This document shows, piece after piece, positions 1 through 48,280 of a stretch of 48,280 nucleotides of DNA. Source of the stretch: Limisphaerales bacterium (GTDB lineage Bacteria > Verrucomicrobiota > Verrucomicrobiia > Limisphaerales > UBA11358); contig PLHK01000126.1 of assembly GCA_003139955.1 (NCBI GenBank), positions 3,099 to 51,378 of the forward strand. Direction: 5' to 3'. Position numbers and translations under genes: made by a program. Below the pieces are notes generated by a model that was not told where the DNA came from, made no database searches, and saw only the letters and a program-made list of their open reading frames with translations. How positions within the stretch are numbered: the first letter of the stretch is position 1; every line of letters begins with the position of its first letter.

Positions 1-33
1 GTCGTGCGGGTTCGAGTCCCGCCACCGGCACCA
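1..33 (+). tRNA. tRNA 3' end, probably tRNA-Leu (truncated by window edge)
   Basis: The sequence shows a T-arm (GCGGG stem, TTCGAGT loop, CCCGC stem), then a 7-nt acceptor strand CACCGGC, a discriminator A and an encoded CCA. The missing 5' acceptor strand would be GCCGGTG, which is typical of bacterial tRNA-Leu. The few bases left before the T-arm would fit the end of a long variable arm. The anticodon lies outside the window, so the identity is inferred. Confidence 0.8.
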
Positions 34-408
34 ACTTGATAAACGTCAATAGAATTAATTGTTTTGTGAAACAAGGACGTGGGAAAGATGGTAAAGCATA
101 AAGTCACGGTATAACGTCGCCATAATTATCAGACCCGTCACATTTGTTTCCGCCTGGCTTCATCGTGGCTAATTCAACACGGTTTCAAGGTAGCAAATCC
201 GGCCACTGCTCAATGATTCGTTGCCAGCTTGTCTAGGCCATTTTTGTCTCCGCAATCCGACCCGATCTTGAACCAAAGCGCATTCGCGGATGGGGATAAT
301 ACCCCATAGCATCGCTTCGTTGGCGGATGCAAGGTGGCAGAGGGCAAGGGAAAACTCATTGTAAAATGATTGAGTCACCCACCCAAGTAACCATCAACCA
401 ACAAAAAA
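34..408. other. Intergenic region between tRNA and DUF892 gene
   Basis: This 375-nt stretch has no convincing gene. A 69-codon minus-strand reading frame inside it has no recognisable composition or family signal. The only structure seen is the 18-bp palindrome at 290-307. The promoter of the stress-type gene run starting at 409 presumably lies here, but no confident -35/-10 pair was identified. Confidence 0.6.
290..307. promoter_or_regulatory. 18-bp palindrome ATGGGG-N6-CCCCAT (copy 1)
   Basis: ATGGGG and CCCCAT form perfect 6-bp arms around the core ATAATA, 102 bp upstream of the DUF892 start. Two closer-matching copies lie between the 17M-like stress gene and the aldehyde dehydrogenase (4573-4590 and 4717-4734). 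The placement in front of stress-type genes suggests a protein-binding operator, but this copy differs from the other two in its core. Confidence 0.4.
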
Positions 409-1008
409 ATGAATGCATTCAATAAATTATTCCTGGAAGAACTGGCCGACCGATATGATTCTGAAAAACAACTGGTTCAAGCCATTCCGAAGCTGATCAA
501 GCTGGCAACGTGCAAGGCGTTGCAGGAACATTTTCAGTGTCACCTTAAGAAAACGGAAGGTCATCTGAAAAAATTGGAGACTGTTTTCAAGTCTTTCGAC
601 ACCACAGTCAGTGCGAAGAAATGTGAGGCCACGGCTGGCCTGCTGAAAGAGGGCGAGGGTCTCGCCGCTGACTTCAAAGGGTCACCCGCCATTAATGCAG
701 CGTTGATTTCCGCCGCACAAAAAATTGAACACTACGCCATCGCCTCGTATGGGTGCCTGCACGCATGGGCGATTTTGCTGGGCAACGCCGAGTCCGCCAC
801 GGTGCTGGAAGAGATTCTCAAGGAAGAAAAGGCCGAGAACGACTCGTTCATCGAACTGGCCAGTTCCTGTTGCAATAAGGAAGCGCTTACCGCTTGTAAG
901 GACGGGGGCACTTGCTCGGAAGATAAAAATAAAAAAACCGCTCATCCCGCCGTGGCCGTGCATCCTGTGAAAGTTAAGCCACTACAGCCCGAACTGGTCG
1001 AACATTGA
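409..1008 (+). CDS. DUF892 family ferritin-like protein (YciE/YciF type)
   Basis: This 199-residue protein matches the DUF892 pattern: an N-terminal helix of the type FLEELADRYDSEKQLVQAIP, a second helix with HLKKTEGHLKKLE, then EHYAIASYGCLHAWA and LEEILKEEKAEND. These carry the Glu/His residues of a di-metal four-helix ferritin fold. The family is induced by osmotic, desiccation and stationary stress in enterobacteria; its exact biochemical role is not settled. The last ~35 residues are a Lys/Pro/His-rich extension beyond the domain. Several Cys residues (CCNKEALTACKDGGTC) near the end are unusual. There is no clear Shine-Dalgarno, but the ATG is the first in frame with the helix. It heads a run of plus-strand stress-type genes. 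Confidence 0.85.
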   Translation: MNAFNKLFLEELADRYDSEKQLVQAIPKLIKLATCKALQEHFQCHLKKTEGHLKKLETVFKSFDTTVSAKKCEATAGLLKEGEGLAADFKGSPAINAALISAAQKIEHYAIASYGCLHAWAILLGNAESATVLEEILKEEKAENDSFIELASSCCNKEALTACKDGGTCSEDKNKKTAHPAVAVHPVKVKPLQPELVEH

Positions 1009-1015
1009 CCAGACT

Positions 1016-1049
1016 GTCTGCGGCTGCGAACACTTTCGTGGCCGCAGAC
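1016..1049. terminator. Strong 15-bp stem-loop after the DUF892 gene
   Basis: GTCTGCGGC (1016-1024) pairs with GCCGCAGAC (1041-1049). The pairing continues inward through TGCGAA and TTCGTG, with two G-T wobbles, to a 4-nt CACT loop. This makes a nearly continuous 15-bp stem. It begins 7 nt after the DUF892 stop codon. There is no T-run on either side, so it could be a non-canonical terminator, an RNA-stabilising 3' structure or a processing site. Confidence 0.5.
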
Positions 1050-1105
1050 CAATCCTAACGAAGGTAGTGGAAACGGACATGAACTGATCTTTCAAAAACC
1101 ACAAC

Positions 1106-1561
1106 ATGAAAACACCCATTGTCAACCTTGATTTAACCGAGCAGTCACCGCATAGTCCGCGCGAACGCATCGGGGGATTTGCCATCGCCTGTCGGGCGGT
1201 GGACAAATGCCGCGCCAGTATGTCCGGCACTCTCGGCGAGTATCATTACGATTGTCCCTTGGACAACCAGCTTTTCAGTTTCAAAGGCATCACCGGCGAG
1301 CAGTTCACAGCCGCCGTGAAAACCGCGAAAAATTATGACGAGGTCGGCACCTGGCTGTTGAACCATGGCACGGCGAAGACGGCACTAGAAATCAAGAACT
1401 GGTCGGATGATCAGGAAGCCGGTAGCCCGATAAAAAACCCGGAGAAGCGCGGTCATTTTATTGAGAGTTGTCATCGGCTTGGGCTGGATCCGAAAAAGAC
1501 GACCACCTTCGACTGGCTGGAAGCGGATGATCGCTTCAGTTTTCGCAGTGCGACGGAATAA
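1106..1561 (+). CDS. DUF5069 domain protein
   Basis: This 151-residue soluble protein contains the signature SPRERIGGFAIACRAVDKCR followed by GTLGEYHYDCPLDN and FKGITGEQF. I associate this pattern with the DUF5069 family of Planctomycetes, Verrucomicrobia and cyanobacteria. The function of the family is unknown. The domain fills most of the protein. No signal peptide or membrane segment is seen. It lies about 100 bp behind the DUF892 gene, with the 1016-1049 stem-loop between them, so it may have its own promoter. Confidence 0.8.
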   Translation: MKTPIVNLDLTEQSPHSPRERIGGFAIACRAVDKCRASMSGTLGEYHYDCPLDNQLFSFKGITGEQFTAAVKTAKNYDEVGTWLLNHGTAKTALEIKNWSDDQEAGSPIKNPEKRGHFIESCHRLGLDPKKTTTFDWLEADDRFSFRSATE

Positions 1562-1614
1562 GTGTTCCTCACCACAGATTTTAAATCACCAAACTGCCAC
1601 GCCAAATTAAATTT

Positions 1615-1824
1615 ATGAAAGACCACACCAACAAACCAACAACCAAAACTCCAGTTTTCCCGCAAACCATGCACGAGACCCGACCCAATCAAGAGAAGGT
1701 CTTGCCGCATCCAAAATCGAAAAAGCGGGACAACATTTTTTCCCAATCCCGCGACGTGCGCGAGGATCGCGGCACGCGGGAAATGAAAACATCGCATAAC
1801 GACCAAACCAATCACGCACGTTAA
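1615..1824 (+). CDS. Small hydrophilic hypothetical protein (doubtful)
   Basis: This is a 69-residue reading frame, very rich in Lys, Arg, Thr, Asn and Pro, with no hydrophobic core. It contains PQTMHETRPNQEKVLPHPKS and SQSRDVREDRGTREMKTSHN. It fills the gap between the DUF5069 gene and the next gene and ends 11 bp before it, which argues for a real gene. Against it are its disordered composition and the lack of a ribosome-binding site. No family is recognised. If real, it may be an intrinsically disordered stress peptide. Confidence 0.4.
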   Translation: MKDHTNKPTTKTPVFPQTMHETRPNQEKVLPHPKSKKRDNIFSQSRDVREDRGTREMKTSHNDQTNHAR

Positions 1825-1835
1825 ATTTCTGGCTT

Positions 1836-2237
1836 ATGAAAAAAAATCCCCTTAAGGATGGCGTCATCTCGAAAAATTCCGCCGGCGTCGGCACGGTGAC
1901 ACGGGAGATGGTGCGCGCCCGCGCGGCAGAACTGGCGATCATTGACGGTCACTTGTCGCATGATGCGACCGCATCCCATTTTGCGCAGGCCAAGCGGGAA
2001 TTGACCGGCGTGGCCGATATAGATCCGAAAGATGAGATTCTTGAATCTGCGCCCGAATCGGAACGCTGGGATCCATTGCCCGGCTCGACCGGAACCAAAA
2101 CGCGAGTCGCTCCAAGCGAAGATGAAGACGAAGAAGGTCGCAGCGATAACGAAAGACTGACCGAAGGCGGCATCGCTGAAGCCGAACTTGAGCAAAGTTT
2201 CCAAGCCACCAAGGCGGCGGCCAAAAAGGATTTATGA
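1836..2237 (+). CDS. Hypothetical protein with weak DUF2934-like segment
   Basis: A 133-residue acidic protein. Residues ~24-58 (TREMVRARAAELAIIDGHLS... HFAQAKRELTG) loosely resemble the short DUF2934 helix pair, 'R.RA.ELA ... W.QAE.EL'. The second half is low-complexity and rich in Glu, Asp and Ala. There is no signal peptide. The stop codon overlaps the start of the next gene (ATGA at 2234-2237), so the two are very likely translationally coupled and functionally linked. The function is unknown and the family assignment is tentative. Confidence 0.65.
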   Translation: MKKNPLKDGVISKNSAGVGTVTREMVRARAAELAIIDGHLSHDATASHFAQAKRELTGVADIDPKDEILESAPESERWDPLPGSTGTKTRVAPSEDEDEEGRSDNERLTEGGIAEAELEQSFQATKAAAKKDL

Positions 2238-2788
2238 GTCCAAGGGCAGTCATCGGTTCGCAAGCGAATAAAGTGGCATTCGTTTCTACTTTACCCGACT
2301 TGAGTGACGCCCTGTCGCAGGAACTGTATGCTCTCATCGCGGAACAACCATTTTTTAAGGGATTAAATCCGCAGCAACTGCAACTGCTCGCTGCCTCGGC
2401 CTTGGAAATGAAATTTGAAACTGGGGCGACGATCTTCGTGGAAGGCAGTCCGGCCAACCGATTTTTTCTTCTACTTACCGGCCGAGTGGAACTTTCGTCG
2501 GAAATGGAAGACCGCAACGTGATTCCCATTCAAACACTGGGGCCGGGCGATGACTTGGGGTGGTCGTGGCTTTTTCCACCCTACTTGATGCACTTTACCG
2601 CGCGCGCGTTGGAGCCAACCATCACGATATTTTTCTACGGAACACGGCTGCGCGAACAGTGTGAACAAGATCACGAACTCGGCTATCAACTCATGAAGCG
2701 AATCGCCGAAGTGGCGACTCAATCGCTTCAGTCCACACAGCGACGCTTGATGCAATATATTGATAAGAATATTCCCGAAAAGTCATGA
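2234..2788 (+). CDS. Cyclic nucleotide-binding domain protein, no HTH
   Basis: A 184-residue protein with one cNMP-binding beta-roll at about residues 35-150: IAEQPFFKGLNPQQLQLLA, FETGATIFVEGSPANRFFLLLTGRVEL, and LGPGDDLGWSWLFPP. This is the Crp/Fnr sensor fold, but the protein ends shortly after the long helix and has no C-terminal helix-turn-helix. It is therefore not a DNA-binding regulator by itself. It may act as a stand-alone ligand sensor or partner protein. Its start overlaps the stop of the preceding gene by 4 nt. The canonical phosphate-binding cassette (GE.A...R) is not obvious, so whether it binds cAMP is uncertain. Confidence 0.85.
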   Translation: MSPRAVIGSQANKVAFVSTLPDLSDALSQELYALIAEQPFFKGLNPQQLQLLAASALEMKFETGATIFVEGSPANRFFLLLTGRVELSSEMEDRNVIPIQTLGPGDDLGWSWLFPPYLMHFTARALEPTITIFFYGTRLREQCEQDHELGYQLMKRIAEVATQSLQSTQRRLMQYIDKNIPEKS

Positions 2789-2815
2789 AGATGACTGCAT
2801 TCAATTAACCCGACG

Positions 2816-3106
2816 ATGAAAGATACAGCCATGCCCGAACCAACTTGGAAACCGTTTAGCCTAGCGACGCATGGCCGCCTTTCCACGGCGGAGAAAACTT
2901 CGCTGCCGGACACGGCTTTTGCCTTTCCGCGTGCGCGCAAAGAACCGATGACCGATGCGGCGCATGTACGCGATGCGATGGCGCGGTTCAATCAGGTCGG
3001 TTTCGTCACGGATACCGAACGGGATCTGGCATTTGCCAATTTTCAAAAAGCCGCCAGCCATTTCAAAATTCAAATGAAGGAAACGGACTGGCATCAGTTT
3101 GTTTGA
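2816..3106 (+). CDS. DUF6582-like small protein
   Basis: A 96-residue soluble protein. The centre reads LPDTAFAFPRARKEPMTDAA then HVRDAMARFNQV and ERDLAFANFQKAASHF. This is the pattern 'LPDS.FAFP..RK.P..D..HVRNA.ARF.Q' that I associate with DUF6582, a small domain also seen in phage and actinobacterial proteins of unknown function. It lies 27 bp behind the cNMP-binding gene, same strand, and closes the stress-type run. It faces the convergent marC-like gene, with no clear terminator in the 34-bp gap. Confidence 0.65.
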   Translation: MKDTAMPEPTWKPFSLATHGRLSTAEKTSLPDTAFAFPRARKEPMTDAAHVRDAMARFNQVGFVTDTERDLAFANFQKAASHFKIQMKETDWHQFV

Positions 3107-3140
3107 GCATGAAAATTTTAGCCAAAACACTTTTAATGGT

Positions 3141-3818
3141 TCAGCGCGCCGAAACACCCACTTCGGCCAACAAAGCCTTGACGCCGTTCCAACTGATGCC
3201 CACCCCGATGCAAACCATGATGAACGCCGAAAGCCGCACCACAACCATCATGCCCGTATGCCCGATCCGTTTGCCGCCGCGTTGGGCGTAGCGATAGGCC
3301 AGCAAAATGGACAGCGCGATGATACCGGCACCAATGCCGGAGGCGAGCACCTGAATCATGGCGTGCTTGAACGTGTGTGCGTGATTTGCACCGACGGTGA
3401 TGGCCACTGAAATCACCCCGGCGTCAATTGTTAGCGGCATGGTCAACGGAGCGAATGCCCGGCCCAACGCGATGGCGTTGGCGTGAATCGCGTCCAGAGC
3501 TGCGTCGGCTGGTTTTGGGTTGTCGGTCAAGAGTTTCCAACCCAGGGCACAGACTACGGCCCCCCCTGCCACCTGCACCACGGGAATGGAAAGGCCAAAC
3601 ATCAGAAGAACGAACGAGCCGAGCAACATCGCTCCGAGCAACAGAAAAAAAGAATAGATGGCGATGCGTTTCGCCAGATCGGCGCGCGTTAATTCATCAC
3701 AGCCCGGCGTCATGGCCAGAAAAATCGGCGCGTCGCCCAGTGGGTTCACCACGGGCAGCAACGCGCCCACCATCAATAGGATTGCCCCGGCGAGTTGGCT
3801 TAAGTCAGTCCAGAGCAT
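3141..3818 (-). CDS. MarC family (UPF0056) integral membrane protein
   Basis: A 225-residue, strongly hydrophobic protein with about six membrane segments. It shows the family hallmarks LPVVNPLGDAPIFLAMTPG near the N-terminus and LTMPLTIDAGVISVAITVG in the middle. Despite the family name, MarC proteins are not established multidrug transporters; their substrate is unknown. A TTG at 3878 would add 20 hydrophilic residues. I chose the ATG at 3818 because the first transmembrane helix follows directly. It is convergent with the DUF6582-like gene and 115 bp downstream of the 17M-like stress gene on the same strand. Confidence 0.85.
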   Translation of the reverse strand: MLWTDLSQLAGAILLMVGALLPVVNPLGDAPIFLAMTPGCDELTRADLAKRIAIYSFFLLLGAMLLGSFVLLMFGLSIPVVQVAGGAVVCALGWKLLTDNPKPADAALDAIHANAIALGRAFAPLTMPLTIDAGVISVAITVGANHAHTFKHAMIQVLASGIGAGIIALSILLAYRYAQRGGKRIGHTGMMVVVRLSAFIMVCIGVGISWNGVKALLAEVGVSAR

Positions 3819-3933
3819 CGCGGTCTTTACTTGGCGGGATTTTCCAAGTGTTCGCCGAATCCATAACGCATGGCACAAATCAGCCTAGCTTGAAGGTCAG
3901 CATCACAAGAGACGCCCGCTCGCTAGTAAATTC

Positions 3934-4500
3934 TTAAACCGATCCAAATTTTACGCCCCCCACCGCGCATGTTTCCTTGGTCGAACAAGCTTGATTTTCT
4001 TGCATCGCTTCCGGGTTGGTGCGACTGATAATTTCGCGCGCGTGAACCGTTTCTACATCGGAGCCGTGCGCGATCAAGACATACTTACCGCTCTTCACCG
4101 CCGTTTCATATTGTAGAATGCTGTCCTTGGGGATGCCCATGCCATAAAGCCCGGCACCCAGCGCGCTCAAACCGCCCACCACCACCGCGCCTTCCAGCGC
4201 GCCCACGATATAACTGACAATGGGTCCCGCAAAGAGCAACGGGCCGACGCCGGGAACAAAAAAGAAGGCGGAGCCGAACAACAACCCCCAAAAGCCGCCC
4301 CAAAAGGCTCCCATTTTGCCCCAGTATTTCATACGGTCGCCGTTGTTGTAATAGCCGACCACGTTTTCATCGGTGTGATAGTCGCGACCGACGATGGATA
4401 ATTTTTTCATGTCAAAGCCTGCCTGCTGGAGTTCCTTGATGGCGGCTTCGGCTTCGGTGTGGGATTTAAAAATTGCCACGACGGAATTGTTCTTGGTCAT
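3934..4500 (-). CDS. General stress protein 17M-like domain protein
   Basis: A 188-residue protein. The N-terminal ~50 residues (NSVVAIFKSHTEAEAAIKEL QQAGFDMKKLSIVGRD) match the general-stress 17M-like domain. A Gly-rich hydrophobic middle (WGGFWGLLFGSAFFFVPGVG, SYIVGALEGAVVVGGLSALG) resembles DUF1269-type glycine-zipper membrane segments. The C-terminal part (KSGKYVLIAHG) is the second half of the flanking alpha/beta domain. Homologues are common in stress-response gene sets; the biochemical role is not known. It is divergent from the aldehyde dehydrogenase, with two copies of an 18-bp palindrome in the shared 268-bp upstream region. Confidence 0.8.
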   Translation of the reverse strand: MTKNNSVVAIFKSHTEAEAAIKELQQAGFDMKKLSIVGRDYHTDENVVGYYNNGDRMKYWGKMGAFWGGFWGLLFGSAFFFVPGVGPLLFAGPIVSYIVGALEGAVVVGGLSALGAGLYGMGIPKDSILQYETAVKSGKYVLIAHGSDVETVHAREIISRTNPEAMQENQACSTKETCAVGGVKFGSV

Positions 4501-4572
4501 AATGGTTGTGCTTTCGATTTGGTTTTTGATTGTTAACGCAATGGCATTTTAGGTTTTTGCGGAGCCTCTGCC

Positions 4573-4590
4573 ATGGGGTATTCACCCCAT
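4573..4590. promoter_or_regulatory. 18-bp palindrome ATGGGGT-ATTC-ACCCCAT (copy 2)
   Basis: Perfect 7-bp arms around a 4-nt core, 72 bp upstream of the 17M-like stress gene start. It differs from the copy at 4717-4734 by one base in the core. A related copy lies at 290-307 before the DUF892 gene. It is probably an operator or a small repeat element. The arms are short and there is no T-run, so it is unlikely to be a terminator. Confidence 0.5.
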
Positions 4591-4597
4591 TGTTCGT

Positions 4598-4616
4598 ATC
4601 GTTCAAAGGGAACGAT
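4598..4616. promoter_or_regulatory. Inverted repeat ATCGTTC-AAAGG-GAACGAT
   Basis: Perfect 7-bp arms with a 5-bp spacer, 7 bp beyond palindrome copy 2, in the divergent promoter region of the 17M-like stress gene and the aldehyde dehydrogenase. It has the form of a dimeric regulator site. No regulator can be named from the sequence. Confidence 0.4.
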
Positions 4617-4716
4617 GTCTCCAAGAAAAAATTATGGAGACGCAAACCAAACCCATTTCGCCGCCAACCATGGCGGATTTGAATTTGCGTCAATAAGTGA
4701 ATTGAACTCTCATCTC

Positions 4717-4734
4717 ATGGGGTGTTCACCCCAT
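4717..4734. promoter_or_regulatory. 18-bp palindrome ATGGGGT-GTTC-ACCCCAT (copy 3)
   Basis: Perfect 7-bp arms, ending 34 bp before the aldehyde dehydrogenase ATG, where it could overlap the promoter or 5' leader. It is one base different from copy 2, 144 bp away. The pair flanks the inverted repeat at 4598-4616 on one side only. Confidence 0.5.
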
Positions 4735-4768
4735 GTCTCTCGCCCGCGCCGCAGGATACGATTGCGTT

Positions 4769-6151
4769 ATGAGTTATCAAAGTGTCAATCCCGCCACCGG
4801 CAAAGTTTTAAAAAAATTCAAGGAAATCACCAATAAGCAATTGGAGACGTCGCTTAAAACGGCCGCGACCTGTTATGAAACCTGGCGGTTTAAAACTTTT
4901 GCAGAACGTGCGTGCATCGTCGCCAAAGCCGCTGCGATTTTGCGGGCGCGCGTGGATGAATTTGCCAAGCCGGTGACGCTGGAAATGGGCAAGCTCATCG
5001 CCGAGTCGCGCGGTGAAGTGGAGTTGAGCGCGGACATCCTCGATTACTACGCCAAGAACGCGGAGGGTTTTCTCGCGCCACAAATCCTCAAGCCGAGTTC
5101 AGGCGAAGCCGTCATTGAAATTGCACCGTTCGGCGTGCTCTTTGGCGTGCAGCCGTGGAATTTTCCTTATTACCAGCTCGCGCGTTTTGCCGCGCCGAAT
5201 TTGATGGCAGGCAATGTGGTGATGGTCAAACACGCGGGTTGCGTGCCGCAATGCGCCATTGCCTTTGAAAAACTTTGGCTGGAAGCGGGCGCGCCCGCCG
5301 GTGCTTACACCAACCTGCTCATTTCTTATGAACAGGTGAACCGCGTGATTGATGATTCGCGGATCGAAGGCGTAGCCTTGACCGGCAGTGTGGATGCCGG
5401 CAAAAGGGTCGCCGCGCGCGCGGGACAACATCTTAAAAAAACCACGATGGAACTGGGAGGCAGCGATGCGTTCATCGTGCTCGAAGACGCCGACTTGGAA
5501 AAGACAGTCAAGTGGGCGGTCTGGGCAAAGATGAACAACATGGGCCAGTGCTGCGTCGCCGGAAAGCGGTTCATCGTTGTCGAATCCCTGGCCGACAAAT
5601 TTCTCGAAAAATTTCAAGCCGCGCTCGCAGCGTTCAAACCCGGCGACCCGATGGACTGGGCGACGACGCTCGGTCCGCTTTCCACCGAAGCGGCCCTAAT
5701 GCAACTGCTCGGTCAAATCAAACGCGCGGTCGCCAAAGGTGCCAAGCTTGTTCTCGGCGGCAAACGGATTAATCGCCCCGGCTCTTTCATGGAGCCGACG
5801 ATTCTCACAAACATCAAGCCGAGCAATCCCGCCTACCACGAAGAATTTTTTGGGCCGGTCGCGTTGTTCTTCCGCGTTAAAAACGAGGATGAAGCCGTGG
5901 CACTGGCGAATGACTCGGAGTTCGGCTTGGGCGGCTCAGTGTTCACGGTAGACGTCGCGCGCGGCAAACACGTCGCCAGCCGGATTGACACCGGCATGGT
6001 CTTCATCAATCACCCAACGTGGACTTCAGCGGAACTGCCATTCGGCGGCATCAAGAATTCCGGCTACGGCCGTGAGCTTTCCAGCTTGGGCATCCAGGAG
6101 TTTGTGAACAAAAAACTGGTGCGCGTGAGTTCCGATGACGCGCCGGCCTGA
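4769..6151 (+). CDS. NAD(P)-dependent aldehyde dehydrogenase, succinate-semialdehyde type
   Basis: A 460-residue ALDH-superfamily enzyme that oxidises an aldehyde to the acid with NAD(P)+. The start SYQSVNPATGKVLKKF is typical of the short YneI/GabD2-type succinate-semialdehyde dehydrogenases. Visible motifs are FGVQPWNFPYYQ, TGSVDAGKRVAARAG (cofactor loop), MELGGSDAFIV (general-base Glu), and GQCCVAGKRF with the catalytic Cys near residue 262. The C-terminal segment ELPFGGIKNSGYGRELS is also standard. An upstream ATG at 4733 would lie inside the palindrome and add 12 atypical residues, so 4769 is preferred. It is followed after 34 bp by a short-chain dehydrogenase. Substrate specificity is inferred from family only. 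Confidence 0.9.
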   Translation: MSYQSVNPATGKVLKKFKEITNKQLETSLKTAATCYETWRFKTFAERACIVAKAAAILRARVDEFAKPVTLEMGKLIAESRGEVELSADILDYYAKNAEGFLAPQILKPSSGEAVIEIAPFGVLFGVQPWNFPYYQLARFAAPNLMAGNVVMVKHAGCVPQCAIAFEKLWLEAGAPAGAYTNLLISYEQVNRVIDDSRIEGVALTGSVDAGKRVAARAGQHLKKTTMELGGSDAFIVLEDADLEKTVKWAVWAKMNNMGQCCVAGKRFIVVESLADKFLEKFQAALAAFKPGDPMDWATTLGPLSTEAALMQLLGQIKRAVAKGAKLVLGGKRINRPGSFMEPTILTNIKPSNPAYHEEFFGPVALFFRVKNEDEAVALANDSEFGLGGSVFTVDVARGKHVASRIDTGMVFINHPTWTSAELPFGGIKNSGYGRELSSLGIQEFVNKKLVRVSSDDAPA

Positions 6152-6185
6152 CCGCTACTTCCCCGATCCTTTAAAAAATATTCCC

Positions 6186-7067
6186 ATGACGACAAAAAAT
6201 AAAAAAAACACGGACACCGAAAAGCTCGTTTGGTTTATCACCGGGTGTTCGACTGGCTTCGGACGTGAGTTGGCCACCCAGACACTTGAACGCGGATTCC
6301 GCACGGTGGTAACGGCGCGCAAACCGGAGCAGGTGCAAGTGTTGGCGGCCAAGGGCGAGGCTTTGGTGCTCAAACTCGATGTCACGGATCAAAGCCAGAT
6401 TGACGCAGCCATCAAGGCTGCGGAGGAAAAGTTTGGTGGCATCGACGTGCTCGTGAACAACGCGGGAATCGGTTATTTCGCGGCGATTGAGGAAGGCGAA
6501 GAGAGCGAGGTGCGCCGGATGTTTGAGATCAATGTGTTCGGCCTGAGCCGGATGATTCAAGCGGTGTTGCCGGGAATGCGGCGGCGGCGCAAAGGATTCA
6601 TCGTCAATGTTTCATCACTGGCCGGACTACGTTCCGCGCCGGCGCTCGGATTTTACAACGCGACCAAGTTTGCCGTCGAAGGTTTATCCGGTGCGCTTTT
6701 GCAGGAAGTGGAACCGTTGGGTATCAAAGTCATGGTCGTTGAACCGAGCGGCTTCCGAACTGATTGGGCCGGGCGGTCGGCAAATGAAAGCAAAAAGCAA
6801 ATCGCCGACTACGCGAAAACGGCGGGCGCGTGGCGCAAAGAACTTCGCGCCGACTCGGGCAAGCAACCCGGCGATCCAGTTCGCGCCGTGCAAGCCCTCA
6901 TCGCAGCGGTGGAGTCGGCGAAACCGCCCCGCCATCTTTTGCTGGGCAATGATTCCTACGAAGGAGCCATGGCCAAGCTCGAAGAGTTGCGCAAAGATTT
7001 TTCGGCAGTGAAAACGATTGCGCGCGGAGCCGACTTCCCGAAATCCGGATCCAAAAAAGCGAAATAG
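6186..7067 (+). CDS. Short-chain dehydrogenase/reductase (SDR)
   Basis: A 293-residue classical SDR, predicted cytoplasmic, NAD(P)-dependent. The Rossmann motif is TGCSTGFGRELA (residues ~19-30), followed by KLDVTD, the NNAG motif (VLVNNAGIGYF), VSSLAG with the catalytic Ser, and YNATK with Tyr ~157 and Lys ~161. The subgroup resembles 'oxidoreductase' SDRs that begin with WFITGCSTGFGR. The substrate cannot be told. A start at 6135 would overlap the aldehyde dehydrogenase and add 17 unrelated residues; the ATG at 6186 is directly upstream of the Lys-rich leader. It is probably cotranscribed with the aldehyde dehydrogenase. The C-terminus is Lys-rich. Confidence 0.9.
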   Translation: MTTKNKKNTDTEKLVWFITGCSTGFGRELATQTLERGFRTVVTARKPEQVQVLAAKGEALVLKLDVTDQSQIDAAIKAAEEKFGGIDVLVNNAGIGYFAAIEEGEESEVRRMFEINVFGLSRMIQAVLPGMRRRRKGFIVNVSSLAGLRSAPALGFYNATKFAVEGLSGALLQEVEPLGIKVMVVEPSGFRTDWAGRSANESKKQIADYAKTAGAWRKELRADSGKQPGDPVRAVQALIAAVESAKPPRHLLLGNDSYEGAMAKLEELRKDFSAVKTIARGADFPKSGSKKAK

Positions 7068-7230
7068 TCCAACTAACAAAAAAACAAACTCAAAAAAACA
7101 TTAAGCGCTCAATATTCTCCCTTGTTTGAGACATATACACTAAATCGAGCCAGAAAACGGGTTTTGTCCTTGAAAAACTGTCGAGCAGACACATAAGACA
7201 CACCTCTCCACAAGAAAAGTTTTCATAACG

Positions 7231-7249
7231 AACTATCTATAGGATAGTT
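7231..7249. repeat. AT-rich inverted repeat between SDR and kdpE
   Basis: AACTATC and GATAGTT form perfect 7-bp arms around TATAG, in the 226-nt gap between the convergent SDR and kdpE genes. It is short and AT-rich with no T-run, so it is a weak terminator candidate. Nothing else was recognised in this gap. Confidence 0.3.
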
Positions 7250-7293
7250 TAATGGCTATTCGCCGCTTCGCATATTTCCAGATATGATTTAAA

Positions 7294-7989
7294 TCATGTG
7301 TCGGTCGCCATAAAACGGTAGCCGACGCCCAGTTCAGTAAAAATCAATTCCGGCGATTCCGGGTTGCTTTCCAATTTCTCACGAAGATGCGCGATGTAAA
7401 CACGCAGGTAGTGCGTGTCGTTTTCATGGCCCACACCCCAGACTTCCTGGAGAATCTGCCGATGCGTCAAAACTTTTCCGGCGTGCCGCGCGAGCAACCG
7501 CAGCAAATCGTATTCGATCTTGGAAAGCTTCACTTCCTTGCCGCCGACCGTCACGCACCGCGTCGCCAAATCCACCACCAGATTTTTGGCGGTGACCACG
7601 GCGGCTTCCTCGGTCTTGGTGGAACGCCGCAACGCCACGCGCAGGCGGGCGAGCAGTTCATCCGTGTTGAACGGCTTGGTCACATAGTCGTCTGCGCCGG
7701 CATCGAGCGCGGTGACCTTGCCTTTCTCATCGTCCTGCACGGACAAAATGATGACCGGGGTGTGGCTCCATTCGCGTAGCCGACGCAACACTTCCTGACC
7801 GGAAAAATCCGGCAGTCCGATATCCAGAATCACCAGTGCCGGCCGATGCTGCGCGGCCAGCACCAAACCTTCCCGCCCGCCCGCGGCGGACAGCACGTGA
7901 TAGTTGTTTGCCTCCAGCGTGACGGTCAGCAACCGGCGGATTTGCGGCTCATCGTCCACGATCAACACCCATGGTTTTTCGGCATTCAT
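7294..7989 (-). CDS. kdpE: KdpE, response regulator of the potassium operon
   Basis: A 231-residue OmpR/PhoB-type response regulator. The receiver domain spans residues ~7-120, with the acidic pocket VDDE, the phosphoacceptor Asp56 in LVILDIGLPD, a conserved Thr/Ser position in VIILSVQDD, and Lys in DYVTKPFN. The winged-helix DNA-binding domain spans ~135-229 and shows LSKIEYDLLRLLARHAGKVL, WGVGHENDTHYLRVYIAHLR and GVGYRF. The residues after the receiver domain are typical of KdpE. Its start overlaps the kdpD stop by 4 nt, so the kinase and regulator are made together. It is expected to activate kdp transcription at low potassium or high osmolarity, probably through the direct repeat at 15525-15542. 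Confidence 0.95.
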   Translation of the reverse strand: MNAEKPWVLIVDDEPQIRRLLTVTLEANNYHVLSAAGGREGLVLAAQHRPALVILDIGLPDFSGQEVLRRLREWSHTPVIILSVQDDEKGKVTALDAGADDYVTKPFNTDELLARLRVALRRSTKTEEAAVVTAKNLVVDLATRCVTVGGKEVKLSKIEYDLLRLLARHAGKVLTHRQILQEVWGVGHENDTHYLRVYIAHLREKLESNPESPELIFTELGVGYRFMATDT

Positions 7990-10661
7990 TCTTTTTCTTC
8001 CGGCACCGGCGGCAGTTTGGTCAGCGGCAACTTCACGGTGAAAACCGCGCCGCCGCCCGCGCGATTTTCTGCGCTGACGCTGCCATTTTGCGCTTCGGTA
8101 AACCCTTTGACGAGCGACAAGCCAATGCCCGTTCCGCCAGCCACCGCAGCGGGGCCGCGCTGAAAACGGTCGAACAAACGCGCCGCGTCACCGGCCGGCA
8201 AACCGGGACCGTTGTCGGCCACACGCAAAACCAGTTGATCCGCTTCCGCGCGCGCGAAAAATTCGATGTTCGTTCCCGCCGACGTGTGAATGGCGGCGTT
8301 ACCGAGCAGGTTCACCAAAATTTGTTCGGTCAAAACGGCGTCCAGTTTCACTGGCGGAAAATCGGGTGGAAAATCAATTTTAATTTCATGCCGGTTTAAA
8401 ATACCGCCGAGATTCTGCACAGCCGCGCGCACCAAATCGCGCAGGTCGTGCCAGTCGGCATTCATCCGCAGATGGCCGGCTTCGAGACGCGAAAGGTCAA
8501 GGAGATTTTGCACCAGCCGGTTGAGTCGCCGCGTGGCTTCGTCGAGTTCAACCGTAAGTGTTTTTTGCGCGGAATTGAGTTCGCCCGCCGCGCGCAAGCC
8601 GCTGGCCACGCTGCTGATGGCCGCGAGCGGCGTGCGCAATTCGTGCGAAACGGAATTCAAGAGCATCGTGCCCATGCGTTCGGATTCGGCGAGAAACTTT
8701 GCCTGCGTCTCCGTGTCGCGCAACCGCTCGCGATCAAAAACCAGCGCGATCTGCCGGATGAAGGCATCGAGCAAATCGCGTTGCGCGGGCGACAGTGGCG
8801 GCGCGTCGTGAAACCGCAGACTCAACACGCCGGTCGCGCGCGCGCCGGCGACGAGCGGCAGATGCAAGCCTTCGCTGGCCGGCAAATTATCCGTGCCGCG
8901 CCCGGCCGCCTGCCGCTGCTGAAACGCCCACGCGGCGACGGTTTGTTCTTTATCCGAAAGCGCCCACGTGCTGGCGAAATAATTGGTGACCGGAGCCGCC
9001 TGTGATTCATCCGGCAACGACAAAGCGACGTCCGCACTAAATGTCTTGCCGACCTGCTGGATGACGACCGCCAGAAGTTGCGCGAGGTCGGGCGATTCTG
9101 CGAGTTCGCGCGTGAGCAGATACAACGCCGTCGCGCGTTGCTCGCGTTGGCGCTCGGCAGTCTGTTGGGCGCGAATCCGCGCTGTCAATTGTCCCAGCAC
9201 CAGCGCCACGATGAAATACATCGCGAACATCATGCCGTCCTGAAAATTCGTGATGTAAAATGTGTAGCGCGGCGGCAGAAAGAAAAAATTCCACAGCAGC
9301 GCGCTCAACGTCGCCGCAAAGAAAACCGGCCCACGACCGACGAACAACGCCAGCACCACGACCGCGAGCAGATACGTCAGCGCCAGTGCGTAAAAGCCGA
9401 CGAACTGATCCAGCACCGCGTTCAATCCGGTGACGCCAGCCACGACGCCCGCCACCGAGGTGTAGGTGCGAAAATCTATTTTCCAGAAATTTTCCTGTCG
9501 GATTGGACGGCTCGAAAATTTTTCGCCTTCGGCGCGCACAACGTGAACATCAATCTGTCCGCTCTCGCGAATCAAACGGTTCAGCACCGAGCCGCCGCGA
9601 AACAATTCGGTCACGCGCCCGGCCGCCGGTTTGCCTACGACGATCTGCGTGGCGTTCTGTTCGCGCGCCATCCGCAAGATGCCGCGCACCACGTCGTCGT
9701 CGGTCGTGGTGATGATTTCCGCGCCCAGTTCGCGCGCGAGCGCAAGATGTTTTGCCAAACGCGCCTGATCTTCGTCCGACAAAGTCCGCGTGGATTCGAC
9801 ATAAACGGCGAGCCACGCGGCGTGCAATTCGCCCGCGAGCCGGCGCGTCCAGCGCACGAGCGAAGCGGAAGTGGGACTGGCGCTGACAGCAACGAGCAGC
9901 CGCTGGCCGGATTTCCATGGCGTGCCGGTGCCGTGCGCGCGACGTTCCGCGAGCACATCCTGGCCGACGTGTTCCGCCGTGAAACGCAACGCCAACTCGC
10001 GCAGCGCGGACAAATTTCCCGCGCGAAAAAATCGATCCTGCGCGGTGGCGGCGCGTTCGGGCAGATAAACTTTTCCGGCCGCCAGCCGGGCGCGCAAATC
10101 GTCCGGCGGCAAATCCACCAGCTCAAATTCCGCATCGGTCAGCGCCGTGTCCGGCACGGTTTCGTGAATCGTGACGCCGGTGATTTGCGCGACGGCTTCC
10201 GCGCGGCTTTCAAGATGCTGGATGTTGAGCGTGGTGAAAACATCCATGCCCGCGTTGAGCAGTTCGAGTACGTCCTGATAGCGTTTGGGGTGACGCGATT
10301 CCGGCGCGTTGGAATGCGCAAACTCATCCACAAGAATCAATTTTGGTTTGCGGGCGAGCGCGGCATCGAGATCGAATTCGCTCAACTGAATGCCGCGATA
10401 TTCGATTTGCCGGCGGGGAATTGTCGGTAAGCCTTCGGCGAGCGCATCAGTTTCCTTGCGGCCGTGCGTTTCGAGATAGCCGATGACGACATCGCGGCCG
10501 GCGGCGAATTCGCGGCGCGCGGCTTCGAGCATCGCGTAGGTCTTGCCCACGCCAGCGCACATGCCGAGAAAAACTTTCAGCCGACCGCGCTGCTGCCGCG
10601 CTTCATCGCGCTGCAACGCGGCGAGCAACGCATCGGGATTGGGGCGGTCGCGTTCGGTCAC
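7986..10661 (-). CDS. kdpD: KdpD, potassium/osmotic sensor histidine kinase
   Basis: A 891-residue membrane sensor kinase with the complete KdpD architecture. The N-terminal KdpD domain (~25-235) contains the Walker A motif GMCAGVGKT at residues 33-41, GYLETHGRKET and VDEFAHSNAP. Then follow a USP-like domain (~245-370), the DUF4118 four-helix membrane region (~400-500), a GAF-like segment (~515-650), and the kinase core with His673 in NSVSHELRTPLA. The ATPase boxes are NLLGNAAIHTS, DNGPGLP and GGTGIGLSLV. The start codon is GTG. It phosphorylates KdpE and lies downstream of kdpC and a 33-residue ORF, all on the same strand. Confidence 0.96.
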   Translation of the reverse strand: MTERDRPNPDALLAALQRDEARQQRGRLKVFLGMCAGVGKTYAMLEAARREFAAGRDVVIGYLETHGRKETDALAEGLPTIPRRQIEYRGIQLSEFDLDAALARKPKLILVDEFAHSNAPESRHPKRYQDVLELLNAGMDVFTTLNIQHLESRAEAVAQITGVTIHETVPDTALTDAEFELVDLPPDDLRARLAAGKVYLPERAATAQDRFFRAGNLSALRELALRFTAEHVGQDVLAERRAHGTGTPWKSGQRLLVAVSASPTSASLVRWTRRLAGELHAAWLAVYVESTRTLSDEDQARLAKHLALARELGAEIITTTDDDVVRGILRMAREQNATQIVVGKPAAGRVTELFRGGSVLNRLIRESGQIDVHVVRAEGEKFSSRPIRQENFWKIDFRTYTSVAGVVAGVTGLNAVLDQFVGFYALALTYLLAVVVLALFVGRGPVFFAATLSALLWNFFFLPPRYTFYITNFQDGMMFAMYFIVALVLGQLTARIRAQQTAERQREQRATALYLLTRELAESPDLAQLLAVVIQQVGKTFSADVALSLPDESQAAPVTNYFASTWALSDKEQTVAAWAFQQRQAAGRGTDNLPASEGLHLPLVAGARATGVLSLRFHDAPPLSPAQRDLLDAFIRQIALVFDRERLRDTETQAKFLAESERMGTMLLNSVSHELRTPLAAISSVASGLRAAGELNSAQKTLTVELDEATRRLNRLVQNLLDLSRLEAGHLRMNADWHDLRDLVRAAVQNLGGILNRHEIKIDFPPDFPPVKLDAVLTEQILVNLLGNAAIHTSAGTNIEFFARAEADQLVLRVADNGPGLPAGDAARLFDRFQRGPAAVAGGTGIGLSLVKGFTEAQNGSVSAENRAGGGAVFTVKLPLTKLPPVPEEKE

Positions 10662-10698
10662 GGATTTAGCTTAATGAATCCATGGCAAAATTCAGCTT

Positions 10699-10800
10699 TT
10701 ACTTTTTGGGCGGCCCCAAACGCTTCAACGCCCAACTGGAGAGCAAGGCGATGCCGAAGGTGCCCACAATCAAATAGACGAACACTTTCAGCTCGTTCAT
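10699..10800 (-). CDS. 33-residue membrane mini-protein between kdpC and kdpD
   Basis: An ATG-started frame of 33 codons beginning MNELKVFVYLIVGTFGIALL and ending RLGPPKK. It has one predicted transmembrane helix of about 18 residues, followed by a basic tail, so the C-terminus would face the cytoplasm. It lies in the 197-bp gap between kdpC and kdpD, 58 bp after kdpC and 37 bp before kdpD, on the same strand. The length and design are similar to KdpF, but a separate kdpF exists at 15292-15375. It could be a second small subunit, a KdpD regulator peptide, or an unrelated small protein. I recognise no family. Confidence 0.65.
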   Translation of the reverse strand: MNELKVFVYLIVGTFGIALLSSWALKRLGPPKK

Positions 10801-10858
10801 GGATTTAGTTTCGCAGTGATGTGCCGGTTGCGCACATGAATGAAATTTTTGCGTAAAA

Positions 10859-11449
10859 CTATTTCCCCGCCAGGGCATCGAGCGCGAGATTGAGCGCCAG
10901 CACGTTCACGCCCGGCTCGCCCAGAATTCCAAAGTCGGCGGGATCCGTGTTCGCGCGGACGAGCGATTGCACTTTTTCCAACGGCAAGTTTCGCGCCTTT
11001 GCGACTCGCGGCGCTTGCAGATCGGCGTTGCGGAGACTGATGTGCGGGTCGAGTCCGCTACCGGAAGCTGTTACAGCATCAGCGGGCACGAGCGCGTTTG
11101 TTGCTAGATTATTTTGCGAGCGATAATCGGAGATACGCTGGGTGATGGCCGCGACTAGGTTCGACGAAGTCGGGCCGAGGTTGCTGCCGCCGGAACTCGT
11201 GGCGTCGTAGCCGTTGCCCGCCGCCGACGGTCGCGACTGAAAATATTTATCCAAAGTGAACTGCTGACCGAGCAGCCGCGAGCCGCGAATGGTTCCATCC
11301 TTGTCCACGAGCAAGCTGCCGTTGGCCTTGTCGTGGAAAAGAACTTGACCGAGCCCAAAAACGACTAGTGGATAAATGCCGCAGCACACGATAGCCATCA
11401 TCAGCGTGGACATGACCGCACCGCGAATTTCATTAAAAAAAAATTTCAT
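10859..11449 (-). CDS. kdpC: KdpC, potassium-transporting ATPase subunit C
   Basis: A 196-residue protein with one N-terminal membrane helix (MMAIVCCGIYPLVVFGLGQV) and a periplasmic domain. Family motifs include GSRLLGQQF, YFQSRPSAAGNGYDATSSGG, SNLGPTS, AVTASGSGLDPHIS and the C-terminal NVLALNLALD. KdpC is the single-span subunit that stabilises the KdpFABC complex and supports potassium affinity. It starts 3 nt after kdpB, consistent with coupled translation. Confidence 0.96.
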   Translation of the reverse strand: MKFFFNEIRGAVMSTLMMAIVCCGIYPLVVFGLGQVLFHDKANGSLLVDKDGTIRGSRLLGQQFTLDKYFQSRPSAAGNGYDATSSGGSNLGPTSSNLVAAITQRISDYRSQNNLATNALVPADAVTASGSGLDPHISLRNADLQAPRVAKARNLPLEKVQSLVRANTDPADFGILGEPGVNVLALNLALDALAGK

Positions 11450-11452
11450 AAA

Positions 11453-13465
11453 TCAAACGAGTTTCAAAGAGGTGATGATGACGTCAATGATCTTGATGCC
11501 GACGAATGGGATAACGACGCCACCGAAACCGTAGATCAGCAGGTTGCGCTGCAAAATGGCCAGCGCGCCGATGGGTTTGAACGCCACGCCGCGCAATGCG
11601 AGCGGAATCAGCGCGATGATGATGAGCGCGTTGAAAATCACGGCGCTCAAGATCGCACTATCGGGATTGTGCAGGCGCATGACGTTGAGTGGCGAAATCG
11701 CCGGGAACGTGACCATTAACATCGCCGGAATGATCGCAAAATATTTCGCCACGTCGTTAGCGATACTGAAAGTTGTCAGCGAACCGCGCGTGATCAAAAG
11801 TTGTTTTCCGATTTCGATGACTTCAAGCAGCTTCGTCGGATTCGAATCGAGGTCAATCATGTTGCCCGCTTCCTTCGCGGCCTGCGTGCCCGTGTTCATC
11901 GCCACGCCGACATCGGCCTGCGCGAGCGCGGGCGCGTCGTTCGTGCCGTCGCCGATCATCGCCACCATGCGGCCACCGGTTTGTTCGCGGCGAATGAGCG
12001 CAAGTTTGTCCTCCGGTTTTGCCTCGGCGAGAAAATCATCCACGCCCGCCTCGGCTGCGATCGCGGCGGCGGTTAATTTATTGTCGCCCGTGATCATAAT
12101 GGTTTTGATGCCCATTTTGCGAAGCTGCGCAAAACGTTCCTTGATGCCGCCTTTGACGACATCCTTGAGGTGAATCACGCCGAGAACTTTTTCGCGCGTG
12201 GCGACGACCAGCGGCGTGCCGCCGGAACGTGAAATGTTTTCCACCGCGCGCTCGACCGGCGCAGGCATCGGTGAAGAAACAAAACTGCGAATCGCATCCG
12301 TCGCGCCCTTGCGATACTGCACGCCGAGCAAATCCACGCCGCTCATGCGGGTTTGCGCGGTGAACTTGATGAAGCTCGCGCCGTCCATTTCGTGAATCTG
12401 CCGTTCGCGGATGCCAAATTTTTTCGCCAGCACCACGACGCTGCGGCCTTCGGGCGTTTCGTCGGCGAGCGACGATAATTGCGCGGCGGCGGCGATTTCC
12501 TGTTCGGTCACGCCGGGGGCGGGAATAAATTCCGTCGCCTGCCGGTTGCCGAGCGTGATCGTTCCGGTTTTGTCCAAAAGCAAAACGTCCACGTCGCCGG
12601 ACGCTTCGACGGCGCGGCCGCTCATCGCGAGAACATTGCGCTGAAGCAGACGATCCATGCCGGCGATACCGATGGCGCTCAACAAACCGCCGATGGTAGT
12701 CGGAATCAAACAGACCAGCAGCGCGACCAGCACGGGCACGGAAAAATTCGCGGCGGAGTAAATGCCGAACGGCTTGAGCGTCACGCACACGAGCAGAAAA
12801 ATGACCGTGAGCGCGGCGAGCAAAATCGTTAGCGCGATTTCATTCGGCGTCTTCTGGCGTTGCGCGCCTTCGACAAGCGCAATCATGCGGTCGAGAAAAC
12901 CCTCGCCGGGATTGACGGAAATGCGGATTTTGATTTCGTCGGACAACACGCGCGTGCCGCCGGTGACGGCGCTGCGGTCGCCGCCACTTTCGCGGATGAC
13001 GGGCGCGGATTCGCCGGTGATGGCAGATTCGTCCACGCTCGCCGCACCTTCAATCACGTCGCCGTCGGCGGGAATCACCTCGCCCGCGCGCACAATCACG
13101 ATGTCGTCCTTGCGTAATTCAGTGGCGCTGATTTCTTCGATGCCATTTTTCCCGAGCCGCCGCGTTTTCGTGAGCACGCGCGCTTTACGCAAAGCCTGCG
13201 CCTGCGCCTTGCCGCGACCTTCGGCCATCGCTTCAGCGAAATTGGCGAACAGCACGGTGAACCACAGCCACAGCGCGATCTGCGCGATGAAGCAGCGATC
13301 CGCCGTGGCGGTGAAAATATCCACCGTCGTCACCGCCGCGCCGACCATCGTGACGAACATGACGGGATTTTTTACCATCAGGCGCGGGTCGAGTTTCTTG
13401 AACGAGTCCGCGATCGCCGGCCCGGCGATGTTCCAGTCGAAAAGCGAAGGAGCTTTGTGAGTCAT
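11453..13465 (-). CDS. kdpB: KdpB, potassium-transporting P-type ATPase subunit
   Basis: A 670-residue P-type ATPase, the catalytic subunit that hydrolyses ATP to drive potassium uptake through KdpA. Motifs include the actuator [11 protein letters not shown], the phosphorylation motif DKTGT at Asp298, KGATD in the nucleotide-binding domain, and [20 protein letters not shown] in the hinge. About seven membrane helices are visible. The length fits the usual ~680 residues. It lies 17 bp behind kdpA and directly before kdpC. Confidence 0.97.
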
Positions 13466-13482
13466 AAAAAATTTGGCAAAGA

Positions 13483-15282
13483 TTAAAACAGTTTTCCCTG
13501 AAGCATCAGGAAGTGCTCGACGATCGGGCCAAGCGCAAGGCAGGGAAGAAAATTCAGCGCGCCGACGAGCAGCACCGTGCCGAGCAATAGAATTACAAAT
13601 GTCCCGCCCGATACCGGAAACGTGCCGCCGCTGGCCGGGGAAATTTTCTTGGCCGCGAGCGCGCCAGCCAGCGCCATGATCGGCACGATCATCAGAAAAC
13701 GCCCGAACAGCATGGCGATTCCGAGCGTCGTGTTATACCACGGCGTGTTGGCGCTCAAGCCGGCGAAGGCACTACCGTTGTTGCCGACGCACGACGAATA
13801 GGCGTAAAGAATTTCGCTCAAGCCATGCGGACCGTTGTTGTTCAAGCCGGTCAAACCCCATTGGCTCACGGACGCCCAGGCCGCGAAGCCGAGAATCGTC
13901 AGGCAAAGAATCAGCAGCGAAAGCATCGCCATTTTAACTTCAAACGATTGAATTTTTTTGCCGAGATATTCCGGCGTACGCCCGACCATCAAGCCCGCGA
14001 TAAAAACTGCGAGCACGACGAACACGAGCATTCCATAAAGTCCCGCGCCGACACCGCCGATGATGATTTCGCCGAGCTGGATGTTGAACAGCGGCACAAA
14101 ACCGCCGAGCGGCGTGAAGGAATCGTGCATCGCATTGACCGCGCCGCAGGATGCGTCGGTGGTGACGGTAGCGAACAAGGCGGAATTGAAAATGCCGAAG
14201 CGAACTTCCTTGCCTTCCATGTTGCCATCGGCGGCGGCGATGCCGAGTTGTTGATGAATCGGATTACCTTTGGCTTCCGACCACCAGCACAGCAATGCGC
14301 CGCCGAGAAACAAAATCATCATCGCCGTCCAGATGGACCAGCCGTGGCCTTGATTTTTTGTCATGCGACCGAGGTAATACGTCAGCCCGCTGCCGATGGC
14401 GAAGATGGACAACATTTGCAAAAAGTTGGAAAGCGGCGTCGGATTTTCAAACGGGTGCGCGGCGTTGGCGTTCACATAGCCGCCGCCATTCGTGCCGAGC
14501 ATTTTGATCGCGATTTGCGAAGCCACCGGTCCTTGCACGATGGTTTGGTCGGTGACGATTTGATTTTGCATCACCGGATTTCCCGCTTTGTCGAGAACCG
14601 GTTTGCCATTCGCGTCGATTTCCGCGACGGAAATTGTCATCGGCTCCAGCAACTTCGCCTTGGTGTAAGGATTGAAATTTTGAATGATGCCTTGCGACAC
14701 GAGCACCAACGCGAACACGACGCACAACGGCAGCAGCAAATAATAAGTCGTGCGGATGAGATCCACCCAGAAATTGCCGAGCGTCGCCACCGAATGCCGC
14801 GCGATGCCACGCACCAGCGCCGCCGCCAGCGCGATGCCCGTGGCCGCCGAGCCGAAATTATGGATGACCAGCGCGACCATTTGCGAGAGATACGACATCG
14901 TGGCTTCGCCGGTGTAGCTCTGCCAGTTCGTGTTCGTTGTGAAACTGACAGCAGTATTAAAAGCGAGGTCCGGCGACAGCGCACCGAAGCCTTGCGGATT
15001 CAGCGGCAGATGATTTTGCAGCCGCAAAATGGCGTAAGTGAAAATGCAGCTCACCGCGCTGAACAGCAGCATGGCGATGGCATATTGTTTCCAATCCTGT
15101 TCGCGCTCGGCGTTCACGCCCATGAGGCGATAGGTGATTTTTTCCAGCGGTTTGAAAACCGGGTCAAACCACGTCCGGCCTTTTGGATCTAAAACCTGGC
15201 CGAGAAACAAGCCCATCGGTTTGGTGATGAGCGCGAGAATCGCGACGAACAATCCAAGTTGCAACCAATCAATTGAGCGCAT
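13483..15282 (-). CDS. kdpA: KdpA, potassium-binding and translocating subunit
   Basis: A 599-residue polytopic membrane protein (about ten helices) of the SKT/KtrB-like potassium-transporter fold. Selectivity-filter-like repeats are seen, e.g. [50 protein letters not shown] and [13 protein letters not shown]. The length is slightly above the ~560 of E. coli because of a longer loop around [20 protein letters not shown]. It is the membrane channel-like subunit of KdpFABC. It begins 9 bp after kdpF and 17 bp before kdpB. Confidence 0.97.
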
Positions 15283-15291
15283 GATGATTCC

Positions 15292-15375
15292 TTAAAATTT
15301 TTCCGGTCGCAGCATCGCCACGACGAGATAGATGAACAGCAGCACCGAAATGCCACCCACAATGTAGTTTTCCAT
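15292..15375 (-). CDS. kdpF: KdpF, small stabilising subunit of the Kdp ATPase
   Basis: A 27-codon ORF starting MENYIVGGISVLLFIYLVVA and ending MLRPEKF, a single hydrophobic helix with the KdpF-type ending (LxxPE.F). It lies immediately upstream of kdpA with a 9-bp gap, the position of kdpF in known operons. KdpF is a one-helix peptide at the KdpA-KdpB interface that stabilises the complex. Spacing to the upstream mini-ORF is 2 bp. Confidence 0.92.
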   Translation of the reverse strand: MENYIVGGISVLLFIYLVVAMLRPEKF

Positions 15376-15377
15376 AA

Positions 15378-15461
15378 TCAAAGTTTGTCGCAAACGCAGG
15401 CGTAGATTCCGCTGGCCACAAAAAAAGCCGCGATGGTTCCGAGGTAAATCAAGTCAGTCAT
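15378..15461 (-). CDS. 27-residue membrane mini-protein upstream of kdpF
   Basis: ATG-started frame of 27 codons beginning MTDLIYLGTIAAFFVASGIY and ending ACVCDKL, one predicted transmembrane helix. It is the first ORF of the kdp operon and ends 2 bp before kdpF, so it is very probably translated with it. To my memory, short membrane ORFs of this kind ending in a Cys/Glu/Asp-rich tail precede kdpF in other phyla, but they have no settled function. It may be a leader peptide, an assembly factor or an extra small subunit. Confidence 0.7.
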   Translation of the reverse strand: MTDLIYLGTIAAFFVASGIYACVCDKL

Positions 15462-15518
15462 AAAGACGTCGTCACCTTGGCTGAAGAATCGCCAGTGAAC
15501 TAATCAAAACCGGGCTTC

Positions 15519-15545
15519 AATGTATTAAAACGGCGTTAAAACATT
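15519..15545. promoter_or_regulatory. Candidate KdpE box upstream of the kdp operon
   Basis: Two identical 7-mers TTAAAAC (15525-15531 and 15536-15542) are separated by 4 bp, giving an 11-bp period. This is the geometry of tandem half-sites bound by OmpR/PhoB-family regulators such as KdpE. The same bases are part of an imperfect 27-bp dyad with AATGT at the left edge and ACATT at the right edge. It lies 58-84 bp upstream of the first kdp ORF, in the right place for a promoter-proximal activator. The assignment to KdpE is inferred. Confidence 0.6.
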
Positions 15546-15605
15546 CGTTGGCATTTTTGATCTGCCATTGAGTTTGCCCGACGTGAAGAGTGACGTGGCG
15601 CGAAC

Positions 15606-15624
15606 TGCAATAATTAAAATTGCA
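15606..15624. repeat. AT-rich inverted repeat upstream of the kdp promoter
   Basis: TGCAAT and ATTGCA flank a 7-bp AT-only spacer. It lies in the 258-bp gap between rnr and the kdp operon. It could be a distal regulatory site or part of the rnr 3' region. No T-run follows it in the direction of rnr transcription, so a terminator is not favoured. Apart from this repeat and the candidate KdpE box, nothing else was recognised in this gap. Confidence 0.3.
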
Positions 15625-15719
15625 GCAGCAGAAAGTGCAAACGCATCACCCGCGCTAGCGTGAAGGAAAAAGCCGCATCAGCAAACCGGTAGAGTATTTA
15701 GGGACTGCCGATCTGAAGC

Positions 15720-18167
15720 TCATCGCCGACGCTTGGAAAAATTGCCGCTACTGCTGGATTTGAGTAAAGGTCGTTGCGAGGTTGGCAATTGCGATCCCGA
15801 TGTGCGGAACATCGGCTTTGATTCCTGTGAACGTGCATCTTCCCGTTGCGATTGATTCGAACGCGAGTCTTGCGGTCGCGGATCCGGCCGGCGCGCGGAC
15901 GGCGCACGCGAATCCTTTTGTTCCGATTTTTTCCAGTGCGATTTATTGGCGGGCGTGAATGACGGACGTTTATTTTCCTGCCGGAACGGTGCGGATTTTT
16001 TTGGCTGCGAAAATTGCTGTGGGCGCGCGGGCGCAGGACGCGGTGCTTGCGGGCGTAACGGCGCGGGCTTGCGTTCTTCCCCAGCCAGACAAAAATCTAC
16101 CTGCTTCTTGAACGAATCCACTTTCGCGACTTGCACTGTCAGTTTGTCGCCCAGTTTAATCACACGACGCGTACGTCGGCCGACGAGATTGCGGCGCATG
16201 TCGTCGAAGACATAAAAATCATCTTTAATCGTGGACAACGGCACGAGACCGCTCATCGCGAGGCCGGGCACATCTACAAAAAATCCGAAGTTGCGAACGT
16301 CCGTCACGAGCGCGGGATATTTTATCGGCTCGCCGGATTCCAACTGTCCTTTCAAGAATGCGAACAACTTGACGTCCTTGCTATCGCGCTCGGCGTCGGC
16401 AGAATTTCGTTCCGTAACAGAAATGTGCTCGGCAATTTCTTTCAACGTGGATTCCTTCGCCGCAACTTTGTCAAACAGCGCGCGATGCACGACAAGGTCG
16501 GCGTAGCGACGAATCGGCGAGGTGAAATGCGTGTATTTTTTTTTCGCCAATCCGTAATGGCCAAGTGGTTCTACGGAATAGCACGCGCGCATGAGCGACT
16601 TGAGAAAACCAATTTTCAGCGCCGAACCAATCGGCAATGTGCCGAGTTTCGCGAGCAATTTTTGAACTTCGGAAGGCTGACTCAAGTTGCCGCACTGGAC
16701 ATTGTGCGCCATGACTTCCTGCCGGTATTCCTGCAAGCGCCGCGCGTCCGGCTCCTCGTGAACGCGGTAAATGGCAGGCGTCCGCAAGCTCATCAGCCGC
16801 GTCGCCACGGCTTCGTTCGCAAGCAACATATATTCCTCAATCAACTGGTGCGACACATCGTTCTCGTTCTTCTCAATGCGTAAAATCTTTCCGTTCTCAT
16901 CCAGCCGGATTTTAGTTTCCGGAAAATCCAAATCAAGCGAACCGTTTTTGAAGCGATGCTTGCGGATTTTTTGCGCGAGCTGATGCGCCGAATGCAACAT
17001 CTGTTCAATCGGATCATCCGCCGGCACGCGCTGCAAAATTTCCAAAACCTGCGCGTAAGCAAATCGCCGTTGCGAATGGATGACGGCGGCGTGAAACTTC
17101 GCGTTCAATACGCGACCGTCGTTTGAAATTAAAAACTCCACGCACTTCGTCAGGCGATCCACGTTTGGCTTAAGCGAGCAAAGTTCGTTGCTCAACGCTT
17201 CCGGCAGCATCGGAATGACGCGGTCCACGAGGTAAGTCGAGTTACCGCGCTTGCGCGCTTCTTCGTCGAGCGCCGTGCCGGGCTTGACGTAATGCGACAC
17301 GTCCGCGATATGCACCCACAAACGCCATTGCTCCGCCGAAATTTTTTCGAGACAGATAGCGTCGTCGAAATCTTTCGCGTCGTCGGGATCAATAGTGATG
17401 ACATTGTGCGCGCGACAATCAAGACGACCGGCCAAATCATTTTCGTGAACCGTTGAGCCAACGGCGTGCGCCTCGGCCAAAACATTTTTTGGAAAGTGGA
17501 GCGGCAAGTTGTATTGGCGCAGCACGGACAACATATCCACGCCTTCTTCATCAGGTGCACCAAGGACTTCGATGATTTCGCCTTCGGGATTGCTGTGACG
17601 CGATTCCCATTCGCGCAATTCGACGACCACTTTGTCGCCCAAGTTCGCCTTCCGCCCCACGTCGCGCGGTGGCGTCACATAAACGTCGTGCGGAATGCGC
17701 GGGTCGTCGGGAATGACGTAGAGAAACTGCTTGCTTTGCGCCAGCGTACCGACGATTTGCGTGCGCTTGCGTTCAAGAATGCGGACGACCGTGCCGTTTT
17801 CTTGGTCGCCGTCGCGAAAATTTTTCCGGCGCACATCGCGGCGCACGAGCACGCGATCTTCGTGCAACGCCGTGCCGGCGGCGCTTTCAGCAATGGAAAT
17901 TTCTTTGAGGTTCGAATCATCCGGCTGGAGAAAACCGCGACCTGAACGGTTCATGCGAATGCGACCGGGAATCAAATCCGCATCGCTGGCCAGCGCGTAA
18001 CGCGCGCCCTTGATAGAGACGATTTCGCCGTCGCGCTCCAGCTTGCGGAGCGTGCGCTGAAATTCAGGCTCCTGCTCCGGCATCACGCGCAGGTGGCGCT
18101 GCAAATTTTCTGCACTTAAAGGAACATAATCTTTTTGTTCCAGTAGCCAGATGATTCGGTCTTTCAT
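15720..18167 (-). CDS. rnr: Ribonuclease R (RNB-family 3'-5' exoribonuclease)
   Basis: An 815-residue RNase R that degrades structured RNA from the 3' end. An N-terminal helical region (~1-60) is followed by cold-shock-type OB folds (~65-210). The RNB catalytic domain (~240-560) has IDPDDAKDFDDA; Asp260, 266, 268 and 269 match the metal-binding Asp cluster. The S1 domain (~620-705) includes PALVTDVRNFGFFVDVPG. The last ~110 residues are a low-complexity basic tail rich in Pro, Arg, Lys, Ser and Gln, probably RNA-binding. The ATG at 18167 overlaps the stop of the upstream S1 gene (ATGA), so I prefer it to the ATG nine codons earlier. Confidence 0.94.
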   Translation of the reverse strand: MKDRIIWLLEQKDYVPLSAENLQRHLRVMPEQEPEFQRTLRKLERDGEIVSIKGARYALASDADLIPGRIRMNRSGRGFLQPDDSNLKEISIAESAAGTALHEDRVLVRRDVRRKNFRDGDQENGTVVRILERKRTQIVGTLAQSKQFLYVIPDDPRIPHDVYVTPPRDVGRKANLGDKVVVELREWESRHSNPEGEIIEVLGAPDEEGVDMLSVLRQYNLPLHFPKNVLAEAHAVGSTVHENDLAGRLDCRAHNVITIDPDDAKDFDDAICLEKISAEQWRLWVHIADVSHYVKPGTALDEEARKRGNSTYLVDRVIPMLPEALSNELCSLKPNVDRLTKCVEFLISNDGRVLNAKFHAAVIHSQRRFAYAQVLEILQRVPADDPIEQMLHSAHQLAQKIRKHRFKNGSLDLDFPETKIRLDENGKILRIEKNENDVSHQLIEEYMLLANEAVATRLMSLRTPAIYRVHEEPDARRLQEYRQEVMAHNVQCGNLSQPSEVQKLLAKLGTLPIGSALKIGFLKSLMRACYSVEPLGHYGLAKKKYTHFTSPIRRYADLVVHRALFDKVAAKESTLKEIAEHISVTERNSADAERDSKDVKLFAFLKGQLESGEPIKYPALVTDVRNFGFFVDVPGLAMSGLVPLSTIKDDFYVFDDMRRNLVGRRTRRVIKLGDKLTVQVAKVDSFKKQVDFCLAGEERKPAPLRPQAPRPAPARPQQFSQPKKSAPFRQENKRPSFTPANKSHWKKSEQKDSRAPSARRPDPRPQDSRSNQSQREDARSQESKPMFRTSGSQLPTSQRPLLKSSSSGNFSKRRR

Positions 18168-19036
18168 GATTTTAGTTTTGCGCTCGGCATCCACGATTCA
18201 TTTTCGAGCAGTTCAATTCCCGGTTTCAAAAAAGCGATGCGCCGCGTTTTGTATAATTTTCCAAGCGCCTGTTTGAACGCCTTTTTGCTCACGCTGAAAT
18301 TCTGCCGAATGTCCACCGGCGAACTGTTGTCGTCAAACGCGAGTTTGCCACCGCTCATTTTCAGTGCGGTCACAATTAAATCCGTCAGCGGTGCGACGCG
18401 TTTGTAGCCAACGGCATCAAGGCTTAAATCAATTTTTCCATTCGGACGCACGGTGCGGACGAAGCCTTTCATCCGCGCGCCAATTTTGAGCGCGTAAGCG
18501 AGCTGGCTTTTATAGAGCAAGCCGAAATGCGCGTTGTCCACGATGGCGTTGTAGCCGAGCGGCGTTTTGGCGGTGACGAGAATGCTTACCGGCTGGCCAT
18601 CGCGATACGCAGGCGTGTCGCGATTGAGATGACGATTAAGTCGTGTGCTGGCGAGAATGCGATTCGTCTGCGCGTCGAGCGCGACATAAACAATCGCCCA
18701 GTCACCAACGCGCAATGGAATTTCTTGTTCGCGAAATGGAACCAATAAATCTTTCGCCAGTCCCCAATCGAGGAACGCGCCGATTTGCGGATTCACGTTG
18801 ATGACTTTCATGTAGCCGAATTCACCGACCACAGCGTGTGGTTTTTCCGTCGTGGCGACGAGGCGATCCTCGGAATCGCGATAGACAAAAACGTCTAGCT
18901 TTTGCTTGGGTGCGAGACCGGCAGGAATATAGCGACCAGGCAAAAGAATTTCACCGAGTTCGCCGCCGTCGAGGTAGAGGCCGGGCTGCGACGCGCGCAC
19001 GATGGCGAGCGAATTGCGTTTGCCGAGAATTGCCAT
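18164..19036 (-). CDS. CvfB-like S1 RNA-binding protein
   Basis: A 290-residue protein with the CvfB/YitL architecture: an N-terminal S1-like segment (NSLAIVRASQPGLYLDGGEL GEILLPGRYIP), a central S1 repeat (GAFLDWGLAKDLLVPFREQ), a further S1 segment (MKGFVRTVRPNGKIDLSLD), and a C-terminal winged-helix (SPVDIRQNFSVSKKAFKQAL GKLYKTRRI). In staphylococci CvfB binds RNA and affects virulence gene expression. Its stop overlaps the rnr start by 4 nt, so translation is probably coupled and the protein may act in RNA turnover with RNase R. It is divergent from tRNA-Ala across 225 bp, in which nothing definite was recognised. Confidence 0.85.
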   Translation of the reverse strand: MAILGKRNSLAIVRASQPGLYLDGGELGEILLPGRYIPAGLAPKQKLDVFVYRDSEDRLVATTEKPHAVVGEFGYMKVINVNPQIGAFLDWGLAKDLLVPFREQEIPLRVGDWAIVYVALDAQTNRILASTRLNRHLNRDTPAYRDGQPVSILVTAKTPLGYNAIVDNAHFGLLYKSQLAYALKIGARMKGFVRTVRPNGKIDLSLDAVGYKRVAPLTDLIVTALKMSGGKLAFDDNSSPVDIRQNFSVSKKAFKQALGKLYKTRRIAFLKPGIELLENESWMPSAKLKS

Positions 19037-19261
19037 GCGCCCACAGCTTAATCGCGATACGCAGACAGCGGGAGAAAAAACGGTGGGGAATTGATGCTAT
19101 TTATCGGCGTATGTAGCCATCAAAACACCGGCTACATTGAGCTTGCCCTCGTTTCGATTGAGTGCATAATCCAAGCCGCTTGACGCATGGCGGTAAAGGC
19201 TTTCGCCAATTCTGCTGAACACACCCGTGCGTGAGTGTTTTAATGTCATTGTTTGTTGTAT

Positions 19262-19337
19262 GGGGTCTTAGCTCAGTTGGTAGAGCGTCTCGTTCGCAAT
19301 GAGAAGGTCAGGGGTTCGAATCCCCTAGGCTCCACCA
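19262..19337 (+). tRNA. tRNA-Ala (CGC)
   Basis: A complete 76-nt cloverleaf: acceptor GGGGTCT/AGGCTCC, D-arm GCTC...GAGC, anticodon stem TCTCG/TGAGA with loop TTCGCAA (anticodon CGC, reads GCG), T-arm AGGGG-TTCGAAT-CCCCT, and encoded CCA. The G3-T70 pair in the acceptor stem is the alanine identity element. It is convergent with the GH78 gene 31 bp further on. Confidence 0.95.
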
Positions 19338-19368
19338 TTCAGATTCTGGATGGCTTGAAATTTCTTCA

Positions 19369-22137
19369 TTAAAAACTGTCTGAATTCAACCGACTTGGCG
19401 CTGTTACCATGTCGGCGGAAGAAAATTGATAGTTGCCCGATCCGACGGCAAATACCGCCGCTCCGTCTTCCATGTGAAGGTAGTTTACTCCGGGAGCTGA
19501 AGTCGCTGGCACGCCACTTTCTTTCACGAACGACAGATTTGCGCCGGGAACATAGATGGTCGCGGTCGAGCCGATAGGAATGGTGACATTCATCGTCAAT
19601 CCATTTGAACCATTAGTCCAGTCGCTGACGATGTCGCCACGGATTGAATGATAAGTCGCCTTCAACCAAGTCAAATCACCAACCAATGCGGGCTTGATAA
19701 TGATTTTTTGAAATCCCGGCCCGATTGGATCAGGTTGGATGCCGGCGAGGTCGTGATAGAACCATTCGTTAATCTGGCCATACATGAAATGATTCTGCGA
19801 CGCGTCGCCGCCGTTCCAAGCTTCAGTCAAACTGGTTTTACCCAGCTTGACTTGCAGACCGTAACCTTGGGTGACGCTCGAATAGATTTTATAGATAAGA
19901 TCGGAATGTCCACCGTCCACCAGCGCGCGCAGAAGATAGCGGAAGCTGACTTCCCCAGTCGTCGTTCCTTTCGCCTCCAAGTCTTTTACCAGATTATTTA
20001 AGACAGATGCGCGATTAGTTGGATCAACCATGTCAAACGCCAACGGCAGGCACAACGAACCTTGCGCTCCCTTTGCATAGGTGTGGTTCGCCTGAACAAA
20101 AAACTTTTCATTGAAAGCTCTCAAGACCGCAGCGGCCTTTTGTTCAAACTGAGCCGCTTCGTCCAGCTTGCCAAGAACCGTGGCGGTTTTTGCTAACACG
20201 CGGTAATCCTGATAGTAAAAAGCCGTGTCGGTAAGTGCGACCGGCGTGAGCGTCGGCGGGCCTTCACTTAAGTTATCATACCAATCGCCCAAACCGGCGG
20301 GTGCGATATTATTCTTCGCGCGATTGGCGATGTAGTTGATATAACGCTTCATCACGTCATATCCTTTGCCAAGCATCCTGACATCGCCCTCGAACTCGTA
20401 TTGCTGCCACGGAACGATGATGCAAGCGCTGCCCCACTCAATGGGATTGTTGAACACGAATTCGGGTGCCCAATGATAATAATCCGGAGCGCGCGAAGGC
20501 ACCAACCCGCTGAACCGTTGGGCGTCGGCCATATCGTTCAGAATTTTGGTGAACAGTTCTGACATATCAAAATTATAGCGCAAGGCCGGGCCGTTCAGAT
20601 GATCCTCTTCGAGATAGCCAAACTTCTCGCGCGTCGGACAGTCGCTCATATAACTCATCATGTTGCCCATCTGCGCCCAGCGGACCAAGTCGGAAATTTT
20701 ATTGATCAAGTCATTGGAAGTCGAGAATTGCCCGACAACCGGCGAATCTGCACGTATAACCCAGCCTTCGACGACGATGACTTCCGGTAATTTGCGCTGC
20801 CCCGGCGCGGATTGCGTTTCAACGCGCAAGTATTGTCCGCCGCGATAATAAAATTTCCAGGAGTTAGTCTCCTCGCCTTGGCCGCTCAAGGTATAAACGC
20901 AATAGGATTTACCATTGCACATCCGGTCATTGATGTCGCCGTTGTCGAAGACCAGTTCGGACGGCGTAACTTTCACCGTGGCTCCGGGGGCACCTTTCAC
21001 CCGGATCATCGCCATGATCGCAGCGTTCTGTCCAAGGTTGTAAACGGTAACATTCGGACTGATCCGTTTATTACTGATTGGTTTTAAAACTTGCTGGACG
21101 CGGACAGGCGGCGCAGACGCGGAAAGCCCTTTTAAAATTCCGCCGAGACCTTTGGTCACCGCTGGCTGCGCCCACTTGAAGTCATTGAATCCGGTCTCGT
21201 CCCAACCTTGTTGCACCAGCCGGGCATCGTAATCTTCGCCGCCATAGACTGAATCGAAGACAATCGGTCCCGGACTGGTTTTCCAATTTTCGTCCGTCAC
21301 CAGATTCTCCACGCTGCCGTCGGCATATTCCAGACGCACAAGGCCGATGACTTGCAATGGCCCAAATGATCCGGGGCCAATCCACGAATAGCGTTCTTGG
21401 TGTAGGTTGTTGTAAAATCCGTGGCCCAAAAAAACGCCGAGCGCATTTTCGCCCGGATGCAGTAAAGCGGTGATGTCATAACTATCATATAAATCGGTCT
21501 TGTCGTAGGCCGTCCAGCCGGGAGCCAAAACCGTGTCGCCGACTCTGCGTCCGTTCAAACTCATTTCGTATTGACCAAGGCCGCAGAGATAAACCAACGC
21601 GCGCTTCAATCCGGGTTTGACCGTGAAACCGCGCCGAAGCAAAACCGTCTCGTATTTTGAATTCGGCTGATTGGCGTCCGGCGCACCGATCCATTTGGCT
21701 CGCTGCCAGTCCGCTTGATTTAGCACGCCCATCGTCCAATGCGCAGGCGGACTCCATTTTGACACTTCGCCGTCTTGATCCCAGACGCGGACTTTCCAAC
21801 AGACCGATTCGTATGAAGTCAATGCCTTGCCCGCATAGCCCAGTTGGTTCATCTGGTCGGAAACAATCTTGCCCGAATCCCAAAGGTCACCCTGGCCTTT
21901 CGCCAACAAGTCGGGCGAGGACGCGACCAGCACCTGATAAGCAGTCTGCCGCAGTCCGCGCAATTGCGGCTTGTTTGATTTCAAAATCCAGCCCAAACGT
22001 GGAGCCGCCACGTCCACACCGAGCGGATTCTCACGATACTCACAACGCAATTCATCAGGCGCGATGGCCGCGCCGCGCGCCTGAAGATTCGAGTCTGCAA
22101 AACGGAACAGCACCAAAGCAAAAATGATAAATTTCAT
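19369..22137 (-). CDS. Alpha-L-rhamnosidase, GH78, secreted
   Basis: A 922-residue GH78 enzyme removing terminal alpha-L-rhamnose. There is a short hydrophobic N-terminal signal, then a Bac_rhamnosid N-terminal beta-sandwich (LRCEYRENPLGVDVAAPRLG, RQTAYQVLVASS), and a jelly-roll with QYEMSLNGRRVGDTVLAPGW. The (alpha/alpha)6 domain carries the catalytic signature DCPTREKFGYLEED starting at Asp ~499, equivalent to DCPQRDER.GW..D of the family. Further on are ALTDTAFYYQD and a C-terminal beta-sandwich (SIRGDIVSDWTNGSNGLTMN). It is the last gene of the lacI operon, 58 bp after the serine hydrolase. The C-terminus (GSGNYQF) matches that of the second GH78 at 29950-33282, so the two are paralogues. 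Confidence 0.92.
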   Translation of the reverse strand: MKFIIFALVLFRFADSNLQARGAAIAPDELRCEYRENPLGVDVAAPRLGWILKSNKPQLRGLRQTAYQVLVASSPDLLAKGQGDLWDSGKIVSDQMNQLGYAGKALTSYESVCWKVRVWDQDGEVSKWSPPAHWTMGVLNQADWQRAKWIGAPDANQPNSKYETVLLRRGFTVKPGLKRALVYLCGLGQYEMSLNGRRVGDTVLAPGWTAYDKTDLYDSYDITALLHPGENALGVFLGHGFYNNLHQERYSWIGPGSFGPLQVIGLVRLEYADGSVENLVTDENWKTSPGPIVFDSVYGGEDYDARLVQQGWDETGFNDFKWAQPAVTKGLGGILKGLSASAPPVRVQQVLKPISNKRISPNVTVYNLGQNAAIMAMIRVKGAPGATVKVTPSELVFDNGDINDRMCNGKSYCVYTLSGQGEETNSWKFYYRGGQYLRVETQSAPGQRKLPEVIVVEGWVIRADSPVVGQFSTSNDLINKISDLVRWAQMGNMMSYMSDCPTREKFGYLEEDHLNGPALRYNFDMSELFTKILNDMADAQRFSGLVPSRAPDYYHWAPEFVFNNPIEWGSACIIVPWQQYEFEGDVRMLGKGYDVMKRYINYIANRAKNNIAPAGLGDWYDNLSEGPPTLTPVALTDTAFYYQDYRVLAKTATVLGKLDEAAQFEQKAAAVLRAFNEKFFVQANHTYAKGAQGSLCLPLAFDMVDPTNRASVLNNLVKDLEAKGTTTGEVSFRYLLRALVDGGHSDLIYKIYSSVTQGYGLQVKLGKTSLTEAWNGGDASQNHFMYGQINEWFYHDLAGIQPDPIGPGFQKIIIKPALVGDLTWLKATYHSIRGDIVSDWTNGSNGLTMNVTIPIGSTATIYVPGANLSFVKESGVPATSAPGVNYLHMEDGAAVFAVGSGNYQFSSADMVTAPSRLNSDSF

Positions 22138-22195
22138 GCCAAAAAAAATCAGCGCAGCGAATAATGCGGCCGACGGTCTGCTTTTTGCGTTTCAC

Positions 22196-23275
22196 TTATT
22201 TGACAGCGTTTGTCGTTGAGATCGCTGCGCTTGAATCCATCGCCTCGCCCACCAACTTCGCAATTTTGGCCGAGTCGTGGAATGCGTCAAAGCCGGGACT
22301 GCCGCCAGTCGAGCGACCGACAAAGACGCCGGCGATGCCATGTTTTTTATCAACCCACGGAAAAAATCCGGCGAACGACGGGCTGCTCAAAACAATCGCT
22401 TCGCCTTTCTCGTCCAACATCAGCCGCCATTCGCCAAGACCGTAAACGCTTTTATGTTTTTGCCCGAAGGTTAGCTCCGGATATTCCGGCTGCTTGACGG
22501 TCGCAACGCGAATCTGGTCGGCCTCCATTTCGCGGATGGCGGTGGCGGAAAGCACGCGCTGTCCGTCAAAGACGCCGTCGTGCAGAATCATTTGCAGGAA
22601 ATTCATGTAATCAGCCGCGTCGCTGCACGGAAACAGATCGCCGCCGACAATGTTTGAATAAGTCCAGAGATTGTGACCGCTCACCGTTTTTTTCATCCGA
22701 CAGGGCCGGGCAATGTTCTCGCCAAAAACGGTCAGCCACGGTTTGCCAGCCACGATTTCAATGATGCGCGAACCGGTCGCCAGATCCGTGCCGCCGTAAA
22801 GAAATTCCTGTCCCGGCTTCACGTCCGTTTTGCCCGCCGCGAGTTGCGCGGGAAAAGTGTCCGTGCCCAAAGTGTCGTTTATTGCGATGTGATTCAGGCT
22901 GCTCGTGTGCGCGAACATTTCCCGCAGCGTATTTTCACCGGCGGGTGAATTTTTCAGTTCCGGCAGATAAATTGAGATCGGCTGGTCGAGATCCAGTTTG
23001 CCCGCGTCCACGAGCGTCATCAGACACGCGGCTTCGAGCCACTTGGTTGACGAAGCGATCATCACCGTCGTCTCGCGCGTGTAGCCGTTCCAATAATGTT
23101 CGTGCAACGTCAGACCGTTCGTGTCGGTGATCCAAAGTCCGGCCCCGGGATAGGCATGCGCGTCAATCCACTGCTGAATCTGGGCGTCCGCTTTGGAAAA
23201 ATCAATTTCAGCCGCCGGGCTGGCAACCGCGAACACTGCGCACAAGCTGATCGCAACAATAAAAATAATCCTCAT
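22196..23275 (-). CDS. Secreted serine hydrolase, class C beta-lactamase fold (1)
   Basis: A 359-residue protein with a clear signal peptide (MRIIFIVAISLCAVFAVASP). It belongs to the beta-lactamase/DD-peptidase/esterase family VIII superfamily: Ser75-Ser-Thr-Lys78 gives the SxxK motif, YGG (in EFLYGGTDL) replaces the usual YxN, and SVYGLGEWR lies where the third box is expected. Such proteins in carbohydrate loci are often esterases, not penicillin enzymes. The start at 23341 would add 22 atypical residues; the ATG at 23275 gives a normal signal peptide and lies 7 bp after lacI. It is a paralogue of the protein at 37793-38917. The substrate is unknown. Confidence 0.85.
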   Translation of the reverse strand: MRIIFIVAISLCAVFAVASPAAEIDFSKADAQIQQWIDAHAYPGAGLWITDTNGLTLHEHYWNGYTRETTVMIASSTKWLEAACLMTLVDAGKLDLDQPISIYLPELKNSPAGENTLREMFAHTSSLNHIAINDTLGTDTFPAQLAAGKTDVKPGQEFLYGGTDLATGSRIIEIVAGKPWLTVFGENIARPCRMKKTVSGHNLWTYSNIVGGDLFPCSDAADYMNFLQMILHDGVFDGQRVLSATAIREMEADQIRVATVKQPEYPELTFGQKHKSVYGLGEWRLMLDEKGEAIVLSSPSFAGFFPWVDKKHGIAGVFVGRSTGGSPGFDAFHDSAKIAKLVGEAMDSSAAISTTNAVK

Positions 23276-23282
23276 GTTGCCG

Positions 23283-24362
23283 TTAAGGGTTTTTTGGTGC
23301 GACGGGCAGAACTTTTTTCTTGGGCGGCATGGAAGATCCATCCACCCAGCGTCCCTCGATCAGAATTTCATGGCGAACCTTTGGAAGCCCCCGTTCGTTA
23401 CGGTTGATCAATGAGACCAGCACCTGCACGGCGACGCGACCGATCTCCTCAGAATTCTGGTCAATGCCGGCGTCCGCGTTCCCATCCAGCACGCTCAAGG
23501 CGGCGATTGCGACATCGCGCGGTACACGATAACCGACGTTTCCGAGCATTTCCCGTAGGCTTGGCAGGTCGCTAAAGATGGCGTCGGGCCGGGCATTTTT
23601 GAGCCAGGCCAGCAATGCCTTTTCATCTTCACGCCCGCTGGCTTGCGAGAGGATCAACGGGGGCATTCGTTCGGCTTCGGGCACCTTCAAATTGCCAAGT
23701 AAATAGCCGGCCGCAAAACGAACCGGATTTTTTGAGTGAATTTGACTGGTCACGAGACCGACCCGGCGATAGCCCAAGTTCCGAATGTTATCAAACGCAA
23801 TCACGCCATCGCTCATCTGGTCGCTGGCCACAAGATGCGTCCCGGGATGCTTCAATGAACTGCCGAAGCGCACGACGCAGAATTCATTCCACGGAAAATC
23901 GCCCCAGTCGGGAATCAAGTCCGGTGCCTTCGGCGGCAGCAACAGTCCATGGATGTTGCGGGTGCGAAAAATTTGCTTGAGGCGGGCCATGCTCATGTCC
24001 TTGTCGGGCGTAAATTCCTCCAACCGGAAACCGCAGCGTTCCGCCTCGGCGAAAGCGCCTTTCCAATAGAGATCAAATTCGCGCCGCTTACGCAGTTCCT
24101 TGGGATTGGGCCAGACATTGATCCACGCCAGCTCAGAACAGATGGGGCCATTGGTGCTGGCATGGCGATAATGAGCGAGGGCCGCCAGCATCGGGTCGGG
24201 ACGGTAACCCAACTCATTGGCCGTTCGCCGGACTTTCTCGCGCAAGGCCGGGGAGATTTGCGGACTGTCGCGCAACGCACGCGAAACTGTCGTGTGCGTC
24301 ACTTTCAGCCGGCGGGCGATGTCACGCAATGTCACGCGCTGGGTTTGCGAAGAGGGAATCAT
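23283..24362 (-). CDS. LacI-family transcriptional regulator
   Basis: A 359-residue regulator. The N-terminal helix-turn-helix is VTLRDIARRLKVTHTTVSRA (residues ~10-29), followed by a hinge helix (PALREKVRRTANELGYRPDP). The rest is a periplasmic-binding-protein-like ligand domain (AFDNIRNLGYRRVGLVTSQI, RDVAIAALSVLDGNADAGID). It should sense a sugar from the polysaccharide locus and repress, or occasionally activate, the flanking operons. It is the first gene of a leftward operon with the serine hydrolase and GH78. Its promoter region contains GCACCAGTGTGC, found again before the 11-gene operon at 48052. The effector sugar is not known. Confidence 0.92.
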   Translation of the reverse strand: MIPSSQTQRVTLRDIARRLKVTHTTVSRALRDSPQISPALREKVRRTANELGYRPDPMLAALAHYRHASTNGPICSELAWINVWPNPKELRKRREFDLYWKGAFAEAERCGFRLEEFTPDKDMSMARLKQIFRTRNIHGLLLPPKAPDLIPDWGDFPWNEFCVVRFGSSLKHPGTHLVASDQMSDGVIAFDNIRNLGYRRVGLVTSQIHSKNPVRFAAGYLLGNLKVPEAERMPPLILSQASGREDEKALLAWLKNARPDAIFSDLPSLREMLGNVGYRVPRDVAIAALSVLDGNADAGIDQNSEEIGRVAVQVLVSLINRNERGLPKVRHEILIEGRWVDGSSMPPKKKVLPVAPKNP

Positions 24363-24413
24363 TGGGTTATGGGATTCAGATTAACGGCGGCAAGATCAGA
24401 TGCAACTATTTTC

Positions 24414-24425
24414 GCACCAGTGTGC
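24414..24425. promoter_or_regulatory. Candidate LacI-type operator GCACCAGTGTGC (copy A)
   Basis: The 12-mer has inverted GCAC/GTGC arms around CAGT. It lies 52 bp upstream of the lacI ATG and 157 bp upstream of the GH88 ATG in the 219-bp divergent region. The identical 12-mer is found at 48052-48063, upstream of the 11-gene polysaccharide operon. Here it also overlaps a second inverted repeat (CAGTGT at 24418, ACACTG at 24431) that is not conserved in the other copy. Confidence 0.6.
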
Positions 24426-24581
24426 AGGAAACACTGTTTGTCGCTGAATTTTTAACCAATATGATGATTGGCTGACCAAGCAATCTGGCGGCAAGGGCAC
24501 AAACGCCGTGGATAAAAACCCCGGTCAGTCGGAAAAATTATCGGCTGCCTTTGCAAACTCGGAGCGGTTCCATTTTTTGGC

Positions 24582-25763
24582 ATGACAAACATGAACGATT
24601 TAATTCATTCCGCAAGCCCGGCAACGCGGCCAATCATACCGCAGCGGCTTGAATGGCAAAGGGCGTTTGATCTTTGCGTCCAGAAAACTCGGCCAAACAT
24701 CAAGACGCTTGCGGATCAACCCAAAAGTTGGGCCAAGGCCGTGGACGGTCGCTACGAAGATTTTAGCGAAGGCTTTTTTGAGATCGGCAACTGGACGAGT
24801 TCATTTTTCACCGGCATGGCTTTGCTCGCGTGGCAAGAAATGAAAGATAAATATTTTCTCGAACAAACTCTTCGCCTCGCGCCCGTTTACCGGGAAAAAG
24901 TGTTCACCCGCTTTCTGGACACGCATCACGATCTGGGGTTTCTCTACTCGCTCTATTCCGTCGCGCTTTACAAACTGACCGGAGAAAAAACCCACCGCGA
25001 AACCGGCCTGCGGGCGGCGGAACTCTTGTATCAGCGTTTCAACCAGGCTGGCGGCTTCATCCGCGCGTGGGGTCACATGAACACCGACGAGCAGGAAAAC
25101 ATGGCCATCATTGACTGCATGATGAACCTGCCCCTGCTCTACTGGGCGTCGCTGGAATCCGGCGACCGCAAGTATCATGACGCGGCCGTGCGCCAAGCCG
25201 ACACGACGCTCAAATGTTTTATCCGCGAGGACGGCTCGGTGTTTCACGCTTATCGCTTCGATCTGAAAACCGGCCAGCCATTGCGCGGAGATAATTATTG
25301 CGGCTACGGCGTGGATTCTTTCTGGGCGCGCGGGACGACGTGGGCGATTTATGGATTTGCGATGAGCCATCGCTACACGGGCGACAAAAAATATCTGGAA
25401 GCTTCGCTGCGGCTGGCGCGGAAATTCATCGCGCAACTTGACGCCGAAATCGTGCCGTTCTGGGATTTCAGATTACCCGCCGACGCCAAGCCCGTCCGCG
25501 ACGCTTCGGCGGCGGCGGTGGCAGTCTGCGGTTTTCAAGAATTGGAAAAACTCGGTGCCGCCGACGCGGTGATTTTAAAAGCCAAAGAAAGCTTGCTAAA
25601 CCGCATTTGCCGCGACGATTATTTGAACTTCGACAACCACTCCCGCGGCGTGCTGCGGAGCGCCATCGGCATCGGCGATACGGTTGGCTATTCCAGTTGG
25701 GGCGATTATTACCTGATGGAAGCCGTGGCGCGGGAATTGTTTCAGACCGAAACTTGGTGGTGA
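24582..25763 (+). CDS. Unsaturated glucuronyl hydrolase, GH88
   Basis: A 393-residue GH88 enzyme. It hydrates and releases the 4,5-unsaturated uronic acid at the non-reducing end of oligosaccharides made by polysaccharide lyases. The (alpha/alpha)6 barrel shows GNWTSSFFTGMALLAWQE, HHDLGFLY with Asp117, and NMAIIDCMMNLPLLYWAS with Asp178. These correspond to the two catalytic Asp residues (88 and 149) of the Bacillus enzyme. YGVDSFWARGTTWAIYGFA and GDTVGYSSWGDYYLMEA are also typical. There is no signal peptide, so it acts in the cytoplasm. It is divergent from lacI, and 60 bp before GH3, probably the same transcript. GH105 is the alternative, but GH88 fits better. Confidence 0.9.
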   Translation: MTNMNDLIHSASPATRPIIPQRLEWQRAFDLCVQKTRPNIKTLADQPKSWAKAVDGRYEDFSEGFFEIGNWTSSFFTGMALLAWQEMKDKYFLEQTLRLAPVYREKVFTRFLDTHHDLGFLYSLYSVALYKLTGEKTHRETGLRAAELLYQRFNQAGGFIRAWGHMNTDEQENMAIIDCMMNLPLLYWASLESGDRKYHDAAVRQADTTLKCFIREDGSVFHAYRFDLKTGQPLRGDNYCGYGVDSFWARGTTWAIYGFAMSHRYTGDKKYLEASLRLARKFIAQLDAEIVPFWDFRLPADAKPVRDASAAAVAVCGFQELEKLGAADAVILKAKESLLNRICRDDYLNFDNHSRGVLRSAIGIGDTVGYSSWGDYYLMEAVARELFQTETWW

Positions 25764-25823
25764 TCGGACGCGAAAAAAATGCGGACGTGATGATGTCCGG
25801 GAAAAATTCATCGAACAAATCAA

Positions 25824-28508
25824 ATGAACAAATATAAATTAGTAGGCGTATTGGCAGTTATCCTTGGATTGCTCGCGAATGCCGGCAACGGAATGGCTCA
25901 GCAACAATCTTTACCCTTCCAAAATCCCAACCTGCCGATTGCGCAACGCGTGGACGACCTGGTCTCGCGTATGACGCTCCAGGAAAAAGTTTCGCAGATG
26001 ATGAGCGGTGCGCCGGCCATTCCGCGCCTTGGCGTGCCGGCTTACGAGTGGTGGAGCGAAGGATTGCACGGCCTTTGGAACACGCCGGCGACGGTTTTCC
26101 CGGAGCCGATCGGGCTAGCCGCCACGTTCGACCTGTCGCTGGAAAAACAGTTTGCGGACGCCGTTTCCGATGAAGGCCGCGGCTGGTATAATCTGGCCAA
26201 CACCGGCGTGATCGATCATTTCCACGCGCACGGACTGACCTACTTTGCCCCGAACATAAATATTTTTCGCGACCCGCGCTGGGGACGCGGCCAGGAAACT
26301 TACGGCGAAGATCCGTTTCTCACCGCGAATTTCGGCGTCGTCTATGTTCGGGAAATGCTCGGAACCGATCCGAAATACATCAAGCTTATCGCCACGCCCA
26401 AACATTTTGCCGTGCACAGCGGGCCGGAAAATGAGCGGCATCATTTTGATGCCAGACCCTCGCTTTATGACCTGAACGACACTTACCTGCCGGCCTTTGA
26501 AGCCTGTGTCCGCGATGGCCATGCCCAATCCGTGATGAGCGCTTACAGCGCGCTTTATGGCATACCGGACAGCGTCAGCCCGCTGTTGATTCAGGAAAAA
26601 TTGCGCAAGGAATGGGGCTTCGGCGGCTACGTCATTTCCGATTACGGCGCAGTCTTTGACATCTATCAAGGCGGATCGGGCAATGGACACTATTACGCAC
26701 ATTCCATGGCCGAAGCTGCCGCTGATGCCGTCAAGAATGGCTGCGACCTGACTTTTTATCACGAATACGACGCGCTGCCGGAGGCGGTCAAGGAAGGCCT
26801 GATCACCGAAGCGCAGATTGACGTTTCCGTGAAACGCCTTTTCACCGCGCGGATGAAACTGGGAATGTTTGATCCGCCCGCGATGGTGCCGTTCTCCAAG
26901 ATTTCGCCCAGCGTGATTGACAGCCCGGCGCATCGGCAGATCGCCTTGCAAGCGGCGCGGGAATCGATCGTGCTGCTCAAGAATGAAAATCAACTTCTGC
27001 CCTTGAATTATCCCAACCAAAATTGGGCTGGATTACCGGGCAAAATGATCAGCTCACTTGCCATCATCGGACCCAATGCCGATAACAATGACACGCAAGG
27101 CGGCAATTATCCGGGCCGTTCATCCAAATCCGTCAGCCTGCTCGAAGCCCTTGAAAGCCGCGCCGCCGCCGCCGGCGTCCGCCTCGAATATGTCAAGGGC
27201 TGCGATCTCACCTCTGGCGAACAGGATGCCGCCACAACCATTCCCGGCAGTGCCCTCAACAGCGGCGGCCAACCCGGTTTGAAAGGCGAATACTTCACCA
27301 ACACAGAACTGGCTGGCGCGGCCGTCAGCACCAATCAGGATGCGACCGTGGATTTCAACTGGACGGATACTCCGCCCGCAGGATTGCCCCACGATTATTA
27401 TAGCGTCCGCTGGACCGGCACGCTAACCGCGCCGGTGGATGGAAATTATATTCTCGCCGTACGCGGCGACGACGGTTTCCGGCTCTTTGTCAACGACCAG
27501 AAAGTCATTGATGATTGGACACCTCATCCGGCAGATGTGAAATATTGCGCCGTCACACTGAAGGCCGGGCAGCCAGTTCCGATCCGGCTGGAATATTTTC
27601 AGGCGACCGGTGACGCCGAAGTTTCCCTGCTCTGGAGATTGCCGACACACGAGCCGTTTGCCGATGCTGTCGCTGCCGCCAAACGCGCCGACGCGGTGAT
27701 TTTCGTCGGTGGCATTTCTTCGCAGATCGAAGGCGAGGAAGGCACTCCCGGCGGCGGTGACCGGCAGACGCTGGATTTGCCCCCGATACAGGATCAACTG
27801 TTGAAAGCCCTAGCCGCCACCGGCAAACCGGTGATCTTCGTGCTCATGAGCGGCAGCGCCATGTCCATCAACTGGGCGCAGGAAAATGTTCCGGCCATCA
27901 TCGAGGCTTGGTATTCCGGCGAAGAAGGCGGCACGGCCATCGCCAATGTTCTCTTCGGTGATTACAACCCGGCTGGCCGCCTGCCCGTCACCTTCTACAA
28001 AGGTCTGGATCAACTTCCCGACTTCCATGATTACTCCATGACGAACCGCACCTACCGTTATTTTTCCGGCGAGCCATTGTATCCCTTCGGCTACGGCTTG
28101 AGCTATACCAAGTTCGCCTACAGCAATCTCAAAGCTCCGGCCACCGTCAAGCCGGGCGAACCGGTGACGGTCAAAGTAAAAATTGAAAACATCGGCGAGC
28201 GCGCCGGCGACGAGGTGGTTCAACTTTATCTGCGGCCTGCGCCCAACGAAACGGTTCGGCAAATCAGCCCCGGTCAACCGATGCCGCGCCTCGTGCTGGC
28301 GGGATTCCAACGCACAAACCTCGCCGCCCATGCCAGCAAGACGGTGAAGTTCACGCTCAAGCCCGAGCAATTGCTGCTGGTGAATGCCCAGGGCGAGCGC
28401 ACGTTGCAGCCCGGCGACTGGCAGATTTTTGTCGGCGGCGGCCAGCCAAATTTGTCCGGTGAGCCTTATGCCGGCAACGGACTGTCGAGCGAAATCAAAG
28501 TCCGCTGA
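25824..28508 (+). CDS. GH3 beta-glycosidase with inserted PA14 domain, secreted
   Basis: An 894-residue enzyme with a signal peptide (MNKYKLVGVLAVILGLLANA). The GH3 N-terminal barrel begins RVDDLVSRMTLQEKVSQMM. LRKEWGFGGYVISDYGAV holds the nucleophile, Asp273. The GH3 C-domain starts near residue 375 and is interrupted by a PA14 lectin-like domain (~485-610: GLKGEYFTNTELAGA, YILAVRGDDGFRLFVNDQKV). It resumes with ADAVIFVGGISSQIEGEEG, then PVTFYKGLDQLPDF and a fibronectin III-like end (RAGDEVVQLYLRPA). This architecture is common in beta-glucosidases and beta-xylosidases. Specificity could be xylosidase or glucosidase. Its 3' end converges with the esterase gene after 20 bp. Confidence 0.92.
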   Translation: MNKYKLVGVLAVILGLLANAGNGMAQQQSLPFQNPNLPIAQRVDDLVSRMTLQEKVSQMMSGAPAIPRLGVPAYEWWSEGLHGLWNTPATVFPEPIGLAATFDLSLEKQFADAVSDEGRGWYNLANTGVIDHFHAHGLTYFAPNINIFRDPRWGRGQETYGEDPFLTANFGVVYVREMLGTDPKYIKLIATPKHFAVHSGPENERHHFDARPSLYDLNDTYLPAFEACVRDGHAQSVMSAYSALYGIPDSVSPLLIQEKLRKEWGFGGYVISDYGAVFDIYQGGSGNGHYYAHSMAEAAADAVKNGCDLTFYHEYDALPEAVKEGLITEAQIDVSVKRLFTARMKLGMFDPPAMVPFSKISPSVIDSPAHRQIALQAARESIVLLKNENQLLPLNYPNQNWAGLPGKMISSLAIIGPNADNNDTQGGNYPGRSSKSVSLLEALESRAAAAGVRLEYVKGCDLTSGEQDAATTIPGSALNSGGQPGLKGEYFTNTELAGAAVSTNQDATVDFNWTDTPPAGLPHDYYSVRWTGTLTAPVDGNYILAVRGDDGFRLFVNDQKVIDDWTPHPADVKYCAVTLKAGQPVPIRLEYFQATGDAEVSLLWRLPTHEPFADAVAAAKRADAVIFVGGISSQIEGEEGTPGGGDRQTLDLPPIQDQLLKALAATGKPVIFVLMSGSAMSINWAQENVPAIIEAWYSGEEGGTAIANVLFGDYNPAGRLPVTFYKGLDQLPDFHDYSMTNRTYRYFSGEPLYPFGYGLSYTKFAYSNLKAPATVKPGEPVTVKVKIENIGERAGDEVVQLYLRPAPNETVRQISPGQPMPRLVLAGFQRTNLAAHASKTVKFTLKPEQLLLVNAQGERTLQPGDWQIFVGGGQPNLSGEPYAGNGLSSEIKVR

Positions 28509-28528
28509 CGCACGCGATTTGTTTTCAA

Positions 28529-29947
28529 TCAGGGCTGCTCGTCATCCGTCCGAAACGGCGAGGCGGGCAGCCCTTCTTCATTGAACAAATTTACGTCCGG
28601 CGCTTTGGCCCAGCCGTAACGCACGGCGGCAGGCAATTTAATTTCGTCGCTCCAGACCACGACGGTTTTGCCTTTGATCTCCGCTTTGGCCGGAACAAAT
28701 TTTTTGTCCGCGCTGGCGATGGTGAATCCTCTAAGTTCGCCGCCGTTGGCCACCAGTCCGCCATCGGTGTGCGTGAACGAAATCACCGCCCGGTCGCCCT
28801 CGATTTTCATTTTTTTGAACAGCGGGCCGGAATATTCGATTTTTTCGCCGTAAGCCAGCGCACGCGCCGCCAGTGCAAGCCGTTCGCCGACCGGAGCTTT
28901 TTGCGCCGGATGCATGTCATTCGCGTCGCCGATGTCCGCCGTGCCGATCATCGCCGTGTTCTTGGTTTTTTTCAGCGTCAGCAATTGCGCCTCGCGGATC
29001 TCCGGCGTCCAATACTTGCTCGGCGCGATCTGGACAAACAAAAACGGAAAATCACCCAGTCCCCAGCCCTGCCGCCAGTCGTCTATGAGCAACGGAAACA
29101 GCTCGCGATATTGCCGGCCACGGTCGCAGTTCGACTCGCCCTGATACCAGATGACGCCCTTGATCGGGAACGCTTGCAGCGGCGCGATCATGGCGTTGTA
29201 AAGCACCGCCAAGCTAGCTGCATTGTAGGGAGGATTCCATAGAATCTGCGGGCGAAAATCGTTCATCGTCTTGAGCGCCGACGCGCTCGTCCAAGACTCG
29301 GCCGGCGTGCCGCCCCAGGCGGAAAATAAAATTCCCACCGGCACTTTTTCGGCCTGATGCAGGGCGCGCGCAAAAAAGAAACCGACGGCGGAAAAATCCG
29401 GCGCGGTCTGCGGCGAACAAACAACCCAGTTGCCGCCGGCATCGGTGGTGGGCGTGGCCGAAAGATGTTCCGGCACATAAAATTCGTGGATGTCGGGAAA
29501 ATTTGCCGTCGCCGCCGCTTCCCGCCAGCCGATAATCTCCGGCTGAGGTGGACGTGGGCCAAGCTGGCGTTCCATGTTCGACTGGCCGCTCGCCACCCAA
29601 ACATCGCCCACAAGCAAATTGGTGAAGGTGCAGGTTGTGTCGCCCTGAATGGTCAAGGTTTGCGGTGTGGCATCGGCTTGCATCGGCTCAAGCCAGACTT
29701 TCCAAAGACCGTTGGTCGCGATGGTCGTCGCGGTTTGCCCGGCGAAGGTCACGGTGATTTTCTCGCCGCTGGTGGCCGTTCCCCAAACCGGCACCCGCAC
29801 GCCGCGCTGCAACACGCAGTTGTCGGCGAACAAACTGTTGGGCTTGACCTCGGCGTGGGCGGCAAAGGTCAGTAGCAATAATGAAAACAAAAGCCCCGAC
29901 CGGATATGGAATGGTGCGATTCGTAATTTTTTTGATTTCACAGTCAT
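28529..29947 (-). CDS. SGNH-type sialate O-acetylesterase family protein, secreted
   Basis: A 472-residue protein with a signal peptide (SGLLFSLLLLTFAAHAEVKP). It matches the SASA/CE20-like family: DVWVASGQSNMERQLG with the catalytic Ser near residue 123, GVIWYQGESNCDRGRQYREL, and the Asp-His pair in DANDMHPAQK. A split N-terminal jelly-roll (VPVWGTATSGEKITVTFAGQ) is usual. In plant-polysaccharide loci these enzymes remove acetyl groups from xylose or other sugars; sialic acid activity is not implied. The listed upstream TTG (29953) would overlap GH78, but the ATG at 29947, 2 bp behind the GH78 stop, is more likely. It is the last gene of the 11-gene operon. Confidence 0.88.
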   Translation of the reverse strand: MTVKSKKLRIAPFHIRSGLLFSLLLLTFAAHAEVKPNSLFADNCVLQRGVRVPVWGTATSGEKITVTFAGQTATTIATNGLWKVWLEPMQADATPQTLTIQGDTTCTFTNLLVGDVWVASGQSNMERQLGPRPPQPEIIGWREAAATANFPDIHEFYVPEHLSATPTTDAGGNWVVCSPQTAPDFSAVGFFFARALHQAEKVPVGILFSAWGGTPAESWTSASALKTMNDFRPQILWNPPYNAASLAVLYNAMIAPLQAFPIKGVIWYQGESNCDRGRQYRELFPLLIDDWRQGWGLGDFPFLFVQIAPSKYWTPEIREAQLLTLKKTKNTAMIGTADIGDANDMHPAQKAPVGERLALAARALAYGEKIEYSGPLFKKMKIEGDRAVISFTHTDGGLVANGGELRGFTIASADKKFVPAKAEIKGKTVVVWSDEIKLPAAVRYGWAKAPDVNLFNEEGLPASPFRTDDEQP

Positions 29948-29949
29948 GG

Positions 29950-32900
29950 TCAAAAGATTATTGAGTCGGCTGGCTGCCCGGACAGGTCGGCGATGAACTT
30001 GTAGTTTCCAGAGCCGACAGCATAGACGGCCACGCCATTTTCGATTCGCAGAAATTTCACACCTTTGGCTTGCGCGGCGGGTTTTCCGGATTCCTTGACG
30101 GAGTTTTTGTCTGTAGTCGGAATATAAACCGTCGCAGTCGTGTTCGCAGGAATCGTGGCATTGAGCGTGAATTGTCCGCCTTCAATTTTCCAGTTGCTGA
30201 CAATTTTTCCATGCGCGGAATCATAGCTGCCGCGCGCCCAAGTCAGGCCGGTAGCCAGATCGGGCTGCGGCGCGAGGATGAATTTTTTGAAACCCGGCCC
30301 GGCGGGATCGGGGCGGATGCCGAGGACGGATTGATGAAGCCATAATCCAATCGCACCGCCGCACGACGGCATCTGCGCGTCAGCGCCTTCCCAGTTTTCG
30401 CCGAAAACGCCGTCATGCATCAACGTTTTCCAGCCTGGGTAATCCTGCTGGTTGACCATTTTATTGGCGAGCACCGTTTCCCGGTTGTCGGTCAGGAAAT
30501 GCATCAGCCAGGGCAATCCGACAAAGCCGGTGCCTTGGTGATCTTGGTGCGCATGAATCGAGTCAAGGAGACGTTGATAAGTCAGCGCGCGTTGCGCCGG
30601 TGGCACGACATCCAGTTCCAGCGGCAGCAATTGGGTAGTCTCGCAGTCCGGCTGGTTGTTATACAGGCCGGTGGCGGGATTAAGGTATTTTTGGTTGAAG
30701 CGATTCTTCACCTCCTCGGCGACAGCAGCATATTTGGCCGCGTCGTCCGGTTTGCCAAGTATGGCCGCCGTCTGGCTGACGATGCTGGCGTAATACGCCC
30801 ACGCCGGCATATCCATGAGCGGAGCGGGCACGACCAGCCGATTGCCATACGGATTCTGCCAGTCGCCGGCGCCCAGCCAGCTCAAGATGCCTTCCTTGGC
30901 TTCAGGCGAATTGGTGTCCCCCGTGTTCAGATAGGGATAATCATCCCAATTGCGCACCGAGCCGCTGGCGACAAATTCTCCAAGAAAATCAACATAACGG
31001 CGCATGGCGTCGTAGCTCTCGGCGAGCATCCGGCGGTCGCCGTAGAATTCATAATGCTGCCACGGTACCAGCACAATCACGCCGTCCCACCACGGCGAGT
31101 TCCAGCCGTATTCCTGACGGCCCACGAGCGGCACGACTGAACCGAGGTAGCCGGATTCATCCTGGCCGTCGCCGAAGTCGTGCCACCATTTCCGATAAAT
31201 GCCCGACACGTCGGTCAGATACGCCGCCGTCTCCAACATATTCTGCGCGTCCTGCGTCCAGCCTTGTTTTTCGCGCATCGGATCCATCGGCTGGTCGCCG
31301 TCGTAATTCAGGTGCGTGCGCAGGTCAACGTCATAAAGCTTGTTCAACCACGGACTGGAAGTCTCAAAGGTGCTGGTCCGTTTCAAGTCGGCGTGAACCA
31401 ACAAAATTCTTACGTCATTCGTCGAAAGTGGCTCGGTCAATCCCTGCACCTCGACATCCAGTGGACCGGAGAGATACATGAAACGCGGCTGCAAGACAGC
31501 CGGGCCGTTGGTCGCCAGCACAAAGATCATTTGCGGCGTGTCATAACTCGGCGCGTGGCCGAGAATCCGGATTTGCTGGCCGGCGTGGCCGTTGACTTTA
31601 ACTTGCGGCCAGCCGACGCTCAAGTTTTTGAAATAGGCATGGTTGCCCTGCACCCGTTCCGGCGTGAGTTCGCCAACCACGCGGATGGGCGGACCCATGG
31701 GCGCAACGAGCTGGCCGCCCAGCGAAGTCGTGATCGCGACGGAACGCCAGTCGGAATCATCATAGCCGGGAAGATCCCAACCCGGCTTCGCCACGGTGCG
31801 GTTTTCGATATACAAATTGAAGATGTCGTTATAAACAATTTCGCTGCGCGACCATTTCCAGGATTCATCCGAGTTGATGGTCTGGTGCGTGCCATCGGCA
31901 AACTCGATTTCGGTTTGGATCAACACACGCGGCGGCCCGTTGCCGCCATGCCGTTCGCCAAAGCCACGTCCGGGCGGACTGTGAAATCCGTTGCCCAGCG
32001 TTGCGCCGATGACGTTCTCGCCGTTGGTCAACAGCGCAGTGACATCGCGCGTCATATAAACCGTCCGCTTCGTATAATCGGTGAACGGCGGTCCCAGCAC
32101 ATCGTCCGACACCGGTCGGCCGTTAATCGTAACATCGGCCATTCCAAGCGCGGCCACATAAAGCGTCGCGCGTTTGACCGGCTGCGAAATTGTAAATGAT
32201 TTGCGCAGCAGCGGTGCGGTCGGCACCGGACACGCATCCGGCGGCTCCTGGTTGCCTTCGCCGAACGATGGCATACCGTCCACCAACTCCACCGCGTGAC
32301 CGTAATTCCATTGGGTGCCGAGCTCACGCGTGGGCCGCATCAACGCGACATTTGTTCCGCCGGACATGACTTCCATCTGCCGCACTACGGCATGGGTTGG
32401 CGTGTCGCTCGGCCCGTCATGATAAGGGCGTAACATTGGGTTGCCGGTCGCCGACGGATCAACGACCCAAAGCCGGATGCGACGCGCCTTGACGCCGTGC
32501 AACACAAATTCCCGCACCGCGAAACCCTGCGGGCCGAGCGCGACCGGCGGTTGATCGGCGGCACTCATGTCCACGAGCACTTGCGGGTTGGAAAACTGAA
32601 TGTCGTCCGCGCCCAAAATCTTGAACCGCTTCGGCTCGGAATTCGGATCGGCAAAATAAAGTTTGATCGAGTCAATCGGCAGCGACGCGCCCAAATCCAC
32701 GTCCGCCCAGCCGCCGGGCGAAACGACCAGTCCGCGCGGCTGGAGGCTGGGCTGCATATACCAGCGCGACGGCGTGATCCATTTCGCCGTCCAATCTTCC
32801 GGCTGCAACAAGCCCATCGTCCACGAAGCCGCCAGACTCCAATTGGAAACTTTGTCGTTCTGATCCCACACGCGCACCTTCCAGAAACAACGTTCGCGCG

Positions 32901-33282
32901 AAACCAACGGCGCACCGGCATAAGGCACATAAAGATTTTCATCGGAAACCACCTTGCCGCTGTCCCAGAGATCACCTTTATTTTTTGCGAGCAGCTCTGG
33001 CGTCGAGGCGACGAGAATTTGATAAGCCGTCTGACGCACGCCGCGTTCGGTGGAAGCCCAAGACTGGCTGACGGTCGGAACATATATATCATATTGAAGG
33101 AAATTTGGCTCCCCCGGAATAATTTCCCAACTCAATTGCGGCTGAACCGCGTCAATCCCGATTGGCTCGGAAAGATACTCGCAGCGCAATTTAGTCGCCG
33201 AGGCTGCCGGCAAGCTGGTCACGACGGCCAAAAGCGCGGCGGCGAGGAGAATTTTTTTAAGTGTTTGAATGTTTGTGCTCAT
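29950..33282 (-). CDS. Alpha-L-rhamnosidase, GH78, with inserted discoidin-like domain
   Basis: A 1110-residue secreted GH78 (signal LLAAALLAVVTSLPAASA). The N-terminal beta-sandwich has LRCEYLSEPIGIDAVQPQLS and RQTAYQILVAS. Between ~180 and ~350 there is an extra segment (GGWADVDLGASLPIDSIKLY, RIRLWVVDP) that looks like an F5/8 type C (discoidin) sugar-binding domain. This insertion largely explains the greater length compared with the 922-residue paralogue. The catalytic domain signature is PMDPMREKQGWTQDAQ, with the first Asp near residue 667. NGRPVSDDVLGPPFTDYTKR and the C-terminal GSGNYKF match the first GH78. It starts with a 4-nt overlap on GH39. Confidence 0.92.
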   Translation of the reverse strand: MSTNIQTLKKILLAAALLAVVTSLPAASATKLRCEYLSEPIGIDAVQPQLSWEIIPGEPNFLQYDIYVPTVSQSWASTERGVRQTAYQILVASTPELLAKNKGDLWDSGKVVSDENLYVPYAGAPLVSRERCFWKVRVWDQNDKVSNWSLAASWTMGLLQPEDWTAKWITPSRWYMQPSLQPRGLVVSPGGWADVDLGASLPIDSIKLYFADPNSEPKRFKILGADDIQFSNPQVLVDMSAADQPPVALGPQGFAVREFVLHGVKARRIRLWVVDPSATGNPMLRPYHDGPSDTPTHAVVRQMEVMSGGTNVALMRPTRELGTQWNYGHAVELVDGMPSFGEGNQEPPDACPVPTAPLLRKSFTISQPVKRATLYVAALGMADVTINGRPVSDDVLGPPFTDYTKRTVYMTRDVTALLTNGENVIGATLGNGFHSPPGRGFGERHGGNGPPRVLIQTEIEFADGTHQTINSDESWKWSRSEIVYNDIFNLYIENRTVAKPGWDLPGYDDSDWRSVAITTSLGGQLVAPMGPPIRVVGELTPERVQGNHAYFKNLSVGWPQVKVNGHAGQQIRILGHAPSYDTPQMIFVLATNGPAVLQPRFMYLSGPLDVEVQGLTEPLSTNDVRILLVHADLKRTSTFETSSPWLNKLYDVDLRTHLNYDGDQPMDPMREKQGWTQDAQNMLETAAYLTDVSGIYRKWWHDFGDGQDESGYLGSVVPLVGRQEYGWNSPWWDGVIVLVPWQHYEFYGDRRMLAESYDAMRRYVDFLGEFVASGSVRNWDDYPYLNTGDTNSPEAKEGILSWLGAGDWQNPYGNRLVVPAPLMDMPAWAYYASIVSQTAAILGKPDDAAKYAAVAEEVKNRFNQKYLNPATGLYNNQPDCETTQLLPLELDVVPPAQRALTYQRLLDSIHAHQDHQGTGFVGLPWLMHFLTDNRETVLANKMVNQQDYPGWKTLMHDGVFGENWEGADAQMPSCGGAIGLWLHQSVLGIRPDPAGPGFKKFILAPQPDLATGLTWARGSYDSAHGKIVSNWKIEGGQFTLNATIPANTTATVYIPTTDKNSVKESGKPAAQAKGVKFLRIENGVAVYAVGSGNYKFIADLSGQPADSIIF

Positions 33283-34868
33283 AAAATTTCACGGATCAAA
33301 ACCACGCTCCACGGTTCGACGGTTCGTTCGAGGCTGAACCGCCCTGCCGCGTCGGCGGAAAAATGTTCCTGCCTTGTCGCGGCGGCCTGCTCGCGCAGAA
33401 GCTTGGTTTGCTCACGGGTTATATTTTCCAGACTACCAAGCGACTCCCAAACCGCAAGCGCGTTGCCATTTTTTTTGTCGAGCGTCTCGACCAGAATGTT
33501 CGCGCCGGGTTTCAAACCCGTAAGTTCAATTTTCAAAAGCTCCGGCGCACCGAGCGCCAGCGTCGCATACGCTTGATTGCGCGAATCAAACGACGCCAGT
33601 ACCGTGTGCGGCATTTCCGGCGGATAATGATACGCGATGGCGGAAATTTTTTTGGTTTTGGAATCGCGCGTCACGATGCCGCCGGGAAATTTTCCAAGCA
33701 GTTCGTCGCCCAGCGCGTTCATAAAGCGATACGCGTGGAACACCGGCTTGACGATGCCCTGCAAATTGATCATGCCGAAGCCGCCGTGGAAAATCGTGTC
33801 GCCGCCGCCGTTTTCCTCGAACACGTCGGTGAACGTCCAATATGAAAGCGAATCCACGCAGCCGATGGATTCGAGATTCGCCTTCGTCACATACGTCGCC
33901 GCTTGCAAAAAATCGTGCGTGAAATCGCGCGGCGACGAACTGGAGCTCCATTCCGTGAGATGAATTTCCGCCTGCGGAAACGGGCTTTCGGCAACGATTT
34001 TTTTTATGAGCGCCAGATCGCGCGGCGTCGCGCCGACTTCGCGGGTGTTCTTCTTAAATTCGCCCGGCGTGTGTTCGTCGAGCGCCCAGTCGGTCGGATA
34101 CGGATGCACCGAGACAAAATCAACTGGCAGATTCTCGCGCTGGCAGAAGGCGAGAAAATCTTTCACCCACACAGGCTGCCAGTCGAGCACGTTGATGTCC
34201 TTCGCGCCGGTCACGACTTTGTGCTGCGAAAAATCCTCTGTCTCGCCGGTGAATCGCGCGTCGGGAACATAGTTGCTCGTGGCCGGGCCGCCGACGCGGA
34301 GTTGCGGATCAATTTCCTTCAGCACGCGCGCAGTGGTTTTGTAGAGTTCAAAATACTGGCTCTTCGTGCCGCGAAAAAACGGATGCAGATTCGGCTCATT
34401 CCATATTTCAAAAAACCAGGTGCGCACTTCCGCGCTGCCGTAGCGCACAATCCAGTGTTGCATCGTGCGGCGGATCAGTTCGCCCCATTTCACGAAATCC
34501 TTTGGCGGCGCGCCGTTGGCCTTCCACCAAAACACCGTGCCGGTTTCGCTCGCCAAATCCTTCGGGCAAAAACCGAATTCAACGAACGGCTTGATGCCGA
34601 TCTCCAGCAACTTGTCGAACAGGATGTCCACATATTGAAAATTGTAAATCGCGCGGCCTTTTTCTTCGCGATAGACAAACATGTCGTCGTGGTAAAGGCC
34701 GTGGAACCGAATGTATTTGAAGCCACATTCCTTTACGGCGAGGCGTAACTGTTCCTGCCAGTCGGCGCGCAGGCCTTCGTTCGCGCGGCCCGCGCCGACG
34801 CAAAAATTCCAAAAATGTTTCAACGGTGTGCCGGCGGCGGTGGCGGTGGCTTTGAGTTCGATGGGCAT
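33279..34868 (-). CDS. GH39 beta-xylosidase-like glycosidase, cytoplasmic
   Basis: A 529-residue GH39 enzyme without signal peptide. The (beta/alpha)8 barrel has the acid/base Glu158 in FFEIWNEPNL and the nucleophile Glu306 in IHLTEWSSSS. YIRFHGLYHDDMFVY and DFVSVHPYPTDW are also typical of GH39. Known activities are beta-xylosidase and, less often, alpha-L-iduronidase or arabinosidase. A C-terminal beta-sandwich follows from about residue 410. The stop overlaps the downstream GH78 start by 4 nt. It presumably processes imported xylo-oligosaccharides. Exact substrate is inferred. Confidence 0.9.
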   Translation of the reverse strand: MPIELKATATAAGTPLKHFWNFCVGAGRANEGLRADWQEQLRLAVKECGFKYIRFHGLYHDDMFVYREEKGRAIYNFQYVDILFDKLLEIGIKPFVEFGFCPKDLASETGTVFWWKANGAPPKDFVKWGELIRRTMQHWIVRYGSAEVRTWFFEIWNEPNLHPFFRGTKSQYFELYKTTARVLKEIDPQLRVGGPATSNYVPDARFTGETEDFSQHKVVTGAKDINVLDWQPVWVKDFLAFCQRENLPVDFVSVHPYPTDWALDEHTPGEFKKNTREVGATPRDLALIKKIVAESPFPQAEIHLTEWSSSSSPRDFTHDFLQAATYVTKANLESIGCVDSLSYWTFTDVFEENGGGDTIFHGGFGMINLQGIVKPVFHAYRFMNALGDELLGKFPGGIVTRDSKTKKISAIAYHYPPEMPHTVLASFDSRNQAYATLALGAPELLKIELTGLKPGANILVETLDKKNGNALAVWESLGSLENITREQTKLLREQAAATRQEHFSADAAGRFSLERTVEPWSVVLIREIL

Positions 34869-34878
34869 AAAATGATTT

Positions 34879-36009
34879 CTAATAAGCTACGGTTTGCTCC
34901 GTCCACGTCGGGCCGGTGATGGAAAATTTTCCGTTGGCAAAATGCAGCGGCTCGATGCCGAGTTGCGGCGCAGTGTCGTAAAATTCGGGAATCAAACTTC
35001 CGGGAACCGGCTGCTTGCCTTCGAGAAAATAATGGCAGCAAATCCAGTCCTTGCCGTCCGGCCCTTCAAACACCGCGTTGTGCCCGACTTCAACATACGG
35101 ATCGGGCGTGTCAGCAAACTTCAGGTCAGCGTAGCTGCCCTGCTCCATCTGTTTCTCGCGATAATGCCGCTTGCGCGTGCCAAAGATCGGCTCGCGCTCG
35201 GTGAGCGTCCACGGGCCAAGCGGCGTCGGCGCGCGCAGCACGCCGATCTCATAACCACGCGTCCACGACGAAAAGAACATGAAATATGTTCCGTCGCGCT
35301 TCAGGACAAACGGCGCTTCAATGCCGCCGATCATCCAATAAGGATTGCCAGCGTCGCGCGGCGACAGGAATTTTTTCAATTCGCCATCCACCAATTTGCC
35401 GGTCGGCAGATCAATCTTCGCCTGCCACAAACCGCCGGCGCTGCAATACAAATAACTTTGCCCGTCGTCATCGGTAAAAAGATTTGCGTCGTTCTTGAAG
35501 CCGGTGCTTAATGGTCCGCGCACCAGTTTGTATTCGCCGTCAATTTTATCCGCGACGAAAAGCCAGATGTTATGGTCGTCCATCAATCGGTCGCCGGACT
35601 GCGGGCCGCGATGGCCGCTATTGACCGTGAGCCAGAACTTACCTAGCGCCCGATGAATTTGTGGTGCCCAAAACCGACCTTTGTAAGGACAGTCCGCCTC
35701 CAGCTTGGTCGCATCAATCAGCCACGCGCATTGCCGCCAATGCAGCAAATCGTCGGACACCAACAGCCGCACGCCGGGATTCGGCCCGCTCCAGACGGGC
35801 ATTGACGTGCCGGTCATGAACCATTGCCGGCCCACCTTAAGGATGAACTGGTCGCGCATCGCGAGTGCCGGATCGCGCGTGATGGGATTGGTGTAGCGAA
35901 AAACTTTTACCACGATTCTCGGAGCTGGAACATCAGCCGCATATGACAAACTCGCGATAAATATCATCGCTCCAAATGTCAAAAGACGGGCTGGAATCGG
36001 GACACTCAT
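34879..36009 (-). CDS. GH43-family glycosidase, secreted
   Basis: A 376-residue five-bladed beta-propeller glycosidase with a signal peptide (LLTFGAMIFIASLSYAADVP). GH43-type features are NPITRDPALAMRDQFILKVG (catalytic-base region), KGRFWAPQIHRALGKFWLT, YLYCSAGGLWQ, GGIEAPFVLKRDGTYFMFFS (acid-Glu region) and VGHNAVFEGPDGKDWICCHY. Possible activities are arabinofuranosidase, xylosidase or a related exo-enzyme. It starts with a 4-nt overlap on the symporter stop and lies 10 bp before GH39. The subfamily cannot be fixed by eye. Confidence 0.85.
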   Translation of the reverse strand: MSVPIPARLLTFGAMIFIASLSYAADVPAPRIVVKVFRYTNPITRDPALAMRDQFILKVGRQWFMTGTSMPVWSGPNPGVRLLVSDDLLHWRQCAWLIDATKLEADCPYKGRFWAPQIHRALGKFWLTVNSGHRGPQSGDRLMDDHNIWLFVADKIDGEYKLVRGPLSTGFKNDANLFTDDDGQSYLYCSAGGLWQAKIDLPTGKLVDGELKKFLSPRDAGNPYWMIGGIEAPFVLKRDGTYFMFFSSWTRGYEIGVLRAPTPLGPWTLTEREPIFGTRKRHYREKQMEQGSYADLKFADTPDPYVEVGHNAVFEGPDGKDWICCHYFLEGKQPVPGSLIPEFYDTAPQLGIEPLHFANGKFSITGPTWTEQTVAY

Positions 36010-37796
36010 GTTGCTTTGGTAGGTGAATTTTTTGCATCAGCTTCCGATTTCGCCTTGCGCTTGGCGGCAACCCATAGCATCCAGCCGACCATGAACATCA
36101 CGCCGCCGCAAAATAGAAACGCCAACCGGCCGCTGAAACGATTCGGAATCGCGGTGAGCAACAGAATAAAAACGCCATACACCAGACACAACGCACCGAG
36201 CATTTTGTAAACGGCCGTCTGCACACCTTCGACGCCGTGTTTGTCCACCGGCGTGTGCAGATTGGTGAAGAATTTATCAATGCGCTCCTGCTCAGCAACG
36301 GGCGCAGATTGGTAAAACAAGCTCGTGAAGAAATACCATCCTGAACCGACAATGACAGTGCCACCCAGCGTCGTGACCGCGAGTTTGAGATAGGTTTTTT
36401 CATCGCCATTCAGCGGAACCGTCCAGCCCATCCATTGCTGAACGGATTCCGGGGTGATTATGTAATTGCCGAGCAGATACGACGCCGCGCCCGCGACCAG
36501 CGCCGTGCTCCACGCGGACCAGCCGGGCGTGCGTTTATAAAACAAACCGAAGATGAGCGGCAACGCCAGCGGCATCAGCAAATAGGATGCGAGCTGGTTC
36601 ACGAAGTCGAAAAGATTCGTCTGCCGGATGCTGTTGATAAAAAGTCCGAGCACGATGATGATCGCGCCAAAGATCAGCGTGCAAATTTTTCCGGCCACCA
36701 GCAGATGTTTTTCGGAAGCGTTCGGATTAAACAACGGCTTGTAAAGGCTGCGGATGGTGATGCCGACGTTTTTATTCAAGCCGGCGTCCATGCTCGTCAC
36801 GGTCGCGCCCAGCATGGCGGAAAGCAGCAAGCCGAGCAGGCCCTGCGGCATCACGTCCATCGCCACGGCCAAAAAAGCAGCTTCGTGCGGCTGTTTTAGA
36901 TTCGGAAATTCCGCCGCAAGATTCGGATGCATGATGGTCGCCGCCATTGAGGGAATGAACCAGACCAGCGGCCCGACGAGCGTGCCGATAAGCGGAATCA
37001 ACACCATGCGCCGCGCGTCCTTGTCGCTACGGGTCATGAGATACATCGTCGAACGCTCCATATTGTTTTCGTCCGAAAATTTCAACCACAGGTTGCCGAT
37101 GATCCAAATGAAAATAATTTCCGGTCGGGCCAGTTCGCCCCAGTGAAAATGCGCGGACGGAACTTTGTTTAAGAGTCCGTGCAGACCGCCAATTTCCGGG
37201 CGCGCGAGCACCATAATGGCCGTCGTCAGCGTGATCGTGACGATGAGGAATGCCTGAACAAAATCGCTCGCCAGCACCGCCCACGAACCACCCGCAAACG
37301 CTACGAGCGTCACCACCACGCCGAGCACGATCAGCATGGTGTTCATGTCAATTTTGAATACCGCCGACATAAAAACCCCGATGGCGTTCAACCCCACGCC
37401 AGCGAACAGCAGCAGCAGCGGCAGTTTGATCCAAGTGTAAAACTGCTCCGTGAACGGCCCGTAGCGCAGCCGCACCGCTTCCATCCAGGTGATGACACGC
37501 ATCCGGCGGAAGCGCAGGCTGGTGACGGCCAACGCCACGCACAGCGCGACTGCCGTCGCATAAAAAACCACCAGCACCAGCGGGCCGGACTCATAAACTT
37601 TTCCCGCCGCACCGGTGAACGTCCACGCGCTGAAGCTGAAAATCCACGCCGACGTGCCCGTGATCCACCACGGCATCGCCCCACCCGCGCGAAAATAATC
37701 CGACGTGTCCTTGCTCATCCGCCGAAACGCCAGCCCGATGGCCAGCATGAACAGCAGGTAAAACCCGATGATGAAATAATCGTATTGGGTGATCAT
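36006..37796 (-). CDS. Sodium:solute symporter (SSS family)
   Basis: A 596-residue inner-membrane transporter with about 13-14 helices, of the SSS/SGLT family. It begins DYFIIGFYLLFMLAIGLAFR followed by TSDYFRAGGAMPWWITGTSA, and includes SFSAWTFTGAAGKVYESG and the family signature around GLLGLLLSAMLGATVTSMDA. It should import a sugar or uronic acid with sodium. It is the only transporter in the locus, so it is the likely route for released monosaccharides. Both ends overlap neighbours by 4 nt (serine hydrolase upstream, GH43 downstream). The cytoplasmic tail is basic and Ala/Lys-rich. Confidence 0.92.
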   Translation of the reverse strand: MITQYDYFIIGFYLLFMLAIGLAFRRMSKDTSDYFRAGGAMPWWITGTSAWIFSFSAWTFTGAAGKVYESGPLVLVVFYATAVALCVALAVTSLRFRRMRVITWMEAVRLRYGPFTEQFYTWIKLPLLLLFAGVGLNAIGVFMSAVFKIDMNTMLIVLGVVVTLVAFAGGSWAVLASDFVQAFLIVTITLTTAIMVLARPEIGGLHGLLNKVPSAHFHWGELARPEIIFIWIIGNLWLKFSDENNMERSTMYLMTRSDKDARRMVLIPLIGTLVGPLVWFIPSMAATIMHPNLAAEFPNLKQPHEAAFLAVAMDVMPQGLLGLLLSAMLGATVTSMDAGLNKNVGITIRSLYKPLFNPNASEKHLLVAGKICTLIFGAIIIVLGLFINSIRQTNLFDFVNQLASYLLMPLALPLIFGLFYKRTPGWSAWSTALVAGAASYLLGNYIITPESVQQWMGWTVPLNGDEKTYLKLAVTTLGGTVIVGSGWYFFTSLFYQSAPVAEQERIDKFFTNLHTPVDKHGVEGVQTAVYKMLGALCLVYGVFILLLTAIPNRFSGRLAFLFCGGVMFMVGWMLWVAAKRKAKSEADAKNSPTKAT

Positions 37797-38917
37797 TTTT
37801 CCGCGCTGGAATTTTGACTCTCGGACAGCGCCGCCCGAACCATCGGGACCAGCACTGGACTGGAATAAAAGCCTGAAAAATTTTCGCGCTTCGCCACCTC
37901 AAGTTCCACATGGGCGATGAGAAAACCATAGACCCCGCTCGTCTTGTCAATCCACGGATAAGCGCCCGCCCAACTCGGACTGCTGATCAATGTCGCATTG
38001 CCGCTGGCATCCAGTTCTTCGCGCCATTCACCAAGCCCATAGATGCCGTGGTGCGTCGCGCCCCGCACCCGCTGGACAAATTCACCCGGCTTCACCCGCG
38101 CGCCGCGAACCTGATCCGCCTGCATCTCGCGGATGGCATTTTCGGACAGCACGCGTTTTCCCGCAAACACGCCGCCGTTGAAAATCATCGAAAGAAAATT
38201 CGCGTAATCACGCAACGTGCTCCGCGCACCGCCGCCAAGCATTGGGTTATGTCCTTCGCCGGCATCCACCGGCTTGAAATGCGTGTCCGTCATGCCGCAT
38301 GGTCCGGCAATCCGCTCCTGAAACAGCGTCTCCCAATCTTTGCCCGCCGCCACTTCCGCCATGCGTCCGGCCACCTGCATCGCCAGACCGCCGTAATTAA
38401 AACGCGCGCCGGGCGCGTAATCCAACGGCAACGGCAAAAGCTGCGCGACGGATTCAGTCAAAGTCTGGTAATGATCAACCGGATTGTCGGCGGGCTGGTA
38501 AGACGGATAACCGGATGTGTGGGACAGTAATTGGCGCAGCGTGGCCTTGTCTTTGGGATCATCTTTAAATTCCGGTAGCCAGCGGGACGGATGATCGTCC
38601 AAAGACAATTTGCCTTCGTCCACGACCGACATGATGGTCGCCGCCGCCAGCCATTTTCCCGCCGACGCGATGAACACCGGAGTTTCCGGCGTGTAGCTGC
38701 CAAACGATTTTTCGTAGATCACTCGATTATCCTTGGCCACCAACAGCGCCGCGCCGGGATAATAACCTTCATCCACCCAGCCTTGAATCAATTTGGTGAC
38801 GGAAGAAAAATCAATATTCGTCGGCGCAGCAAAACCCACAACAGTGCACAGCCACAAGCTAACCACCGGCAAACAACCTCGCCAGTTCCTGAAAAAATTC
38901 GGAGAGAAATGTTTCAT
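37793..38917 (-). CDS. Secreted serine hydrolase, class C beta-lactamase fold (2)
   Basis: A 374-residue paralogue of the protein at 22196-23275. It has a signal peptide (LPVVSLWLCTVVGFAAPTNI). SxxK is Ser85-Ala-Gly-Lys88, YGG occurs in RFNYGGLAMQ, and GIYGLGEWREELDASGNA matches the other copy. A diagnostic shared stretch is GKRVLSENAIREMQADQV here versus GQRVLSATAIREMEADQI there. The start at 38989 would lie inside the GH43 gene; the ATG at 38917 overlaps its stop by 4 nt and gives a normal signal peptide. Probably an esterase acting on the same polysaccharide, but the substrate is unknown. Confidence 0.86.
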   Translation of the reverse strand: MKHFSPNFFRNWRGCLPVVSLWLCTVVGFAAPTNIDFSSVTKLIQGWVDEGYYPGAALLVAKDNRVIYEKSFGSYTPETPVFIASAGKWLAAATIMSVVDEGKLSLDDHPSRWLPEFKDDPKDKATLRQLLSHTSGYPSYQPADNPVDHYQTLTESVAQLLPLPLDYAPGARFNYGGLAMQVAGRMAEVAAGKDWETLFQERIAGPCGMTDTHFKPVDAGEGHNPMLGGGARSTLRDYANFLSMIFNGGVFAGKRVLSENAIREMQADQVRGARVKPGEFVQRVRGATHHGIYGLGEWREELDASGNATLISSPSWAGAYPWIDKTSGVYGFLIAHVELEVAKRENFSGFYSSPVLVPMVRAALSESQNSSAEK

Positions 38918-40506
38918 GCGGTCTTCGGGCAATAATCGAAATAGTCGAAATCCGTATTTAATTTTCCCCCGCCGACATCTTGCGCGCACAAGCCGACCAT
39001 CGCGCCGGTGAAATGCAAACCCGCGCCGTAATCATCAGACAGTTTCGTGGCGTCCAAAACCGGCCCAATTTCCCGCCAGTTTTTCCCGTCCGGCGACGCG
39101 CTGAATTGCAGCTTTTGAAAATCAACTTCGGCGCGCAGAAAAATTTGCTTCCAATCGTTGATCACAATTTCACTGTCAGTCAGTTCGTCATAAACTCCGT
39201 CGTCCGTCAGCGTGACCCCGAGAATTTTTCCGCGCGCGTCATCGTGCGTCACGCGCAGGTAAAAATGCGTCCGCGTGTCGTAATAACAAATCAGCCCGGC
39301 ACTTTGCGTAAAATTTTTCGGTGAAAATTCAAAGCAGGTTTCGGCGGTGAATCTGAAATGCTGGACGCGCCGCGCAATCAGGCTCTGGTCGAATAGCGAG
39401 TGCTGCGAATCGCGTCCGCGCAACCGCAGCCAGCCGGGTCGCGCTTTGAGCGAAAGCCAGGAATCATCCGGCGGCACGCGGAGTGAACTCCAGCGCAAAT
39501 CAAGTTTTTCGGAATCAAAATGGTCGCGCTCTGGCAGCACCAGCCACGGATGCGACGGCAGATTTTTGGGCGTGGAAATCTCCAATTGCGGTTTTGTTCC
39601 GCCTGTCGCATGCCGCAACCAACCGTCGCGCCACTCGACTTTTTGCAGACATGTTTCGCGGCCAAGGATGCAGCGCCGCTGATCGCCTTCACCGAGCGGA
39701 CGGCTGGCGAGATGCGCGAGATACCATTCGCCGGATGGCGTCTGGACAATTTCGCCGTGACCGGCTTTTTGCAAAGTCAATTTCGCGTCGTCGCGCGACG
39801 TGAGGACGGACTTCTGTGGATCAAGTTCGTAGGGGCCGAGAATTTTTTTTGCGCGCGCCATCGCGATACCGTGATTCCAGCCCGTGCCGCCTTCGGCGAG
39901 CATGAGATAATACCAGCCGTCCTGTTTGTAAATGTTCGGGCCTTCGATGAGGACGCCGGGTTTCTCCAGGATTTTCGTCTGCGGCCCGACGAGCCGGCGC
40001 TGCTGCGGGTCGTATTCTTGAACGACGATGCCCGCGAAGCGCTGGCGGTTTTTGCGGAAATCCCATTCCAGATTCACAAGCCATTTGCGTCCGGCGTCGT
40101 CGTGAAACAGTGACGGATCAAAACCGACGGAATTTAATTCAACAGGTTCCGACCACGGTCCAAGCATGTCCGGCGCGGTCGTCAAAAAAATTTCCAGATC
40201 CTTGAACGGCCGGCCCATACCGGTGTTGCGGACGTTGGTGTAAATGAGCCAGAATTTTCCGTCCGCGAAACTCAACGACGGCGCCCAGACGCCGCCGGAA
40301 TCCGGCACGCCGCGCAGATCAAGTTGCGAGCGGCGCGTGAGCGCGTGGCCGATGAGCCGCCATTTCGCGAGATCTCGCGAATGATGGATCGGCACGCCGG
40401 GAAACCATTCGAACGTCGAGCTGGCGATATAATAATCTTCGCCGACGCGGCAGATGCTCGGGTCGGGGAAAAATCCGGGCAAAATTGGATTTTGAATCTG
40501 GCTCAT
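38914..40506 (-). CDS. GH43 beta-xylosidase-type enzyme, cytoplasmic
   Basis: A 530-residue GH43 with the two-domain architecture of XynB-type xylosidases. The N-terminal five-bladed propeller begins NPILPGFFPDPSICRVGEDY (catalytic base Asp15), then YIASSTFEWFPGVPIHHSRD, GGVWAPSLSFADGKFWLIYT and LIEGPNIYKQDGWYYLMLAE with the catalytic acid Glu. From ~330 a concanavalin-like beta-sandwich follows (FTAETCFEFSPKNFTQSAGL, YYDTRTHFYLRVTHDD). There is no signal peptide, so it works on imported xylo-oligosaccharides. It has a 4-nt overlap with the serine hydrolase and a 4-bp gap to the upstream propeller gene. Confidence 0.93.
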   Translation of the reverse strand: MSQIQNPILPGFFPDPSICRVGEDYYIASSTFEWFPGVPIHHSRDLAKWRLIGHALTRRSQLDLRGVPDSGGVWAPSLSFADGKFWLIYTNVRNTGMGRPFKDLEIFLTTAPDMLGPWSEPVELNSVGFDPSLFHDDAGRKWLVNLEWDFRKNRQRFAGIVVQEYDPQQRRLVGPQTKILEKPGVLIEGPNIYKQDGWYYLMLAEGGTGWNHGIAMARAKKILGPYELDPQKSVLTSRDDAKLTLQKAGHGEIVQTPSGEWYLAHLASRPLGEGDQRRCILGRETCLQKVEWRDGWLRHATGGTKPQLEISTPKNLPSHPWLVLPERDHFDSEKLDLRWSSLRVPPDDSWLSLKARPGWLRLRGRDSQHSLFDQSLIARRVQHFRFTAETCFEFSPKNFTQSAGLICYYDTRTHFYLRVTHDDARGKILGVTLTDDGVYDELTDSEIVINDWKQIFLRAEVDFQKLQFSASPDGKNWREIGPVLDATKLSDDYGAGLHFTGAMVGLCAQDVGGGKLNTDFDYFDYCPKTA

Positions 40507-40510
40507 TGTT

Positions 40511-41410
40511 TCAATCCATTCCAGACAAACTGCTCACCGGCAGCATGAGACCGTTGCGCTCGTCGTGCAATAAATTCGTGTCCAAACCGTCCAGCACCAG
40601 CACGCCTTGCAGCGACGAAATCAAATTTGGTTGGCTCCAGCGCCAGACGATTTCGCCAGACGGATTGAATTCAAGCAACTGGATTCCTTTGGTGCCGTGA
40701 CCTTCGCCATGGCCTTGCCAGTTGGCCAGCATGACGTTTCCATTCGGCAGAAGTTGAAACATCGCGTAGAAAAACGGATTCACTTCTGTCGGCACGGAAT
40801 TTTTTCCGCCAAACTTGCGGATGATTTCTCCACTCGGATTTAGTTCGACCAGAAACGCGCCGTAGCCGGCGGAGACCAATAAATTTCCATTCACCAGCCG
40901 CACCGCTTTCCAAGCATGGAAAAATCCTTCAACCGGAAACTCGCGAAGATAATTCCCGTCGCGCGAACCTTCGCGGATGCGGTCGTTGCAGCACATCAAA
41001 TAAGTGCCTTGCTCCGTCTGCCGGATCAGCCGCACATAATCGCCGGGAAAAATGGCGCGGTGAATTTCCCGATCCGCCGCATCCAGCTCCAGCACGACCA
41101 CGCCGGTCGCGCCCGCGAGACTTACGCCCGCAAGAATTGTGTGGCCGTCAGGCTGTCGTCGCGCTGCCGTTACACCTTCGAATGATTTGAACTCCTTCGC
41201 GATTTTTCCGGTCGTAATGTCAAATTCCGTGTAGCCGTGATGATGGCCGACGAGGATTTTATTTCCGCCGATCAGTTGCAGGTCGCGCGCGGCTGGCTGG
41301 CCGATCGGCACGATCCAATTTTTCGTCGCGTCGCGCTCGTCAATGCGCAGCAGCGTTGCGCGCCCTTCGTCAATGGCGAGAAAGTCGTGGTGAATCTCGG
41401 TTGAACTCAT
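40511..41410 (-). CDS. Cytoplasmic beta-propeller protein of unknown function
   Basis: A 299-residue protein without signal peptide. It has repeated blade-like units ending in a Gly-turn, for example YTEFDITTGKIAKEF, LVELNPSGEIIRKF and LLEFNPSGEIVWRWS, each followed by a DG- or NG-type turn (LPNGNVMLANWQG, LVNGNLLVSAGYG). It resembles PQQ-/WD-like propellers of six or seven blades. No catalytic motif is recognised. The ATG follows directly on the TAG of the preceding hydrolase gene and the stop is 4 bp before GH43, so it is embedded in the operon. It may be a sugar-sensing or isomerase/lyase-type propeller; none of this can be shown from sequence. Confidence 0.75.
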   Translation of the reverse strand: MSSTEIHHDFLAIDEGRATLLRIDERDATKNWIVPIGQPAARDLQLIGGNKILVGHHHGYTEFDITTGKIAKEFKSFEGVTAARRQPDGHTILAGVSLAGATGVVVLELDAADREIHRAIFPGDYVRLIRQTEQGTYLMCCNDRIREGSRDGNYLREFPVEGFFHAWKAVRLVNGNLLVSAGYGAFLVELNPSGEIIRKFGGKNSVPTEVNPFFYAMFQLLPNGNVMLANWQGHGEGHGTKGIQLLEFNPSGEIVWRWSQPNLISSLQGVLVLDGLDTNLLHDERNGLMLPVSSLSGMD

Positions 41411-43087
41411 CTAGGCAGCCGGCGTTTTCGTGATGAAAAAACTTTGCGCCACCGGCGCGGCGGACTGCAATTTCGGCGCGGTTGTGCGTCCCCATTGCCA
41501 GGCCACGACGGTGACTTTCACCGGAAATTTTGCGCGTGGCGGAATTTTTGTGAATTGAATCGTGTCGCCCGCGATTTCCGCCGGGCCTTCGCGGACGTAA
41601 TAATAAACTTTCGCGCCGGAATCCGAAGTCGCGTTGAGCGTGACGGATTTCGTTCCAACCAGAACGTCGGCGATGGCCGGAAACGTGATGCGTTGCGGCG
41701 CGCCTTCGGTTTGCGGCACGGGAATTTTCAGCAACGCCTGCTCGACCGCGCTTTTATATTTTGCATCGCCCGGATGGCTCGCGAGCAGCCAGATGTCGCC
41801 GATGCGAAAATCCATCGGTATACTAGAGCGGTTGAACCGCACCGCAAACGTGTCGGGCGCAGTCTGGATCACCGGCCCGACAATGCGCGACAAGACAACT
41901 GGCCCGCCGCCGCTCGCGTGCGTCAGCGCCGCGCCAACGGGTAATCCCGTCCACATCGTCGGCCTCGGTCCGGGCGGCACAGTGTCGAGAAAAACACCGG
42001 CCAGCTTGAACGTCAGCGTGTCATCCAGCACCGGCGTTTTGAGCCGGACCTGTTCGTGCGATGGCGGAACAGTCTGGGGCATGATCTGGCCATCCTGCTC
42101 GAAGCCGACAAGCTGTGGCAACTTGCCGAACTGCGGATTAAAATTTTCCGAGGCGCGCGCCATTTCCTCGTCGAAGCACCAAAACGCCTCGTTCGTGTTG
42201 CCGCTGTATTTTGCAAAAGGAGCGGCAGCGGCGTGCGGTTTTTCATTGCGGTGCCAGCGATCCATCAGCCAGCCGTCGCGCGCATCAACCGGTTTCAGTT
42301 TGACGAATTGATTGGTGGGTGCGTCCGCCGGCAGCCGTTGTTCCACCGCCTTGCGGATAAACAGCGCAAGGTAACGCACCAGTTCGTCAGAGTAATCAAA
42401 ATGACCGTGGCCGACGTCGCACAGCAACGCAAGCGGCGCGTCCGGGTGCCGCGCGCGAAAGGCTACGGCGGACGTGATGCGATCTTCCCACCATTCGTAT
42501 TCGCCGACGACCATCAGGCCGGGAATGCCTTCAATATTCCGCGCGCCCCAGTCCACATTCGGACGACCGTTGCCGACGCGATCCGTCTGCGGCGCATCGC
42601 CGTGGACGGATAAAATCGCCAGCGTGCGCTCCGGATTCCACGCGGCGAAGTTCCACGGAAAACTCGCCATCGCCGAATGGCCGATGGGAATGACCGGCGC
42701 AAATTCCAGTTCGCCGTAGCCGGATTCATCGGCGAGCTGTTTCAACAGCGCGGAAAATTTTTTATTCGCGCTGTCGTTGTTGGTCGCGTCCTGCCAATTG
42801 TCAAATCCCGGCGCGATGTAAAGTTCCGCGAGGCCGAGTCGGGCCATCGCCGCGCGAAATTCGGGATGTTCCAAGATTCCCGGCTCGATCATGTTGTTCT
42901 GCCCGAATACGACGGCGCGGACGCGCTGGCAATCCGGCGGAATCCACAAAAACGCGCGCGAATGCGCCGACGAATTTCGCGGCGCATTCGCGGCCAGCTC
43001 CACCGACCATTGCCAATCCGCGGCCCGTATGGGCAACGCCGACAGGAATCCCGCGCACAGAAAAAATATGAACCGGAGCGACCTCAT
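41411..43087 (-). CDS. Secreted alpha/beta hydrolase (probable carbohydrate esterase)
   Basis: A 558-residue protein with signal peptide ([20 protein letters not shown]). An alpha/beta hydrolase fold follows: [17 protein letters not shown] with nucleophile Ser138 in GHSAM, an acid-loop region ([13 protein letters not shown]) and a likely catalytic His in [13 protein letters not shown]. The C-terminal ~200 residues form beta-rich domains ([20 protein letters not shown]) of Ig- or CBM-like type. Such proteins occur in Bacteroidetes and Verrucomicrobia loci, but I cannot name the CE family. The ATG at 43087 overlaps the GH95 stop by 4 nt; an upstream ATG at 43099 is less likely. Confidence 0.8.
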
Positions 43088-45504
43088 TTTCCGTCCCATT
43101 GGAAACTGCGGTCGGGTTTGAGCTTGATGTTTTTCTCAACCGCACCGTAGCGTAGATGCGCCACTTTGCCGTTGATGGAACGGATGGTGGCGGAAGTCAA
43201 TTTCCCGTCCTGCCACGCGAAATCCACTTCGAATCCGCCACGCGCGCGCAAACCTTTGACGCTGCCGTTCGGCCACGCTTTCGGAAGCGCGGGCAGAAAT
43301 TGGATTTCGCCGTTCTGGCTTTGCAGCAACATTTCCATGATGCCGGCCGCGCCGCCGAAATTGCCGTCAATCTGGAACGGCGGATGCGCGTCGAACAAAT
43401 TTGGATAAACTCCGCCGCCGCCCGCGCCATATTGAACATTTTGGCCGTGAACGGGATTGAGCAGCAGCGTCAAAATTTTGTAAGCGTGTTCGGCTTCGTG
43501 CAGCCGCGCCCAGAGATTCAGCCGCCAGGCCATGCCCCAGCCGGTGGTTTCGTCGGTGCGAATCTCCAGCGATTTTTTTACGGCGGCGGCGAGTGCGGGC
43601 GTCGTGTTCATGTCAATCTGCGCGCTCGGATACAAACCGTAAAGATGCGAGACGTGGCGGTGATGAATATCCGGCGCTTGCAAATCAAAATCCTCCTGCC
43701 ATTCCTGCAACTGGCCGGCTTGGCCAATTTTGGACGGCGCGAGCCGCGCGCGCGCAGCCGCGACTTGCGCGCGAAATTCCTTGTCTGTGCCAAGCGTTTC
43801 CGATGCAGTGATGCACTCCGCAAACAAATCTCGCAGAATCTGCATATCCATCGTCGGCCCGGCGCAAACGGTGACACCATCGCGATACGAATGCTCCGGC
43901 GACATGGAGGGATTGGTCACGAGCCAGTGCGTGTTCGGGTCTTCGACGAGCGTATCGAGAAAAAATTGCGCCGAACCTTTAAGCAACGGATAAATCTGCT
44001 TGAGATAATTTTCATCCGCGCTGAACAGGTAATGTTCCCACAACGTCTGGCACAACCACGCGCCGCCGGTCGGCCATAAGCCCCAGGAACCGTCAATCGG
44101 CGCGGACGCGCGCCACAGATCCGTGTTGTGATGGACGACCCAGCCGTGCGCGCCATACATTTCCTGCGCCGTGTGCGCGCCGGTCTCGCTCAAGTCCGTG
44201 ATCATCGCCTGGAGCGGCTCGACGCATTCGCCGAGATTGGCGGCTTCAGCAGGCCAGTAATTCATCTCGGTGTTGATGTTGATTGTGTATTTGCTTTCCC
44301 ACGGCGGCGTCATGGACTCGTTCCAAAGTCCTTGCAAGTTGGCCGGCTGACCGCCGGGACGCGAACAGGAGATCAAAAGATAACGGGCGTATTGATAATA
44401 CAACACCGCGAGTTGCGGGTCGTGACCTTCGGCAAAATGATCGAGACGCTCGGTGGTCGGCAATTTCGCGGCGTCGCCGCTGTCACCGAGATTTAATTCG
44501 ACGCGGCGGAATAATTTCTGGTGCGCGGCGATGTGGTTGGTGAGCAGTTGCTGATACACATCCTTATTCAATTCTTCAATGGGAATAGGATGTAATAAAA
44601 CAGGAAACGCCTTATTCAAAGCGACGGAGATCTGATTTTTAACAATGGCCGCCGGATCGCCGCTGACATCGTGATAATTTTTATAGCTCGTGGCGGCGGC
44701 GATGAGCAATGTGACGGCATTCGCATTGGCCACGGAAACCGTGTTGGCCGTGGCTGTGGTCTTACCGCGATCCGCCATGACCAACACACGCGCCTGAAAT
44801 TTCAACGCGCCCTTGATGCCGCTGGCGTCACCGTTCACACCGCTCATCACCAGCGTGTCGCCGGATTCAACCGTCACGCTCGCGTTCTGCGGCGTGGTCA
44901 TGCCGGCGGTGAAGGAGATTTGTCCCGGCTTGTCCGCCGTGAGGTGAACGACGATGACTTGATCCGGCGCGCTGGAAAAAACTTCGCGGGTGAACGTCAC
45001 GCCGTTGGCCGTGAAGGTGGTCGTGGCCACGGCGGTGTCGAGGTTCAGATCGCGCCGATAATTTTCCACAGAGCTGACCGCCGGAAAATCGAGGAACAGA
45101 TCGCCCACGGTTTCATACGGCATCTGACCGATCGGCTTGGCCAGAACCTTTGCGGTGATGAGATTTGCCGCCGCGGCAAATTTTCCGGCGAAGATAAGCT
45201 GGCGCACGGCGGGCAACGCGGCCTGCGCGTCGGGATTCACCGGATTATACGGGCCGCCCGCCCAGAGCGTGTCTTCGTTGAGTTGCAGGCGTTCGCGGTT
45301 TACGCCGCCAAAAACCATCGCGCCGAGCCGGCCATTGCCGACGGGCAACGCTTCCGTCCACTCGCGCGCTGGCTGGCGATACCACAGACTCAACGGCTCG
45401 ACCGGCGCGGATGCTGCGCCAATAAAATTAATTTCCGCCGAATGCAGCGGGTTGAAAGTGCTGGCGACAAAAATCGCGGAAGCAAAAATCGTTTTGATGG
45501 TCAT
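43084..45504 (-). CDS. Alpha-L-fucosidase-type glycosidase, GH95, secreted
   Basis: An 806-residue GH95 protein with a signal peptide ([20 protein letters not shown]). Typical features: [82 protein letters not shown] with the active-site Asn, and [19 protein letters not shown] with the conserved Asp. GH95 inverts alpha-1,2-linked L-fucose, or L-galactose in some plant polymers. It is the second gene of the 11-gene operon, 5 bp behind the unrecognised 795-residue gene. The length matches the family. Confidence 0.93.
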
Positions 45505-45509
45505 GGAGT

Positions 45510-47897
45510 TTATTTACCGAACCACAGCACCACTGTCGAGCGCGGAAGCACTTTCACCGGCGCGTCCAATTTGAGCACGGTTTTGGAAACGAGTTCGCGC
45601 GCCTCGGCCACGCCCGGCGGTGGCGTCAATTGAAATGTCCGATCCGGCGTCATGTTCATGCCGATGAGATAATCGCCGTAGCGCAGCGTGTAAAAATCGC
45701 CCTTGCCGGCGTAGGCGTTTTCATCGCCGGGTTTGAATTGCACGCCGGCAGGAATTTTTGCGATGGGCAGGCGTTCGCCGAGCATGGCCGAATGTAATTT
45801 CACCGGATACGCCGGACCGCCCCAAAGATAATCGGCGGCGGTCCAATCGGGGCGGGTATAAAATTTTCCGCTCGGAGTGAATTCCGTTTCTTCCTGCACG
45901 ACGGCGATGCGGTCAATCTGCGGCGTCGTGAAATGGACGCGCGCCAGATTGTTGATGGCGTAACGCGCGCGCCAGTAAAGCGAGGCGCAAAGGATTTCAT
46001 CGCCGTTCTTGATGGCGACGACGCCGTCCTCCTCGTCGCTGAAAACAAAATCCGGCTGGCCCGGCGTCATCGGCAAGCGCGCGGTTTGCGGCGGCTGCGC
46101 CTTGAGCACCGCGTAATCATCCGGCACGCCCAGCAATCCCGCCGTCACGCGGAACATATCATATTGCTTCATGTGCTGCTTGAGCGTGGAAAAAAACTGG
46201 TTGTCCGCGAACATTTGCTGCGCATAACCGATGGCCTGCGGATCCAGCGTGGCGGCGGCGTAGCCCAGCGACGAACCGTCCCACGTCAGGCGTTGCGCGT
46301 AGGCGATGTCGCCGGGATAATGATCACCGTCGCGCCAGCCGACGACCGTTTCGATGCGCATGGCGCGATTGGTTTCGGCGTCGAGTCCGGGATAACGGAA
46401 GACTGCGCGGGCATGAGCAATGTGAAGGAGTTGTGCGCGAATTTTTTCATCGCCGGGCTGTCCCGGCGCCGGGCGCGTCGAGTCGTAAAGCGTCGTCATC
46501 CAATCCAGCACCTCGCCGTAGTAGCCGACAAAGCCAAGCTCCTTGGTCAGCCCCTTGGCGGTCAGTTCCCAATAATTTGTGCCGACGCCCCAACTGGTGC
46601 GGCCCGTTTCCGGTGCCGTGCCGCCGCCGGGATCGCTGTCGCGCCACGGTTGCAATCCGGTGGATTCGTAAAGGTAGCGGCGAACTTCATTTTCCGGCAG
46701 CGCATTGGTCGGATCCACCACTTCCAATCCGCGATTCGCCAGATAAATTCCGTAGAGATCGTTGATCATGGATTGGTTCGAGTAGAGCCGGCGATTCCGG
46801 CGATGCCAGTCGCGGCACGCCACCAACATTTCGGAATACGCCGCGCGGCGGGAAATTTTTTTGCCCGCGCCCAGATCAATTTTCTCATCGAGATGCGGTT
46901 TCAATTCATCCGGCAACAAGCGCAACACATCGCCCGATGGCCCCAGGCCAAACCACGCCGGGTTGTAAGTCGCCGGATCGGCTTCGGCGAGATGAGGATT
47001 TTTGCGATACGCCAAAAACGTCGCGTCCAGACTGCGGAGCAATTGCCGGATCGCCGCCGCATTGTGATACGCCACCGTCCATTTGACGCGATAAGCGCGC
47101 GCGACGAATTGCATCTCCATCTGGTCAATTGGTGAAGCCGACGCGACGAGTTTTTTCAACGCGCCATTCACGCGGTCTTTGAGTTGATCCAACACTTCCG
47201 GCCCCGGCTTCTGACGAATAGTCACATTAGTCGGCGCGACACCTTGCTTATCTTCCGGCGGCGGAACAAAATAGCCGTTCGTGTGAATGTAAATTTTGTA
47301 GATGCCGCGCGACGGCTCGGTCATCAATCTTTGAAACGTATCAAACGCGTTGCCGTAAGGCCAAATCTCCCCCGAAGCACGGACTTCGAGGTTCAAGTTC
47401 GTCCGGCCACGCGTCAGCTCCAGCGGCAGCGGCGTGGTGTTGTAAAGAAATCGGCCCACAAACGCCGCGCCGTTTTCACCGCCGGTGTCGAGCGCATCAA
47501 TGTCACCAAGATACCGGTAGCCGATCTGCGCGCCGTCGCTGAAAAGCATCAGTTGATTCTGCGTCACGTCCGATCCCCAGAGCTTGATCGTGACGTAATT
47601 GATTTTGTCCGGGTCAACTTTGACGGTGAATTGCATCGTCCCGCCCTGCCACGAACGGATGATTCTCGCCGGCGTGCGCTGGCGCGCCTGCCACTGGGGA
47701 TAATTGATCGGCAGCAGCAGCCGCGCCGATTCGCCCAACGCGCCGCCCTTGATGATTTTGCTGCGCTCGCTGGTCAGATGATGTTCTTTTTCCGACGCCG
47801 AATTGCCGAACGTCAGCGTGTCCACTGCCGCAGCGGATTTGAAACTTAAAAGTGCCAGCGCAAAAAATAACGCGGCCAGCCGAAAACTGATATGCAT
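45510..47897 (-). CDS. Unrecognised secreted protein, possible toroid polysaccharide lyase/hydrolase
   Basis: A 795-residue protein with a signal peptide ([20 protein letters not shown]). I do not recognise the family. Residues ~70-215 form a beta-sandwich ([40 protein letters not shown]) resembling non-catalytic domains of toroid glycosidases. From ~235 to ~560 it is mainly helical with many aromatic, His and Asn residues ([40 protein letters not shown]), as in (alpha/alpha) toroids. The rest is beta-rich ([35 protein letters not shown]). This order resembles toroid lyases. It is first in the 11-gene operon. A start 14 codons upstream (47939) is less likely than the ATG before the signal peptide. 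Confidence 0.8.
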
Positions 47898-48051
47898 AAA
47901 TTTGATTATGACGCAACCCGGCGCATAATGGCCAGCCAAAGGTGATGCCGAAGTGGCTTGATTTGCGAATTGCTAGTTCAGTGAGCCGCAACGCATGGAT
48001 TTGCGGCGGCGTCCTGCGGAACACAAGCCCGCGCCTTGATTTCAAAACAAT

Positions 48052-48063
48052 GCACCAGTGTGC
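48052..48063. promoter_or_regulatory. Candidate LacI-type operator GCACCAGTGTGC (copy B)
   Basis: Identical to the 12-mer at 24414-24425 in the lacI promoter. It lies 155 bp upstream of the first gene of the 11-gene operon and 113 bp upstream of the divergent prepilin gene, within their 278-bp shared region. Read on the minus strand, a weak TTGCGC/TGAAAT pair with a 17-bp spacer brackets it, which would place the site between -35 and -10. The promoter assignment is speculative. Confidence 0.6.
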
Positions 48064-48175
48064 GCAACCGGATGTTTGACGCCGACGGGCATGAAGTTTA
48101 TGTATTGATTAATAATCACCGTTGCGACTAGACTCGCGTCCAATTAAATTTTGGCAAGCAGCAGCCACAAAAAAC

Positions 48176-48280
48176 ATGAACCGTAACTATCAGATTGCCA
48201 GCGCCACGCAAAATTCCCAACCCGCGAACGACCGGAGCCGGAGAGGCTTCACCTTGGTTGAACTGCTGGTGGTCATCGCC
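48176..48280 (+). CDS. Prepilin-type N-terminal methylation protein (truncated by window edge)
   Basis: The first 35 codons are present. A polar leader of about 23 residues is followed by RRGFTLVELLVVIA, the type IV prepilin/type II pseudopilin cleavage site (G|F, with Glu at +5) and hydrophobic helix. It would be processed by a prepilin peptidase. Such proteins are very numerous in Verrucomicrobia and Lentisphaerae. It is divergent from the 11-gene operon; a TTGACG at 48076-48081 is a possible -35 element. The rest of the protein and its function lie beyond the window. Confidence 0.9.
   Translation, partial: MNRNYQIASATQNSQPANDRSRRGFTLVELLVVIA

Follow-up and report, generated by a model that had tools for sequence, protein, structure and literature searches.

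Several families of polysaccharide lyases are built on an (alpha/alpha) toroid, and Asn, Tyr and His have been described as their common catalytic set (PMC12088678, Table 4). In PL8, which comprises the chondroitin AC and ABC lyases and the hyaluronate lyases, the N-terminal toroid (PF08124) is joined to an antiparallel beta domain. The PL35 GAGases, which carry an Asn-Tyr-His triplet, and the PL15, PL17 and Hepar_II_III lyases likewise combine a toroid with beta structure. In PL27 enzymes a beta-sandwich precedes an (alpha/alpha)6 barrel (PMC8377490). Outside the lyases, GH127/GH146 beta-L-arabinofuranosidases end in a C-terminal DUF6805 domain (PF20620).

This study concerns a 795-aa protein encoded in a 48,280-nucleotide stretch of a Limisphaerales genome (contig PLHK01000126.1; hereafter the window). 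With a probability of about 0.73, we consider it an exported, beta-eliminating polysaccharide lyase of a new family lacking a Pfam model, with a toroid plus antiparallel beta-sheet fold, that feeds the local GH88/105 enzyme.

The protein resembles each of the described systems in part. As in PL8, a toroid is followed by an antiparallel beta domain; unlike PL8, it has no Pfam match, no aligned toroid His and an extra N-terminal DUF6805-like domain, and its gene neighbours include rhamnosidases and further enzymes of plant-glycan breakdown. Its whole catalytic module superposes on the PL35 GAGases (8khv, 8khw) and on chondroitinase 9o3q (Z 13.5-14.7 over 347-387 residues), but the rmsd is 5-6 A and no sequence similarity was detected; for the PL35 triplet, an Asn and a Tyr are proposed here and H655 is the candidate His. 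PL38 (BoPL38) and PF05426 proteins match the toroid at Z 14-14.6 but show no sequence similarity; PL38 is a toroid only, and the PF05426 proteins encoded close to the homologue in several further loci are separate proteins. The PL15, PL17 and Hepar_II_III lyases share the toroid and beta-sheet module (Z 12-14, 360-395 residues), whereas PF07940 is unmatched and the beta-domain His is here a candidate only. The DUF6805 domain of GH127/GH146 enzymes is homologous to the N-terminal domain of the protein, but their catalytic toroid has no similarity to the toroid here (hhalign score 19). Judged from the model, the protein would most likely work like the toroid lyases, yet by the sequence tests it falls outside PL8, PL35, PL38 and Hepar_II_III.

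Gene and operon

The reading frame runs on the reverse strand from an ATG at 47897 through 795 codons to a stop at 45510. A TTG at 47939 is a possible alternative start; relatives begin near the ATG, and the ambiguity at this end is at most 42 bases. A Sec-type signal peptide was recognised by eye in residues 1-24, where pLDDT is low, and in some relatives a Cys follows the hydrophobic stretch in a lipoprotein-like manner. The gene is the first of 11 same-strand genes that form a compact carbohydrate operon, in which neighbours overlap or lie no more than 10 bp apart. Their order is the 795-aa protein, GH95 (starting 5 bp later), an alpha/beta hydrolase, a propeller-like protein, GH43 with GH43_C2, a beta-lactamase-fold protein, a sodium symporter, GH43, GH39, GH78 and a SASA esterase (Table 1). 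Upstream lies a divergent, prepilin-like ORF (48176-48280) that begins GFTLVELLVVIA and is cut by the window end. The original prediction, made from the sequence alone, had described an unrecognised, secreted 795-residue protein at the head of an operon. The ORF proved real and conserved end to end, and its position is borne out by GH95, the nine further same-strand genes and the divergent upstream ORF.

Further along, beyond the operon, are GH88/105, GH3, a LacI regulator and a second GH78. The prediction had also named a GH88 gene and stated that no known lyase was recognisable in the window. The former was recovered by its Pfam domain, and none of the scanned window proteins matches a Pfam lyase family. 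In the window's genome (91.7% complete), two GH88/105 genes are present, and searches for the PL1, PL8, PL10, PL11, Hepar_II_III and alginate_lyase domains gave no match.

Two other components of the locus deserve mention. The alpha/beta-hydrolase-like protein (562 aa, predicted to be exported) represents an unnamed esterase family whose members recur beside the homologue elsewhere. The locus also encodes two proteins of beta-lactamase fold (serine hydrolases), at 37793-38989 and 22196-23341, which are possible sugar esterases.

Table 1. Positions of the features of the locus, numbered along the window.
Feature	Position	Strand	Basis
795-aa protein, three domains, putative polysaccharide lyase, predicted export	45510..47897	-	ORF, conservation, model
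Signal peptide, residues 1-24	47826..47897	-	by eye
N-terminal beta sandwich, about residues 25-210, DUF6805-homologous, CBM35-like fold	47268..47825	-	hhalign, structure match
(alpha/alpha) toroid, residues 228-600, putative catalytic domain	46098..47216	-	model, fold comparison
C-terminal antiparallel beta domain, residues 617-795	45513..46049	-	model, fold comparison
W315, invariant, on PL8 NWW aromatic patch	46953..46955	-	PL8 alignment
N374, putative carboxylate neutraliser, inner-helix start	46776..46778	-	PL8 alignment, model, joint loss
Y460 (GYYGEVLDW), putative catalytic Tyr	46518..46520	-	PL8 alignment, joint loss
R522 (GWRD), invariant, possible active-site Arg by position	46332..46334	-	conservation
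H655, nearly invariant, candidate beta-domain His of toroid lyases	45933..45935	-	inference only
GH95	43084..45504	-	Pfam
Alpha/beta-hydrolase-like esterase, GHSAMAS motif, without Pfam match	41411..43099	-	near homologue in several loci
GH43 with C-terminal GH43_C2 domain	38914..40506	-	Pfam
Sodium:solute symporter	36006..37796	-	Pfam
GH39	33279..34868	-	Pfam
GH78 alpha-L-rhamnosidase	29950..33282	-	Pfam
SASA acetylesterase, final gene of operon	28529..29953	-	Pfam, gene order
GH88/105 unsaturated uronyl hydrolase	24582..25763	+	PF07470 E 4e-13

Domain architecture and predicted fold

The full-length protein was modelled with AlphaFold2 from 42 sequences (pLDDT 88.6, pTM 0.88) and the catalytic module, residues 228-795, from 51 sequences (pLDDT 92.8, pTM 0.92). 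DSSP assignment on the model agrees with the beta / helical / beta layout that had been proposed for the protein. The N-terminal sandwich (residues 21-206) superposes on the C-terminal domain of 5opj, a beta-L-arabinofuranosidase, with Z 12.2 and 2.5 A over 125 residues. By hhalign the N-terminal domain was related to the C-terminal region of GH127-type templates (probability 98.8, E 1.4e-16, 30% identity), a region that Pfam identifies as DUF6805. The 795-aa protein itself has no DUF6805 match above the Pfam cut-off despite this profile-profile probability. This DUF6805/CBM35-like sandwich probably binds glycan.

The five best Foldseek matches of the catalytic module were three PL8 and two PL17 chains. 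Foldseek matches to PL8 included 2q1f (E 1.4e-9) and, for the module, 8fyg (E 8e-5) and 1rwa (E 2e-4). In the VIA comparison, the rows that span both toroid and beta domain (about 340-395 residues) were PL15, 17, 33, 35 and 40, chondroitinase and human dermatan sulfate epimerase; toroid-only matches were GH88, epimerases, glucoamylases and transcobalamin. VIA values of Z 14-15 at an rmsd of 4-6 A are only moderate for a helical toroid, and the transcobalamin and epimerase rows reach Z 11-14. Since Z 12-15 is moderate for such a helical fold, the fold alone would not settle function. Among the families named beforehand as possible relatives, the PL8, PL15 and PL17 lyases match the module and GH127 shares only the DUF6805 domain; PL27 is absent from the fold lists, an absence that does not exclude a relation to PL27.

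Database status and sequence relation to PL8

The protein has no match in the Pfam, NCBIfam and PDB sequence libraries, where TetR_C_32 (E 0.013) and Methyltransf_10 appeared at chance level only. A profile of 42 family sequences also remained without a match in Pfam or PDB sequences, and no PDB lyase chain matched it up to E 10. Pfam Lyase_8_N did not match the protein at E up to 10, its best scores among relatives being E 0.025 (A2) and 0.14 (A3). Neither the protein nor its relatives match Pfam Alginate_lyase (PF05426) or Hepar_II_III (PF07940; PL15/PL17/PL21). Literature searches returned no description of the family. Across the Pfam, NCBIfam and PDB sequences covered, a new family without a Pfam model is likely.

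A PL8 profile was built from relatives found in the class, and profiles were compared by hhalign in local mode. Against most PL8 masters the profile of 42 family sequences reached scores of 41-45, with 29-39 against three of them, while controls comprising nine other gene families of the loci and reversed or column-shuffled PL8 stayed at or below 23.4. With distant members added, the score against PL8 was 50-52 (E 4-8e-5, probability 60-73%), and reversed or column-shuffled PL8 scored no more than about 21. Profiles of GH28, GH78, GH88, GH95, GH127 and Hepar_II_III reached at most 24 against the catalytic module. No hhalign signal was obtained between the family and its Hepar_II_III or alginate-lyase neighbours, a null that was not counted against a relation because those profiles are shallow (Neff about 1.5). 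The sequence relation suggested between the catalytic module and PL8 is weak but controlled.

At E of about 5e-5, the alignment places Y460 on the catalytic Tyr of PL8 (YxGxYG) for all five masters, W315-F316 on the aromatic patch NWW (W315 with five masters) and N374 two residues off the catalytic Asn of TGxN. These motif assignments are the ones that we take PL8 enzymes to carry. The order of elements in the model is that of PL8: the Asn opens one helix, a helix follows, and the Tyr immediately precedes the next one. For PL8 His225 the alignment placed no counterpart in the toroid; R522 is likewise unplaced there, and no PL8 Arg was placed. H655 is kept in 39 of 41 sequences.

The N374/Y460 pair was picked from the PL8 comparison ahead of the joint-loss test. 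Both residues are missing in three of 58 sequences (L148, L152 and L168), which have K, D and D at position 374 and D, R and R at position 460. Of the 22 catalytic-module columns with conservation of 98% or more across the remaining sequences, only 374 and 460 differ in all three. Within the alignment, this joint loss singles out N374 and Y460 as a putative functional pair. All three sequences come from one genus (mutual identity 51-65%), and a single event in evolution may therefore account for the loss. Together with the fold matches of the module and the link to PL8, the joint loss supports the earlier suggestion of a candidate new toroid lyase.

The members that lack the pair (L148:1495-3867, L152:1486-3798 and L168:1495-3804) retain the other near-invariant residues, and a second copy in the genome of L168 (L147) has both N374 and Y460. 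It is possible that these divergent members are binding proteins or have a changed chemistry.

Distribution and gene neighbourhoods

A scan of genome contigs with the single protein found nothing, and a scan with the alignment found 38 loci. Full-length relatives share about 41-75% identity and usually lie beside carbohydrate enzymes; the nearest (75% identical) is conserved end to end. Eight further congeneric genomes carry relatives at 60-63% identity. Full-length relatives occur in nine of 48 other genomes of the window's genus, a patchy, accessory distribution. Across the phylum, long matches were found in about 16 of the 388 genomes sampled, the window's own included. The named loci include, within Verrucomicrobiota, uncultured Verrucomicrobia subdivision 3, Limisphaerales, Akkermansiaceae, Opitutaceae and Pontiellaceae, and outside the phylum Planctomycetota bins, Hymenobacter, Botryobacter, Caulobacter, Asticcacaulis and Duganella.

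Within the stretch retrieved for each locus, 10 other loci have a GH88/105 gene belonging to the same cluster in the vicinity of the homologue. Thirteen loci contain GH28, eight others GH43_C2, and up to 11 a TonB-dependent receptor. A Hepar_II_III lyase lies close to the homologue in eight alphaproteobacterial loci, and a PF05426 lyase domain near it in six loci from several phyla. The homologue is thus associated with uronic-acid degradation, though in some loci another lyase accompanies it. The original prediction had seen in the protein the missing chain-cleaving enzyme. None of the six lyase domains searched for was matched in the genome, but the wording exceeds the evidence: the enzyme could be exo-acting or debranching, because related loci often carry a second recognised lyase.

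Proposed function and alternative explanations

If the protein is a beta-eliminating lyase, a uronic acid would sit in subsite +1 of the toroid cleft with its carboxylate neutralised by N374, together with Q375, and Y460 would act as general acid, possibly also as base, assisted by R522 and perhaps by H655. Beta-elimination would cleave the linkage at C4 of this uronic acid. The local GH88/105 would then remove the unsaturated uronyl end, and GH78, GH95, GH43, GH39 and the esterases would trim neutral sugars. From the rhamnosidases, GH95, GH43, GH39, GH28 and esterases nearby, we infer that the substrate is an acidic heteropolysaccharide in which rhamnose occurs along with other neutral sugars, either pectin-like or an exopolysaccharide.

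Two rival readings assume a different activity. A glycoside hydrolase, with E453, E411 or another invariant acid in catalysis, would fit the invariance of E411, E453, D291 and D621 and the VIA scores of GH88, GH15 and GH76 on the toroid (Z 11-13). Those rows, however, stop short of the beta domain, the GH88, GH78, GH95 and GH127 profiles gave no signal against the catalytic module, and what the divergent subclade jointly loses is N374 and Y460, not an acid; a hydrolase is thus quite unlikely. A uronyl C5-epimerase resembling human dermatan sulfate epimerase 1 would share with a lyase the abstraction of the C5 proton, and 6hzn does span the module (Z 11.8, 394 residues). Yet the gene heads a degradative operon with GH88/105 nearby, while the known epimerases of toroid lyase fold are animal enzymes or act in biosynthesis, which makes this reading highly improbable.

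The remaining alternatives leave the lyase chemistry intact. As a sub-case of the preferred reading, the protein may be exo-acting or cap-removing, for example taking a terminal rhamnose, fucose or galactose off C4 of glucuronate as in PL27 and PL42, with chain cleavage left to a different enzyme. Rhamnose-glucuronate lyases have been described (PMC8377490), rhamnosidases (GH78, GH106) and GH95 are neighbours, and alginate_lyase- or Hepar_II_III-type lyases lie nearby in the loci of other bacteria; but none of the six lyase domains that could supply the endo step was found in the window's genome, and we hold this variant to be possible rather than probable. The protein could also belong to a PL family listed in CAZy that lacks a Pfam or NCBIfam model and a PDB structure, which would alter its novelty and leave the mechanism as proposed. 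CAZy held 43 PL families by 2024 (PMC11381880); the failure of PDB lyase chains to match the family profile and of the literature searches to find a paper on the family tells against membership, which seems unlikely.

Returning to a new lyase family, the odds are slightly better than even for a broader picture: a widespread, unlisted family that would join a glycan-binding DUF6805 domain to a PL8-like toroid in which no His is aligned, act on an acidic heteropolysaccharide and include a subclade without the catalytic residues that may serve in binding. Soil and freshwater bacteria, it appears from the predicted fold and two conserved residues, would use the putative lyase to break down acidic polysaccharides. 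With no database model, annotation pipelines overlook what is probably a chain-cutting enzyme in many loci across Verrucomicrobiota, Caulobacterales and Bacteroidota. Confirmation would add one more enzyme family and a pointer to an acidic polysaccharide used by these bacteria.

Some loci have unusual arrangements. Two family copies lie in one cluster in a Pontiellaceae locus (L102:182-2500 and 9992-12316, with a sulfatase in between) and likewise in another genome of the phylum (L145 and L167). A protein of 1893 aa (L028:7103-12781) has a first part that is distantly family-like, followed by autotransporter-like repeats. Very long proteins combining alginate_lyase with fn3/autotransporter-type repeats (L083:3480-9716, L079:3345-7322 and L092:4860-9821) are encoded immediately before the homologue or a few genes farther upstream. 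Two further neighbours, L084:12703-15555 (951 aa) and L105:19647-21425 (593 aa), are without a Pfam match at E 0.001.
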